Below, in pieces: positions 1-64,000 of a stretch of 64,000 nt of DNA; positions within the stretch are counted from its first letter, which is position 1, and the number at the start of each line of letters is the position of its first letter. The notes under the pieces were generated by a model. That model saw only the letters and a list, made by a program, of their open reading frames with translations. It was not told where the DNA came from and did not search any database. The stretch spans positions 1-64,000 of the forward strand of contig JBBHKE010000768.1 in NCBI GenBank assembly GCA_037447655.1, in the 5' to 3' direction. The stretch is from Zygnema cylindricum. Taxonomy: Eukaryota; Streptophyta; Zygnematophyceae; Zygnematales; Zygnemataceae. The translations under genes and the position numbers were made by a program.

Positions 1-335
1 ATTTTGTATGAGACCTATTGTTCATGCATTTGTAGCGCTTATAGTGCAAGTAGCTATCTTGTCTTATTTCGAATGCTGGGTTGTTGATGCATGAATGGAA
101 AGTAATAATTATCCTGATTGAAAAATGCGATGTACACCATTTAAAGTACATGAATGGATTCAGAGGCAAAATGAAGGTGAAAGTGCAATTTGAGCTCACC
201 TTACAAAAACGGAAAAATGAAAACGGAATGGAAACAGAAATGGAATGCATTGCAGAAAGCAAGTAAGTGTGCAAAACAAAACTGAAAACAACTACAACAC
301 TTCAACTCAAAAGCAAAGCATGAAAGCCTAACAAG
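1..335. other. Non-genic flank, nothing recognised
   Basis: AT-rich sequence with only short open frames and no recognisable protein or repeat. Its last eight bases (328-335, CTAACAAG) are the left target-site duplicate of the adjacent MITE. Confidence 0.5.
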
Positions 336-1152
336 TAGTGTTGGGTATCGAGGACCGTTTGCCGATATTCGATATATATCGAATTTCAGGTACCCGATAA
401 TCGATATATCGCTTCGATATATCGAATTTCAAATTATCGCGATATATCGTATCGTCGATATATCGAAGCTAAAAAAAAAAAAAAAAAAAAAATCCCACAG
501 GTTTTCAAAGTCTCGTGACTTCGGACAAAGTGACTGTAAAATCTTTGCCGGAATGAAATACGGCTTTTCCTGAAAGTTAGCGGAGTGAAGAGATCTCTGA
601 GGTACATTGACGAGGTACATTTGTGAAGTACACGTACGTCATACACAAGTACGATTTTCCAGACGAAAAAGGTCGGTTTCCAGATGTTCGATGATTTTTG
701 AGATTTGGTTGTCACCTTTTGTGGAACCACTCATATCAGAACAAGTATGTAAAACTTATTTACAAAAGATACGCGATGTACCCGAGGCCTCTGTAATACA
801 TAAGTTTTGTTGTCCGTACTATTACTGAGACCTCCTCCTGTAACCATACCCCAAATAATTAATCATTAGAATTTCAAAATGAGTACTTTTTTGTCGGTTA
901 CACTTTGCGGCGTCTACCTTTAAGTCACGAAACGAAAATCACGGCGTATTAGACAATTTGACTTTTTCGCTAAAATAACATATTTTATATAAAAAAAAAA
1001 TATTAAATTTAAAAAATACTATATATCGCGATATATATCGCGATAATTTATGTTGGTCTCGGTACGATATATCGAGGATCCTCCTCGATCGATATTCGAT
1101 ATATCGAATATTGAGATTATCGCGATATGAATTTACCCGATACCCAACACTA
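336..1152. mobile_element. hAT-type non-autonomous MITE, copy 1
   Basis: The element starts TAGTGTTGGGTATCG (336-350) and ends with its exact inverse CGATACCCAACACTA (1138-1152). It is flanked by a perfect 8-bp duplication, CTAACAAG at 328-335 and 1153-1160. An 8-bp duplication with TAGNG-type termini is the hAT superfamily signature. The 817-bp body encodes no transposase; both subterminal regions are packed with alternating palindromes (TATCGATA, TATATCGCGATATA) that could bind transposase in trans. A second copy with its own duplication lies at 3968-4803. The poly-A run near 470-492 is internal. Confidence 0.92.
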
Positions 1153-1160
1153 CTAACAAG

Positions 1161-2600
1161 GCAAAAAGGGAGCATCTGATGTAAATTTCCTGTCCTTGGT
1201 GGAGCCAGGTGTAGATTTGTGGGAGGTGTTAGATTTGTGGGAGGTGTTAGAACATGTCAGTTATCCATTTTTATCATAGAGGTTTTTTGAGGACATGTAC
1301 ATGTTGCAGTAGAGCGTTGAAGGAGGATGGAAGTTTGCGTTGGTAATTGTTATGCGGTATTTGTGGGCTTCTGAGTTTATGAGTCCTCCGCGGCAGTCTA
1401 TATTGTTCGTGAAAACAATTTGGGATTGGGTTACGCAGTTACTCTCCACAAAGGTAACCTGATGATAACAAATGGTATGAGAACTTATCTGGTGAATATT
1501 TGAAAATGTTTAACCTTTGATCCCCGTTTCTTAACATTCATGGACCTGTGTAGTGCAATCCTGACTCGAAATCAAATGTCTAAGGCGAAATATAATTTGT
1601 TGCCCGGTGTTTAGAAACGAACTTATGAGAAAGCGCGTAGATATGAAGAATATATGCTTGAGATGCTTCAACTTACTCATACATTGGTGCAATCAACAAT
1701 ACACGCCTGGCTATCACAACAACGTTAATAATCGATCAACAAAGTAAATCTCGGCGAATGACTGAGTTTACAGCTTAGTCCTTATCAATTTGTCGGCTTT
1801 AATAAATCCTTTTTTGCCACCATTCTCAGCGTCGACACAAAAATACTCTCGACTTCGAGGATGACATAGATGTCCATCATAATGCTTGTGACATTAACGG
1901 TTTTCCCCTCCACTCCCACGCTCATGGTCATTTATGTCTTTCTTGTCCCGGCAATCGTCCTTTTCTTCGTGGAGACGACTCCATTATGCATATCTTCTCT
2001 CTCCATGTCCCTCCTTTTTGTTCCCAGTTCCGTGTCGATGGTAATCTCTCACACAACCATGTCTATGGTGGGGAAAGCGTCAATTTTCCTTCAATGGAGA
2101 TCCATGTGGAAAAACATATCTCGATTTCCCATGTGAGAGGAGCCATGAGGAGAGTTTGAGGAGACCTCCGTCTTAGGATCAAACGGCGGGCGTTTGTGCC
2201 TTTAAGGGAGGAGGAGGGAGGGAGGAGGAGAGAGGTACCATTGAAGGGATAACAATGGCCATGTTGTTAAATATTGTGGATGTTGATTTGCTACTAACAC
2301 AAGCTAGTGGTTAGGAAAACTTTGATGTTTCTTGTGTTTTTAACTCCGAGTGTCTACAACCATGATTGATATGACTTCAGTACTTTCATAATGATGACTG
2401 AGAGGTACAACGTGAATCGCTACAAGTGTTAAGAAATAATTTGTGCAAAAAAAAAATTAGTGTTATTAATCGTACACTGCGCTATTTAAAAACTTTCCAA
2501 ATTAGAGTTCTTAGCGCTAATTAAAATTCACCTATATCAAAGTAGAAAAACAATTAGAGTTATTACATCTATTTTAGGTTCGAGGGTCAAAATTTGGGGG
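1161..2600. other. Intergenic, nothing recognised
   Basis: No coding signature or structured repeat found. Open frames are short and lack recognisable motifs. Confidence 0.4.
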
Positions 2601-2615
2601 CGCCGAATTATCGTT

Positions 2616-2660
2616 ATTAACGCTAATAGCGGTTCACGGTGTATTGCACCGCCATAGCTT
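2616..2660. repeat. Degenerate MITE terminus
   Basis: The stretch reading roughly CGCTAATAGCGGTTCACGGTGTA resembles the terminal inverted repeats of the 6247-7544 MITE cluster, with a partly inverted continuation (TTGCACCGCC). A single decayed end is likely; no partner end was found. Confidence 0.4.
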
Positions 2661-2668
2661 CACGGCGT

Positions 2669-2718
2669 GCCACGTGGAAACCTCTCCAAGCTTGCCACGT
2701 GGACACCTCTCCAAGCTT
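2669..2718. repeat. 25-bp direct repeat carrying CACGTG
   Basis: Two adjacent 25-bp copies (2669-2693 and 2694-2718) differ at one base. Each contains the G-box palindrome CACGTG and the shared string CCTCTCCAAGCTT. No gene follows closely, so regulatory use is unsupported. Confidence 0.7.
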
Positions 2719-2759
2719 GTCATAGACGGCCCCAAAGATAAGGTGGCACGTAGTAGAGT

Positions 2760-3397
2760 GCATTGAAATTTTTTATGTACTTAATCTTTGTTGAAGTCTA
2801 TATAAATCGAGAATGTTTTTTCGACCCGAAATCATCAATTGGTGTGATAACACCATAACGCTAAGCATCCCTTAAAGAGCCACATGGAAGTAATATTGTA
2901 GCAATATTAATTTTCATTGTGTAACCACACTAATATTTCATTTAACTCTACCGAAATAACGTGTAAGGAAAAGTCTTTATTGCACAAATTGCGATGGCAA
3001 AACCATATGTGTACTAAAGGGGTAAAACTGAAAAAAACATTTTAGAGATTACAAGAGTCATAAGAAAGTAATCTATGCCTAAAAACTGAAACAAAATAGA
3101 ACAATACTAACAAGAGCAAAGAACCCGAACAAAACAATACCAGAGTTAGACCACCTACAAAATGAAAAAACCTCGACAAGTTTACCCATAGACAAGCTAA
3201 GATCCACAGTCACATGGATCATGGATGTGAACCGGAGCGTGACGTGACGTGTAAGGTGCCCTAATGCTAGATGCACGGAATTATACATTAATTTTATCTA
3301 AAAGAGCGCACAATAAACAACGACGAGTTAAGGATACTTTCGCATGTGCTAAAGTTACAATTGTTTTCTGTCGTTTTCCAGTAGAACTACCGTCCCT
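2760..3397. other. Intergenic, nothing recognised
   Basis: No gene. 3330-3390 resembles, in inverse orientation, the sequence near 5975-6035 (shared CATGTGCTAAAG and TGTCGTTTTCC words), so the right part probably belongs to the dispersed repeat described next. Confidence 0.4.
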
Positions 3398-5275
3398 ATT
3401 TTGTAAACGTCATCAATTGTCGCGAGTTTTGTAGTCTTCTACAACCGTCACAAATTACACCCACGTCTACATCCGTCACAATCTAAAGTAACGATTTCAA
3501 TTCTTTCCATAGGAATGCTCTAAAAGTAGTACGGAGATAAAAACAAAGTTACAAGAATAAAGTTTCAATTACATGCGAAAGTACCCTTAGGGTGAAGTTC
3601 CATCAGGAAATTCTATAATTGTACAACCAACATATAAGGATGCTACATTTTGAACGATGTTTTATCGCGCAATCTATAATTCACGTGTGCGCAATTTAGC
3701 TGTACTACGTAAGTTAAGATTGGATATTGAAAATCGTCAATGATTTTCACACTGACCAGTTTTGACTTCAAATCTTCATTTGCGTTCCATGTACGTGCGT
3801 ACGGGGTATTCCTACAACACAACTTTTGTACTCTTTGCTGAAGCGCTATCATATTCCAGTTCATTTTTTTAAGGTTCTTATTTTTCCGCGTGACGAATGA
3901 GCGTTTTCAGAAATAGTATGACGAGGTGAGTTACAAGATTACTTTTGTGATTTCGGTTGGATTTTTGTAGTGTTGGGTATCGAGGACCTTTTGCCGAGAT
4001 TAGATATATATCGAATTCCACGTACGCGACAATCAATTTATCTCTTCGATATATCGAAAATCAAAATATCGCGATATATCGCCAATATATAGTATCGCCG
4101 ATAAATCGAGGCATTAAAAAAAAATAAAAAAAATCACAAGTCTCCAAAGTCACCTGTCTTCGGACAAGGTGACCGTAAAATCTTTGCCGAAAAGAAATGC
4201 GGTTTTTTCCTGAAAGTCAACAGAGTGAAGGAGATCTCTAATGTACATTGACGCGGTACACTTGCAAATTACACGTACGTAATACGCAAGTATGGATTTC
4301 AATACGAAAATGGTCGGTTTTCAAATCTTTGACGATTTTAAAGATTTGATAGTCAACTTACAAGGAACCACTCAAATCAAAACACGTATGTAAAAACTTG
4401 TTTACTGACGATACGCGATGTAACCGAGGCCTCTGTAATACTGAAATTTTGCTGTCCGTACTATTACATAGACCTCCTGATGCAACCATACCCCAAATAA
4501 GTAATTATATGAATTACAAAATTAGTACTTTTTTGTCGATTACATTCTGCGGCGTCTACCTTTAACACACGGAACAAAAATCACGTCGTACGTGGCGGAT
4601 AAGACAATTTGTCTTTTTCGCTAAGTTTACATATTATATAGAAATATAAAATTTAAATTTAAAAAAATACTATATATCGCGATATATATCACGATAATTT
4701 ATGCTGGTCTCGGTATGATATATTGAGGATTCTTCTCGATCGATATTCGATATATTGAATATCGAAATTATCGCGATATGAATTTACCCGATACCCAACA
4801 CTAGATTTTTGAATGTGTATATCATGTGCGAAATTTGTTGATTTCCATTGGTTGCTGTCGTGACACGTATGCTCATTACATAACGTGTCGTGGGTCAAAA
4901 TTTTACTACAAAAACATTTGAAGCGAATGCTTCGCAAATTAATATCCGACGGTCATTGTTACCTCCCAAATCTATGGAGCATATTGGCAAGATTCTCTAT
5001 AATGTTGTTCGCGGGAAAAAACAAAATAGAGAGTACGGCATAGTACGAAGAGGTCCGGATTTTTGTAAACCATCTCAAGACACTCTCCCATGTAACCGAA
5101 ACTTTAGTCTTGTAACTTTGGTTTTAGCGAAGATTCTTCGTACTACTTTCAGAGCATTCGTATGTAAAAAGATCAAATCGTTACTTTAGATCGTGACAGA
5201 TGAAGACGTGTGTGTAATTTGTGACAGTTTGTAGACGACTATAAAACTCGCGACAATTGATGACGTTTACAAAAT
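3398..5275. repeat. Long inverted repeat, probable non-autonomous DNA element
   Basis: The left arm 3398-3590 is the inverse of the right arm 5080-5275 at clearly recognisable but imperfect identity (shared words include TTTGTAAACGTCATCAATTG and its complement). The interior has been entered by hAT MITE copy 2. Interior sequence on both sides of that MITE matches, in inverse orientation, 16830-17460 (for example the pair ACACGTATGCTCATTA / TAATGAGCATACGTGT), so this is a dispersed family. No transposase is encoded. I could not fix the element ends or a target duplication. A Mutator-like or foldback element is one possibility. Confidence 0.6.
3968..4803. mobile_element. hAT-type non-autonomous MITE, copy 2
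   Basis: Same termini as copy 1: TAGTGTTGGGTATCG at 3968 and its inverse ending at 4803. A perfect 8-bp duplication GATTTTTG flanks it (3960-3967 and 4804-4811). At 836 bp it is close in length to copy 1, with the same ATATCGCGATAT-type subterminal palindromes. It sits inside the long inverted repeat, so it inserted later than that element. Confidence 0.92.
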
Positions 5276-5770
5276 AGTGACGTTTGTAGACGTCTAGCTA
5301 CTTGTGATATTGTAGATGTTTAGGGTTTGTGACATTTTGACGTCACGCTCACTTATGATTGTGTCGACGTCACTGGATCTAAAACATTCCGCCATGGTTT
5401 CCCGATTTTGTTTTATCGTCCGTTCTCACTCTACTTGCCATCAAAATAAGCTAAAAGATAGCCAAAAGAAATATTTGTTAGAGATCTTTCACTTGATACC
5501 TTTCTTGCCTTTTTTCATTGCAAGAATTGTGAGATATACACGTTAGTGGGAGAAGGAGAGAGAGAGGCGCTTTCACGGACTTCACTTTTGCGAAATGGCG
5601 TCCGTTGGTCGAGACCCCCTCCACGGTTACTGTACGGAAAAAAGCGCACGAAAAAAAGTCTCACACAGGCTGGAATCGTGCAATATGTTTTTTTTTTGGT
5701 ACTCCGGGCACAAAAATTGTCAAAAACCTCCGTCGCGTGCGAAATCATATGCATATTCGCCCACGTCGTG
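5276..5770. other. Repeat-derived flank, no gene
   Basis: Short overlapping open frames on both strands around 5515-5818 show no family signature. A purine-rich patch near 5546-5570 is low complexity. No feature assigned. Confidence 0.35.
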
Positions 5771-5816
5771 AAACTTTGTTTAAAATCACCTCGCGAGGTG
5801 ATTTTATATAAAGTTT
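5771..5816. repeat. 46-bp palindrome centred on TCGCGA
   Basis: 5781-5806 is a perfect 26-bp palindrome (AAAATCACCTCG / CGAGGTGATTTT core). After a 3-bp mismatch, AAACTTT (5771-5777) pairs with AAAGTTT (5810-5816). It could form a cruciform or be a fused pair of transposon ends; compare 16254-16311. Confidence 0.8.
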
Positions 5817-5850
5817 GAAGATGAGCCGGAAGGACGCAAAAGTGGGTCGA

Positions 5851-5895
5851 AACGCGCTAAACGACAAACTGCATCGCGCTAGACGACAAACTGCA
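5851..5895. repeat. Two-copy 22-bp direct repeat
   Basis: Two copies of CGCGCTARACGACAAACTGCA lie one after another, differing at one or two positions. Function unknown. Confidence 0.6.
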
Positions 5896-6246
5896 GTACA
5901 GTTAAAGTTTCAAGGTAACGCAACTTGTACGATAGTAATTTCATTTTTTTGGTACGGCTGCTTATTTTCTCGTTTTTTTCCAAGTTATAGAGGAAAACGA
6001 CAAAAATAACTGTACTTTAGCACATGGGAAAGTGCCCTCACTCTTCGTCCGATGGAACTTCACCCTTATTTCCGTGCTTTTTAGGATCACATTCGGCGTT
6101 ATGATTTCATATGCATTCCGTACATTGATTTCTTGATCTGCCGTATGGAATTCCACTACCGTACGCCTGGTTTAACGGTACATCCGTAACCTTTACTCTG
6201 CACCAGATCTGCGGACATCAGATTTGCAGTCAATTCGAGGTGACAA

Positions 6247-6788
6247 TACACCGCGAATCGTTATTAGTGTCAAAGTCACTAATTTGGGTTCTTAAAATTT
6301 TGTTTTTTTTTCAAATAGGATACATGATTTTAATATTTCCTTGACGTTAATTAAGGTACCGTAGAAAATAAAGTAAAGCCCCAAAGTACAATAAAATATA
6401 TATAGTGTGGTGTACGGTCGATGTCATACCGTACATAAATGTACCTTTTCAAGTGAAAATCTACAAAAAATGAATTAAATCAGACGCGCACGCATAGGAA
6501 CGTGCGCTAAGAAAAACGGGATTAGTGTGACACGTAAACTAGTATAGCATGTACGGATATTTTAAATTCACGAAGGCGTACGATTTATTATATTTCGTAC
6601 GAATACATATATTAATGTATATAATCGTACGGCGAATATTCCATTTTTGCTGTTCCTAAATTAGCATAAACGCCGAAATTAGAATACACCTTTTTTTTGA
6701 AAAAAAACAAATTACTTATTAGTATCAATTACGGTAAATTTTCAGCAACACTATTTAAACTTTGACACTAATAACGATTCGCGGTGTA
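6247..6788. mobile_element. MITE with 30-bp perfect terminal inverted repeats (cluster unit 1)
   Basis: The first 30 bases (beginning TACACCGCGAATCG, 6247-6276) are exactly inverted at 6759-6788 (ending CGATTCGCGGTGTA). The 542-bp body has no coding capacity. The terminal TA is shared with the next unit, which suggests TA target sites (Tc1/mariner- or Stowaway-like), although a PIF/Harbinger-type target cannot be excluded. Confidence 0.82.
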
Positions 6789-7007
6789 CACCGTGAATCG
6801 CTATTAGTGTTAACAATTTTTTCGCCACATGAAACATCACTACCCGTACACATTTGTCTGATTTTCAATTTAAGACCGCCAATCGGAAGCTGAGAATATT
6901 TCCTTTCAATCGCAACCGTCAGATCCGCAGTCCGACATCTGTGTACGGAGAAAAGATGTTTTAAGAGACCGAAAAAAACATTAGCAATAATAGCGATACA
7001 CGGTGTA
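6787..7007. mobile_element. MITE cluster unit 2
   Basis: Begins TACACCGTGAATCGCTATTAG at the TA shared with unit 1 and ends ATAGCGATACACGGTGTA at 7007, an imperfect inverse. It is 221 bp with no coding. Close relationship to units 1 and 3 is clear from the termini. Confidence 0.72.
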
Positions 7008-7010
7008 GTG

Positions 7011-7544
7011 TACACCGCCAATCGTTATTAGCGTGTAAGTTTTTTTAATGTATACGAATAATTAGCGTGGTTTACGCTAATTGGGAATTTGGAAATTTTC
7101 GAAGAAATCGTCTATTCTAATTAGGTCGATTATGGTAATTTGGATCTTTGAAAAACAAAATGTCGGTCGCAAGCATGCCTACACTAATATAGGTCTTCGT
7201 TCACAATCTGACAAATCGTACACAAGTCGTACATTCACACGGTCGAAACGCGGCTGTCGGACGAATATGTGCGAACGGGATTTTTTACGACCTAGTTTTT
7301 TTCCTTTTTAGAACGCACATTCTCATGCGTCCGCGGTTACTAAAACTAATATATTGTAATTTTAACTTAAAAATTTACATTTATGTACGGTATAACACTG
7401 ACCGTACACAGCTCTATTTAAGAGACAACGTACTGAAAAAAACCCTAAATAGAAAAAAATAGAATGAACTACACTAACGGAGAATTAAAAAAAAAAAGCG
7501 GGACGGAATTAGCGTACACAACGCTAGTAACTATTGGCGGTGTA
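7011..7544. mobile_element. MITE cluster unit 3
   Basis: Starts TACACCGCCAATCG three bases after unit 2 and ends CTATTGGCGGTGTA at 7544. Length is about 534 bp, with imperfect terminal inverted repeats of the same family. The body is AT-rich with poly-A patches and no transposase. Confidence 0.72.
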
Positions 7545-8090
7545 GTCAGAACACAGATCAAAAGTTTTTCTGTACAAAATCTGAACAATAAAAAATGTCG
7601 GTGATTTACGCAAATTTGGGCGGTAATTTAAAAGTCAAGATTCAATGGCCTTTTTGTCGATATGGACACTGGTACTCAACCTAAGGGTGGGTTATTTTCT
7701 GTCGTTTTGTTCAAAAACGTAGCGCCGTATCGCTAGAATTACAACCGCACGAATAAAAGTGGAGAAAGGTAAAGTACAATTTGCGTCATCGTCAAACTTA
7801 TAATGCATTAAAGTGAAAAAGCACATCAGTAGCTAAAAATTGGAAGTGTAAATTATTTGGCTGGTTTACTCTAGATTGTGAATACGTTTTTCGGGATAAA
7901 ACGGAGATCTAACACAAATATCTGAGCCGTAGAATTATATTCATCCGGTGTACGAAGTTTATGTCAAAACTCAAAACATAGATATTAATGTCAAACGATG
8001 TTTAAACAGTGCGGAAGATCTATTAGCCGTCCAATCAAAACCCCATACGTCACCGCGCCATCTGCGCTAAGCCGCTAGCAGACATACCCG
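7545..8090. other. Intergenic upstream of FRO repeats
   Basis: No gene or clear repeat seen. AT-rich, with occasional GTAC words. Confidence 0.4.
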
Positions 8091-8745
8091 CCAGTGTGCA
8101 TTGTACTTCTTGCACTATTGTACCTTTTGTCGGCATGTCTTCATTGTCCTATCGCCAGCTGCTGTACAAAACTTCCCGCAGGACACTTTCACTCTCGTAC
8201 TTTCGGATCACCACGAGTCATTCTGGTAGAGAAGACATTTCAGCCGTCCGTTCACATCATCGCACCCATCCAAGTAATGACACACACGTGCACATTTCCA
8301 GTGTACTTTCGGAATGTAGTACCTTATGTCGGCTTCGCTTCTTTGTCCGTACGGCTAGCTCTTGTACTAACCTTCTCGCAGAACACTTCCACTCTCGTAC
8401 GCTTGCGATCACTCCGATTCATTCGAACTCAGGTCCCTGCTTGCCGTTCGATCAGAATCCGTACTTTATCCCGCCAACCTAGTCTACTTCATAACTTTAT
8501 CACTATATTACACACACGTCCGCATATGAATTGTACTTCTGGAATGTCGTACCTTTGTGTCGGCGTCGCTTCTTTGTCCGTACGAGTACCTGCTGTACTG
8601 GACTTTCGCAGGACACTTTCACTCGACTACTTTTGTGGATCACTCGCCGATCGTCCTCCCATCTCTCTCAATTCTCCCGACTTTGATACTTACCCAAAAT
8701 CTCGCCGAGGTGATAGCGATGGCGTCATCCCTCCTGACAATGTGG
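8091..8745 (+). promoter_or_regulatory. Three diverged tandem repeats with GTAC cores, FRO upstream region
   Basis: Three diverged units of about 200-230 bp are seen, anchored by TGTACTTC-like words near 8102, 8302 and 8532. Each repeats the order TGTACTT..., GTACC, TGTCGGC, CTTTGTCC, TGTACT, and a CGCAGGACACTTTCACTC-like block. I count about 14 GTAC tetramers between 8103 and 8593. GTAC is the core of copper-response elements bound by plant and algal SBP-domain regulators (CRR1/SPL7), which control ferric reductases in those systems, so a promoter role is an attractive inference. GTAC is also common in nearby transposon sequence, so enrichment needs a control. The first FRO exon sits at the end of unit 3. 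Confidence 0.55.
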
Positions 8746-11700
8746 TAAGGTCTCGTGTCTTGCTCAACATTGGGTCGCACAAAATTAGCGTACAAAGCTA
8801 ATGTTCACTAAACGATTACATTCTCCTCTCTACAACCTCTAAAACATTCTCCTACAGACATTCCCCACCGAAACATTCTCTGCTAAAATACTTTCCTCCA
8901 AAGCACTCTCCTCCAAAAAAAAATTCCCCGAAACATTCTCCTCCGAGTATTTCTAATGCAATGTCTTAAAGTACAAGGAGAGCGATTGGTTTGTCGCTGA
9001 CGAGCTGAGTGTCGGTTTATTGCAGGTCACTATACGGACTTTTGGCAGCATTATGGTCTGGATTTCTATGGTGGTTTCTGATTTGGTGGTTCACTCCTCT
9101 CCACTGGTTCAAGCACTACGTCACAATGCCCATTGAAAGACGGAATACCTGGGAAGATATGGTAATATATAATGTGGAAATCAGATATATATTTTGGGGG
9201 CATTAAACGGGAATATCAGGCCTTTCTGTTGTTCTTTTTAATTTTTGCTTCGTGATGCTCTTCAAACTCTTCTTTAACACTTTGCCTCGCATTTGTCTGA
9301 AATAGTATCTGAATTTGACCTGTGGCTGCCACGTGGCAGACTCGTACTGGCTGGTTTATGTGCTGCCGATGGTGGGGGTAGCCTTCTTGGGCCCATTTGT
9401 ACCTGAAGGTGGATCGGTCGAAACTTCCCAACAGGTTTTTTTTCCTTCTCTCTACTCCCATCGTCTCTGTTATATATTTTTGCTCTCTCCCTCTCACTGT
9501 GTGCGCTCTCTCTCTCTCTCCCCCCTCTCCCTTTCCATATATCTTTTTGGTCTCTCTCTATCTCTCCCCCTCTCCCTCTCCCTATCCCTCTCCCTCTCCC
9601 TCTCCCTCTACCCCTCCCTCTCCCTCTCCCCCTTCTCCCCTCCTGACCCCTCTCTCCTCTTTCCTTCATCTTCCACCCCAATCGCTTTTTTTTTTCCTTT
9701 TCTGCCGCCTTCGCTTATGCTGTCATCATAATTCGACTGTAGCCTAAGTATGAAAAAGATTTTTCGAATCACATTATTTGAATTTCCTAACACTCAATTT
9801 CTGAATGCCATTTTGTACATTCCCGGGTCCCACCACAGAAAGGCACATGGAAGTTCAGTTCAGTTTCAGTTACATGAATCATTGGTTCCGCCACCCTCAA
9901 AATACAATTTCAAACATTCTTTAGTGATGGAAGCTTTCGGATTGCTTTGAAAAAGTCTACCTTTGTCTCTCTCAGGTCTCTTCCTCTCGGCAAAACTCCC
10001 GCCAGAGTGGCTCGGCAGCTGGTTTATGTTAACCGACGGTTCGGAACGATGAATGTCGGAGAGCTTCTATGGGTTTTCCTCACCGTGGCTCTCATTGTTT
10101 GGTATTTTATCCGCTCCACATGGAAGAACTGGAGGAAAATAGACGACGGAATCACTTGGCACTCTGGAGCTGCCAATGCCGACCACGTGTGAGTATTTGT
10201 CTCCTAGACAATTCATTTAACAAGCAAATTTTAAAATTAAAATGTCTTCGTACTAAATATAACATCAGACCTCTATCGTTCATGGATGTTGATGAAATGC
10301 TAATTCGCTTTTGATGTTTTGGTTCTTTGCATAAATGGAATAAAAGCAGCCGTGTTTATTTACACATGTTCTGTATTGCCTTCCGGTTCTGACAGTTGTG
10401 AAAAGAGGTGTTGTGCAGGTGGCAACTTAAGTTCGATTTAATTGCCAATCGGCTTGGTTGGCTTTCCACAATGCTCCTGTTTCCACTTTTTTTCCCAGTA
10501 AGCCGTAGCTCTCCTTTAATGAGAGCTACTGGAATTTCCTTCGAGCAGGCCTCGAAATACCATCGATGGATTGCCCATGGGATGCTATGGCTGGCACTTC
10601 TCCACGCTGTTGGTTACTGGATTCTTTGGGTACAAGAAGGTGTCTTATGGAAACAGGTATGTAACATCAATTCGAGAACTAATCTGGATATCGGGGTTTT
10701 AAATTATCGACGGCTTTCGATTTTGCAAGAGGTTATAATTTGTTGCTTGATACAATTCAGAGCTGGTGAAAGTTGTTTGGATTATTTTAATGTTTGCAAA
10801 TGAAATCAAGAGGTATAGCCATGGTCGGTTTGACTCTATGTCAAATGTGGATATTGTAAGTGAATTTGTCATTAGTATCGTTGCTAGTTGTTTCGAAAGC
10901 TCCAGTCCTTACCTTCGGTACACGGAATTTGTGTTTGCTTGATAAAAACATCAAGCATACGTCACCTTGCATTGTTAGTAACGCGTCTAATTTTTATTTT
11001 TCAGATTTGGAAATGGCAACCATTGGGGATTAATTACCTTGCGGGAGAGATTGACATGATTGTGGGTATTGCAATGTGGCTCACTTCGCTGGGTCCTGCT
11101 CGACGCAAAAGCTTTGAGGCGTTCATATGGACTCACCAGGTAAGCTTGGCTATTCTATCTTCACCATTTCAACAATCCCATCAAATTGACTCTTTTCAAA
11201 ATACGATCATACTTTTGCTTCTGGCACCTATCCTCCTTTCAAACAAGGTTGCAATCAACTCACACCCATGTTCTTTATTTTGTCTTTTGCAGTTGTATGT
11301 GCTGTACCTGTTATTTCTTTACATGCATGCTGGAGGCTTCTTTGTCGTCATCATGTTCCCATCCTTGGTCCTCTACGGCATTGATCGACTGTTCCGTTCC
11401 ACTCAGGCCTTACATTTGGTTCAGGCTGAAGGGGCAACAATTCACGTAGACGGTTCTGTGGAATTAATAATCCCCATTGCACCCGGTAAGATTCGCGCTC
11501 CTCATTATAAAAACTCGAAGGTGCACCATGATGCCCGATCATCAAGCTATCCTATGTTAATGTAATTGACTTTTTCATGGTGGAGACGACTTGCGTGTCC
11601 TCGATACACTACTCACGAACAATCCTTGCCCATTCAAACTAGAAAGGGAATTGCGTGCATCTGTACAGGTTTCCATCATCAATCTACAAAGTAGATTACT

Positions 11701-13912
11701 CATTTAATGAGAGAGAGCTGCTTGCTTCACTCTAGACCTATTGTTTTTACTTTCGTTTCGTTTCTTATTCGGAGAGAGAGAGAGAGGGAGGATTTGCAGA
11801 TTTTACGTACCGTCCCCTTGATTCTGTATACATCAACATACCTGCGATTTCGGTGGCACAATGGCACCCTTTCACAATTGCCAGCAGTCCTCTTGATGGC
11901 CGACGAAGTCTGAAGCTTATTGTGAAGCCAGTGGGATGGTGGACATCAAATCTTCAAGAATTTGTTGCTAAGGAACAGCCAGTGTGGATGCGAGTCGAGG
12001 GACCTTATGGACAGCCACAGGACTTTTTTGCCAAGTAAAGCCTTTTTTGCTTTTTTTCTTAACGTTGAGATGTTGCTGTATCACTTGAAAATTTTTGAAA
12101 TGGACCTGTGAACGGATGGATGCAAGAATGTTTTACCTTCATCCTCTGACGAAACTTATTTTTTGGGCCAGATATGATGCTTTAGTGCTCATCGCGGGTG
12201 GGAGCGGAATTACGCTGTTTCTTTCGTTGCTGGAGGATCTTCTCCACCGTTGTGAAAGGCAACAGAAGAAGTGATTACCTCTCCCTTTAACGCTTTTGAT
12301 TATGATTGCGGAATTTCATTCGTCTCTGGGTCTCCTTCTATGTATACACAATCAGAAAAATGAACACACAAACAGAAGACTGTTTCTGATTGCTCACTCT
12401 GTCCCTTTCACAGGTTGCCGTCAAGTGTGACCATGGTGTGGGTGGTAAAATCGTCAGCGGCTCTCCAAATACTTCAAGACCTTCGGGCAACTGCCATCTG
12501 CAGTCGGTATGGTTCTCAGGTCAACCTCAAAGTGCAGTTGTATGTGACGCAAGAGAGCTCCGTAGTGGCAGGAATGGATTACAATTCCGATCCACAAAAA
12601 GCAAATGTCGGTGGATTGGAAGTCATCATGGCCAATCATGCCTCAAGTTGCTGCCGGTGAGCTTCAGTGCGCTACTCACTGACTTTATTCGAATACTTGA
12701 ACTCCCAATGAAAATGTATATGCGTGTTAATCCGCCAAAAAGGCTCGAGTAAATGATCAACATGAGTGCTTGCTAGCCTCTTATTTTAGAGGACTCTTAT
12801 CCTAACATTCACAGTACGTCATGTGTTAGCCTAATGAAATTAGCATTACAGTAACGAGACTTACAATTAACTACAATGCACCATAGTGTCCATCTTTCCT
12901 CATCGCTTCCAATCACCGAAATCTTTGTTTTGATGCATTTACTGTATTTGGACAATCAGATAAGCGGTCTAATAAAGATACCGTTGTGTGCTTTTTTGTG
13001 TTGGAGCAGGACAAGAGCTGCTTTCTTCAATCATATTGTTGTTTGTTTCTGGAGGTGCCTTTTCCATGATGCTTGTGTTCACGCGTTGGGCATACGAAAG
13101 TGTGCCGGAATCGTGGGCACGTGGCTCGCTCCTGTTCCTGGCACTCATCCTCGGAACTCTCATTCCTTGTCTCATTGTAATATCTATTTGGTACGGAGTG
13201 CGCTACTTAAATCCTCCTTCTGCACTACCGAATTCCAAAGAAAGTACTCCGGAGAAGATGTCTAACGTCAGAGATGACAAGCTTTCATCTTTGGAGAATC
13301 CGGAAATCACTTACGGCAGTAGACCTAACTTTGAAGGTACATTTTCTTACCTTTTTTTTTTTACTTTCTTCCTAAAATGTGTACCGCCGAAGAAGATTTT
13401 CTTAGTCGTGTCGACTTGCTGTTGTAACTTCTTTTGAATACGTTTCGCATAAAACGTAATCAAATATTTTTCTGCATTCGGTGTTCTGTTCTTCAATTTA
13501 CAATCAGCATTACCCGAAGAAGATGACCTAGGAAAGACACAGAACCCGACAAATTGAGAAAAACAATAAGAATAAAGATGAGAGCGAAGAGAGCGAAGGA
13601 TAAAAATAAAAATTCGTCGAATTATGTTAATAAGCACTTCTACACCATCTACTGAAGAAGCAGAAAGAAGATGTTGCCGCTAACCTCTATGGACTTCTGT
13701 CACGTTGCAGAATTATTCAAGGATCTTTCCGGAAGCTTCTAGAGAATGACATCGGAGTGCTTTCCAGTGGGCCCGAGGGAATGGTGCGCGACGTGGCAGA
13801 GCAGTGCAAGAAACACAGCCGAGGCTTGGGCTTCGGGTCGGGCAGTCGCGTGTTCAATTCCACACGCTTAGTTTCCAGCTCTGATTGGACTCGTCATCAG
13901 AACCTGTACTAG
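8719..13912 (+). CDS. Ferric-chelate reductase (FRO-like), about 12 exons
   Basis: Predicted membrane flavocytochrome moving electrons from NADPH via FAD and two hemes to ferric or cupric ions. Exons inferred from frame and GT-AG sites: 8719-8744 (ATG), 9026-9161, 9306-9434, 10019-10188, 10419-10656, 11005-11139, 11293-11485, 11800-12034, 12172-12270, 12414-12656, about 13010-13336 and 13711-13912 (TAG). Phases agree from exon 1 through exon 10; the last two junctions do not close, so a microexon or other splice site is missing there. In order the protein shows N-terminal membrane segments, a heme region with KYHRW, LLHAVG and later YMHAGG histidines, FAD motif HPFTIASSP, NADPH motif GGSGIT, the late pair of membrane segments typical of plant FRO, and a C-terminal SSGPEGM motif. 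Total is about 710 residues, near the usual FRO length. No internal stop is seen, so it may be active. Exons 3 and 4 starts are the least certain of the early ones. Confidence 0.85.
8818..8953. repeat. Degenerate short tandem repeat in FRO intron 1
   Basis: About eight to ten degenerate copies of AAACATTCTCCTCC-like units lie in the first intron. Probably minisatellite slippage. Confidence 0.6.
9493..9650. repeat. CT/CCCTCT microsatellite in FRO intron 3
   Basis: A long pyrimidine tract made of CTCT and TCCCTC units lies in the intron between 9435 and 10018. Open frames across it (Arg-Gly or Ser-Leu repeats) are artefacts of the repeat. Confidence 0.9.
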
Positions 13913-14829
13913 TCGTTTGTACTTCGCAACAGTTTTTGAAAGTACAGGATGTCCAATTGATGCCCCACCGAATAAAGTACAGCCACCTGATGTTACTTTT
14001 GGAGTTTGCGTACGGTCAGCTGAGTTAACCGCATGAGTTTGCATCGTTCAAACGGACGTCTCGTACAACCTAGAAACCGCCGCATGAGCGGACGATTAGA
14101 AAAATATACCGTTCGTACCTATTATAAACCCGGCTAGGGATATTTCTGTGCTTCCGCAAATCACCCAATGGTCGGATGAGATGTGACCAATTAGGATTTT
14201 CCTTGATAGATAGTCCAAGAAAGTTACATGGAAGTTGTTTGCAATAATTTAAAATAATTCAAATTTTAAATAGTAGCTCTTTTCTGGTAACATACATTAC
14301 AGACTGGACGCGTGTAAAGCCAACTTGAATGATGGATTTGTGACTATACACTACAGATGTCTTGTATGGCGATGTTTCCCCGCTTGTTTCCTTACATGTT
14401 GTTGGATAATTTTCTTTGTTTTTCGCTTTTGGATATGTCCATTCAATTGTGTTTTTGGATGTTCATTTTATGCATTATAGGGTTCATGTAACATACTGCT
14501 CAACCAATTTCTGATGACTTTGTTTTGTTGCTAAAAACTTGGGGATGAGCGTAGTGGAAGATGGAACAAAAAGGGATGTTCGATTTCCTAGTAGGGTAAG
14601 ACGAGCACTCAAGATTAAAAAAAATGTGTAGCATTAGAGTGAAAATTACATATATTCAAGGGATTATAAAATATAAAGGCGAATCTGTTGATAAGTGAAA
14701 GTTGTGTGCTTATTACAAGGAGAAGAAAACTACTGATTATATTCCACTCAATCAAAGAACTAGCTCACTGATGAAACTTCCACTCGAAATACTAAGTAGC
14801 CGAATCAACCACAGTTGAAGATCAACTTC
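13913..14829. other. FRO 3' flank, nothing recognised
   Basis: AT-rich sequence after the FRO stop. No open frame of note and no repeat matched within the window; FRO 3' UTR and polyadenylation signals presumably lie in its first few hundred bases. Confidence 0.4.
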
Positions 14830-15563
14830 CCTCAACAGTTGGAAAAATATATTTCGCATCATTACACTGCTCATTGTGTTTTCTGCCGTGAGAAACATGT
14901 CCCTCTTTGGGGTGACAGCTAGAATGTTGAGGAGAGGCGTTTGATCACCAATCGTCTAACTATCTAACGTGAAACTATCCGATGTGATAGAGGCACCAGT
15001 GACCGTTGTCTCCATGTAACTTGCCGAATCGTTAGTTATCATAGCCTTAGTCACAGTCAAGAGACGAGTTCTCATGGCATCGTGGCGGGGTAACTTAAAT
15101 GACTCCCCTATCTCCCCAGTCTCCTCCATTGCTGCCTTGAATTAAGGGTCTTTTACTAGACTAAATGGTAAGCCCTTGACAAAGAATGCCTTGACCCATG
15201 TTTCATCTACCTGTTTTCTGATGTTTATCAAAAGCACCCGGATTTTCGTATGCACTCATTTCACTTTGTAGCTCGGGTTACACCCGACAAGATGGTTAGA
15301 TCCCGACAAGACTTGCAGTAAACTGGCCCAAATCGGATATTGTACGCTTTTTGTGAGTCGTGAGAGGCCTTGTCGGTTTCCACAAAACCTAACTTTGGCT
15401 CCATGTAATCCGGACATAAATTGCATGGCCTGATTCTTCCATTCTTCACATTTTCTAGAAGATGGTTCCTAATCCTAGTGGCTTGTGCACTGTACTGTAA
15501 CACAGATACATAATTTATTGTTCCTAAGTAGACCACCCCGTTGGAGCTACAACATGCTCGCAC
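14830..15563 (-). pseudogene. Relic hAT-type transposase (BED finger plus DUF659-like)
   Basis: Reading the minus strand from 15563, the frame shows TRIRNHLLENVKNGRIRPC, which matches the later half of a BED-type zinc finger as found in plant hAT transposases, followed by CNLC and CKSC pairs. Further down (about 15220-14850), with in-frame stops, comes a segment with FFVKGLPFSLVKDP, LPRHDAMRTRLL and a TSDSFTLDS...LLNILAVTPK block, the layout of the DUF659/hAT catalytic N-terminal region. At least two stops break it, so it is dead. It might represent the family that once mobilised the hAT MITEs at 336 and 3968, but no matching termini were found around it. Confidence 0.62.
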
Positions 15564-16253
15564 ACTGGTCCTCGAATCATAGGCATGACTGCCTTTAGGA
15601 AGGTTCGTGTAGGCTAAAGTGCGATTTCAATTGCGGCTCCAATGGGGCTTCAATGGCGACTACAATGGTGGCTTCGTGGCTTCCTGGTAAGGAAAAAACG
15701 TCAAAAAATTGACATCCAATTCCAATTTCTGCGCGAAAATAACGGAACCTCTTTTTTTTGAAAATTTTTCGTACATTCTATCTGTCCGTACAATTTCCGT
15801 CCGTACACTCCATCCATACACGAAAAAGTATACGAATTTAACGAAGAGTTCAAATTTAAATAAAAATAACGCGTATCGTAAAGTTTGAAATTTGTACGAA
15901 TGAAAACTCTATGTTTCTAATACACCTTCTGCGTTAAGGGAGTGTCCCGCCCTACCTTGTCAAAAATGTTGCGTTCGGCCCAACGACCAAAAACCTCACC
16001 ACTAACACCGTGCGTGGAGAAACCACATTTGAGTGGGATATAGTTTTTAATTACTAAGGGTAAGATTTCATTAGAGGAAAAGTGGGGTTGTTTATCGAGC
16101 CTTGTGTGTTTTACGCAAAGCTCGATTTTTTTTTGTGAAACGAAACATGTTTACTCGATAAATGTTCGGATGCTCCAATATTATACGCCTAAGTATTGAC
16201 CGTTGGATGTTTCGGTTTTCAAATCCTCGAAAAAATTGCACAAATCATCCTAC
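15564..16253. other. Intergenic, nothing recognised
   Basis: No gene. 15620-15690 has a few short GGCTNCAATGG-type repeats; 15770-15930 is rich in CGTAC words. Confidence 0.4.
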
Positions 16254-16311
16254 GTGAAGAAACTCTCCTCGCTAGATGAATAAACTCTCCTCGCGAGGAG
16301 AGTTGCTTCAC
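16254..16311. repeat. Nested inverted repeats centred on TCGCGA
   Basis: 16283-16304 is a perfect 22-bp palindrome (AACTCTCCTCG / CGAGGAGAGTT). In addition GTGAAGAAACTCTCCTCGC (16254-16272) is inverted at 16293-16311 with one mismatch. The same CCTCGCGAGG centre is seen at 5771-5816, suggesting a shared element end. Confidence 0.75.
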
Positions 16312-16829
16312 ACGGGTCATGTACCATTGGTACACCGTGAAAAAGCAAAAAACTATCCACTTCGAACAGGCGATCATATGCCTACACTTCGTAAAGACCA
16401 TGTGCTTCTTGCCATGCTAGATGTAGGTCTACTGAAGTTATCCTCGCACGCTCCGTTTGACATCCATCGACCTTCAAAGTTTGCCACATCTTTTGTAAAT
16501 TTTGTTTCAAATTTTGATTTCCATTTTCAAAATAAAAAATCTGGCCGCAATGTTTTCGCACGAATCAATAACTACCTCCGCTGGTAACAAATATTACATT
16601 CACATTTTGCGTTTGAAGAATATTTTTAGATTTTCATAATGTAAACACTATCATAGGTGGCACCGATCATAATTAGGAAAGGTTGTTTACAGGCTCGACA
16701 AAATAGAGTAGACTGCCAGTCTTGTGTACAAACGTGTCTGTAGGTTTATTGGGACCGCCTAATGGAATCGAGGCATAAGGGTGACCGTACGTTCACTGGC
16801 ATCGGCTAGTGGAATTGAGGCCTAAGGGT

Positions 16830-17460
16830 GAAGTTGCGTCGGAAGAGATGTGAGGTTATTTACAAAAATTTGAACTTATCCATACTACTCCGTACATTTT
16901 ATTTTGTTCTTATCCGCTAACAACATTAAACAAAACCTTTACAATATTATCCAAAGGTCCGGGAGGTAACAATCACCGTTATTTTTGTGGGAAGCATTCA
17001 GTTCAAAAGTTTGGTGATGTACTATTTACAAAAAACATTAAGCCCCGACACGCTGGATAATGAGCATACGTGTCAGGATGGCAACCAATATAAATCAAAT
17101 AATTTTTCAATGGATGTATACATCAAAAATCCCAACCAAAAACAGAAAAGAAATCTCGTAATGCTCTTTTGTCACACTATTTTAGTTTGCGCCTATACCT
17201 TATACAGTTTCCGACAATGCTCATGCGTTTGGCAAAAAAATAGGAACCCTAAAAAAATGAGTCGGTATTTGACAAAACGTTTGCAAAGAGTACAAAAGTT
17301 GTGTTGTACGATGACCTTGTACGTACGTAAATGATACGCTAAAGAAGATTTTTGGTTAATGTGAAAATCATTCACAATTTTCTATATTTGATATTTATTT
17401 ATGTGGTACCACTAAATTATGAAAACGTGGATTACAAACATTGCGCGATAGAACATCGTG
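16830..17460. repeat. Dispersed repeat, inverse copy of 3600-5080 interior
   Basis: Long stretches match the 3600-3960 and 4804-5080 sequence in reverse orientation, including CAAAGAGTACAAAAGTTGTG and the CGACACG...TGAGCATACGTGTC block. This copy lacks the hAT MITE, confirming the MITE as a later insertion in the other copy. No coding. Confidence 0.6.
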
Positions 17461-17511
17461 CATAATGCAGCAACCTGTAATGTTGTCGGTAGTACATCGC
17501 TCAAAATTCAG

Positions 17512-17640
17512 CAACCCTGTTGCAATTCTGTGTCATCTATTGGACTACAAAATTCAGGAAGCCTCTAAGCAATTTTAACTAGCCCACTTTCAACTACAAC
17601 CACTGCTACCCTAGCAGACAAATTGTCAACCTGATAATTT
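17512..17640 (-). repeat. LTR 3'-end fragment of element E
   Basis: On the minus strand, GGGTAGCAGTGGTTGTAGTT...TTCCTGAATTTTGTAGTC matches the LTR 3' end of the related minus element at 35480-35620. It directly follows the truncated RT frame at about 17650. Confidence 0.65.
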
Positions 17641-17649
17641 GAGTAATTA

Positions 17650-18300
17650 TTTCCCCCCTATCTCTTTCCAATTGAATTCCCCAAAATGTATTTTGCCTCC
17701 CCTAAATCCTTCATATCAAATCTGCCCCTAAGATCTTTCTTTAGCCTATTGATCTTCTCCAAAGACTTGCTTAACACAAGCAGATCATCCACATAAATTG
17801 CAATAAAAATGACACCATTCTCATCTTCGAACATATAGATAGAATGGTCGGAGCTAAATCCGAATATATCCCTGATCGGTGAGAAACTCATCTAGTTTCT
17901 TATTCCACTTTCGGGGAGCCTGCTTCAGTCCATATAAGGATTTTATTAGCCTGCAGACTTTGCTCTCTTCTCCTTCTTCCAGCAACCCCTCGGGTTGCCT
18001 CATGAAAATTTCTTCCTCTAACTCACCATTAAGAAAAGCTGTCTTAATGTCTATCTGGTGGATTTCTATGATTTTCGCTGCTGCCAGACTGAGGAGTATC
18101 CTTACTGAGGGAAACCGAACAACTGGAGCAAAGGTCTCCTCATAGTCAATCCCCTCTTTTTGAGTGAACCCTTTTGCTACCAATCGAGCCTTATATCTCT
18201 CAAGGTATTATCTGGGTTCAGTTTCAGTTTAAACACCCATTTGCAACCAATCAGTTTTTTGTCTGGAGGACAGTCCACTAATTCCCAAGTTTACTTGCTT
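17650..18300 (-). pseudogene. Copia reverse transcriptase, second (downstream) tandem copy in E
   Basis: Restarts at the conserved ELVDCPPD region near 18290 immediately after the first copy reaches its YVDDLLVLSK motif, and runs through VAKGFTQKEG, FAPVVRFPSVR, LKQAPRKWNKKLDE to a second YVDDLLVLSKSLEKINRL and GEAKYILG, stopping at about 17650. Frames are broken (stops near 17890 and 18190). The active-site YVDD is intact. The part after YILG, including RNase H, is absent. It differs in sequence from the first copy, so it is not a recent simple duplication. Confidence 0.85.
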
Positions 18301-19019
18301 AAGACCAACAAATCATCCACATAAAAAGCAATAAATATCACTCCATTCTCATCCTCAAATAAATATATAGAGTGATCTGAACTAATTCTGATATACCCCA
18401 AATCGGTCAAAAATTCGTCGAGCTTTATATTCCATTGTCGCGGGGCTTGCTTAAGCCCATAGAGTGATTTTATCAGTTTGCAAACTTTGTTTTCTTCCCC
18501 ACTTTCCAAGAATCCTTCCGGTTGCCTCATGTAAGTTTCTTCTTCCAACTCTCTGTGCAAAAAGGTCATTTTAATATCCAATTGGTGGATTTCCATATCC
18601 TCCGCTGCGGCTATACTTAAAAGGATTCTAACTGAAGGAAATCTGACTATAGGTGCAAAGGTTTCTTCGTAGTCTATCCCCTCTTTCTAAGTATAACCTT
18701 TTGCAACTAACCTAGCTTTGTACCTCTCAATGGTATTATCGTGGTTTAATTTAAGTTTAAACACCCACTTACATCTGATTGGTTTTCGGTCTGGTGGACA
18801 ATCTACCAACTCCCATGTATTGGCTTCCATGATAGAGGCCATTTCTTCATTTATAGTTGTGATCCTGCGGCTACTTTCTAGGGTGTTTATGGCCTCTAAG
18901 TATGTCTGAGGTTCATTCGGGTGAGACATCTTTGTGAGTTGGTTATTTACTTGTCTTTCTTGAGGTCGTTTTCTAGTTTTTCTTCCTCCTTCAAAATCGA
19001 AAACCGGTATAGAAGGCAT
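18300..19019 (-). pseudogene. Copia reverse transcriptase, first tandem copy in E
   Basis: Minus-strand frames give the linker region before RT (MASIMEANTWELVDCPPDRK), CKWVFKLKLNHDNTIERYK, then MEIHQLDIK, LYGLKQAPRQWNIKLDE and FYVDDLLVLSK. It ends at the YVDD motif where the second copy begins. A stop near 18687 and a frameshift near 18600 break the frame. Confidence 0.85.
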
Positions 19020-19375
19020 CCTTGGGTTTCGTTTAGGAAGATATTTAGCTCCCCTATCTTCTAATTTCGGTGTCTCATCAAATCCTCATCGGTTTCCACT
19101 TCGTATTGTGGCCTTGCCTTAGATGTTGTCCTTTCCTCCTCTTTTGGTAGATCTGCAGATTTTTCTTTTTCTCCCTCTTCCTTCTCTTCATTTTCAAAGT
19201 CAAAGTCAAAAAACTGATCTGTTTCAAATCTGATTTTGACTTCATTATTATATTTGAATGGATCAATGGACTTCTCTTCATTCATCACCACTATGTGTTT
19301 CACCAAAATTATATCTCATTTTTTCAAGTCATACACTCGGTATCCTTTTGCGCTCTCATCATATCCCACAAGATA

Positions 19376-20761
19376 TCATGGCTTCCCTCTCCCCTCTAAC
19401 TTCCATTTAGTCTTATCGGAATCCAAAGTGTAGACTTGACTTCCGAACACTCTCAAACTAGACAAATCATGTTTTCTTCTTGACCACCTCTCATACGGAG
19501 TTTCCTCCCTATTTATTGAAGTTATAACTCTATTTTTTATGAAATTAGCATAGTTCATAGACTCCGCCCAAAAGCGCAACCCTATCCTCTTATCTGTTAA
19601 CATACTTCTGTACATATCTCCTAAAGTTCTATTCACTCTTTGTGCTACTCCATTTTGTTCCGGATTATAGGGAACATTATTCACATGATGAATTCCTTCT
19701 TCTTTAAGATATTATTCAAATTCCCTTGAGGTGTATTCTTTCCCATTATCACTTCTTATCTCTTTTATTGAGGTTTCGTGTAGTTTTTCACTCCATACTT
19801 TATACTCTTTGAAACATCTCAATACCTCTGACTTATGTCTAAGAAAGTATACCTTCGTGAATCTTGATCAATCATCTGTGATAGTTAACACCCACCTCTT
19901 CCCCCCAAGTGAAGCATATCTAGCAGGTCCCCAAACATCTGTGTGAATTAGATCTTATACTTTCTCTCTCCTAAATATGGTTGCCTTTAGAAATGGAATT
20001 CTATGAATTTTCCTTTGTGCACATCCACTGCAATCATCATCATCCTCAAAAGTAATACCTTTCACTATTCCCATTTTCTTCATTTTCTTTAATCTATCTA
20101 GATGCACATGCCCTAAACTTTTGTGCCAAAGCATCATCTCATATGCACACGAATAGAGAACTTTATTTTCATAGCAAAAAACATTTCTGAACATTCCTTG
20201 ACTGCCCTTCTCAGCTATGAAATAAACCTCATTATCAAAGCTTGCTGTGAAGATTCCTTTCCTAGTTCCCGTTTCAAACTCCTTTTCATCTAGGACAGCT
20301 GTTGAGACCAAGTTCTTACTAAACTGGGGAATGTAAAGAACGTATGAGAGTGTTACAATTGAGGCCTTTCCATCAAGTAGAACCTTCAAGTGAATAGTTC
20401 CAACAAGACTTGTTCTTTCTACTCTACCATCTCCGTACTCTATCTCAACTGTTGGGATCTTTCTCAATTTAGTGAACAACCTTTTATATTTGCACATATG
20501 CATTGAGGCCCCTGAGTCAATGATCCACCCATCTTCAGGTGGATCCCTCTTACCTCCGAAAGCACCCTTTTGTCTTCGTGGAATGTCAACATGTTTTTTA
20601 GTGTTTTTCGGATTAAGAAGAAGCTCCTCTCCCTGTTCAATTTCTTGGTTCTCTTGCTCATCATGAACTTGAGTTAGGATAGCCTTTTTCTTTCCTCCAT
20701 TTCTTGAGGTCCCTTGCCCAACTTTTAGTCCAAGATCTGCAAGTTTGCCACAATTTTCCAT
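19376..20761 (-). pseudogene. Copia protease and integrase of E
   Basis: The 268-codon frame 20761-19955 begins near the end of a degenerate gag zinc knuckle (QGHYMENC just upstream), then carries the aspartic protease motif IIDSGASMHMC, the pre-integrase block LWHKSLGHVHLDRLKKM and the zinc CSGCAQRK. The integrase core continues with stops; the frame 19684-19376 has YNPEQNGVAQRVNRTLGD, RFWAESMNYANFIKNRV and the downstream VFGSQVYTLD. In-frame stops near 19700 and 19950 and further breaks toward 19061 make it non-functional. Confidence 0.88.
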
Positions 20762-21709
20762 ATAGTGTCCTTGTTTCTTGCAGAAGTGATATAATCCTCC
20801 TCGAGATGTTCCTCTCCCCTGTCTATCAAATCTGCCACCTCCTTGTCCTCTTCCTTCAAAAATTGGATAGGGATCTTTCTCTCTCTCCTCATCACGCTTC
20901 CGCTAATCAGCTCCTGCAGACTTGGACTCCCTCTCCTAAGCTCTATGGTGTTTTCTTTCACTAAAATCATTTCCACTGTGTCATCCCAATTCAAATTGTT
21001 ATCTCTTATGTCATGTAATTGATTAATGATACTCTCATACTCTTCAGGTAGTTTAATCATTAATGTGTTCACTCTTTATCTCTCAGACCATAAGTTACCT
21101 GCACTCTTTAGCTCTCCAAATAATGCTCCTAAATCATTGCAATAATTATTCATGCTTCCTCCCTTATAAGTATAAGCTCAAACCTTGTTTTTTGCCAACT
21201 GTTGCTGCAACAATGATCCACTCTTATATTTGTTAACTAGTGATATCTCAATCTAAGATGAAGATTTGACATGTATATGGGAAATGGCAATGCCCTTTGC
21301 TACTTTTTTAAGAATTAAGAGCTTAACAACCTTGTCTTTGTAGTTTTACTTTTCATACTCTGATATTTCGATCTGAACCCTTGTCGCCGTTGTTGGTGGT
21401 GCTGCTGCTGGTATAGCCATTGGCAATGGTGTCACTTGAGTTGCAACTCCTCTCATTTCTCCGTCCATGACAATCTCCTCTCCTTCCTCATCTTCATCCT
21501 CAGTGAAAGTGGCAGCTGTTCTACCTACTGTAGAGGCGTAGGTGCCTAAAAAATGTGTTCCTCCAAATCCAAGTGGAGGTGGGTATGAAACTTGTCCGGA
21601 CACTATGCCCCATACGTGTTTCTCAAATAGTTCTCCCTCCATCATCATTTCCCAATAAAGATAGTCAGATCCATCAAATATGGGCACCCTAGAGGGTAGG
21701 CCCATAACT
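20725..21709 (-). pseudogene. Copia gag of E
   Basis: Starts at the PBS-overlapping QVMGLPSRVPIFDGSDYLYW (about 21714 leftward) and continues with stops through the MNTLMIKLPEEYESIINQLHD segment (21072-20725), which is the UBN2/gag-polypeptide region of Copia elements. The middle is disrupted. Confidence 0.8.
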
Positions 21710-22300
21710 TGCAATTTTGTGGTCTCTATTGACCCAGAGAATGAGCAGCCTATGTAAAGCCTCTAGGTTAATATTTGCCCCTTCTAATTTCTCGCTGAAT
21801 AAGTGCCGCCCAGGCACAAAAATATTCTGACTACTTTCACCCCTGTGAGGACAAGACTCTGTTTAGTCAAATGCAAAAAGAATCAGTGAATTCGCTCCCC
21901 TGAGTAGTAAGTTATGGCTAGTCAAAGATGACCTTTATAGTTACAAGCTCTCTTAGAGAGAGGTACCTAAATTTCACTAAGTCCTAGTCAGCCTACTTAC
22001 GATTACGTACAACTAAACCGTAGTCCAATAGAAACACTTCATAGTACAAGAAGGTACATTAGAAGATGTACTTATTGTACGGCTATTGTACGACATGGCT
22101 TTCAAAGTGACGTCGTGAAAACGGAAGCCATGGTTTCTCCTCCCATCTTCTCCGGTATCCAATAGTATGGTGCCACGTGGCGTCGCGTGACGCTATCCTC
22201 AAAGGCCGCCGAAAGTTAATTGCGGATGGCGGCTGCAATTGTGGCCGTCCGATCATTTGTATTTATGCGGCTTCGATTCGCTTCCATGCATGAATTGATT
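21710..22300 (-). repeat. 5' LTR of Copia element E
   Basis: Minus-strand LTR ending ...AAAATTGCA at 21710, directly followed by the PBS AGTTATGGGCCTACC. It is related to the C-family LTR through GATTCTTTTTGC, CTCAGGGGAGC and GAGAGCTTGT blocks. The left limit (about 22300) is approximate. Confidence 0.65.
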
Positions 22301-22391
22301 AATGTGTGTTTTTGTTAGTCTGCTGCAAATTAGTCCGTTTAATAAATAGATAAATATGCGTGAAATGTAATAAGTATTTCGTTTCGTTTGT

Positions 22392-22460
22392 GCCTAAATG
22401 GATATGGCTTAGGTCTAGATAGTAGTCCGAAGACCCCGGTTCAAATCCGGCTAAAGGTAG
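22392..22460 (+). repeat. tRNA-like relic, possible SINE head
   Basis: A perfect B-box GGTTCAAATCC (22438-22448) lies in a CCGG-TTCAAAT-CCGG hairpin like a T-arm. Upstream, GGTCT and AGACC could form an anticodon-like stem, and GGATATGGCTTAGG resembles a weak D-arm. The acceptor ends pair poorly, so it is not a functional tRNA. A tRNA-derived SINE fragment is the likeliest reading. Confidence 0.5.
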
Positions 22461-22603
22461 TATTTTGCTACAAATTGTAAAATACCTTCTATTTCATTCT
22501 GCCTCCTTCTAAATGACGCGACAGCCATGGCGTGCCTTTGGTTCTCTCTTTCTCTCTCTTTACATTCTAACTAAAACATAGAAGTGAACTATTAATTACC
22601 TTT

Positions 22604-23556
22604 TTTCAACACTAACTCTAATGGAGTTTCGGCAAAAGTTAGAGTGAGAAGAGAAAGACCTAGGTGTCATTGTAAGCGAGTATTTAGAGTCAAGGGAGAA
22701 TGATTCTATCACACAAATACCTTAGAGACAAATAGGGGGAAGCTTAATATAATTCATGAACAGTACCCATCTTCACATTGCTATAGCAGTCGAGGTACAT
22801 AGCAAGAGTCTACAAAATTTGAGAAAATCTGATTTTGATGCGGCAAGGATAGTCTTAAGATATTTGGCAGGAACTAAAGACCTCAAACTCACATTAGGCG
22901 GAGGAGAAGTGAAGCTGCAAACATAGAGTGATGCAAGCTATGGCGACATTCCATGCCGAATATCCACCAGGGATTTCGTCTGCAAATTGGGAACAGAACT
23001 TGGTGTTGGAGCAGCAAACTTCAAAAGGTTAAAGCAGAATCGACAATGGAGTCAGAATATATGGCAGCAAGCTCAGCCCTCAAAGAACTCTTATGGGTTA
23101 AATCCATGTTGCAAGAACTATGATACATCCAGGTTGGGCCACAGGTGATCTGGTGTGATAACCACGCTTCCATTGCCATTGCCTCTAACCCAAGTCACCA
23201 CTTCAAGAGTAAGCTCATGGATGCAAGATTACACTTTGTAAGAGAAAAAGTGTTCTCTAGAGCGATCAAATTATGCTATCTGCCAAACGCAAGAATGATT
23301 GTTGATATGCTTACCAAAGCTCTTCCTGCTCCCAAGCTGAAGTATTGTAGGGATGCAGTACGATTGGGTGAATAGATGAGTTGGTGCATTGCGATACTGC
23401 CATGTTGCGCTAGGCCAAAATTAGGGTGTTGTGGAACCTGTTGATAAGTTGGTTTGTTGCGTTGCTAATTTGCCATGTTGCGCAGCTATGCTGCCATGCT
23501 GCGCTAAGTGTGACATCGCCGCTGCGCTAATACATTGAGTCTAAAGCTTTAGAGGA
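22604..23556 (+). pseudogene. Copia RT/RNase H 3' fragment, B family
   Basis: Matches the 3' end of element B (50870-51799): broken RT end, a 'GGAGAAGTGAAGCTGCAAAC' tract, then an open RNase H end (23145-23375) with IWCDNHASIAIASNPSHHFKSK and DMLTKALPAP. The 3' untranslated part 23376-23545 holds short TTGCCATGTTGCGC-type repeats. It ends in the polypurine tract CTTTAGAGGAG just before an LTR start. Confidence 0.85.
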
Positions 23557-23850
23557 GTGTTGATTTTGGAAAGCTTTAAGTCTCAGTAAATTAGTGTGAC
23601 GAACAGGAAGACAAATCTACAAAAACACGCGTCGTCACTAAAAGCTAATTACAGGTATCTTGGATTGGTTTTTATATCCACATATACATGTCACACATTG
23701 AGGGGAGACAACGCCATTGCGATGCAGCAACGCAAGTGCGATGTAGCAATGAAGCTGCGATGCATTAAGAACAAAGCGGTAGCGACCAAGTTAAGGCAAC
23801 GTAGCTGCCATCACGTTGGATATGGTCTCTACGGACAAGGTAGCGTCTGT
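23557..23850 (+). repeat. LTR 5' fragment (B-related)
   Basis: Begins TGTTGATTTTGGAAAGC immediately after the polypurine tract, as the B LTR begins TGTTGTCTTTTTGG. It carries degenerate GCAACGCAAGTGCGATG-type repeats and is cut short by the next LTR. Confidence 0.55.
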
Positions 23851-24821
23851 TGTTTTTGGAAGATTAAGTTGCGTACGTGCGTGCGCATGTTTCGTGAGTA
23901 TGTGAAATTTGGTGCGCACGCAACGTTTCGTGAGTATTTATTTATCGGAAGAAATGTGGAGGTGCAAACGGATTTGCGGATTGAGGGGTTAAATGTACGA
24001 ATGAAATTAAAAGGACGCGAGGGACTAATTGAGTGGCGCGGAGCGCGTTGATGAATGGACGGCGGATTGCACAACGATCCGATTCGAAGTATTTGGAATG
24101 TTGTAGTATTTCGTCCGTACGAAACATAATGTGACGGACGCATTTATACAAAAAGGACGCTGCAGGTACGGATTGTCTTATTCGGCAAGTGGTTCATGGT
24201 ATATTTGGAGGACGGACGCCGTCCGCCAATATTTTTGACGATGTATTATCAAGTGGGTCGTACACGGTTGGCTGCGTGGACTTATCTGCAAGTGACTAAG
24301 CAAGTTGTCACTTATGACGCAGATTTTTGGATGCATCGGTGTACATATTTGAAGACACATTTTCTTGTCTTATATGTATTAATAAAATAGAGTTGATTGT
24401 GATATTTATTTTTATGTGGTCAATTAGGGTTTCGACAGTTTAATTTGTGTGTCTTTATGTGTTGTATTTGCAAACAAGTGTACGCTTACGATTGCTAGAC
24501 TTTCAGGTGTATGCTTACGATTAATTTATTCTTAGTAATGGGCTATTATGGTTAAATAGGACTTAATGACAGTTACGTAATTTATGTTGGTTATTTTGAC
24601 ACTTAGTGATTTGTTGACAGCTCACAGGTGTATTTATAGCTATGAGCTTTGTTAGCGAATTAATCAATGCTTAGCATGAAAAGTAGGGACCGAAGATGTA
24701 GAATTTTAGGGTTGCCAGTTAGGTCATACATTTAAATGATACATTTATCATCTGATTATACTTTTGTTTATATGTGATGCATTCATTTATTATTATATAT
24801 GTGTTAATTTTATGTGTGTTT
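23851..24821 (+). repeat. F-family LTR, plus orientation, truncated
   Basis: Starts TGTTGTTTTTGGAAGATTAAG. Its sequence reappears inverted at 32556-31339 and 26822-26213 and is related to the D LTRs (60044-61280, 62919-64000). It stops abruptly at 24821 where the Gypsy-derived duplicate begins. Confidence 0.7.
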
Positions 24822-26601
24822 CACTGACTTGCCAGACTTTGACCTAATGTAATTAATAGACCAAAATCCAGCTCTACCTGAACTAGATTGCTACAAACAG
24901 GTAACAGCATAATCTAAAGTGCAATCCGAAAGTTTACTTGGCAATTCCCAATGTACCCCCATTAGGGCTAGCGGAAGCTGGTACTACGTTACGGAACTTC
25001 AATCTTTGAGACTGTGGAACTTTGTCGTCCGACCTCCGTTAATCACGAAGTTTAGTGCGTTCCGCTCAGTTTAGGAAATAAAAGGATCTAGTCCGGCCTT
25101 GTGCACTCATTTCCCCGTACTTTGAGAACCGTACAAGGGAGAAAGGGCCCTGGAATCCTTAAGGGTATAAAGGTGTGACTAAAAAGCACACGAGCTTGAC
25201 AGCTGTCGAGCGTGCCTGAGTAATGTGGGGGAAGGGCCCAAAACCCGGAGCCGCCGGCATCGGAGTCCTGCAAATAACCCTTTAATGCTAATGCTTCCAA
25301 GAATAATGATCATGCCCATTGCTAAACCACATCTCTCCTATAGACATGCATGAAAAGATAGGAGAGACTCACGGACCATATATAAGAATGATTGCATGGG
25401 AAGGCGAAAGGATCTCCCCTCCCCCTTCCTTTCCCATTTGGCCGGGAAAAGGGATTTGGGTTCTCGGTAATCAGGTCGGTGCCCCAATCTCCCCCCCTCT
25501 TAGTCAGCCGTGACGAAGAAAAGGAAATAATTACCCGCTCAATTCACAGTTCCTGCAGAACCATGGACTATGGGATGGAGAGCGTGATTCCCATGAGGAG
25601 GGGAGACAAGATGGGTGCCAACATTGACCACACTGATTGCAGACCAAGATGTCGTGCGGCGGGGAGGGCAGGTTGCATGACGAAGAACTGCAAGGAGGAT
25701 CGGCAAAGTAAGTGAAGTGGAAAGTGGGTTCGTCTTCCAATCCTCGGAGATGGCAAGGGGCCACATTGATATGGTTTTTTTTAATTATTCTACCATCTTT
25801 CCCCTCTAAAGTCAGAACTCCCTTGTTTGAGACTTCCACCACTTTCAAAATCACCCGCCCGGCAGAAATGTCAAGCGTGTTTTTTTTCTGTTGCATTCGA
25901 TATACAAAGTCTCCCGGCATAAATCGTCGTTGTCTGGGCACATAATCTCCGTTCTGGCGCTGGGAATACCACAAATGATCCTGGTGTTGTACCGCCTGTA
26001 AATTCCCAATAGCAAGAGGCGTCTCTCGGTGGAAAATTTTGGCGCGATCGGCGATCAGTTTCTCGACAGTCCCATTGTCATCCATTTCCAAGAGGACCAC
26101 AGCTTGGGCTGAGGCAGCTCGAGCAGAATGGGATGTCGTCCGAATAAAATGAAGTAAGGGCTATAGGAGTGGAGAGAAACCTATCTGCTGAATCGGTATC
26201 CCATGGCAATCCTGTTGTTCTTTGGTCTAAAATAGACCGCAGTAGCCACCCAAACTATCATGCAAAAAGCTAAGCGAAGCTAGGCGAATGAACAATCATC
26301 TGAAATGCATCCTCCATTTAACATACAACAACTAAGGTTTGATGGAAAAATCAACATTAACAAACCTTAGGACAACATCTAAGGTTTGATGGAATAATCA
26401 ACATAAGCAAACCCTAGGACAAATGCATAAACAATGCATATAAAACATATATAAAAAAACATAAATATATAATAACAAACAAATGAATTACACATAAATA
26501 AAAGTATAATCAAATAATCATTTTATCATTCAAAGTGCATGACCTAATCGACAACCCTAAAATACTACATCTTTGGTCCCCACTTTACTAACCAGCATTG
26601 A
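24822..26601. repeat. 1.78-kb duplicated segment, copy 1
   Basis: Apparently identical to 29948-31727 at a constant offset of 5126 bp. It contains the truncated Gypsy LTR (24822-25486, minus), the Gypsy polypurine tract near 25489-25502, the integrase C-terminus with PHD finger (25531-26212, minus) and the end of an F LTR (26213-26601). Both flanks diverge sharply at the boundaries. Confidence 0.88.
25531..26212 (-). pseudogene. Gypsy integrase C-terminus with PHD-type finger, copy 1
   Basis: Upstream part (26212-26100) matches the end of the integrase core, with SPYFILFGRHPI, but a 1-base deletion relative to 33157-33290 breaks the frame. The open 189-codon part has an integrase C-terminal SH3-like region (RRFMPGDFVYRMQQKKNTLD, GRVILKVVE, GKDGRIIKKN). 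It ends in a C4HC3 cysteine/histidine array: C-x4-C, x11, CNQC, x4, H-x2-C, then WFCRNC. That spacing, including the W two before the last pair, fits a PHD finger. The stop is followed within about 45 bases by a polypurine tract and LTR. No reverse transcriptase is attached to this copy. Confidence 0.82.
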
Positions 26602-26822
26602 TTATTAATTCCTAACAAAGCTCATTCCTATATATACACTTGTGAGCTGTCAATGAATTGCTACATGTCAAAATAGCCAACGTACCTTCCACTAAGTAGT
26701 ATTACATCATGAGAACCTATTACGACAAATAATCCTAACTGTAAGTGTACACCTGAAAGTCAACCAATCATAAGCGTACACTTGTCGGCAAGTACGACAA
26801 CACACAAATTAAACTGCCGAAA
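26213..26822 (-). repeat. F-family LTR end, minus orientation, truncated by gap
   Basis: Minus-strand LTR ending ...AAGAACAACA at 26213. Up to 26601 it is identical to 31339-31727; beyond that it is still homologous but visibly diverged. It contains a two-copy 47-bp repeat (CTAAGGTTTGATGGA words, 26327-26420). Inverse to the LTR at 24420-24821. Confidence 0.75.
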
Positions 26823-26832
26823 NNNNNNNNNN
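26823..26832. other. Assembly gap (10 N)
   Basis: Ten Ns of unknown true length. Sequence to the left is F LTR, to the right unrelated, so the gap probably hides repeat sequence. Confidence 1.
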
Positions 26833-27091
26833 TAGTTTCATATCTCGTCGTATTTGTGACTGTTGAGTGTTTCAAAGTCATGTTAACTAAACTGTTGTGA
26901 GTTCTATATTATGGGTTTTCGAAGCGTTTTTAACAAACGTCAAAATGATGAATCTTCAGATCTAAATATTACACAAGACTGAGAATTCAGAATATGAACA
27001 CAACATGGCCGATATGGCCACATGGACTCTCCATGCAGTTTGGTGGTTCGATTGCGATTAGATAGTTCGATGTATTTTAGACCAAAGAACA

Positions 27092-27592
27092 ACAGCATCT
27101 GATATTTTTAATGTGATTTTGCACAGTACACAACAACTACGATAGATAAGATTCTAGTAAACTTAGTGGGTAGCTTAGTGGTAGCTTAGTGGTAGCTCAA
27201 TGGTAGCTTGATAGATTAGCGTTAGCTTGGTGGTTTGACGTACCTCTCAGGTACACCGGTATAGCCGGTACAACACAAGTATAAGACTTAAGAGTCAGAA
27301 CACATTATAAATCTAGACTTCTAAGTAGTAAAACTGCAAACAATTTTTGCGAAGCTTTTGGGTATTATATCTTGAGTGTTGTCAAATCAATTGTACTGAA
27401 ACTTTGTGAGTTGTCAGTGTTTATGCTGCTCTATACTTTGATAGAGCTTTCTGAAGTTTGGATATTTTTATAAGATTTGGTGAGCACTTGAAAATAGCTG
27501 TTTGGTAGGATTCTTGATAGCTTCTCAGAGTGTATCATGTCTTGTTCTACTTGTACTCTTGCTCCTCCACTTGCACCGGTGGTCGTAGAATA
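27092..27592 (+). repeat. B-family LTR 3' part, solo/truncated
   Basis: Aligns with 47000-47518 of the B LTR: CTGATATTTTTAATGTGATT, the 11-bp GTAGCTTAGTG array (27170-27232), TTGGTGGTTTGACGTACC, GAGTGTATCATGTC, and the LTR-encoded gag start (ATGTCTTGTTCT...). It has no internal region behind it. 26833-27091 shows nothing recognisable. Confidence 0.78.
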
Positions 27593-27679
27593 ACAAGCAT
27601 CGTTCGCGTTTACGGAATCTCAAGAGAGCAAGACAACAAATCAAGATGTGACAAATGTCACTATTTTGGCCATGTAGTA

Positions 27680-28435
27680 CAATTATAGTACAGAATGTAC
27701 TCTGGTACTAATACTTTTTGTACGGTACTGTCCTATGATTGGTGGTAATTCAATAGAAGGGGTTCTAGAGAGGGAATAACACTTAGCATTTTTGGGTAGG
27801 TAGCCTCCTCTCTTTTAGAGCACTCCAGTATAAATGGCTAACTTTGGCCAGCTATAACTATAAACTCAGTTGACCATTTTTAGTGATTCTTTTTGCTACA
27901 GATACTGAAATGTAAGCTTTAGTAAGTCTTAGAAATTAGAGTCTAGGACTTAGAATATTTTTGGACCACCAACTATTAAATGTTAGCTATTTTTAGTGTA
28001 GATTTATAGTATATACTGGAATAATTATCTTTTAAGTAAATTAGTGTGTACGGTCGCCTATGAATGTAGACGTGAAAAATATCTCCTGGATTTTTAGGGT
28101 CTAGATATTGTTACAAGACAATTTTGGTCCAAGTACTTTGATTTTTGTTAGTAGATATTTAGGTGAACCCTGTATATACGTTTTAGATGTTTTCTAAATA
28201 TTTTGAGTATTTCGTTCACTTAGGATTGATGAATTTAATACAGAATGTACATTCTACACAGAATTAAGGAAATGAGAGCAATAAGTGCACTTTAAGGTGT
28301 ATTATGTTCTATTGTCATTGATTTAGCTGTGGTATATATTTGTCTAGTTAAAACACCTCTCTCATTTGAAGTTACATATCTTACAATACAGATCTAGTCT
28401 AATAGGTATTTCTCATTGGCTTTGCTTTTGCTGTC
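27680..28435 (+). repeat. Copia LTR, C/E-related, degenerate
   Basis: Contains GTGATTCTTTTTGCTAC and GGCTAACTTTGGCCAGC-type blocks in the same order as the C LTR (52980-53060), followed directly by a gag start. Boundaries approximate. Confidence 0.5.
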
Positions 28436-28865
28436 ATGTCTACTAATGGCTCTGTTCTTGCTAGTGCAAGTGTGACTCCTAGTGGGAGTGGATCACAACC
28501 AAGTCAAAATGCCCATGATATACAACAAGTTATGGGCCCACCGCCCAAATTGCCTATTTTTGATGGAACCGACTCCTTATATTGGGAAGATATGTTGAGC
28601 TCATATTTCGAAGAGAGGAACTTCTCACCCATTGTGGAAGGAACTGCTGATGAGACAACGCCGGATTTGAGAAAGAAGAATCTCCACTGCCTCAATGTCT
28701 TGAAACTGTTAATGACAAAAGACTTGGTAATGTCGTATCTTCAGATGAAAAAAACCTCTGAAGTTTTGTTCAGTGTACGTGCTATGTATGTCCAGCTAGA
28801 TGTTATTGTCCAAACTAACGTAGCCACTCAAATTTTTGAATTTAAGTATTGTGGAGGTATGTCGA
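28436..28865 (+). pseudogene. Copia gag N-terminal fragment
   Basis: An open 147-codon frame begins MSTNGSVLASASVTPSGSGS, includes QQVMGPPPKLPIFDGTDSLY overlapping a PBS-like AGTTATGGGCCCACC, and continues with ETTPDLRKKNLHCLNVLKLL, typical of Copia gag. It is truncated at about 28865 where Gypsy LTR sequence begins, so only the first third of gag survives. Confidence 0.82.
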
Positions 28866-29142
28866 CCATGCCTGAGTAATGTAGGGGAAGGGCCCAAAAC
28901 TCAGAGCTCCCGGCATCGGAGTCCTGCAAATAACCCCCAAATGCGAATGCTTCCCAGAATAATGATAATGCTCACTGCTGAACCACATCCCTCCCATAGA
29001 CATGCATGCAAAGATAGGAGAGACTCACTGACCAGGAATAAGAATGATTGCATTGGAAGGCAAAAGGATCTCCCCTACCCCTTCCTTTCCCATTTGGCCG
29101 GGGAAAGGGATTCGGGTTCTCGCTAATCGGGTCAGTGCCCCA
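28866..29142 (-). repeat. Gypsy LTR 5' fragment, diverged copy
   Basis: Minus-strand reading starts TGGGGCACTGACC at 29142 and matches the first ~275 bases of the Gypsy LTR (25486-25213 or 30612-30340) with noticeable divergence. It abuts the complete LTR end to end. Confidence 0.7.
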
Positions 29143-29146
29143 ATTT

Positions 29147-30612
29147 TACTTATCCACGGGAAGTCTATCGCATTTGTTCCCTCAAAACCCACTGTTTCGA
29201 TTATAAGGAAGTTGCAGTTTTACTCCGGGAAGCTCACGCCGAAGCAAAAGAAACTACGAGCGAATACACAAATGCACTACCACGTTGACATATAGAAATA
29301 AATAGGAATGGTTGTTTCACATTTAACAATATCACCTTGACCACAGAAATAAAATATAAGATGGAAGATATAAAAGATGGCGAAGCAAGCTTAACATACC
29401 CCGGCAATTTACGATGACAAAGAGAAAAAGGCGAACTCTCCCCCCCCGATGGTAGTGTAAATAGGTATGGTACTCCTTTAACCTTCGGTGTCCGCAGCTC
29501 GGAACCGACCAGAATCTTCTCAATTTCAAGTAGCGAAAAATCCAAAAATCACCTAAAGGGCCGATAGTGCCAACTACCAGCTCGAACTTTGATTCCCACA
29601 ATAGACAGATCCGCAACAAAGATGGAAATAGAGTCAGACAAAACAGAGATTCTTCCAAAAGAAAGCTTGTTGGATTTTCTGCGGGTTTTCACAAGAGACA
29701 GTACTAAAAAGCAACCTGTCTCCTTTGACCCCAAATGCCTTATACACCAAAGTTTGTCAAAATGCAGGTCTAAAAGTCAAAGCTACGCTATTAGCCAATG
29801 AACAACAAGCAAATGTAATGGAACTGACACAAGACAAATTGATCCGTCCTACACTCGGGGCCAAAAGTTTTACTCCGGACTGCGGCTAGATCCGCGGCCA
29901 GAAGTTATTATTTGATCCACTATTATAAGACAAAGTCTTGAAAAGGACACTGACTTGCCAGACTTTGACCTAATGTAATTAATAGACCAAAATCCAGCTC
30001 TACCTGAACTAGATTGCTACAAACAGGTAACAGCATAATCTAAAGTGCAATCCGAAAGTTTACTTGGCAATTCCCAATGTACCCCCATTAGGGCTAGCGG
30101 AAGCTGGTACTACGTTACGGAACTTCAATCTTTGAGACTGTGGAACTTTGTCGTCCGACCTCCGTTAATCACGAAGTTTAGTGCGTTCCGCTCAGTTTAG
30201 GAAATAAAAGGATCTAGTCCGGCCTTGTGCACTCATTTCCCCGTACTTTGAGAACCGTACAAGGGAGAAAGGGCCCTGGAATCCTTAAGGGTATAAAGGT
30301 GTGACTAAAAAGCACACGAGCTTGACAGCTGTCGAGCGTGCCTGAGTAATGTGGGGGAAGGGCCCAAAACCCGGAGCCGCCGGCATCGGAGTCCTGCAAA
30401 TAACCCTTTAATGCTAATGCTTCCAAGAATAATGATCATGCCCATTGCTAAACCACATCTCTCCTATAGACATGCATGAAAAGATAGGAGAGACTCACGG
30501 ACCATATATAAGAATGATTGCATGGGAAGGCGAAAGGATCTCCCCTCCCCCTTCCTTTCCCATTTGGCCGGGAAAAGGGATTTGGGTTCTCGGTAATCAG
30601 GTCGGTGCCCCA
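29147..30612 (-). repeat. 3' LTR of the Gypsy element
   Basis: Starts TGGGGCACCGACC right after a polypurine tract (AAGAGGGGGGAGA on the minus strand) and ends ...GTGGATAAGTA. The last ~840 bases match 44888-45723 closely. Length is about 1.47 kb. Confidence 0.72.
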
Positions 30613-31727
30613 ATCTCCCCCCCTCTTAGTCAGCCGTGACGAAGAAAAGGAAATAATTACCCGCTCAATTCACAGTTCCTGCAGAACCATGGACTATGGG
30701 ATGGAGAGCGTGATTCCCATGAGGAGGGGAGACAAGATGGGTGCCAACATTGACCACACTGATTGCAGACCAAGATGTCGTGCGGCGGGGAGGGCAGGTT
30801 GCATGACGAAGAACTGCAAGGAGGATCGGCAAAGTAAGTGAAGTGGAAAGTGGGTTCGTCTTCCAATCCTCGGAGATGGCAAGGGGCCACATTGATATGG
30901 TTTTTTTTAATTATTCTACCATCTTTCCCCTCTAAAGTCAGAACTCCCTTGTTTGAGACTTCCACCACTTTCAAAATCACCCGCCCGGCAGAAATGTCAA
31001 GCGTGTTTTTTTTCTGTTGCATTCGATATACAAAGTCTCCCGGCATAAATCGTCGTTGTCTGGGCACATAATCTCCGTTCTGGCGCTGGGAATACCACAA
31101 ATGATCCTGGTGTTGTACCGCCTGTAAATTCCCAATAGCAAGAGGCGTCTCTCGGTGGAAAATTTTGGCGCGATCGGCGATCAGTTTCTCGACAGTCCCA
31201 TTGTCATCCATTTCCAAGAGGACCACAGCTTGGGCTGAGGCAGCTCGAGCAGAATGGGATGTCGTCCGAATAAAATGAAGTAAGGGCTATAGGAGTGGAG
31301 AGAAACCTATCTGCTGAATCGGTATCCCATGGCAATCCTGTTGTTCTTTGGTCTAAAATAGACCGCAGTAGCCACCCAAACTATCATGCAAAAAGCTAAG
31401 CGAAGCTAGGCGAATGAACAATCATCTGAAATGCATCCTCCATTTAACATACAACAACTAAGGTTTGATGGAAAAATCAACATTAACAAACCTTAGGACA
31501 ACATCTAAGGTTTGATGGAATAATCAACATAAGCAAACCCTAGGACAAATGCATAAACAATGCATATAAAACATATATAAAAAAACATAAATATATAATA
31601 ACAAACAAATGAATTACACATAAATAAAAGTATAATCAAATAATCATTTTATCATTCAAAGTGCATGACCTAATCGACAACCCTAAAATACTACATCTTT
31701 GGTCCCCACTTTACTAACCAGCATTGA
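29948..31727. repeat. 1.78-kb duplicated segment, copy 2
   Basis: Apparently identical partner of 24822-26601. Here the sequence runs smoothly into the rest of the Gypsy LTR on the left and of the F LTR on the right, so this copy is the likely source. Confidence 0.88.
30657..31338 (-). pseudogene. Gypsy integrase C-terminus with PHD-type finger, copy 2
   Basis: Identical at the protein level to the copy at 25531-26212. It has the SH3-like integrase tail, then a C4HC3 array (C-x4-C, CNQC, H-x2-C, WFCRNC) in the last ~40 residues, and the stop close before the polypurine tract. Known chromoviruses carry a chromodomain in this position and use it to target integration to modified histones. A PHD finger here would plausibly act the same way on H3 tails (inference). 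A 1-base deletion near 31240 separates it from the integrase core frame. Confidence 0.84.
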
Positions 31728-33156
31728 TGATTAATTTCGTACAAAGCTCATTCCTATGTATACACTTGTGAGCTGTCAACGAATCACTAAGTGTCAAAAT
31801 AACCAACATAAATTATGTAACTGTAATTAAGTCCTATTTAACCATAATAACCAATTACTAAGAAAAAAAACTAATCGTAAGCGTACACCTGAAAGTCAAG
31901 CAATCGTAAGCGTACACTTGTCTGCAAATACGACACATAAATTAAAGTGTCGATATCCTCATTAATCACGTAAAATATAACTATTTTAATCAACACTAAA
32001 TCATTAGTTCGCAATAAACAAAATATTGATGTTTCAAATAATTACACCGACGCATCCACAAATCCGCGTCATAAGTGACAACTTGCTTAGTCACTTGTCC
32101 ATAAGTCCACGTAGTAACGTGTCATCACATACGTACGACCCACTTGATAGTACATCCAAAAATAGCGCGAACCACTTGCCGAAGTGAAATCGTACTTTCC
32201 AAATCTGTTCGTACGGAAATCGTGTTGTTTGCAATAAGTGCAACTGTCGCAAATAAAATATCTATACCCTCGCGTCACGTACTTTTCAATAAATATCGCC
32301 TGTCGCATTTTGTTTTGTACGCCTACGTACATTTTTACACATTTCGAATATTAAACGTCGGATCGCTTCGCGATTCACCGTCCATTTCTTATCACATTTC
32401 GCGCCACTCAATTACTCCATTAATTTTACGTGTACATTTAATTCCCCAATCCAGAAATCCTTTCGAACCTCCACAATATATCAGATAATTACATACGTAC
32501 GCAAACATGCGTACGCATATACGAAACTTAATCTTCCAAAAACAACACTCCCCCGAAGATTTAGTTTGGTAACTCCATGAAGCCACGTCATCATCTGTCA
32601 CTACTATAACCCCCTGCTGTCTCCTTCATCTGAATCTGCCAAAATACCTCCGATATAATTTGCAATTTTGTTCCTTCACTGCTTCCGCTGTCTCCATAAA
32701 CCTTCCAAATTTCATAATACACATATATATATATATTCATTTTCTGATTACAACAAAAATTTCTATTTTCTCATCAATATCTAAATCCGATTCTACTTCC
32801 CACAATTCTATCTCAAGTCAACTAAAATTAAAACTAAAGGATCACAATAAGTATATAACCCAACACAAAATTTATACCTCAACCATATCAAATCTAGATT
32901 TCAATATTTTTTTTTCTTCTTTCGATTTAATAATCCAATCTCAAAATTTCCCACAAAAAATACATAAATAAAAAATCTATTTTCCCAAAAAACAATTCTA
33001 CCGCAATAAAAAACTTCCACCAAAAATCTCACATTCCTCAAACTAACACAACAATTTCCAAATATAAAAACTTTTCAAATTTTCTAAATTCCTCAAATTC
33101 TTACTTAATCCCACAAAAATAAAAACAGTAAAAATAAATAAGAATAGACCTGTGGG
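31339..33156 (-). mobile_element. F-family Copia 3' end (3' UTR plus LTR) inside Gypsy integrase
   Basis: On the minus strand: a T-rich untranslated stretch (33156-32570), the polypurine tract TTCGGGGGAG, then a complete LTR from TGTTGTTTTTGGAAG (32556) to AAGAACAACA (31339). No coding region remains. The plus strand of 32600-33150 is strikingly poor in G. The flanking Gypsy integrase is duplicated over ~110 bp across the insertion, too long for a target duplication, so this junction probably formed by recombination. Confidence 0.68.
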
Positions 33157-33960
33157 ATGACCACAGCTTGAGCCAAGGCAGCCCCAAGCACAATGGGATG
33201 TCGTCCGAATAAAATGAAGTAAGGGCTATTGGAGTGGAGAAAAGCCTATCTGCTGAGTCAGTATCCCATGGCAATCCTAGGCACCCTTTTGTCCCACTCT
33301 CCCAAGTCCTCTTCAACTGCATATATCTGTAGTGACCGCTTCACTGTCTGTACGCACCTTTCGGGCAAACCGTCGGCTTGAGGGTGGTCGCGATTTGTAA
33401 GTCGATGGTCGATGAGGCATTTCTCCAAGAGATTGGTAAATTCTCCGGCGAATTCCGATCCCTAGTCTGTTAGAACCTCTACTGACGCTCCAAATTGTGT
33501 CAGGACCCTCTGCAAGAAGGCGTCGGCAATGGACTAGGACTCCTTTCGGGGCAGAACCACAAGCTCTATCCATTTTGAGAAATGCTCAATCATGACTAGA
33601 ACGAAACGATTCTTACGTCTGCTAGTCGGAAGAGGTCCCAGAAGATCCAAAGACCACCGATAAAAAATCCCCCGGATAGGAAGAGAATGCAGCTCAGTCC
33701 CGCCCTTTTTGTCAAAAAAGGCCTTAACTTGATCGCAAGAAGAGCAAGTCAGTACAATTCGGTTGACTTAGGCCCGCAACGTGTGCCACCAATAAGAACC
33801 TGTAACTAGGGAAGTGGTCCGCTTCTACCTTAAGTGTCCACATTGATTATATAGATTAGTAATCAGAGTTTCTCGAATTGATGGAGGAGGAACCACTTTC
33901 CTCGTACCGTCTGACCATTTGGAGAGTAGAACACCTCGATCCCATTTATACGCCGCCATC
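33157..33960 (-). pseudogene. Gypsy integrase core
   Basis: Minus strand shows a degraded HHCC zinc region (NQCGHLR, GSYWWHTLRA, CSSCDQVKAFF), then the catalytic domain start FYRWSLDLLGPLPTSRRKNRF, the EHFSKWIELVVLPRKES block, VLTD followed by a stop in place of the usual residue, GSEFAGEF, HPQADGLPERCVQTVKRSL and the FILFGRHPI block. Several stops (near 33463, 33521, 33770, 33843) inactivate it. Integrase would have inserted cDNA into the host genome. Confidence 0.85.
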
Positions 33961-33965
33961 CGGGT

Positions 33966-34396
33966 CTAAACTCGGGACAATTGAACTCCAACCAAATGGG
34001 GAAGAGGCGATCCCCGCAGGATGGATTGGAGAGCCTCAGAGTCGTTCCAGATGTCTTTCCATCCGGCTCCTATGGGTGCCTGCCCCTCAACATCTACTCC
34101 AAAAGTGGACAATGCCCCCCCAGATGGAGGAAGCCAAATTAAGGCGGAGGATGCTCGAATAAGTCCCAAACTGATTTCGGGGTCTTTGTCATTCTGAGCC
34201 TCTGTGGAATCGAGTGTGGAAGGATCAGGGTTTCGGCTAAGTCCGTCGGCATGCCCATGGATTTCCCCTGCCCGGTGAACAATGCTGAAATCATATTCCT
34301 GCAGGATAAGCACCCATCTGGCGAGTTTGCCGGTCAACTTACTATTCTCCATGATCCATTTCAGGGGTTGGTGGTCGGTGATCAGTGTGAAACGGA
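33966..34396 (-). pseudogene. Gypsy RNase H, C-terminal half
   Basis: Resumes at IRFTLITDHQPLKWIMENSK just after the Copia gag frame and continues with LTGKLARWVLILQEYDFSIV and HRAGEIHGHADGLSRNPD, the last two being RNase H hallmarks. The frame is fused in-register with the preceding Copia gag codons. About a dozen residues are missing between the two RNase H halves. Confidence 0.88.
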
Positions 34397-35480
34397 TCTG
34401 TTTCGAAGGAATATCCTTCTCCTCTAGGTTCTCGTCAAAAAGAAGCTCCCCATCCTCGTCAGAGGACTCATCCTCTTCAGTCTCTACTTTCACTTGTGTA
34501 ACTACAAGTGCCTTCCTCTTCCCTCCGAAAAAACCCCCTTCGCGGTTCTCTTAGAGCCTCAGCTCCGACAGCTTGGTGTAATCTACTATGAAGTTTCCCA
34601 ACTTTTTGGAAAAATGAGAAAGACCCTTTAGAGGCCTTGGCCCTCCACTATGATATTTTTCCCCTTTGAATACCTATACGGCCTCTTCGAATCCTTCCCC
34701 CATCGGTCTGTTCTCGTAGCTAGAGCTTGAACGTTTCTTCCTCCTTTCCTTATCTCAATCGTGTTCCCCTAAGTTAGTATCATCCAGACCAATGTGTTCC
34801 ACTTCCAAAAATTGTCATCCATTTCTTGCACTCAGTTCACTATTTTCTTATACTAATAGGGCAATTTCATGATGAGCGTATTGACTTTCAACTTCATTTT
34901 GCCTGTCCCCCCGGCACTCTCCATCTCCATATACAAACAAGAGAGATCATTAAGGTAGTGTAACATTTTCCCTCCCTTGTAAGTATAGTTCCCTAACCTT
35001 TGTTAAACCAGCTGTAGTTTCTGAATGGTACCAGCTCTATAGATCTCCACTAAAGTCTCCCACAACTCCGTTGCTTTAAAAATTTGAAGGTGAGAGGTTT
35101 TTAAGGATTTGATGAGATGGCTCATAATGAAATGCCTGGCATTCATTTTTGTGTATTTCGGCATTTGAATATCGTTTTCCTCAGTCTTCACGGCCGTCGC
35201 TCCAAGTGCCGAGCCGATAGGAGAAAGAGGTGTCTCCTTCCCTTTCCCCTTTTCAGACACACTACTGTCTCCACAATCTGCCACCTCTGTTGGGGCAGAT
35301 GTTGCTCCAAAAAACTTCACTCTATCAAACCTTGGTGGAGTTCCCTAAAGTGGACGTTTCACTCGTCTGCTGACAACACCACAATATCGTTTTTCACACA
35401 AAACGCGTGTAATCATGGCTTCCCAATAAATGAACCCCAATCCGTTGACGATGGGCACCCTAAAGGGTGGGCCCATAACC
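34397..35480 (-). pseudogene. Copia gag fragment (element G) nested in Gypsy RNase H
   Basis: Minus-strand gag begins at the PBS GGTTATGGGCCCACC (about 35472 leftward, MGPPFRVPI-type start), contains NARHFIMSHLIKSLKTSHLQ and LWETLVEIYRAGTIQKLQ (35320-35003), and ends in the acidic SSDEDGELLFDENLEEKDIP tail shared with element C (ESEDEDDELLLDEELE). It then fuses directly to Gypsy RNase H at about 34397. Protease, integrase and RT are absent. Confidence 0.8.
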
Positions 35481-36130
35481 TACAACATTGTGTCCCCCAT
35501 TAGACTACAAAATTCAGGAAGCTTCTAGGCAATTTTTTACTAACCCACTTTCAAGTAGAACCACTGCTACCGAAGCAGGCAAATAGATTGTTTGACTACA
35601 CCCCTGAGCAGTCTGGTCTCCCCTGACTTCGCAGTGAAAAGAATCATAGAATACGCCCAACAAAGCGATAAGTTATAAAGTGGCAAAGATGCCTAAATAT
35701 ATACAAGCTCATTGGGAGAGAGGCGGCTACCTCCTCAATCTTCTAAGTCCTAAACCCCTCTCACAACCCCTATCTACTGATGTACAAACCAATCAGAGGA
35801 TTGTATAATACTGAAAGGTAATTTGGGCGGTGTACTTTTTGTACGGTCTGTGTACGACTCGGCCATTTAGTGGACGCCTGTCTTCTTCAGACTCGCCCTC
35901 ATGCTCTCCAAGATTTCCTGCTTTCCAATGTTTTTTTGCCACGTGGTGCTAGGTCATATCATGCTTGAAAACCTCCAAAGCGCCCATTCCGAGATCTTTG
36001 CGATGATGCGTGCCGTCGGATCCAAATTGAATTTCAATGCTAGCCGTTGAAAATAGTTGTCCGATAAATTTGTTTTGTGCAAGTTCACGGTCGCACTGTC
36101 ATCTAACTAGTTTGTATGTTCTAATTTGGT
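35481..36130 (-). repeat. LTR of Copia fragment G
   Basis: Minus-strand LTR related to E and C (TTTCCTGAATTTTGTAGTC, GAGCTTGTATATA, TCAGTAGATAGG blocks) and ending just before the gag PBS. Its upstream limit near 36130 is approximate. Confidence 0.62.
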
Positions 36131-36149
36131 TAATCGGATTACTGAACTT

Positions 36150-36916
36150 TTACATATTCAAATTGTAATCATACCCCATGTACTTTAACAAACTTCAACG
36201 ACAGACCGACTAAAGTTGACGGCTATGCGTTGCTCTGCCGTTCAGATTACGGGATACATAGATCCGGTACGGATGACAGTACGGATTACGAATCAATACC
36301 GCGCATTTGTTTCGGAAGTGAAATAAATACCGCGCATGTATTTATTACGGCTAAGATTAAATCTGAATTTAATCGGACGGCCGGAATTAGCGCCGAGATC
36401 GCGGAGGGAGATTTCGGCGGTTTGTGGCCATCGCCACATCGGATGACACGTGGCGAAATTCCGTTGGATTGTAGAATCTCCGGAGATTATGGCACCGAAT
36501 CCGGATTTGACATGTGTCGACATTTAGGCCATTTCGTACAATGTCCGTACTGAAAGTACACCGGCGGCTGTACTTTTGCGTACGGAACTCAATTCTGATT
36601 GGTTCCTTACATCAGTAGATAGAGTCTGTGAGAGAGATAGGACTTAGAAAAATTAGAAGATAGGACCCTCTCTCCCAGAGAGCTTCTGTACAAAAGGTCA
36701 ACTTTAACCCTCCATAACTTACTGCTCAGGGGAGCAAATTCAGAGATTCTTTTTGCTACTGACTCAGGGGAGTCTTGCCTTCACAGGAGTGGAGGTTGTC
36801 AGGGTTTTTGTCTGCCAGGGTGGCAGTTATTTTTGCTTAAACACAAAGGGGTCAGGATTATCCTAGAGGCTTCTTGGAAGCTGTCCACTCTGAGGACTTA
36901 TGGAGGTCTCAGAGTC
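36150..36916 (+). repeat. C-family LTR, truncated, opposite orientation
   Basis: Plus-strand sequence from TTACGGGATACATAGATCCGG (about 36242) to GGAGGTCTCAGAGT (36916) matches the C LTR (52520-53205). It directly abuts the Gypsy RNase H codons EFLAAVWV. With the minus-oriented G LTR it forms an inverted pair. Confidence 0.78.
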
Positions 36917-37280
36917 ACACCCACACAGCTGCTAAAAACTCCCCATGGTAACTGTTATAATTCCCCTCAGCTCGGTTGTTGCTCTGGCTAGCGTAAGCCA
37001 CCACATACGCGGCTCCGGCGTCGTCAACTTGAGCCAAAACCGCTCCCAATCCAAACCTGCTCCAATTAGTGTAAAGAAGGAAAGGTCTTTGGTGATCAAG
37101 CATCCGGAGCAGTGGGTGCTGCTTCAAGGCATCTTTCAAGCACTGGAAAGCGATCTGCTGTTCCTCGGTCCACAACCATTCTTGATCTTTCCGCAATAGT
37201 TTATTTAGGGGCTGGGCATGACTACTGAACCCAGGAATAAACCGGTGATAGTAGTTGGCCAGGCCGAGGAAGGTGCGCAA
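36915..37280 (-). pseudogene. Gypsy RT thumb and RNase H, N-terminal half
   Basis: An open frame with MRTFLGLANYYHRFIPGFSS, the LRKDQEWLWTEEQQIAFQCL connection region, then LLYTNWSRFGLGAVLAQ and NYNSYHGEFLAAVWV. The first RNase H catalytic Asp expected in LLYTD is Asn here. The frame stops where the nested LTR begins. Confidence 0.88.
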
Positions 37281-38082
37281 GACAGAAATGTCCTGCGAGG
37301 AGGAAGAGCGTCAAGGGCTGTAAGCTTAACCATATGGGGGCGTACTGTTCCGGGAGTCACTTGATGTTCGTGGTAAATGATTTTCTGCACCCTAAAAATA
37401 CCCTTGCCCGGGTGACATTTCAAGTCCGCTGCTTGAAGGGCCCGGAGAACGATCTGGATATGCTTCTGATGTTCTTCAAAGGTCTAAGAGAATATTATCA
37501 CATCGTCGATGTAGCACCGAGCATAATCGATTCCTCGGAGCGTTTCGTCCATGGCCCGTTGGAACTTGGCTGGTGCATTCTTCATTCCGAAAGGCATATA
37601 AATCCACTCATAAAGTCTGGATCCGACCTAGAATGTCGTTCTCTCCTGGTGTTTTGGTTCCATGGCAATCTGGTGGAATCCAGTCTTCATATCTAGTGTG
37701 GAGAAAATGGTGGCTCCGCCAAGAGAGGCAAAAATCTCCTCCGTGGCTGGCATTAGATAACGTTCAGGAATGGTGGCCGTGATCAACATGCGGTAATCCA
37801 CACACATTCGAAAATCTACTGTTTTCCCAGAGGAATCCTTCTTAGGAGGGAGGACTGTGGGGGAAGCAAACCCATAGAGTCCTGTGCTTTCCTGAACAAA
37901 CCCGGCGTCTACCAAAGTTTGGACCTTTGCGGTGATAAACTTCTTCTCCTTGAAGTTGAGAGGATACTGTTTCTGCCAAACAGTTGCAGTTTCGTCGATC
38001 AAGTCAATACGAAAGGGTGTTCCTTTGTATCTTTCGACATCTGTTTCTAACCAAGAGAAAACCTGATTGTTCTTGGCCAAGA
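37281..38082 (-). pseudogene. Gypsy reverse transcriptase
   Basis: Frame 38080-37628 contains VDAGFVQESTGLYGFASPTV, VLPPKKDSSGKTVDFRMCVDYR, and FSTLDMKTGFHQIAMEP, the conserved fingers and palm blocks of Ty3/Gypsy RT. After a frameshift the palm continues (YMPFGMKNAPAKFQRAMDE) to the catalytic YIDD at 37513-37502, followed by VIIFS and EHQKHIQIVLRALQ. RT lies in exactly the same frame as the upstream methyltransferase. Frameshifts and a stop near 37460 inactivate it. Confidence 0.92.
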
Positions 38083-38455
38083 GTTCCGTTAGCTGTTCTT
38101 TCTGCTGAGGGTCCAGCTCCTCCCCTAGAGTCTAGTCCATCTTTCTCGGCTCAATTGCGGCCCAGGCTTCCAATGGTCTCCCCTAGAGGTTGATGTCGAA
38201 TTCTAGCCCACCTTTTGGATCGGCCTCTACTTCTCCGGATAATACTTTACTGCTGACAACGTCCGCTAAGCAGTCCCTTTCTGAGCAACCGTTCCCCCCC
38301 ACTGAAGGAACCATTGGGTGTAGAATTTTTCTCTTCTGTCTCCCCCCCTCAAGTTGCAAAGTGGCTTGCATGGACAACAATTTTGGAGCTTGAAGGTAAC
38401 CTTTGCGGGAATCTGGAGAATAGAGAGTGGAATATGCAAGAGCGTGTTTGGTAAT

Positions 38456-39429
38456 CTATGTAATGGCATTCAAATCCATGCTCTGTCCGATTAAGCTCCA
38501 CCTTTGTAGGTCGGAAATACCTGGTGCGGCTGTGGTTCCCAGATGGAATCCCATGGCTTGTTCTCGTTCCGAAATTGTTGGTGTCGTCCAAATTCCTGCC
38601 TTGCTGTCAAAAATCATTCCTGCTACTCCTTTTCTGTAGGCGTGGCTGTGAGGAAAAGAGACCAACGTGGGGAGGGCTCGCCGAGGAGATCCGGGTGCGT
38701 TGCATTGGAAGAAAGGAGGATGATCCGGTTTGGTTACAGGTGTGGCTATTCTTTGTTCCCCAAGGATTTGCTGTACTGAAATCTGAGGTCCGGGGGTCTG
38801 TGTCTCCAACAGTTGCCGGAGGACTGGAAGCAGAATCATATTGGTCCAATATGCCCGAAGTCTGTGTGCTCGAGATCCCATTTGAGCAGCGTCAAAAATT
38901 AAAGGACCTCCTAAAGTCGTGGTTACTTGTTTCCAGCTGTCTGCAACCTGTTTTCGTTTATCATCCCCCGCGTGGACGTTCTCGAGAATATACCCCAGTG
39001 GTGTTTCTTGGACCTGCTAAATCCACGAGATTAATGTAATCATTTGGTAGAAGGAGCCACTTCTGCGGTCTTGATGCCGTTTTCTTTGTCTTGCGAGGGA
39101 GTATCCCTGACAAGGCCATCCCGCAACAACCAGATCAATTCTACCCAGATTTGCTAAACGGGGTGCCATAATACTATCTACGTTCTGGGGAAGACTCCGG
39201 TGAGCTTTGGAAATGGAAAACACTGGAAGCTGCTGAGGATATAGGCGGTGCAGTTGATGAAGGCGATGTTGGCTGACAGCTCGTGCTTCCGGTGAATTCT
39301 CCACTGCTGTATAGGACTCCACCCGATATCTTGCTTTCAAAACTGCTTCCACATCGCAACTGATTCCTGAAAATAAAGATAAAATCCGAAGTCCGGTGTC
39401 TGGCACTTCAATGACACCACTTGTCTATT
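38456..39429 (-). pseudogene. C5-cytosine DNA methyltransferase domain within Gypsy Pol
   Basis: Reads as a compact C5 methyltransferase of about 320 residues. Motif I is LRILSLFSGIS (SAM binding). Motif IV is VVAGWPCQGYS, with the catalytic Cys codon at 39112-39110. Motif VI is YILENV. A motif VIII-like GSRAHRLRAYW follows, and motif IX/X is TISEREQAMGFHLG...RWSLIGQS. The ERxxxMGF and LxGxS spacing resembles DNMT3/DRM-type enzymes. One amber stop at 39019-39017 and another at 38458-38456 interrupt an otherwise continuous frame. That frame runs through a linker (38455-38183) into RT, so the domain is part of Pol between protease and RT. The enzyme would methylate cytosine in DNA. Catalytic residues are intact; only the stops disable it. 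It is too short for host DNMT1/CMT accessory domains. Confidence 0.9.
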
Positions 39430-39609
39430 GAAGTCCTCGTTACCAGTCTAAGTTAAGAAAACATCTAACCGGGTCCTAGAATCTGTTTTCGGTAATAATA
39501 ACAAGGCCGAGAATGCCTGATCTACTCCCCGCCAATATTTTGCTACCTGCAATAATCTATTTGTGTATTCCCCTTCCCACCGCTTGGAAATCAAGAATTG
39601 CTAGATGTC

Positions 39610-40188
39610 CTATGTGATATCTGTAGAACTATCAAACATTTCGGCCGGAGAGGATGTAGAATACACTAGGTAACAACCAGAAACATGAACATTTGTTTTC
39701 CCCCGGTTCCATAAATCCAAAGGAACTACCACTTTGGTTCCTTCGGGATTTCCAGGGTCTTGTACGGTGCATTGTTCCTTCCAAACACCTAAACTAATAT
39801 TCATCCGGGTCCATGTAGCCATTCCCAACAAGATTTCAAACTGATTCCCTTCTACCACTAAGAAAGGAAGCGCAATTTTCACCTTCTGTCTTACATCATC
39901 GGAGAATTCAATGTCCATGGCTTTGATGATCCCATGGACTGGCTAGCTGCCGCTGCTTACCGTGCTTAAGTAGATGTTACTTCGGCATATTTGAGGTCTG
40001 AGTTCCTCCGGCATTTTCTGCAATTTTGAAGTGGTGATAAGGTTTGGAAGTACTCCGGTGTCTACCACAGCGTCTTGGTACCCGTTGTACCCATTAAGTT
40101 TGAATTTGCCCGTCCTGTTCAGAATGAGGGTTACGAACAAGGTTTTGTAGTCCCTATCAACTAGAGGGGTTTTAGGCTCTGTGGACAA
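39610..40188 (-). pseudogene. Gypsy aspartic protease
   Basis: Two collinear segments of one frame separated by a stop at 39943. The active-site motif AVVDTGVLPNLIT (Asp codon near 40062-40060) is followed by the C-terminal FLVVEGNQFEILLGMATWTR, equivalent to the ILGMDWL block of retropepsins. It would cleave the Gag-Pol polyprotein. The downstream methyltransferase is in another frame, so at least one frameshift lies between 39610 and 39430. Confidence 0.82.
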
Positions 40189-40189
40189 A

Positions 40190-43100
40190 TATACCGCCGT
40201 GGGTTGTGTCGCCCGGTCGACTTTGTCTTCTCCAGAATAAATTTCTTCTTCAAGGCTTGAATGAGGATATCTTCGGGCAGATTATTAGAGGAAGCGAGGG
40301 TCTTCACATCAGTCAATGCATATGGCATAAAGTGCCTAACTAGCATGACAACAAGCTTGGAGGAAGGGAGTAGGGCTCTTGGGGATGAAGCCAACGAATC
40401 TGGTTCCCGATCCTGTTCATTTCCCTCCTTGTCATCACTTTCAAAATCGGAATCGGGCATTGGTGGAGTTTTGGGTGCCTCCTCGTCCGGACGTTCGGCC
40501 ATGAACCGCTCAAACCAATCGTGAGTGCTATGTTTGTCCTCTTCAAGTGATTTCTTCTCTCACAGTAGTTTCTCGCTCTTGTAATTTTCCAAACCGGGAG
40601 GCAGTTTCTGCTTAGGAGGAAGAGGAGGAGGTTGAGTGGGCTTGATCCCAAGACCTGTGTCATTGTTTAGCACTATTCCCCGGGGCATGAAAGATAAACG
40701 CCCGGTGGCCTTCCGGTTGTGGTCTTTTTGGCTTGTTTTCTGCCTGTCTCTCCTCTGATTAGAAGTTGAGGAGTGGAGTTGTCTACGTCCATCTCTTGCT
40801 GCCACATTCCAGGCTCCGTGAAGAAAATTGCTTGCATGGTGGGCATTTGGGGGTTCCAAATCCCAACCCATCAAATCATCGTCGTTAGCACCCGCTGTGC
40901 TTTCAAGCTCAAGCTCCGCTAGCTTCTGTAGTAATTCCTATTTTTGTTGTTGGAGTTGTTGCGTTGCTATAAGAGGAGCAGGCCAGGATGACGATTCCAA
41001 ACAAAGTGCCGCTAATTTTGAAGCCATGGCAGCCATCTGTTGACTTTGCTGTTGGATTTTGATCTCCGGTGTGAGTCTCGCGGGAGCACCCGTTGCTCGT
41101 TTCTGAGTTTTTGGTGTAGGCAACACTGGGCGCCCCCAAGGGCAAAAGAGTTGTAGGGGAAGAGGGTTAACGAAAGTCTCTCCTTCGCCGTGAACAGTGC
41201 GAATTGCATCATTTCTTTCGGAATCCCGTTCTTCCGGAAACATTCCCCCTCCTTGTGCCCCATAAAACCACAGGCCTCACACTCTTGACCCTCGGTGGTA
41301 TACTTGCTTTGAATCTCGTTGGAGATCTGAGCATCTTCAAACTTTGGCAGTTTGATTTGCCGCAGTTGAGACTGGGACATTATCGAAGTTTCGCTTCGGG
41401 GAGTGGGGCGGTAATTATCCTTTGTGACTAGTGTTCTTTCCTCCCCCTCAGCTCCTTTGAGCCTTTCTTGCTGCTGCTTCTGGCTCCTTTCAGAATGCTC
41501 TACTTCTCATTCCTTCAGCCGGAGGGCTAGCTCCGATTTGAGTTTCCTGCTATAGCGTTTCAATCCATGTCCTGGTTGTTGGCAATTTAGGCAATTGTAC
41601 ATAATTACCCTTTCGTCTGCCCCCATTGCGGGTTCGGGTCCGTTGTCCGTAACTTGCTTTCCTTTAAGATTCCACAAAGCTTGAAGTTCCGCATGTTCTT
41701 CCCCACTTAAGGAAGTTTCCCTGGCGAATCGTGCAAAATTCGCTCTTGCCTTGCCGGTCACGGCCTTTTCCCTCGCCTCACTGTGAATGAAGTGGTGCAT
41801 AACTTCATGGCCACTAGTGAGATTTCTTTGGTAGAGGAATTTATGTCCTGGATTGCTTGTCCTGTAATCCTCTTATCCAAGGCAGTCTGCCTTGTCGTTC
41901 CAAAGGAACTACAAACAACAATGAAATACTTTGTGGCTATTGCAGGAAGATTAATGGTCGACAACTTAGTTTTCTTGCACAGTCTCGATAGACGGTTCAA
42001 GAGAGTTTAGGGTCTTGTTCTTCAAGCATCGCAATTCCGTGAATTCCTTGATGGGCGATTTGTTCCTCTCGGTGTAGAGGAGTCGCTAGATATTCAGAAG
42101 GGTGGTGTAAGGGGTGGGATAGGCCACCATGCTTGTCGCTGCCCGATCTGCTTGAATAGCTTGCAGCCGGTTAACATAGGCCTTTCCTTGGGCCTGCAAC
42201 ATCATATCATCGGTGAATGTGGCTATCAAAAGGGTGGTCGCGGCTGCAGCCAAGTCAACCTCCGATTGTAAGACGGCCGCATCAAGAGCTAGATCAGATA
42301 TTTTGATGCTAGGAGCCATCAAAAGAGGTTGACGCTCCTTATAGTGTGCTAATGCCCCTCGAAAGAGGTAGTTGACCATCATAGGAAAGAGGGTGGTCTC
42401 GAAGTCATCCGGCATTGCTCCTCCCCTGTACTTGTTTTTTTCTGATTGGGTGAACGATATCCATAACAGTTCGAAATCTGAGAATGCGATCCCTGAGATG
42501 TCCCTTGTAACTATACGAATGTCCCCAATTTCTTTCTCTTCTTCCGTTGATTGGGTGAACTGAGAAAAGGAAAGGCCGATGGGACTGACGAACTGTGCCG
42601 GCGAAGTAACTCCTTTGTCCTCTTCCTCGAGATTGGAACCGCCTTCTCCTCCGGTAGGAGGTGATGCTCCGTGAGGTGTGGATACTCCTCCCGCAGAGGA
42701 AGTACCAGCGCCTGAAAGGATGGTAGGAGGAAAGGAAATCCTCACGGGGAGAACTCCAGGCCCCCTGGGTGAAGAGGGTATCTACGGTTGAAGACCTGTT
42801 TGGCCTGGTGTAGTAGAAGGAAGGGCCCATTCCCCTTCTTCCACTCCTTGATATCCCCGAGAATACCTCTCGTCCTTAAGAACTGTCTCCTCTAATGGAA
42901 TGTGGATCCGAGGTCTGTTCAAAGGAGGATTTCAGGAGAGGGATGGAGAAGGAGACGACGAAGGCCAGTTCTGAGGAGAAGGAGTTCATCTTTGGAAAAG
43001 GGTCTGTTTTTGAGACCGTCTTTGGGAGGTTTTAGGAGGAGGAGTTCCGCACCTAGAGGATGGGGAACGACGGTGAGGAGGAGAGAAGACGTCGGACTTG

Positions 43101-44760
43101 TAGGGTAAACTCAGCGGACCTGGTGACCCACGGTCTGCTCCAATAAGGGAAACGGTAGGTGAGGGAGAATAGATGGGAACGTCTCAAGGCTTGGCTGCAG
43201 GATCTTGGGAGTGAGAGGTAGGAGGATGAGGAGGAGAAGGAGGAGGACCAAGGGACAGTCTGGGTGGAGGCGAAGGAGGTGTGGGCGGTCTCAAGGGGAT
43301 GTGAATTCTTTCATCTAGTCGTAACTGCACTATGGCCTCAACAGCTGAAGAAACCTCCACCGAAATAAAAGTAGGCTCTTCCCGTGGAGCCGCGGGGAGT
43401 TCAGATGGTGAATCTGCACCCAAACCCCCAATATTAGGTCTTATGTTTGCCCTCTCTTCCCGCTGAAGAGGAGGTTCCTGACTTGTCTCTGAGGAAGGAG
43501 CTTGGGGTTTAGCTTCGGACGGAGGTTCGGTTACTGGTGTTGGAGGGATCCGCCCATTGTGGATCCCACTTGACCTCCGCCGAGCTTCCTGGATGAGGTT
43601 CACTTCCTGCTCCCACAACTTTCCCCTTTCTTCCTCCAAAGCCTCCCAATCTATCGTGAAGGGTCTAGCCCCCGCCGTAGCTTGGCCCTGAGATTTCAAA
43701 ATTTCAACTAGTTCCTTAGCCCTTTCCACTACTCTGGTCAGATCAACTATCCAAACTCCTAGAATTTCTAGATCATTAGTTCAGGTCCTCCATCGCCCCT
43801 CAGATAAATCTTTTTGACTAGTACCTGGAGCCCAAAACTCTCCAATAGGGCGACTTTGAGGCACGGTTGGAGAGGTTGTCTCAATGGGGGTTGAAACGGG
43901 TGTGGGGTAAATTTCTTCCTTGGGAAGAGGGGCAAATCTCCCCTTGCTGTCCCTATGGTCAAACTTCTTCCCTCTAGAAGACTCTCGCACCTCCCTCTCT
44001 CTACCTCCTTCTACTTTACGAGACCGAGAAGTAGTGCGCCCTTAGGAAGGCCTGTTGGCTGCAGTGTCTTGAGAGGAAGATAGAGGAGGGCGAGAGTAGG
44101 AAACCCTCCGGGACCGGTCCGCCACCGAAGGAGAAGAGCTTCTTTTAGAGGAACTGCTCAAGATCTCCACCACTCCCCCCACAAGTCTTACCGGCCTGGC
44201 CCAATCTGCCCGAGCTACTCTCTGCACTAACTCCTTTTTAACCTTCAACTAATGGAGATCGTGAAGAGAAAGAAGTTCCTTGCGACCAGGGCGGCTGGGA
44301 TCCGCCAGAACCGCAGGGTCAATCTGAATTTCGGCCCTGGGAATTTTCGACCTGGTGTGAAGCCCGACCTCGAAAGAGGGCCCAAAGGGGGCTCCCGCTG
44401 AGCTTGTCTCTTTGGTCGAGCTCGGGGCGACACTTCATTTCTTTCCTGAGCTTGTGCCCTTGACTCACTTTTTTCCTCGGCAAAGGCCTTGGCGGCCTCT
44501 GTAAAGGAAGGGAAATGCTCGAAGTGAGGCTAGGAGGGGGTGGAGACAAAGGTTGTGGTTCCGGCTGTTTTGGAGGAGTCTCAACTCTAAGAGGCTCAGT
44601 TATCATTCCCTTGAGAAACTGCTCTATATTTAAAGCTGAGGTGAAAGGAACTGCTTCTTCAGAAACCTATGACTCGTCCTCTTGTGCCACCGCTTCTTGA
44701 TTCCCCGTCTTTTTGGACTGGCCCCGGAGAGATTCTTACCCCCAGCTTCTCCTCCCCCCA
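40190..44760 (-). pseudogene. Gypsy gag region, long and proline-rich
   Basis: A series of broken minus-strand frames. From 5': proline-rich, basic segments (44606-43184) with repeated SPPxSP motifs; a capsid-like segment (42745-42086) with SFSQFTQSTEEEKEIGDIRI and a helical tail; a CCHC-like knuckle NCLNCQQPGHGLKRY whose last Cys is Tyr (41507-41800); and a second knuckle CEACGFMGHKEGEC (41012-41380). An acidic segment (40502-40161) leads to protease. About 4.5 kb is unusually long for gag, and no additional known domain was recognised in it. Confidence 0.68.
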
Positions 44761-44887
44761 TGATTACAAAGGTATCAAAAGAAGAGGAAATGAATATAGT
44801 TAAAACTCATTTCCACCAAGAGAGCTTCTAAAGCCAAAAGCTCCTATTCCCTCTAATCTGAGCGGACAAGGTGGCTTTTCAGTACTG

Positions 44888-45723
44888 TACTTATCCACGG
44901 GAAGTCTATCGCATTTGTTCCCTCAAAACCCACTGTTTGGATTATGAGGAAGTTGCAATTTTACTCCGGGAAGCTCACGCCGAAGCAAAAGAAACTACGA
45001 GCGAATACACAAATGCACTACCACGTTGACATATAAAAATAAATAGGAATGGCTGTTTCACATTTAACAATATCACCTTGACCACAGAAATAAAACATAA
45101 AATGTAAGGTATAAAAGATGGCGAAGCAAGCTTAACATACCCCGACAATTTACGATGACAAAGAGAAAAAGGCAAACTCTCCCCCTCGATGGTAGTGTAA
45201 ATAGGTATGGAACTCCCTCAAGCTTCGGTGTTTGCAGCTCGGAACCGACCAGAATCTTCTCAATTTCAAGTAGCGAAAAATCAAAAAATCACCCAAAGGG
45301 CCAATAGTGCCAACTACCAGCCCGAACTTTGATTCCCACAATAGATAGATCCGCAACAAAGATGGCAATAGAGTCAGACAAAACAGAGATTCTTCCAAAA
45401 GAAAGTTGTTGGATTTTTTGCGGGTTTTCACAAGAGACAATACTGAATAGCAACCTGTCTCCTTTGACCCCAAATGCCTTATACACCAAAGTTTGTCAAT
45501 TGCAGGTCCAAAAGTCAAAGCAACGCTACTAACCAATGAATGGCAAGCAAGTGTAATGGAACTGACACAAGATAAATTGATCCGTCCTACACTCGGGGCC
45601 AAAAGCTTTGCTTCGGACTGCGGCTAGATCCGCGGCCGGAAGTTATTATTTGATCCACTATTATAAAACAAAGTCCTGAAAAGGACACTGACTTGCTAGA
45701 CTTTGACCTGATGTAATTAATAA
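44888..45723 (-). repeat. 5' LTR of the Gypsy element, truncated
   Basis: Closely matches 29147-29993, ending ...GTGGATAAGTA on the minus strand before the leader of gag. Its first ~630 bases are missing; the break at 45723 joins directly to a Copia LTR. Confidence 0.8.
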
Positions 45724-46418
45724 ACCACAAGTGCAAATTTACACAAAAATGTGCAAACAGATCTGAAAGAAACTCTCAGTCAAAGATATCAAAATGCTAA
45801 TGCATAATTTGATACAACAAATTCCTAACTTCTGAAATGGTTAAGTCCTACTCTTATACCTAAAAGATCTAACCTTTTGAAAACTAATAGCCACTGACTA
45901 TCCTAACAAAAAGAAGAAGGCATACTAGCCATGCATCCATAATATCTACTTGAGCTAAAGAGGATATATGAATATGTCAAGGTATGTCATAAAGAATGAA
46001 TCTGAACTGAGTCCTTAATAAAAAAAAACACGCCTATGTACACAACAGGGATATGTTACGTCACATTATAATATACAAAGAACGTTGGATAATCATAGAT
46101 GTGGTTCCGATTAACCAGCGTCAGTCGGTAGCAAATCTCTGCCGTCCATCTTTCAAAAGTTTCATCCTAGATGAAACTTTGTGTGACACTTCGGTCTTCC
46201 AATGAATCTAAGTCGTAGAATCGAGTCTTGCGGAGTGTCTCATCTCAGTTTGCCGACGTGTATCTCGCTAATGTGATACATTGTGTACTCTTTCATTGTT
46301 CACTGTCACACTAATTCTGGTACATATTAAACCAAGCTTCCATAAAAAAAACTATGTACTCATAAGACACTTCCCTCACATAGGAGGCTTAGTGAGGACT
46401 AAAGCTTTCCAAACAAAA
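45724..46418 (-). repeat. 3' LTR of Copia element A, truncated
   Basis: Follows the minus-strand polypurine tract CTTTAGGGGAG and starts near TTTTGTTTGGAAAGC. It shares CAAACAGATCTG and AAGGTATGTCA-type blocks with the D LTRs. It is cut at 45724 by the Gypsy LTR. Confidence 0.68.
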
Positions 46419-46656
46419 CTCCCCTAAAGCTTTAGACTCTACTAGCCACTAAGACCACATTCCTCTCTACAAGATTTTCATTTGTTGTAAGCAAGGGTTT
46501 TGTCATCATATCTGCCAGCATTTCCTCATCGAATAAGTAGCTAAACTTCAGAATTCTAGCCATCATCTTTTTTCTCAAAAAATGTAATTTAATATCAATA
46601 TGCTTACTTTTGAAGTGATGACTTAGATTAGAAGCAATAGCAATAGTAGTTTGACT
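46419..46656 (-). pseudogene. Copia A RNase H, 3' end (split by element B)
   Basis: The minus strand reads TIAIASNLSHHFKSKHIDIK, FLRKKMMARILKFSYL and ADMMTKPL, the end of Copia RNase H, then a stop and polypurine tract. The missing upstream part resumes beyond 58343 at WCDN, showing that B inserted into this codon region. Confidence 0.87.
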
Positions 46657-46678
46657 TGTTGTCTTTTTGGAAAGCTTT

Positions 46679-46940
46679 CAGTCTCAGAGCAGCGCAGCTT
46701 CTATACAGACAAAGCAGCGCAGCTGCTATACAGACAGAGCAGCCCAGCTGATATACACCAAAGCAGCTGCTATACAGCAGAGCAACTGCTATACAGCAGT
46801 GCAGCTGCTATACATCAGAGCAGCTGCTATACAGCAGAGCAGCTGCTATACAGCACAGCAGCTGCTATACAGCAGAGCAGCTGCTATACAGCAGAGCAGC
46901 GCTGCAGCAGAGTAGCGCAGCAGCGAAGCTGCAACACAGA
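46679..46940. repeat. Minisatellite of about 18-24 bp in B 5' LTR
   Basis: About twelve units of the type GAGCAGCTGCTATACAGCA, some with an extra GCGCAG. The 3' LTR (51831-51960) has only about half as many, so copy number changed after insertion or during reverse transcription. Open frames across it are repeat artefacts. Confidence 0.88.
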
Positions 46941-47066
46941 CAGGATAATGCAACCACGATTACATTTGATATGGTCCGTACGGACAACGCAGCGTCTGAT
47001 ATTCTTAATATGATTCTCTACAAGATAAAACAACTGCGATAGATACGATTCTAGTCAACGTAGTGG

Positions 47067-47155
47067 GTAGCTCAGTGGTATCTTAGTGGGTAAATCAATG
47101 GTAGCTTAGTGATACCTCAGTCGTAGCTTAGTGATAGCTCAGTGGTAGCTTGGTG
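47067..47155 (+). repeat. 11-bp tandem array resembling tRNA A-box
   Basis: Eight near-perfect head-to-tail copies of GTAGCTYAGTG. The word TAGCTCAGTGG equals the usual tRNA D-arm/A-box sequence. Homologous arrays lie at 27170-27232 and 52091-52152. No B-box follows, so pol III activity is unproven. Confidence 0.82.
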
Positions 47156-47458
47156 GTTTGACGTACCTCTGAAGAACACTAGTTTTGCCAGTTCAACACA
47201 AGTATAAGACTTAGGACTCACAACATATTATGTATCCAGACTTCCAAGTAGTAAAACTGTAGACAGTTTTTGGGAAACGTCTGAGTTTTATATCTTGAGT
47301 GTTGTTTGGTCAATTGTGCTATAACTTTGGGAGTTATCATTGTTTATGCTACTCTATATTATGATAGAGTTTTGTGAGGATTGGATGCTTGTATAAGAAT
47401 TGGTGAGCACTTAAGAGCAGATGTTTGGTAGGATTTTTGATAGCTTCTGAGAGTGTAT

Positions 47459-48330
47459 CATGTCTACTTCTACTACTACTGTTGTTCCTCCACCTGCACT
47501 GGTGGTTCCAAAACAACAGGTTATGGGCCTGTCATCAAGAATTCTTATCTTTTCGGGGGATAAGTATGTTTAGTGGGCGGATATGGTGGAGACACATTTT
47601 GAGAATGTGAATCATTTGGATATATTGGATGGTTCGCTGGATGAATCTGATCCATCATGGTCTAGGAAAAATACGCAAGCTCGTTCTATTCTGAAATTTT
47701 GTATATCCCAGGACTTAGCTATGTCTCGGATAAAAATGAAAAAAACAATTGATATATGGAAATCCCTTAAAAGTGATTATGAAAAAGCTAATGTACAGGA
47801 AGAGCTTCTATTAGTTGGTAAAATTTGGGACTATAAGTACACTGGCGGTACAATGGCTTAATATTCTAACAAATTTCGTATCCTTGTAGATGCACATGCT
47901 TGTGCAGGTGGGGTGTTTCCTCCTTTTCAACAGGCAGCATTGCTCATGAGGGGTCTCCCTCGTAGAAAGAAAGGAGCATCTGACATGCTCATACAAAAAG
48001 ATAAAGCTAGCTGGACTTTACAGTTAACCATCAATATTTTACTAGAAGAGGAAGCTACATCTAATATTCTCAATGTTGAGCAAGTAGAGGCTTTTAATTC
48101 AGACTTTGTGAGAAAAGGACAGTTTAATCAGCAAAGGAATCAGTTTAATCAGTTCAGACAGTTTAATCACGGTGGAAATAGATGATCCAACAATGCATGC
48201 TTTTATTGTAGTGAGAGAGGTTATGGATACAAATTTTGTCCTAAGCTTAAAAAAGCTAACGATACATGTTTATACAGGCCGGGATGGCAACAAAGCCTGT
48301 TTTACAAAAGCTTCACGAGGCATACACATC
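47459..48330 (+). pseudogene. Copia gag of element B
   Basis: Starts in the LTR with MSTSTTTVVPPPA, crosses the PBS as QQVMGLSSRILIFSGDKY, hits a stop, and continues WADMVETHFENVNHLDILDG, ARSILKFCISQDLAMSRIKM and the UBN2-like region. A second stop at 47860 and frameshifts follow. The zinc knuckle near 48200 reads CFYCSERGYGYKFC, with the expected His replaced by Tyr. Confidence 0.87.
47519..47531 (+). promoter_or_regulatory. Primer binding site of element B
   Basis: GGTTATGGGCCTG directly after the LTR CA. It complements the anticodon-arm region of initiator tRNA-Met (UGGGCCCAUAACC), the half-tRNA primer used by Drosophila copia, and simultaneously encodes gag V-M-G. Confidence 0.72.
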
Positions 48331-50125
48331 CTGAAAATGCACTATTTTTGACTTCTTTGTCTCTCCAAGATGAGACATTAACGATTTCTACAGAGGACGA
48401 TACGGATCTATTCGCTATGGCGGCTACAATGGAGGGCGCGAAGGACCCTGGATGGATAATGGATACAGGAGCATCAGCCCACATGTGTTGGAACAAGGCC
48501 ATCTTCACAAATCTGAAAGCAACGCAGGAGAAAAATATTTATTATGCTTGTGGAATGAGTGTCCATACTCGTGCTGTGGGTGATGTGTCCTAACTAATTG
48601 ATGTAGAGGAAAAAGCAATTGAAAGGACTCTTCACAATGTCTTATTTGTGGCTGACTTTAAGAAAAATCTGTTTTCTACGTCCTTGGTAAAGAGTAAAGG
48701 TTTTGAGGTTAATTTGAAAAATGTTACGCAGGTTGTTAGCAAAAATGGCAAGGTTGCGGTTACAGGTACTAGAGATAGGAGCAAGATGTACCGCATGGAT
48801 ATGGCTAATACCAAGGAGAGTGATTGACTGTACTCCAGTGTTTTGCACTCAGATGAGTTGTTGCATAAAAGATTAGGCCATGTAAACTATGATAGTTTGA
48901 GGAAATTGGTCCTTGCTGGAAAAAAAGAGGGTTTATCAATCACAAATGGGCCGGTCAAAAAATGTGATGGTTGCCCTTTAGGCAAAATCCACAGATTAAC
49001 ATTTCCTAAAGAGTCTGAGCATCGGTCAACGATACTTTTACAACAAATTCATTCAGATGCTTTTGGTCCTGCGAAGGTTCTATCTGCCGGGGGAAGAAAT
49101 ATATGGTCACCTTCACAGATGATTTCTCCAGGTTTACAAAAGTTTACTTTATGAAGGAGAAGAGTGAAGTGTTTGGTCACTTCAAACACTATAAAGCATG
49201 GGCTGAAAAACTTCATAATTCACATACTTTGCAGCTCAGATCGAACAATGGTGGTGAATATACGTTGAAAGAATTTGTAACCTTTTTACTCGAGGAAGGC
49301 ATTAGTCACCCTTTGACTGTTCCATATTCAGCGGAACAAAATGGGGTGTCGGAAAGATTGAATAGGACTCTCACGGAAAGCTCTAGGTCTATGCTCGCAA
49401 ATAAAAATGTGGATCCGAAATTCTGGGCTGAGGCTCTAAATTGTGCAGTTTATATTAGAAATAGGATAGGATCAAGATCGGTTGAAACTACTCCTTACGA
49501 GATCTGGACAGGTAGCAAACCAGATGTTAGCCATTTCAAGGTCTTTGGTAGTCAATGCTTCATTTTGGATACGTCTACAGATAGATGGAAAATGGAACCG
49601 AAAGGATTACCGGGTATTCTGTTAGGATATGATGATCACTCAAAAGGTTATAGAGTCTTTGTGTTTGAAATGCATAAAATATTTGTAGCTAGAAACAACA
49701 TTGTTAAAGATGAACTAGACTCCATAGATTTATTTCAAATGGCAGAGCAGCAAAAGCAACAAAAAGTACACGAGTATGTCACCTTAGATTGCTTGCAGGA
49801 CATTGTTCCGCAGATTCCACAAACTCCGGTTATTACTCCGGAGTCAGACTCTCTCCAAGTTCCTCACCAACTTCGGGTCCAGACTGACCAACAGCAGTCA
49901 ATACACACGGATCGCAACCAGCGCAATCAAAAACACACGGATCGCAACCAGCGCAATCAGCGCAATGCGCGGCATCCGACGATCTCAGCCTCAGAATTTT
50001 CCGAGGGGAAGAAGATCAAGCAGCCGCCTGCAAGCAAGCTCTCACTTTGCCTACTCGGCAGTCTTAGGGGAGCCCTTGACCATCCACGAGGCCTTCTCAT
50101 CACCAGAGCGGAATCACTGGATTGA
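48331..50125 (+). pseudogene. Copia protease and integrase of element B
   Basis: Protease motif WIMDTGASAHMCW near 48455, then stops at 48591 and 48826. Pre-integrase zinc region LLHKRLGHVNYDSLRKL with KKCDGCPLGKIHR. Integrase core: FTDDFSRFTKVYFMKEKSEV, RSNNGGEYTLKEF, YSAEQNGVSERLNRTL, KFWAEALN. The tail contains a tandem HTDRNQRNQ repeat (49897-49970). One frame of 340 codons is open from 49103 to 50125. Confidence 0.92.
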
Positions 50126-51639
50126 GGCGGCAAACGACGAAATGAAGTCGATCATGGAGGCTCAAACATGAGGCTTGTGGACCTTCCTCCAGACCGAAAA
50201 GCGATCGGCAGCAAATGGGTATTCAAGGTGAAGTTAAATCGCGATAACACCATTGAACGCTATAAGGCCAGACTTGTGGCGAAGGGGTACAATCAAAAGG
50301 AAGGAATCGATTTTGAAGAAACATTTTCTCCGGTTGTAAGATTTCCAACAGTTAGGATTTTGCTGTCCCTAGTTACGATAGAAGATATGGAAATTCATCA
50401 GATGGATGTAAAAACGACCTTTTTGCATGGAGAACTAGAAGAGACCATTTACATGCAGCGGCGTGAAAAGTATGTGGAACCAGGAAAAGAGCACTTAGTA
50501 TGCAAGTTGCTAAAATCTTTGTACGGCCTAAAACAGGCCTCTAGACAGTGGAATATAATGCTTGATGAATTCTTGACTAGTCTAAGATTTCAAAGGATAA
50601 GTTCAGATCACTCTGTCTACGTTCTAAAGGGTGAAAATGGGACAGGGTATATAGCAATATATGTAGATGATTTGTAATTAATTAGCAAATCAATGGCTGA
50701 AATTAACAAAATCAAAACTGCTGTAAACTCACGGTTCGAGATGAAAGACCTCGGTGAGGCAAAATATATTTTGGGTATCCAGGTAGAGAGGGACAGAAAT
50801 AAGAAAATAATAAAATCGACTCAAAAGAGGCTATTGGAAACATGTTAGATGAGCACGGAATGCGGGGGGCAAAAAGATGTTTAACTCCAATGGAGTTTGG
50901 ACAAAGTTAGAGGGAGAAGAGACAGAACCAAGTGTCATTAATAGCGAGTATTTTGAGTCAGGGGAGAATGATCCTATAATACCTTATAGACAGATAATGG
51001 GAAGCTTAATATATTTCATGAATTGTACCCGTCCTAACATTGCTGCAGCAGTCGGGGTACTGAGCAGGAGTCTAGAAAATCCGAGAAAATCTGATCTTGA
51101 TGCAGCAAGGAGAGTCTTAAGATATTAGGCAAGAACTAAAGATATTAAACTCACTCTAGGCGGAGGAGAAGTTAAGTTGCAAACATGGAGTGATGCAAGC
51201 TATGGTGACATGCCAAGCTAGAAATCCACCACGGGATTCGTTCTACAAATTGGGAACGGTACTTGCTGCTGGAGCAGCAAACTTCAAAAGGTTACAGCAC
51301 AATCGACAATGGAGTCAAAATATATGGTAGCAAGCTCGGCCCTCAAAGAACTCTTAAGGCTAAAACTCCATGTTACAAGAACTAGGATACATGCAAGTTG
51401 GTCCACAAGTGATGTGGTGTGATAACCAGGCTGTCATTGCCATTGCTTCTAACCCGAGTCATCACTTCAAAAGCAAACACATGGATGTACGATTACACTT
51501 TGTAAGAGAAAAAGTGTTCTCTAGAGTGATTAAATTATGTTATTTGCTAGATGCAAAAATGATTGCTGATATGCTCACTGACACTTTTCCTGCTCCTAAG
51601 CTGAAGTATTGTAGGGACGCAATGGGATTAAGTGAATAG
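50126..51639 (+). pseudogene. Copia reverse transcriptase and RNase H of element B
   Basis: RT opens at 50168 with MRLVDLPPDRKAIGSKWVFK, YKARLVAKGYNQKEGIDFEE, MDVKTTFLHGELEE, LYGLKQASRQWN and IAIYVDDL, then a TAA immediately after the catalytic YVDD. Connection GEAKYILGIQVERDRN follows, and RNase H ends with MWCDNQAVIAIASNPSHHFK and a stop at 51639. Stops near 50676, 50848 and 51128 inactivate it. Confidence 0.92.
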
Positions 51640-51789
51640 TTGAATTGATGCATTGCTATATTGCCACTCTGCGATAAATTCACCATTTAGATGTAGTGAG
51701 ACTGGGTGACTTGCTAATTGCTATACTGCGATGCTGCGATGTTGTGCTAGTTTATCACTGCAGCTGCGACGGTAAACTGAGTCTAAAGC

Positions 51790-51799
51790 TTTAGGGGAG
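51790..51799 (+). other. Polypurine tract of element B
   Basis: TTTAGGGGAG directly before the 3' LTR TGTTG. Same arrangement at the LTR starts near 23557, 32556 (inverse), 46418 (inverse) and 61280 (inverse). Confidence 0.75.
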
Positions 51800-52152
51800 T
51801 GTTGTCTTTTTGGAAATTTTTCAGTCTTAGAGCAGCGCAACTGCTATACAGACAAAGCAGCGCAGCTGCTATACAGCAGAGCAACTGTTATACTGTAGAG
51901 CAACTGCTATACAACAGAGCAGCTACTATACAGTAGAGCACCGCAGCAGCGAAGCTGCAACACAGACGAATAATGCAACCACGATTACATTTGATATGGT
52001 CCGTACGGACAACGCAGCGTCTGATATTCTTAATGTGATTCTGTATAGGATACAACAACTGCGATAGATACGATTCTTGTCAACGTAGTGGGTAGCTCAG
52101 TGGTAACTTAGTGGGTAACTCAGTGGTAGCTTAGTGATAGCTCTGTGGTAGC
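51800..52152 (+). repeat. 3' LTR of element B, left part
   Basis: Matches 46657-47100, including a shortened minisatellite and part of the 11-bp array. Ends in GTAGC (52148-52152), the target duplicated by element C. Confidence 0.9.
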
Positions 52153-53211
52153 TATAGAAATTAATGGTACATTTTTAGTATTTTCTAGGTCTAAATAGAA
52201 TATAGAAAGAAGCCGAGGCAGTCTACCTCTAACTTCTCTCTCCAAACTCTCAAACTTGTCGCAGTCACTGAGAAATTGGAGAGGGAGCTAAAGCCATGGC
52301 TACCTAGGCAATCCAGAGGTTTACGGGAAATTTATATAAGTTAAAGGGTTTATTTTATCTAAAATATATATGCCGGCTGCAGGATTTGATCCTTGTACCT
52401 ACCGGCCGGCAGACATCAGATAGCCGGTAGCCTTAGCCGTTAAGTCTAGGACTAGTGTTACGTAGTATATAGTTTGATATTTATTTAAACGAATATGTGT
52501 AGGATTAATCATTTTACTGTAATTTATTACGGGATACATAGATCCGGTAATGTGTAAAGTACGGATTACGATACGGACAGAAAATCAATACCGCGCATTT
52601 ATTTCTTAATTGAAACGAATGTCACACAAGTATTTATTACGGCTACGATTAAATCTTGATTTAATCGGACGGCCGGAATTAGCGCCGAGATCGCGGAAGA
52701 AGATTTCGGCGGTTTGTGGCCATCGCCACATCGGATGACACGTGGCAAAAAAACATTGGATTGTGGAATCTCCGGAGATTATTGCACCGAATCAGGATAT
52801 GACATGTGTCGACATTTAGGCCATGTCGTACAATGTCCGTACCTAAAGTCCAACGGTAGCTGTACTTTTGCGTACGGAAATGTATTCTGATTGGTTCCGT
52901 ACATCAGTAGATAGAGTCTGTGAGAGAGATAGGACTTAGAAAAACTAGAAGATAGGACCCTCTCTCCCAGAGAGCTTCTGTACAAAAGGTCAACTTTGAC
53001 CCTCCATAACTTACTGTTCAGGGGAGGAAATTCAGAGATTCTTTTTGCTATCGACTCAAGGGAGTCTTGCCTTCACAAAGGTGCAGGTGGTCGCGGTTTT
53101 TGTCTCCCAGGGTGGCAGTTTTTTTTGCTAAAACAAAAAGGGGTCAAGATTATCCTAGAGGCTTCTTGGAAGCTATCTACTCTGAGGACTTATAGAGGTC
53201 TCAGAGTTTCA
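52153..53211 (+). repeat. 5' LTR of element C
   Basis: 1059 bp ending GAGTTTCA, directly followed by the PBS. Contains an antisense tRNA-like block near 52371-52450, several CCGTAC words, and a CTCTCTCCCAGAGAGC hairpin shared with the related LTRs. Confidence 0.87.
52371..52450 (-). repeat. tRNA-like block in C 5' LTR
   Basis: On the minus strand a GGATCAAATCC B-box-like word sits near the end of a region with ACCGGCTATCTGATGTCTGC stem-loop potential and a TAACGGCTAAGGC D-arm-like start; terminal GCCGGC motifs can pair. The 3' LTR has the same block at 57091-57170. A fossil tRNA or SINE captured in the LTR is likely. Confidence 0.45.
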
Positions 53212-53226
53212 GGTTATGGGCCCACC
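53212..53226 (+). promoter_or_regulatory. Primer binding site of element C
   Basis: GGTTATGGGCCCACC, a 15-base perfect complement of the plant-type initiator tRNA-Met segment GGUGGGCCCAUAACC as I recall it. It also encodes gag VMGPP. Confidence 0.78.
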
Positions 53227-54320
53227 CTCTAGGGTACCAATCTTTAATGGAACTGGCTTCATATACTAGGAAAGTATGATGATAGGAGCTCTATGCGAAA
53301 AAAGGTTTTGGGGGATAGTAAGTGGACGGTTGGGGCGTCCATCAAGTATTGGAATTCCTCCAGGGTTTAGAGGATCCAGATTCACCAGGAAAGAGGATCC
53401 ACATTTAACGGAGGAAACAAAAGAAGGAGAGGTGGTGGAGAAAGGAAAGGAGAAGGAGACGACCACACCAATAGCAACTGGTTCGACATTCATGTCACCT
53501 ATTCCGAGGAACGAGGAGAATGATACTGAAACCTGGGACTTCAACAATATGGCGGCATAGCACTTCATCCTCCGCCATCTCACTCAAGGACTTGCATGTC
53601 CTCATTTGCAGGTAGAAAGGGCATCCGATCTTTGGATGGCTCTCATAGAGATGTACCGAAGTGGTATGATTCAGCAACAACAGTTGGCTGATCAGAAAGT
53701 TAAGGAGTATGTATACAAAGGGGGAACATGTTGGATTTTTGCAATGAGCTTGCTACACTCTTCATGGAGCTAGAGAGTGCGAGAAAAGATTTTAGTGAAA
53801 AAGAAAAGGTTAACTGTTTACTGATGAAGTTACCTGATGAGTTCGTGAACATAGTTTACCGTGTGCAGGACTTGCCTGACTCAAGGTGGATATGGAACTC
53901 ACTGGTAGGGATGATTCTCGTTCGAGAGAATACAATTGAGATCCGAAGGGGAGGAAAGAGTGGCCAAGCCTTGGCAACAGCGACTGATTGGAGGAACAAG
54001 GATTCCCGAAAACCGGTCGGAAACTATGGGGGTAGGGAGCAAAAAAAACAGGCCGTCGAGTTCGAACCAAGGGCTCCCAAAGGTTTATGTCATTTTTGTA
54101 AGAAACCGGGGCACTATATGGCAGAGTGCACTAAGCTAACCGAGCTTCAGCTAAAGGAGGGGCAGACCAGTGGTACCCCGAGAGGAAAGAAAAAGGCCCT
54201 TGTCACACAGGTACTTGAGGCGGAATCCGAGGACGAGGATGATGAGCTCCTTTTGGATGAGGAGTTGGAGGCGAAAAATGAGGTCAAAATTCCACGAAGG
54301 CAGAAATGTGCTTACGGTGG
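53212..54320 (+). pseudogene. Copia gag of element C
   Basis: Begins VMGPPSRVPIFNGTGFIY, then a stop. Continues RHLTRGLACPHLQVERASDL-like (broken), then an open frame from 53728 with LDFCNELATLFMELESARKD, MKLPDEFVNIVYRVQDLPDS, the zinc knuckle CHFCKKPGHYMAEC and an acidic ESEDEDDELLLDEELE tail. The C-x2-C-x4-H-x4-C knuckle is intact. Confidence 0.9.
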
Positions 54321-55860
54321 ATTGAAAGGTGAAGCAAGTTGGATTGTAGATTCAGGTGCCTCCATGCACATGTGTAAGGATAGGCACCTGTTCACTAAGA
54401 TAAGAAAGATTCCCACCGTAGAGATAGAGTACGGGGATGGGAGGATAGTCACCACTACTCTTGTAGGATCGGTAGATCTGAAAGTGTTAGTAGAAGGAAA
54501 GACATCCATATTAACATTCTCCAATGTATTGTTTATTCCGGAGCTGAAAAAAATCTTATCTCTACATCAGTATTAGATGATAAGGGTTTTTTCACTAGCA
54601 CTAGGGAAGGAGTCTTTATTGCTAGTTTTGAGGAGGATGTCTATTTCATTGCTGAGAAAGGTAGCCATGGGATGTTTAGGCTGATTTTAAGTAATGAAAC
54701 GAAGAAACTTTATTATGCTGGTGTTCATGATATTATGATGTGGCATAAGAGGCTTGGGCATGTGAATCTAGATAAGTTAAGAGAGATGAAAAAGACGGGA
54801 GTGGTGGAAGGGATTCAGTTCAGTGAGAGTGATGATATAAGTGATTGTAGTGGATGTGCTCAAGGTAAAGCACAAAGATTTCCCTTTCCTAAATCAGCCA
54901 CCTATAAGGGAGAAAAAATTCTAGATCTAGTATACACAGATGTTTGGGGACCGGCTAAAGTGCCCTCACCGGGGGGGAAGAGATTTATGATGACTATAAC
55001 TGATGATTGGTCTCGGTATTCCCGGGTGTATTTTTTGAAAAACAAGTCAGAAGCTCAGGATTGTTTTAGACAATATAAAGCGTGGAGCGAAAAACTCCAT
55101 GAAACTCCAATCAAGAGAGTAAGGAGTAACAATGGTGGAGAGTATACTTCTAACCAGTTTGAGGATTTTCTCAGGGAAGATGGGGTTAACCACCAAAAGA
55201 CAGTTCCAGAAAATCCGGAAACAGAATGGGGTAGCTGAAAGATTAAATAGAACACTAAGTGATAGTGCTAGAAGTATGTTGTCAGATAAAAAGATAGGAA
55301 AAAGGTTTTAGGCAAAAGCAATGAACTGTGCTAATTACCTCAAGAATAGAGTTCTTACTTCAGCTATAAAAGATCAAACACCTAATGAGAGATGGACAGG
55401 CCAAAAACCAGACATATCTCACTTAAAGGTTTTCGGCAGTCAAGTATTCAGTCTAGATACTGATCGGTCCAATTGGAAGCTAGATCCTAAAGGAAAACCG
55501 GGATACTTATTAGGATATGATGAGGATGTTAAAGGATATAGAGTTTATGATCTAAAAAGGGAAGATATAATCTTAGTAAAGCATCTAGTAGTTATAGATG
55601 AAGGAAAGTCTGTGGATCCCTTCAAATATACAAAGTCAGTAAAAATCAGATTTGAGTCAAAAAATTCCGATGACTTTGAGCTTCCTAACTATCCAGGTTT
55701 TAGAGAAGATGACATTCTTGCAGGTACAAATCAGACCGAAAAGGACTCGGCTGTGGAAACTCCTGTGACAACTCTTCTCGAAGCACAAGACGTGGTGGAA
55801 ATTGATTCGGAATCAACGGATAGGGGAGAAGCCGAGTTTGTTCGAAAGAATCCACGATAA
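54321..55860 (+). pseudogene. Copia protease and integrase of element C
   Basis: Same frame as gag: protease SWIVDSGASMHMCKD near 54339. After a frameshift, pre-integrase MMWHKRLGHVNLDKLREMKK with CSGCAQGKAQR, integrase core DLVYTDVWGPAKVPSPGGK, ITDDWSRYSRVYFLKNKSEA, RSNNGGEYTSNQFEDFLRED, then a frame break in the expected PENPEQNGVAERLNRTL region and a stop at 55308. The tail 55321-55860 has NYLKNRVLTS, VFGSQVFSLD and GYLLGYDEDVKGYRVYDL. Confidence 0.92.
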
Positions 55861-57012
55861 CCATCTATTCCGGCCTCAAATTTTGAGAGGGGGAGGAGAA
55901 TTAGCAAAAGACTGCAAGAAAAACAGGTTAATAACAAGGTAACTAAACTATCTCATCAAGATGAACCTCAAACTTATGGAGAGGCGATGACTTGTCCAGA
56001 AAGAAACCAGTGGAAGACAACCATCAATGAGGAGATGGCTTTAATCATGGCAGCTGATACTTAGGAGCTGGTGGATTGTCCACCTAACCGAAAACCAATC
56101 GGTTGTAAGTCGGTTTTCAAATTAAAATGGAACCCAAATAACACAATCGAGCGCTACAATGCCAGATTAGTGGCAAAGGGATTTACACAAAAGAAAGGAA
56201 TTGACTACGAGGAAACCTTTGCCCCGGTGGTCAGATTTCCCTCCGTCCGCATACTTCTTAGTTTAGCAGCGGCGGAAGACATAGAAGTGCATCACATGGA
56301 CATCAAGACAGCCTTTTTGCATGAAGAATTGGAAGAGGAGATCTTCATGCGACAACCCGAAGGTTTTGTGGAGGAAGGAGAGGAGAGTAAGGTATGCCGG
56401 CTGATTAAATCTCTTTATGGTTTAAAACAGGCGCCTCGACAATGGAATAAGAAGCTTGATGAGTTTCTTACCAATCTGGGATATATTTGGATCAGCTCAG
56501 ATCACTCAATCTATGTTTTCGAAGATGGGGAAGGTTTTATATTTATTGCAATTAATGTTGATGATTTGCTTGTTTTAAGTAAATCAATGGAAAAAATTAA
56601 CAAACTGAAAACCGATCTTAAGGGGAGATTTGAAATAAAGGATATGGGAGAAGCAAAATATATTTTGGGAATTCAAGTAAAGAGAGACCGAAAAAGGAAA
56701 TTTATAAGACTGACTCAAAAGGAAGCAATAGGGAACATGCTTGAAAAATTTCAAATGGATAAAGCTAATAGTTGTACAACTCCAATGGAGTTGAAAAAGG
56801 GAAGTGAGGGGAGTGAGGAAGAAGGAGTCGTAGTCTTAGACGAGGAATTATCACCTGAAGAACAGAAGTTCATGCAGACTATTCCTTACAGGCAAGTAGT
56901 GGGAAGTCTAATCTATTTTATGAATTGTACCCGGCCGGATTTAGCTGCAGCTGTAGGAGTGCTGAGTAGAAGTCTAAATGCTCCCACTAAGAAGGATTGG
57001 GAGGCAGCTAGA
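55861..57012 (+). pseudogene. Copia reverse transcriptase of element C
   Basis: Largest open frame (56071-57027, 318 codons): NNTIERYNARLVAKGFTQKK, YEETFAPVVRFPSVRILLSL, MDIKTAFLHEELEEEIFMRQ, LYGLKQAPRQWNKKLDEF, then IAINVDDLLVLSKS, where the usual Tyr of YVDD is Asn. Continues GEAKYILGIQVKRDRKRKF and YRQVVGSLIYFMNCTRPDLA, and ends at WEAARA where LTR sequence takes over. RNase H is missing. Confidence 0.92.
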
Positions 57013-57929
57013 GCCATGGCTACCTAGGCTATCCAGAGGTTTACGGGAAATTTATATAACTTAAAGGGTTTATCTTATCTAAAATATATATGCCGGCCGC
57101 AGGATTTGATCCCTGTACCTACCGGCCGGCAGACAGCAGATAGCCGGTAGCCTTAGCCGTTAAGTCTAGGACTAGTGTTACGTAGTATATAGTTTGATAT
57201 TTATTTAAACATGTATGCGTAGGATTAATCATTTAACTGTAATTTATTACGGGATACATAGATCCGGTAATGTGTAAAGTACGGATTACGGTACGGACAG
57301 AAAATCAATACCGCTCATTTATTTCTTAATTGAAACGAATGCCGCGCAAGTATTTATTACGGCTACGATTAAATCTTGATTTAATCGGACGGCCGGAATT
57401 AGCACCGAGATCGCGGAAGAAGATTTTGGCGGTTTGTGGCCATCGCAACATCGGATGACACGTGGCGAAATAACATTGGATCGTGGAATCTCTGGAGATT
57501 ATGGCACCGAATCCGGATATGACATGTGTCGACATTTAAGCCATGTCGTACAATATCCGTACCTAAAGTACACCGGCAGCTGTACTTTTGCGTACGGAAC
57601 TGTATTCAGATTGGTTCCGTACATCAGTAGATATAGTCTGTGAGAGAGATAGGACTTAGAAAAATTAGAAGATAGGACCCTCTCTCCAGAGAGCTTCTGT
57701 ACAAAAGGTCAACTTTGACCCTCCATAACTTACTGCTCAGGGGAGCAAATTCAGAGATTCTTTTTGCTATTGACTCAGGGGAGCCTTGCCTTCACAATGT
57801 GCGGGTGGTCAGGGTTTTTGTTTGCCAGGGTGGCAGTTATTTTTGTTGAAACACAAAGGGGTCAAGATTATCCTAGAGGCTTCTTGGAAGCTGTCTACTC
57901 TGAGGACTTATGGAGGTCTCAAAGTTTCA
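57013..57929 (+). repeat. 3' LTR of element C, 5'-truncated
   Basis: From AGCCATGGCTACCTAGG to AAAGTTTCA; closely matches 52292-53211. The join with RT occurs at a stretch where the RT codons and the LTR already resemble each other (CACTRAGAA...ATTGG...AGCTARAGCCATGG). Confidence 0.86.
57091..57170 (-). repeat. tRNA-like block in C 3' LTR
   Basis: Second copy of the block at 52371-52450, with GCCGGCCGCAGGATTTGATCC differing at a few bases. Confidence 0.45.
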
Positions 57930-58342
57930 GTAGCTTTGTGATAGCTCAGTGTTAGCTTGACAGATTAGTGGTAGCTTGGTGGTTTGACGTACCTCTACAG
58001 TACACTAGTGTTGCCAGTTCAACACAAGTATAAGACTTAGGACTCACAACATATTATGTATCTAAATTCCAAGTTGTAAACTGTACACAGTTTTTGGGAA
58101 ACTTCTGAGTATTATATCTTGAGTGTTTTTTAGTCAATTGTGCTATTACTTTGGGAGTTATCAGTGTTTATGCTACTCTATATTCTGATTGAGTTTTGTG
58201 ATGTTTGGATGCTTGTATAAGAATTGGTGAGCACTTAAGAATTGCTGTTTGGTAGGATTCTTGATAGCTTCTGAGAGTGTATCATGTCTACTTCTACTAC
58301 TACTGTTGCTCCTCCACCTGCACCGGTGGTTGTAGAACAACA
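57930..58342 (+). repeat. 3' LTR of element B, right part
   Basis: Resumes with GTAGCTTTGTGATAGCTCAG and matches 47148-47518, ending with the LTR-encoded gag start MSTSTTTVAPPPAPVVVEQQ and the terminal AACAACA. Confidence 0.9.
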
Positions 58343-60043
58343 TGATTGTCACACCATAGGACTTTAGGACTTGATTGCATAAATTTCAGTTGTTGTAATA
58401 GAGGTTTTTCCCAAAGACGCTATTTAATAGCTGAGTTGGTTGCTATATATTCAACTTCCATGGTTGATTGAGCAATCACCTTTTAAAGCATGCTGGTCCA
58501 ACAACAAGTACCATTACCGATCTTCAAAATGAATCTAGTGGTAGAGGATCGGCTTTGCATGTCACCATAACTCGCATCGCTCTAGGTGCTAATTTTCACT
58601 TCATCTCCTTCGAGATAAAGTCGAATATCCTGGTTCCTGCAAAGTATCTGAGAACTCCTTTTGCTGCTCGAATCTCATCTTTTCCGGTTCTGAAGGCTTC
58701 GGCTTAGAGCTCTAACTGCCGCAACAATGTAAAGACGTGTGCAATTCATGAAATAGATAAAACTCCCAACAACTTGTCTACAGAGAATTGTGGACATGAA
58801 CTCTGACTCTTCTCGTTCAATGTCATCCTCGAGTAACAATCCTCTATCTGTCTCTTTTCCTTCCACTTTTTGCTTGAACTCTATAGGGGTAGCACTCTCT
58901 TCGAAGTACATTTCCAATAGCCTCTTTCTGAGTGAGATAAATTACCTTTCGGTTCGTATCTCTCTCTACCTTATTGCATAGGATATACTTCGCCTCGCCT
59001 AAATCCTTCATTTCAAACTTGGCATTCAAAGATGCTTTTATCTTATCTATCTCATTTATAGCTTTGCTAATAAGCAACACGTCATCTACATACACTGCTA
59101 CATAGGTCACACCATTCTCTCCTTCCATGACGTAAACGGATTGATTTGAGTTTATCCTTTTGAAGCCTAGACAAGTAAGAAACTCATCTAATTTGAGATT
59201 GCACTGACGTGGAGCCTGTTTTAATCTATACGTTGATTTCCGCAGTTTACCGACTAGATTTTCCTTTTTTTTTCTGAAATCCCTTCAAGTTGTTTCATAC
59301 AAATTACTTCCTCTAAATCTCTATGCAAGAAAGCAGTTTTGACATCCATTTGATGCTGCTCCATATTTTCTATTGCAACTAGAGACACCAAGACTCTAAC
59401 AGTGGGAAAGAAAAGGTTTCCTCATAGTTTATTCTTTCTTTTTGACTAGAGCCCTTTGCAACCATACGAGCTTTATACCTTTCAATAGTGTATTCTAGGT
59501 TGAGTTTCACTTTGAAGACCCACTTGCAAGCAATGGCTTTCCAATCCTATGAAGCTCCACAAGCTCCCACGTCTGAGCTTACATAATCAACCTCATCTCA
59601 TCATTTGAAACTCCTATCCTGAGATCGTTTTCAGGAACAGAAAATGTTTCCTGAATGGTAAAAGGCTCCCTGGTGCTTGTAGAAAAAGCATGTTGAACAT
59701 TTTCTCCCCTCAAGCGAGAACTTTGTCTTCTTCCCCCCGGAAAATCTGAGGCTAGAACTGTTGGATCCTGACTTCGATTTTGGGTTCGAGGAAGATTAGT
59801 GCCAACTGTTCTTTGCAGTTCCGTAGCTGATGGTATTCTAATATTTTTCACACCAGGGGAAGAAGAAGTTGAAGTTGTAGGTGTCTGAATTGCAATCTGA
59901 TCCAAATGACATATTCCTGCAGTTTTTCTTTCTTCTCACTTTCATCCATACTTAATACATCTCTGGATTCACTCTCATCTTTCACCATAATTTTTTAGCA
60001 ATCTAAATGGTATGTTTCTCAAGATAATAAACCCTGTATCATA
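58343..60043 (-). pseudogene. Copia element A: integrase tail, RT and RNase H part
   Basis: Minus strand from 60043: degraded end of integrase (KIMVKDES, KKEKLQEYV, LDQIAIQTP), the variable linker with SDFPGGRRQSSRLRGENVQH (59905-59579), a frame-broken RT with YGLKQAPRQC-like and VAVYVDDVLLISKAINEIDK (59128-58844), GEAKYILCNKVERDTNRK, RQVVGSFIYFMNCTRL, and RNase H beginning STMEVEYIATNSAIK up to WCDN at 58345. RNase H continues at 46656 on the other side of B. Element D cuts it at 60044. Confidence 0.9.
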
Positions 60044-61280
60044 TGTTGTCCATAGCCATTTTCAGCCATGGATTTACCCTTGGAAGCACCACAGACTACC
60101 CAAAAACAGCCTACTTTGAATCAACACAAAATTCTACAAAAATATCAAATCAAGCTGAAACTACAAACACAGATATTTTCTAAGCTACAAAATAAACTCA
60201 CAAAGTTTCAGACAAAAATAATGAACACAGTGATCACATCTTCTGGTCAAAGTTGCGGAAAAACAATTTGGTAGAACTTTGATAAAACCTGCCAACTTCA
60301 CAATGAAGTAAAACACAAACCACGCACAAAATAGGCCTGCAAATCTATAAAAATGTAAAAAATACAGGGAGGAACACACAAGCAAAATTTCAGATAATTT
60401 TGCAAACAGATCTGAGAGCATTACTCAGATATAATTACCAAAAAATGATCATAAATAGTTTTTGGTACAGAAAGTTCCTTAGTCCTAAATTGACTAAGTC
60501 CTTCAAATATATTCAAGAGCTTACTGCTGAATGTACGGAGGCATACCAGCCGTACGCTATCTACCATCTACCTTTATTAATGGTTGTATACTCGAATACT
60601 TCAAGGTGTGTCAGAATGAATAAATCAACACTAAAAACTAATCCGCAAAATGACAAATCAATATTAACCTAAATATTTACACCGACACCTCCATAATATC
60701 CGCGTACTAGACGACAATTTTCTTATTCACTTAGTGTCAAGTCCACTAAGTGAATCGACATTACATAGGTACAATCCACACAATCATACGTCATCAAAAT
60801 ATTGCGAACCTTGTAAAAATAGCACCGGACGTTGTCCGCCCTCCACTGGTAACAAAAACCACTTGCCTAATTGAACTTGTATGTCCCAAATATTTTTTCT
60901 ACGAGATCGGGTTATTTGCCTTAAAATGCCTTTCGATACATTTCACATCCACTTGCCAAATAAGACGCTCTGTACTTGCGGTGTCCTATTTCATAAATGT
61001 GCTCGTCGCATTATGTTTCGTACGAACGTCGTACATTTTCAAACTCTTCGAATATTTCAAGATCGGATCGCTTTGCGATTCGCCGTCCATTTCAATTATG
61101 CATTCTGCACCACTCAATTTCTATTTTGTACGCCCCAAAACAACGTGTTCGTACATTCACTCCCCCAATCCACGAATCCATTCGAACCTCCACAGTAAAT
61201 TCATTTAACAAATTACGCACAAAACGTGGCGTGCGCACAAACTGTAGCGTACGGGCAAAATTAACATTTCAAAAACAACA
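60044..61280 (-). repeat. 3' LTR of element D
   Basis: Minus strand from TGTTGTTTTTGAAATG (61280) to GGACAACA (60044). Contains the LTR-encoded gag N-terminus near its end, as in the 5' copy. Confidence 0.8.
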
Positions 61281-61798
61281 GTCCCCCGAAATTTTAGTTT
61301 CGCGCACCCGGAATAAAATATACAGCGTGTCAAATGTAACTGTACCTTTCCGTACCTCCAAATTTCCTTTTTTTTTTTTTTTTCTAGTTCAAACTTCACC
61401 ACTGCTTCTGTTGACGTCACCACAAATTCGGCTGCGTGCTTCCATTTCTTCCACAAATGCGTTCTTCCTAAACACACCATTGCTTTCGCTGCCTCTTTCT
61501 ACGTATTCAAAAGGTAAAACTTTCCTCTTCAACCAATTTAAAAATTAAAAAAAAAGATAAAAAATACTAAATTGGAAATTCCACAAAAATTAGTGAGTAT
61601 CAAAGGTAACCACCTCTATAAAATTACTTTTCACGGTGTTTTTTCTTTAACCACTTTTTGCACATGTTTTTTTCTACGGTTGATCTTTTGAATTATACTT
61701 TTTTTTCTTGTTTGCTTAATTAATTCTGGTATTCTCTCAATTTTTGAACTTTTATTTTCTTTTCTAGTATTATAAAATTCCTCTCTTACTCCATTTTT

Positions 61799-62976
61799 CT
61801 AAACACAGTTTCTCTCTCCTTCTCTAAGCACAGAAATCTCCTCGTGCAAATTAATTTCAACTTCCACTTGTAAGTGACCTTCACTCTCTCCAACTATTCT
61901 CACTTCAATAATTTTTTTCTCTTGGAAATCTTTACCACTCACCAATCTGTCGTCGGCCAAATTGACAAAAACCAAATCCTTTTCGGGCACCACATTCTCC
62001 ACTCTATTTTTGGTAACAACAAATGTTTCCCTTCCTTCTTCATTTTCCTTACATCGAAAAATAGCAGTTGGCAAGTGTACAAATTCAGCGACGGGAAGTG
62101 TAGCCTTTTGTGTAGGGGGTCGAACTCGATTGTCATCCCATCCGTCTCAGAAAATTCTTGTGACACATGCACTTTTATATAATGGACAAACTCTGAAAGT
62201 ATTTCCTAAATCATCACAATAAAAACAAAAACTCTGAAAGTATGTCCTAAATCATTACAATAAAAACAATTTTTTGATTTACCATTTTTTCTATTTTTCT
62301 AGAATTGTGATCAAACACCTCGAAAATTCCCCCTATTCTTTAGAGCTTGTTTATCATCCTCTTCATCTAAAACAAATCTAATTGCTAAAGGTAAGTTCCA
62401 ATCCCTTTTATCAACTTGTTTTAATCTATCTAAAGCACACCTATATTCTTCAGGTAATCCTTTCATTAACAAGAGAGCCACTTGTGTATCTGTAAAATTT
62501 CCTCCCGCCAAATAATTTTCCACAAGCAATCTCTGCAAATTAAGACAATATCTCAACATGCTACCTCCAACATACTTATATTCAACTATTTTTGTAACAC
62601 TATCCATCCAATGATACACAGAAGTCTTTAGATATATACGTTCTAACCACTTCCATAATTCAAATGCATTTTTTAGTTCAAGGTAAATCATTACAAGTTC
62701 CTCGATCAATGATAACTTCATAATCCGCAAACAGACAAAGTTTTTCTCCTCCCATCCAACCGATGATTCGACACATGTCCCATCCACCACATCCATTTGA
62801 TCCCTCAACTTGAAGTAGCCCTCCATAATACTCCTCCAGCGGTAATAGCCAGATCCATCAAATATAGGTAAGTAGTATTCATCCAGTATGAGTAGCCATG
62901 GGTGTGGGCCCATAACCTTTTGTCCATAGCCATTTTCAGCCATGGATTTACCCTCAGAAGCACCACATACTACCAA
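61799..62976 (-). pseudogene. Gag of element D with duplicated zinc-knuckle region
   Basis: The open frame 62976-62311 starts in the LTR (EGKSMAENGYGQ), crosses the PBS as KVMGPHPWL, then YLPIFDGSGYYRWRSIMEGY, WEEKNFVCLRIMKLSLIEEL and LLMKGLPEEYRCALDRLKQV, typical Copia gag. After a frame break, CFYCNDLGHTFRV and a second CFYCDDLGNTFRVC arise from a 41-bp tandem duplication (62188-62267), the second with His changed to Asn. Downstream, an open 91-codon segment (62074-61799) rich in Glu/Val has no family I recognise. Confidence 0.8.
62903..62918 (-). promoter_or_regulatory. Primer binding site of element D
   Basis: GGTTATGGGCCCACAC on the minus strand, complementary to the initiator tRNA-Met anticodon arm over 14 bases and coding for gag VMGP. 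Confidence 0.7.
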
Positions 62977-64000
62977 AAAACAGCCTACTTTGAATCAACA
63001 CAGAATTCTACAAAAATATCAAAACAAGCTGAAACTACAAACAAAGATATTTCCTAAGCTACAAAATAAACTCACAAAGTTTCAAACAAAAATAATGAAC
63101 ACAGTGATCACATCTTCCTGGTCAAAGTTGCAGAAAAACAGTTTGCCAGAACTTTGATAAAACCGGCCAACTTCACTATGAAGTAAAACACAGACCATGC
63201 ACAAAATAGGCCTGCAAATCTCACAATGTAAAAAATACAGGGAGGAACACACATGCAAAATTTCAGATAATTTTGCCAATAGATCTGAGAGCATTACTCA
63301 GATACAATTACCAAAAAATGATCATAAACAGTTTTTGTTACAGAAAGTTCCAAAGTCCTGAAATGACTAAGTCCTACAAATGTATACAAGAGCTTACTAT
63401 TGAATGTACGGAGGCATACCAGCCGTACGCTATCTACCATCTACCTTAATAAATGGTTGTATACCTGAATACTTCAAGGTGTGTCAGAATGAATAAATCA
63501 ACACTAAAAACTAATCCACAAAATGACAAATCAATATTTAACTAAATATTTACACCAACACCTCCGTAATATCCGCGCACTAGACGACTGTTTTCTTAGT
63601 TTTCTTAGTCACTTAGTGTCAAGTCTATTAAGTGAAGCGACATTACATAGGTACAATCCACATAATCGTACATCTTCAAAATATAGCAAACCTTGTAAAA
63701 ATAGCACCGGATGTTGTCCGCCCTCCACGTGTAACAAAAACCACTTGCCCAATTGAACTTGTACGTCCCAAATATTTTCTGTACGAGACCGTGTCGTTTG
63801 CCATAAAACTTCGTTCGATACATTTCACGTCCACTTGCCAAATAAGACGCTCTGTACTTGTGGTGTCCTATTTCATAAATGTGCCCGTCGCATTATGTTT
63901 CGTACGAACGTCGTATATTTTCAAACTCTTCAAATATTTCAAGATCAGATCGCTTCGCGATCTGCCATCCATTTCAATTATGCATTCCGCACCACTCAAT
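62919..64000 (-). repeat. 5' LTR of element D, partial
   Basis: Matches 60044-61130 closely over the visible part; continues beyond the window. Ends GGACAAAA just before the PBS where the other LTR has GGACAACA. Confidence 0.82.

What the first reader, a model, noticed from the sequence alone, without database searches (positions are those of the whole stretch)
38456..39429. A DNA cytosine methyltransferase is an integral Pol domain of a Gypsy retrotransposon
Motifs I, IV (PCQ), VI (ENV), VIII-like and IX/X are all present in order on the minus strand. The methyltransferase shares one reading frame with the downstream reverse transcriptase and follows the protease. Only two amber stops interrupt it, and the catalytic Cys is intact. 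Methyltransferases captured by retrotransposons have been reported in dinoflagellates and the charophyte Klebsormidium (de Mendoza and colleagues, 2018, from memory). A position between PR and RT may define a distinct lineage. Possible roles: self-methylation to hide from host defence or to limit host damage.
Basis: partly seen in the sequence, partly recalled or inferred. Interest (0 to 1): 0.9.

Follow-up and report, generated by a model that had tools for sequence, protein, structure and literature searches.

The report
Plant retrotransposon carrying DNA methyltransferase
A dead jumping gene in what looks like a plant genome carries, built into its replication polyprotein, an enzyme that puts silencing methyl marks on DNA, and relatives in a liverwort and in green algae show that this is a lineage rather than a one-off accident.

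Summary

The kind is known: KnitGypsy-Dnmt3 of Klebsormidium (2018). New, as far as my searches show, are liverwort members (a 2019 review says land plants lack them), the two fixed positions and the PHD partner. Likely function, inferred: methylating the element's own cDNA before integration.

The parts
44888..45730 (-). 5' long terminal repeat of the element (part A1 only; its 5' part seems to be missing)
   Evidence: 94% identical over 846 columns to 29147-29992
41015..44248 (-). gag region, broken; two CCHC-type knuckle-like stretches (one within 41872-41510 with the last Cys changed, one within 41506-41015)
   Evidence: read by eye; Pfam gives no gag hit, so this is weak
39613..40281 (-). 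protease (PR), two open pieces with a stop between
   Evidence: own PR HMM, iE 3.6e-7 and 0.0012
38459..39424 (-). DNMT3-type cytosine-5 DNA methyltransferase domain, one internal TAG at 39019-39017
   Evidence: Pfam, PDB sequence, HMM, fold
37487..38131 (-). reverse transcriptase, same frame as the MTase, one TAG inside
   Evidence: Pfam RVT_1 E 9.9e-5, under its cut-off; own HMM 116.8 and 55.1 bits
36918..37310 (-). RNase H, first part
   Evidence: Pfam RT_RNaseH_2 2.3e-24
34551..36917 (.). other transposon sequence inserted in RNase H
   Evidence: RNase H resumes within 34550-33969; 36246-36915 is 89-90% like 52526-53207 and 57246-57925
33969..34550 (-). RNase H, last part
   Evidence: Pfam RT_RNaseH 1.9e-8; own HMM
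33261..33767 (-). integrase (DDE type) zinc-binding and core pieces
   Evidence: own INT HMM 91.5 and 81.8 bits
31340..33155 (.). insertion in the integrase, flanked by a roughly 120-bp direct repeat of element sequence
   Evidence: 31218-31339 and 33156-33278 are 89% alike
30660..31286 (-). integrase C-terminal domain followed by a PHD finger, one open piece
   Evidence: own INTc HMM 1.6e-30; Pfam PHD 2.8e-5, just above cut-off
30615..30627 (-). polypurine tract AAGAGGGGGGGAG
   Evidence: read directly
29147..30614 (-). 3' long terminal repeat on the preferred reading (B1 30330-30614, then 338 bp, then A2 29147-29992)
   Evidence: A2 equals A1; starts at the polypurine tract
28860..29144 (-). 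285-bp copy B2 of the LTR head, abutting the outer end of the 3' repeat
   Evidence: 89% identical to 30330-30614; tandem LTR remnant or DIRS-like split repeat

Best explanation
The window holds a dead copy of a Ty3/Gypsy retrotransposon whose Pol polyprotein has a DNMT3-type de novo cytosine methyltransferase built in between protease and reverse transcriptase, and a PHD finger after integrase. It belongs to an old, diverse lineage of such elements in green plants and algae. Shown here: the domain, its order, its conservation and its shared history with the element. Inferred: the enzyme is made with RT and integrase, is packed with them, and methylates the double-stranded cDNA before integration, so that a new copy arrives already marked; the PHD finger on integrase would bind a histone H3 tail and steer insertion, as chromodomains do in chromoviruses (recalled). 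The likely gain is lower toxicity to the host, or avoidance of recognition as foreign unmethylated DNA.
Against: No activity was tested here. The Klebsormidium Gypsy MTase gave no methylation in yeast, a result its authors call inconclusive (PMC5890265, section 10). I know of no Gypsy MTase shown to act on its cDNA. The copy is interrupted in PR, MTase, RT, RNase H and integrase. Green-plant host DNMT3 genes were not available as outgroups. With P0040 and P0043 in the tree, DNMT3A falls in an unresolved base. In group B a PHD hit is seen only in the window, P0040 and P0043; P0009 has none by HMM and the other B proteins stop earlier. In the LTR A pair CG transitions are few (4 of 57) although CHG ones are many (14 of 54), so no trace of element-driven CG methylation is visible there; the B pair shows 7 of 19.
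Confidence: 0.8

Rival explanations
1. A host DNMT gene fragment was inserted once into a Gypsy element.
For: Only one MTase copy lies in the window, and the window's own genome could not be searched.
Against: 156 retrieved proteins carry the domain, 126 with another Pol domain; the position agrees with the tree in 119 of 119 placed rows. The window copy shows no intron-like break inside the domain.
Confidence: 0.02
2. Two separate captures of related DNMT3 genes: one into the PR-RT gap (streptophyte-type), one into the RNase H-integrase gap (chlorophyte-type), rather than one capture followed by a move.
For: MTase identity between the two groups (mean 0.379, 256 pairs, only 4 group B rows) is lower than for within-A pairs of like RT identity (0.446, 1050 of 2016 pairs); the same direction holds against RNase H (2 B rows) and INT (1 B row), P0040 and P0043 being left out. 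Green-plant host DNMT3s are missing from the tree.
Against: In the thinned tree all retro-MTases form one clade against DNMT3A at 95/94. PHD fingers occur after integrase in both groups, though in B only in the window and two long-branched rows. B-group MTases may simply evolve faster.
Confidence: 0.35
3. The enzyme's target is not the element's cDNA but host chromatin, rival transposons or DNA viruses (an antiviral or silencing weapon).
For: An antiviral role is proposed in PMC6338049 (passages seen). DNMT3 enzymes are de novo writers (established knowledge).
Against: Fusion inside Pol and its packaging logic favour cDNA; no data either way.
Confidence: 0.2
4. It methylates RNA, for example its tRNA primer or genomic RNA, as DNMT2 does.
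For: RNA methylation is suggested for LINE-borne DNMTs in PMC5890265 (Discussion read).
Confidence: 0.08

Closest known systems
KnitGypsy-Dnmt3 of Klebsormidium nitens (de Mendoza 2018, PMC5890265)
   Same: Dnmt3-related, non-rearranged MTase inside the Pol ORF of an LTR Gypsy element in a streptophyte; the text reports purifying selection on the domain (Ka/Ks < 0.2).
   Different: Its place in Pol is not stated in the sections I read, and the main text has no occurrence of PHD. Its repeats are said to be DIRS-like; here that reading is possible but undecided.
SymbioDIRS-Dnmt3 of dinoflagellates (same paper)
   Same: Dnmt3-type MTase in a Pol polyprotein; two orders of domains coexist.
   Different: DIRS elements with a tyrosine recombinase; this one has a DDE integrase and a PHD finger.
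DNMT3 / DRM host methyltransferases
   Same: Motif order and fold of DNMT3.
   Different: AGWPCQ instead of GGSPCN around the catalytic Cys; fused to Pol instead of the PWWP/ADD (animal) or DUF3444 (plant) companions described in PMC12344493 and PMC6453930.
Chromoviruses (Gypsy with an integrase chromodomain; recalled)
   Same: A chromatin-reader module after integrase.

Membership tests
Ty3/Gypsy LTR retrotransposon | Pol order PR-RT-RNase H-DDE integrase | tested here: met
   PR 40281-39613, RT 38131-37487, RH 37310-33969 (split), INT 33767-33261, INT C-term 31286-
Ty3/Gypsy LTR retrotransposon | Long terminal direct repeats with a polypurine tract | tested here: met
   94% identical repeats about 15.7 kb apart start to start; polypurine tract 30615-30627
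Ty3/Gypsy LTR retrotransposon | tRNA primer site and target-site duplication | tested here: inconclusive
   No TGG-type primer site seen after the 5' repeat and no duplication seen, by eye only, in the sequence; the 5' repeat seems truncated
C5 cytosine DNA methyltransferase, DNMT3 type | Motifs I, IV, VI, VIII, X in unpermuted order with the catalytic Cys | tested here: met
C5 cytosine DNA methyltransferase, DNMT3 type | Closest to DNMT3 among solved families by sequence and by fold | tested here: met
C5 cytosine DNA methyltransferase, DNMT3 type | Branches inside eukaryotic DNMT3 in a tree with plant DNMT3s | not testable with these tools
C5 cytosine DNA methyltransferase, DNMT3 type | De novo CG methylation activity | not testable with these tools
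   Needs an experiment
KnitGypsy-Dnmt3 | DNMT3 domain inside the Pol ORF of a Gypsy element | tested here: met
   Window frame shared with RT; single predicted proteins in relatives
KnitGypsy-Dnmt3 | DIRS-like arrangement of repeats | tested here: inconclusive
   A1 ... B1-C-A2-B2 seen, equally explained by a full LTR B-C-A plus a tandem LTR head
KnitGypsy-Dnmt3 | Sequence kinship with the Klebsormidium elements | not tested
   No hit named Klebsormidium
DIRS retrotransposon | Tyrosine recombinase instead of DDE integrase | tested here: not met
   DDE-type integrase pieces in the place of integrase; no separate search for a tyrosine recombinase was made

The most novel reading that the evidence does not exclude
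One ancient capture of a DNMT3 gene and a PHD finger made a lineage of reader-writer Gypsy retrotransposons that has lived in green plants since before streptophytes and chlorophytes parted. The MTase moved once inside Pol, from the PR-RT gap to the RNase H-integrase gap, and is kept because each new copy must arrive pre-methylated at a PHD-chosen site. It persists in land plants, where it was said to be absent.
Probability: 0.4. Interest if true: 0.78.

Novelty: new variant of a known kind. Interest (0 to 1): 0.62.

Why it matters
DNA methylation is a main weapon of plants against transposons. A whole lineage of transposons that keeps the weapon inside its own polyprotein, for as long as liverworts and green algae have been apart if inheritance was vertical, asks what the mark does for the parasite. 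Marchantia polymorpha, a genetic model, has proteins of this lineage with an uninterrupted MTase frame (such as P0012), so the question can be put to experiment there.

Tried and rejected
Host identity: plant by inference only (ferric-reductase-like exons at 10408-11565; CHG-type decay; nearest named relatives). Rfam and tRNA scans gave nothing. Viral and prokaryote contig scans gave 62 and 6 loci; in the 68 together there were 67 MTase domain hits and no RT, RH, INT, INTc, PHD or PR hit at 1e-4 in ORFs of 60 aa or more: ordinary phage and bacterial C5-MTases, of which six or five served as outgroup. One search was meant as an MTase-only profile search, but the profile kept all of P0031, so its hits lean towards group A; it listed 120 of 133 hits and scored only 8000 candidates. 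Group sizes are therefore no census. The DIRS-like reading of the repeats could not be settled from one decayed copy. The co-divergence test of one against two captures was equivocal. In the first rooted tree (59 rows) DNMT3A fell into the basal polytomy; one retro-MTase clade appeared only, after P0040 and P0043 were dropped and group A was thinned to 18 rows. Whether group B is a clade is open (p-AU 0.37). CHG excess is significant in the element's LTR A pair (p 0.0015) and in 3 of 10 other repeat pairs at p < 0.01, uncorrected, pairs partly overlapping, 2 of the 10 belonging to this element, aligned on the other strand, gave 13 CHG, 21 CHH and 4 CG instead of 14, 20 and 4. DNMT1 and CMT chains are not among the 57 PDB rows, nor among the 50 shown; that absence is not proof. 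The seven Marchantia records come from two annotations of one species (one Mp_, six MARPO_ names), so P0012 may repeat one of the others; four of the seven have a split MTase hit, and only P0014 shows RT, incomplete.

Papers: PMC5890265 abstract, sections 9, 10 and 11 and passages; PMC12344493 section 5 and passages; PMC6338049, PMC5784723 and PMC6453930 passages only; all others search listings only.

Full report
What is there. On the minus strand, between direct repeats at 45730-44888 and 29992-29147 (94% identical), lies a decayed retrotransposon. Its parts run gag (by eye), protease, methyltransferase, reverse transcriptase, RNase H (split by other transposon sequence), DDE integrase (split by a 1.8-kb insertion), integrase C-terminus and PHD finger. 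The methyltransferase (39424-38459) is in the RT frame. Between 39424 and 37484 that frame has six stops, all TAG; the next is TAA at 37207. By eye, four of the six face Gln (one) or Trp (three) in relatives, one (37486) faces Arg, and one (38185) could not be aligned; three of the six TAGs are preceded by C. This is as expected if methylated CHG sites lost their cytosines, but six is a small number.

It is a family. Three protein searches gave 8, 36 and 133 hits (120 of the 133 listed, 8 of them already known), 156 distinct proteins in all. All 156 match an MTase HMM built from them, as expected since they were found that way; 126 have at least one other Pol domain and 30 have the MTase alone. 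54 show RT-RH-MTase-INT-INTc-PHD in full. Of 62 proteins with both RT and integrase, 56 have a PHD finger. The other order, MTase before RT or after PR, is seen in 18: P0006, P0009-P0017, P0019, P0022, P0025, P0029, P0035, P0038, P0040 and P0043, P0018 not being one of them. Named sources are few. Before RT or after PR: Marchantia polymorpha, 7 records, all with PR upstream of the MTase, and Closterium; Closterium is a streptophyte and Marchantia by common knowledge. After RNase H or before integrase: Cymbomonas tetramitiformis and Monoraphidium neglectum, both Chlorophyta.

Position follows phylogeny. In a 143-row MTase tree the branch between the two groups has SH-aLRT 98. On one side are 121 rows (102 with known position, all type A, and 19 unknown), on the other 22 (17 type B, 4 unknown, the window); 14 of the 156 proteins, P0006 among them, were too partial for the tree. 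The RT tree separates the same groups, weakly at the deepest fork (33), where the long rows P0040 and P0043 sit, and with 98 for the window, P0009, P0010, P0011 and P0014; the window's RT is 67% identical to P0010 over 119 columns. The short integrase C-terminus tree does not hold type B together (2 changes), though it joins the window to P0009 at 99. Rooted with DNMT3A segments and phage or bacterial enzymes, with P0040 and P0043 left out and group A thinned to 18 rows, the 34 retro-MTases are one clade (95/94), type A is a clade (100/99), and type B may be its stem group (p-AU 0.37 for B as a clade). With those two rows in, DNMT3A falls in an unresolved base. This fits one capture with a later move, but MTase divergence between the groups exceeds what RT, RNase H and integrase divergence predict, so two captures remain possible.

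Selection. In 119 domains of known position with at least 70% coverage, the catalytic Cys, the motif VI Glu and the first motif VIII Arg are invariant. The residue before the Cys is Pro in 15 of 17 type B, but Glu in 52 of 102 type A by alignment column (49 by a direct pattern count), and ENV often becomes ENT there. No dN/dS could be computed, for lack of DNA.

Methylation scars. In the LTR A pair, transitions at CHG sites (14 of 54) exceed those at CHH sites (20 of 235; p 0.0015), while CG sites show few (4 of 57). Of 10 other repeat pairs in the window, 3 show CHG excess at p below 0.01 and 9 have a CG rate above the CHH rate. The simplest reading is a host with plant-type CG and CHG methylation silencing its transposons; it says nothing clear about the element's own enzyme.

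Prior knowledge. KnitGypsy-Dnmt3 (PMC5890265, abstract, sections 9 to 11 and passages seen) is the same kind of thing. Section 5 of PMC12344493 (2025) names no land-plant case. [quoted passage not shown] the Marchantia records contradict the wider wording, not the narrower. PMC5784723 (passages) lists five host methyltransferases in Marchantia without these. Ten library searches listed no title or abstract beginning that reports the Marchantia elements, the PHD partner or the two positions; the full texts of the listed papers were mostly not read, and subscription journals are mostly not held.

Mechanism. Shown: a conserved DNMT3-type domain inside Pol, and a PHD finger after integrase. Inferred: methylation of the cDNA in the particle and chromatin-guided insertion. 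I give about 0.95 to the identity, about 0.6 to a single capture, and about 0.45 to self-methylation of cDNA.

Noticed in passing
24822-26820 and 29948-31953: A 2-kb stretch of the element's 3' end (integrase C-terminus, PHD finger, LTR head) is present twice, 97.4% identical and 100% over 338 bp: a recent duplication.
   Followed up: partly
28860-29144 and 30330-30614: Copy of the LTR head right outside the 3' repeat: a tandem LTR remnant, or split direct repeats as in DIRS elements, which the 2018 paper also reports for KnitGypsy.
   Followed up: partly
type A proteins such as P0051, P0054, P0057, P0062: About half of the type A enzymes (52 of 102 by column, 49 by pattern) have Glu (as in GWECQ) instead of the near-universal Pro before the catalytic Cys, often with ENT instead of ENV.
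   Followed up: partly
44888-45730 versus 29147-29992: The LTR pair shows strong CHG but weak CG transition decay (CG rate below the CHH rate), unlike 9 of 10 other repeat pairs in the window; not explained.
   Followed up: partly
P0039 (Cymbomonas): The database names this retrotransposon protein 'Methyl-CpG-binding domain-containing protein 9', probably from its PHD finger; Pfam shows MTase, integrase and PHD.
   Followed up: no
P0101: A 'Minisyncoccia bacterium' MAG record holds an RT-RH-MTase-INT-PHD Pol: very probably eukaryotic contamination.
   Followed up: no
10408-11565: Exons of a ferric-reductase-like gene (Pfam Ferric_reduct), the only likely host gene I identified in the window; not every ORF was scanned.
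   Followed up: partly
46721-46929: 19-bp tandem repeat array.
   Followed up: no
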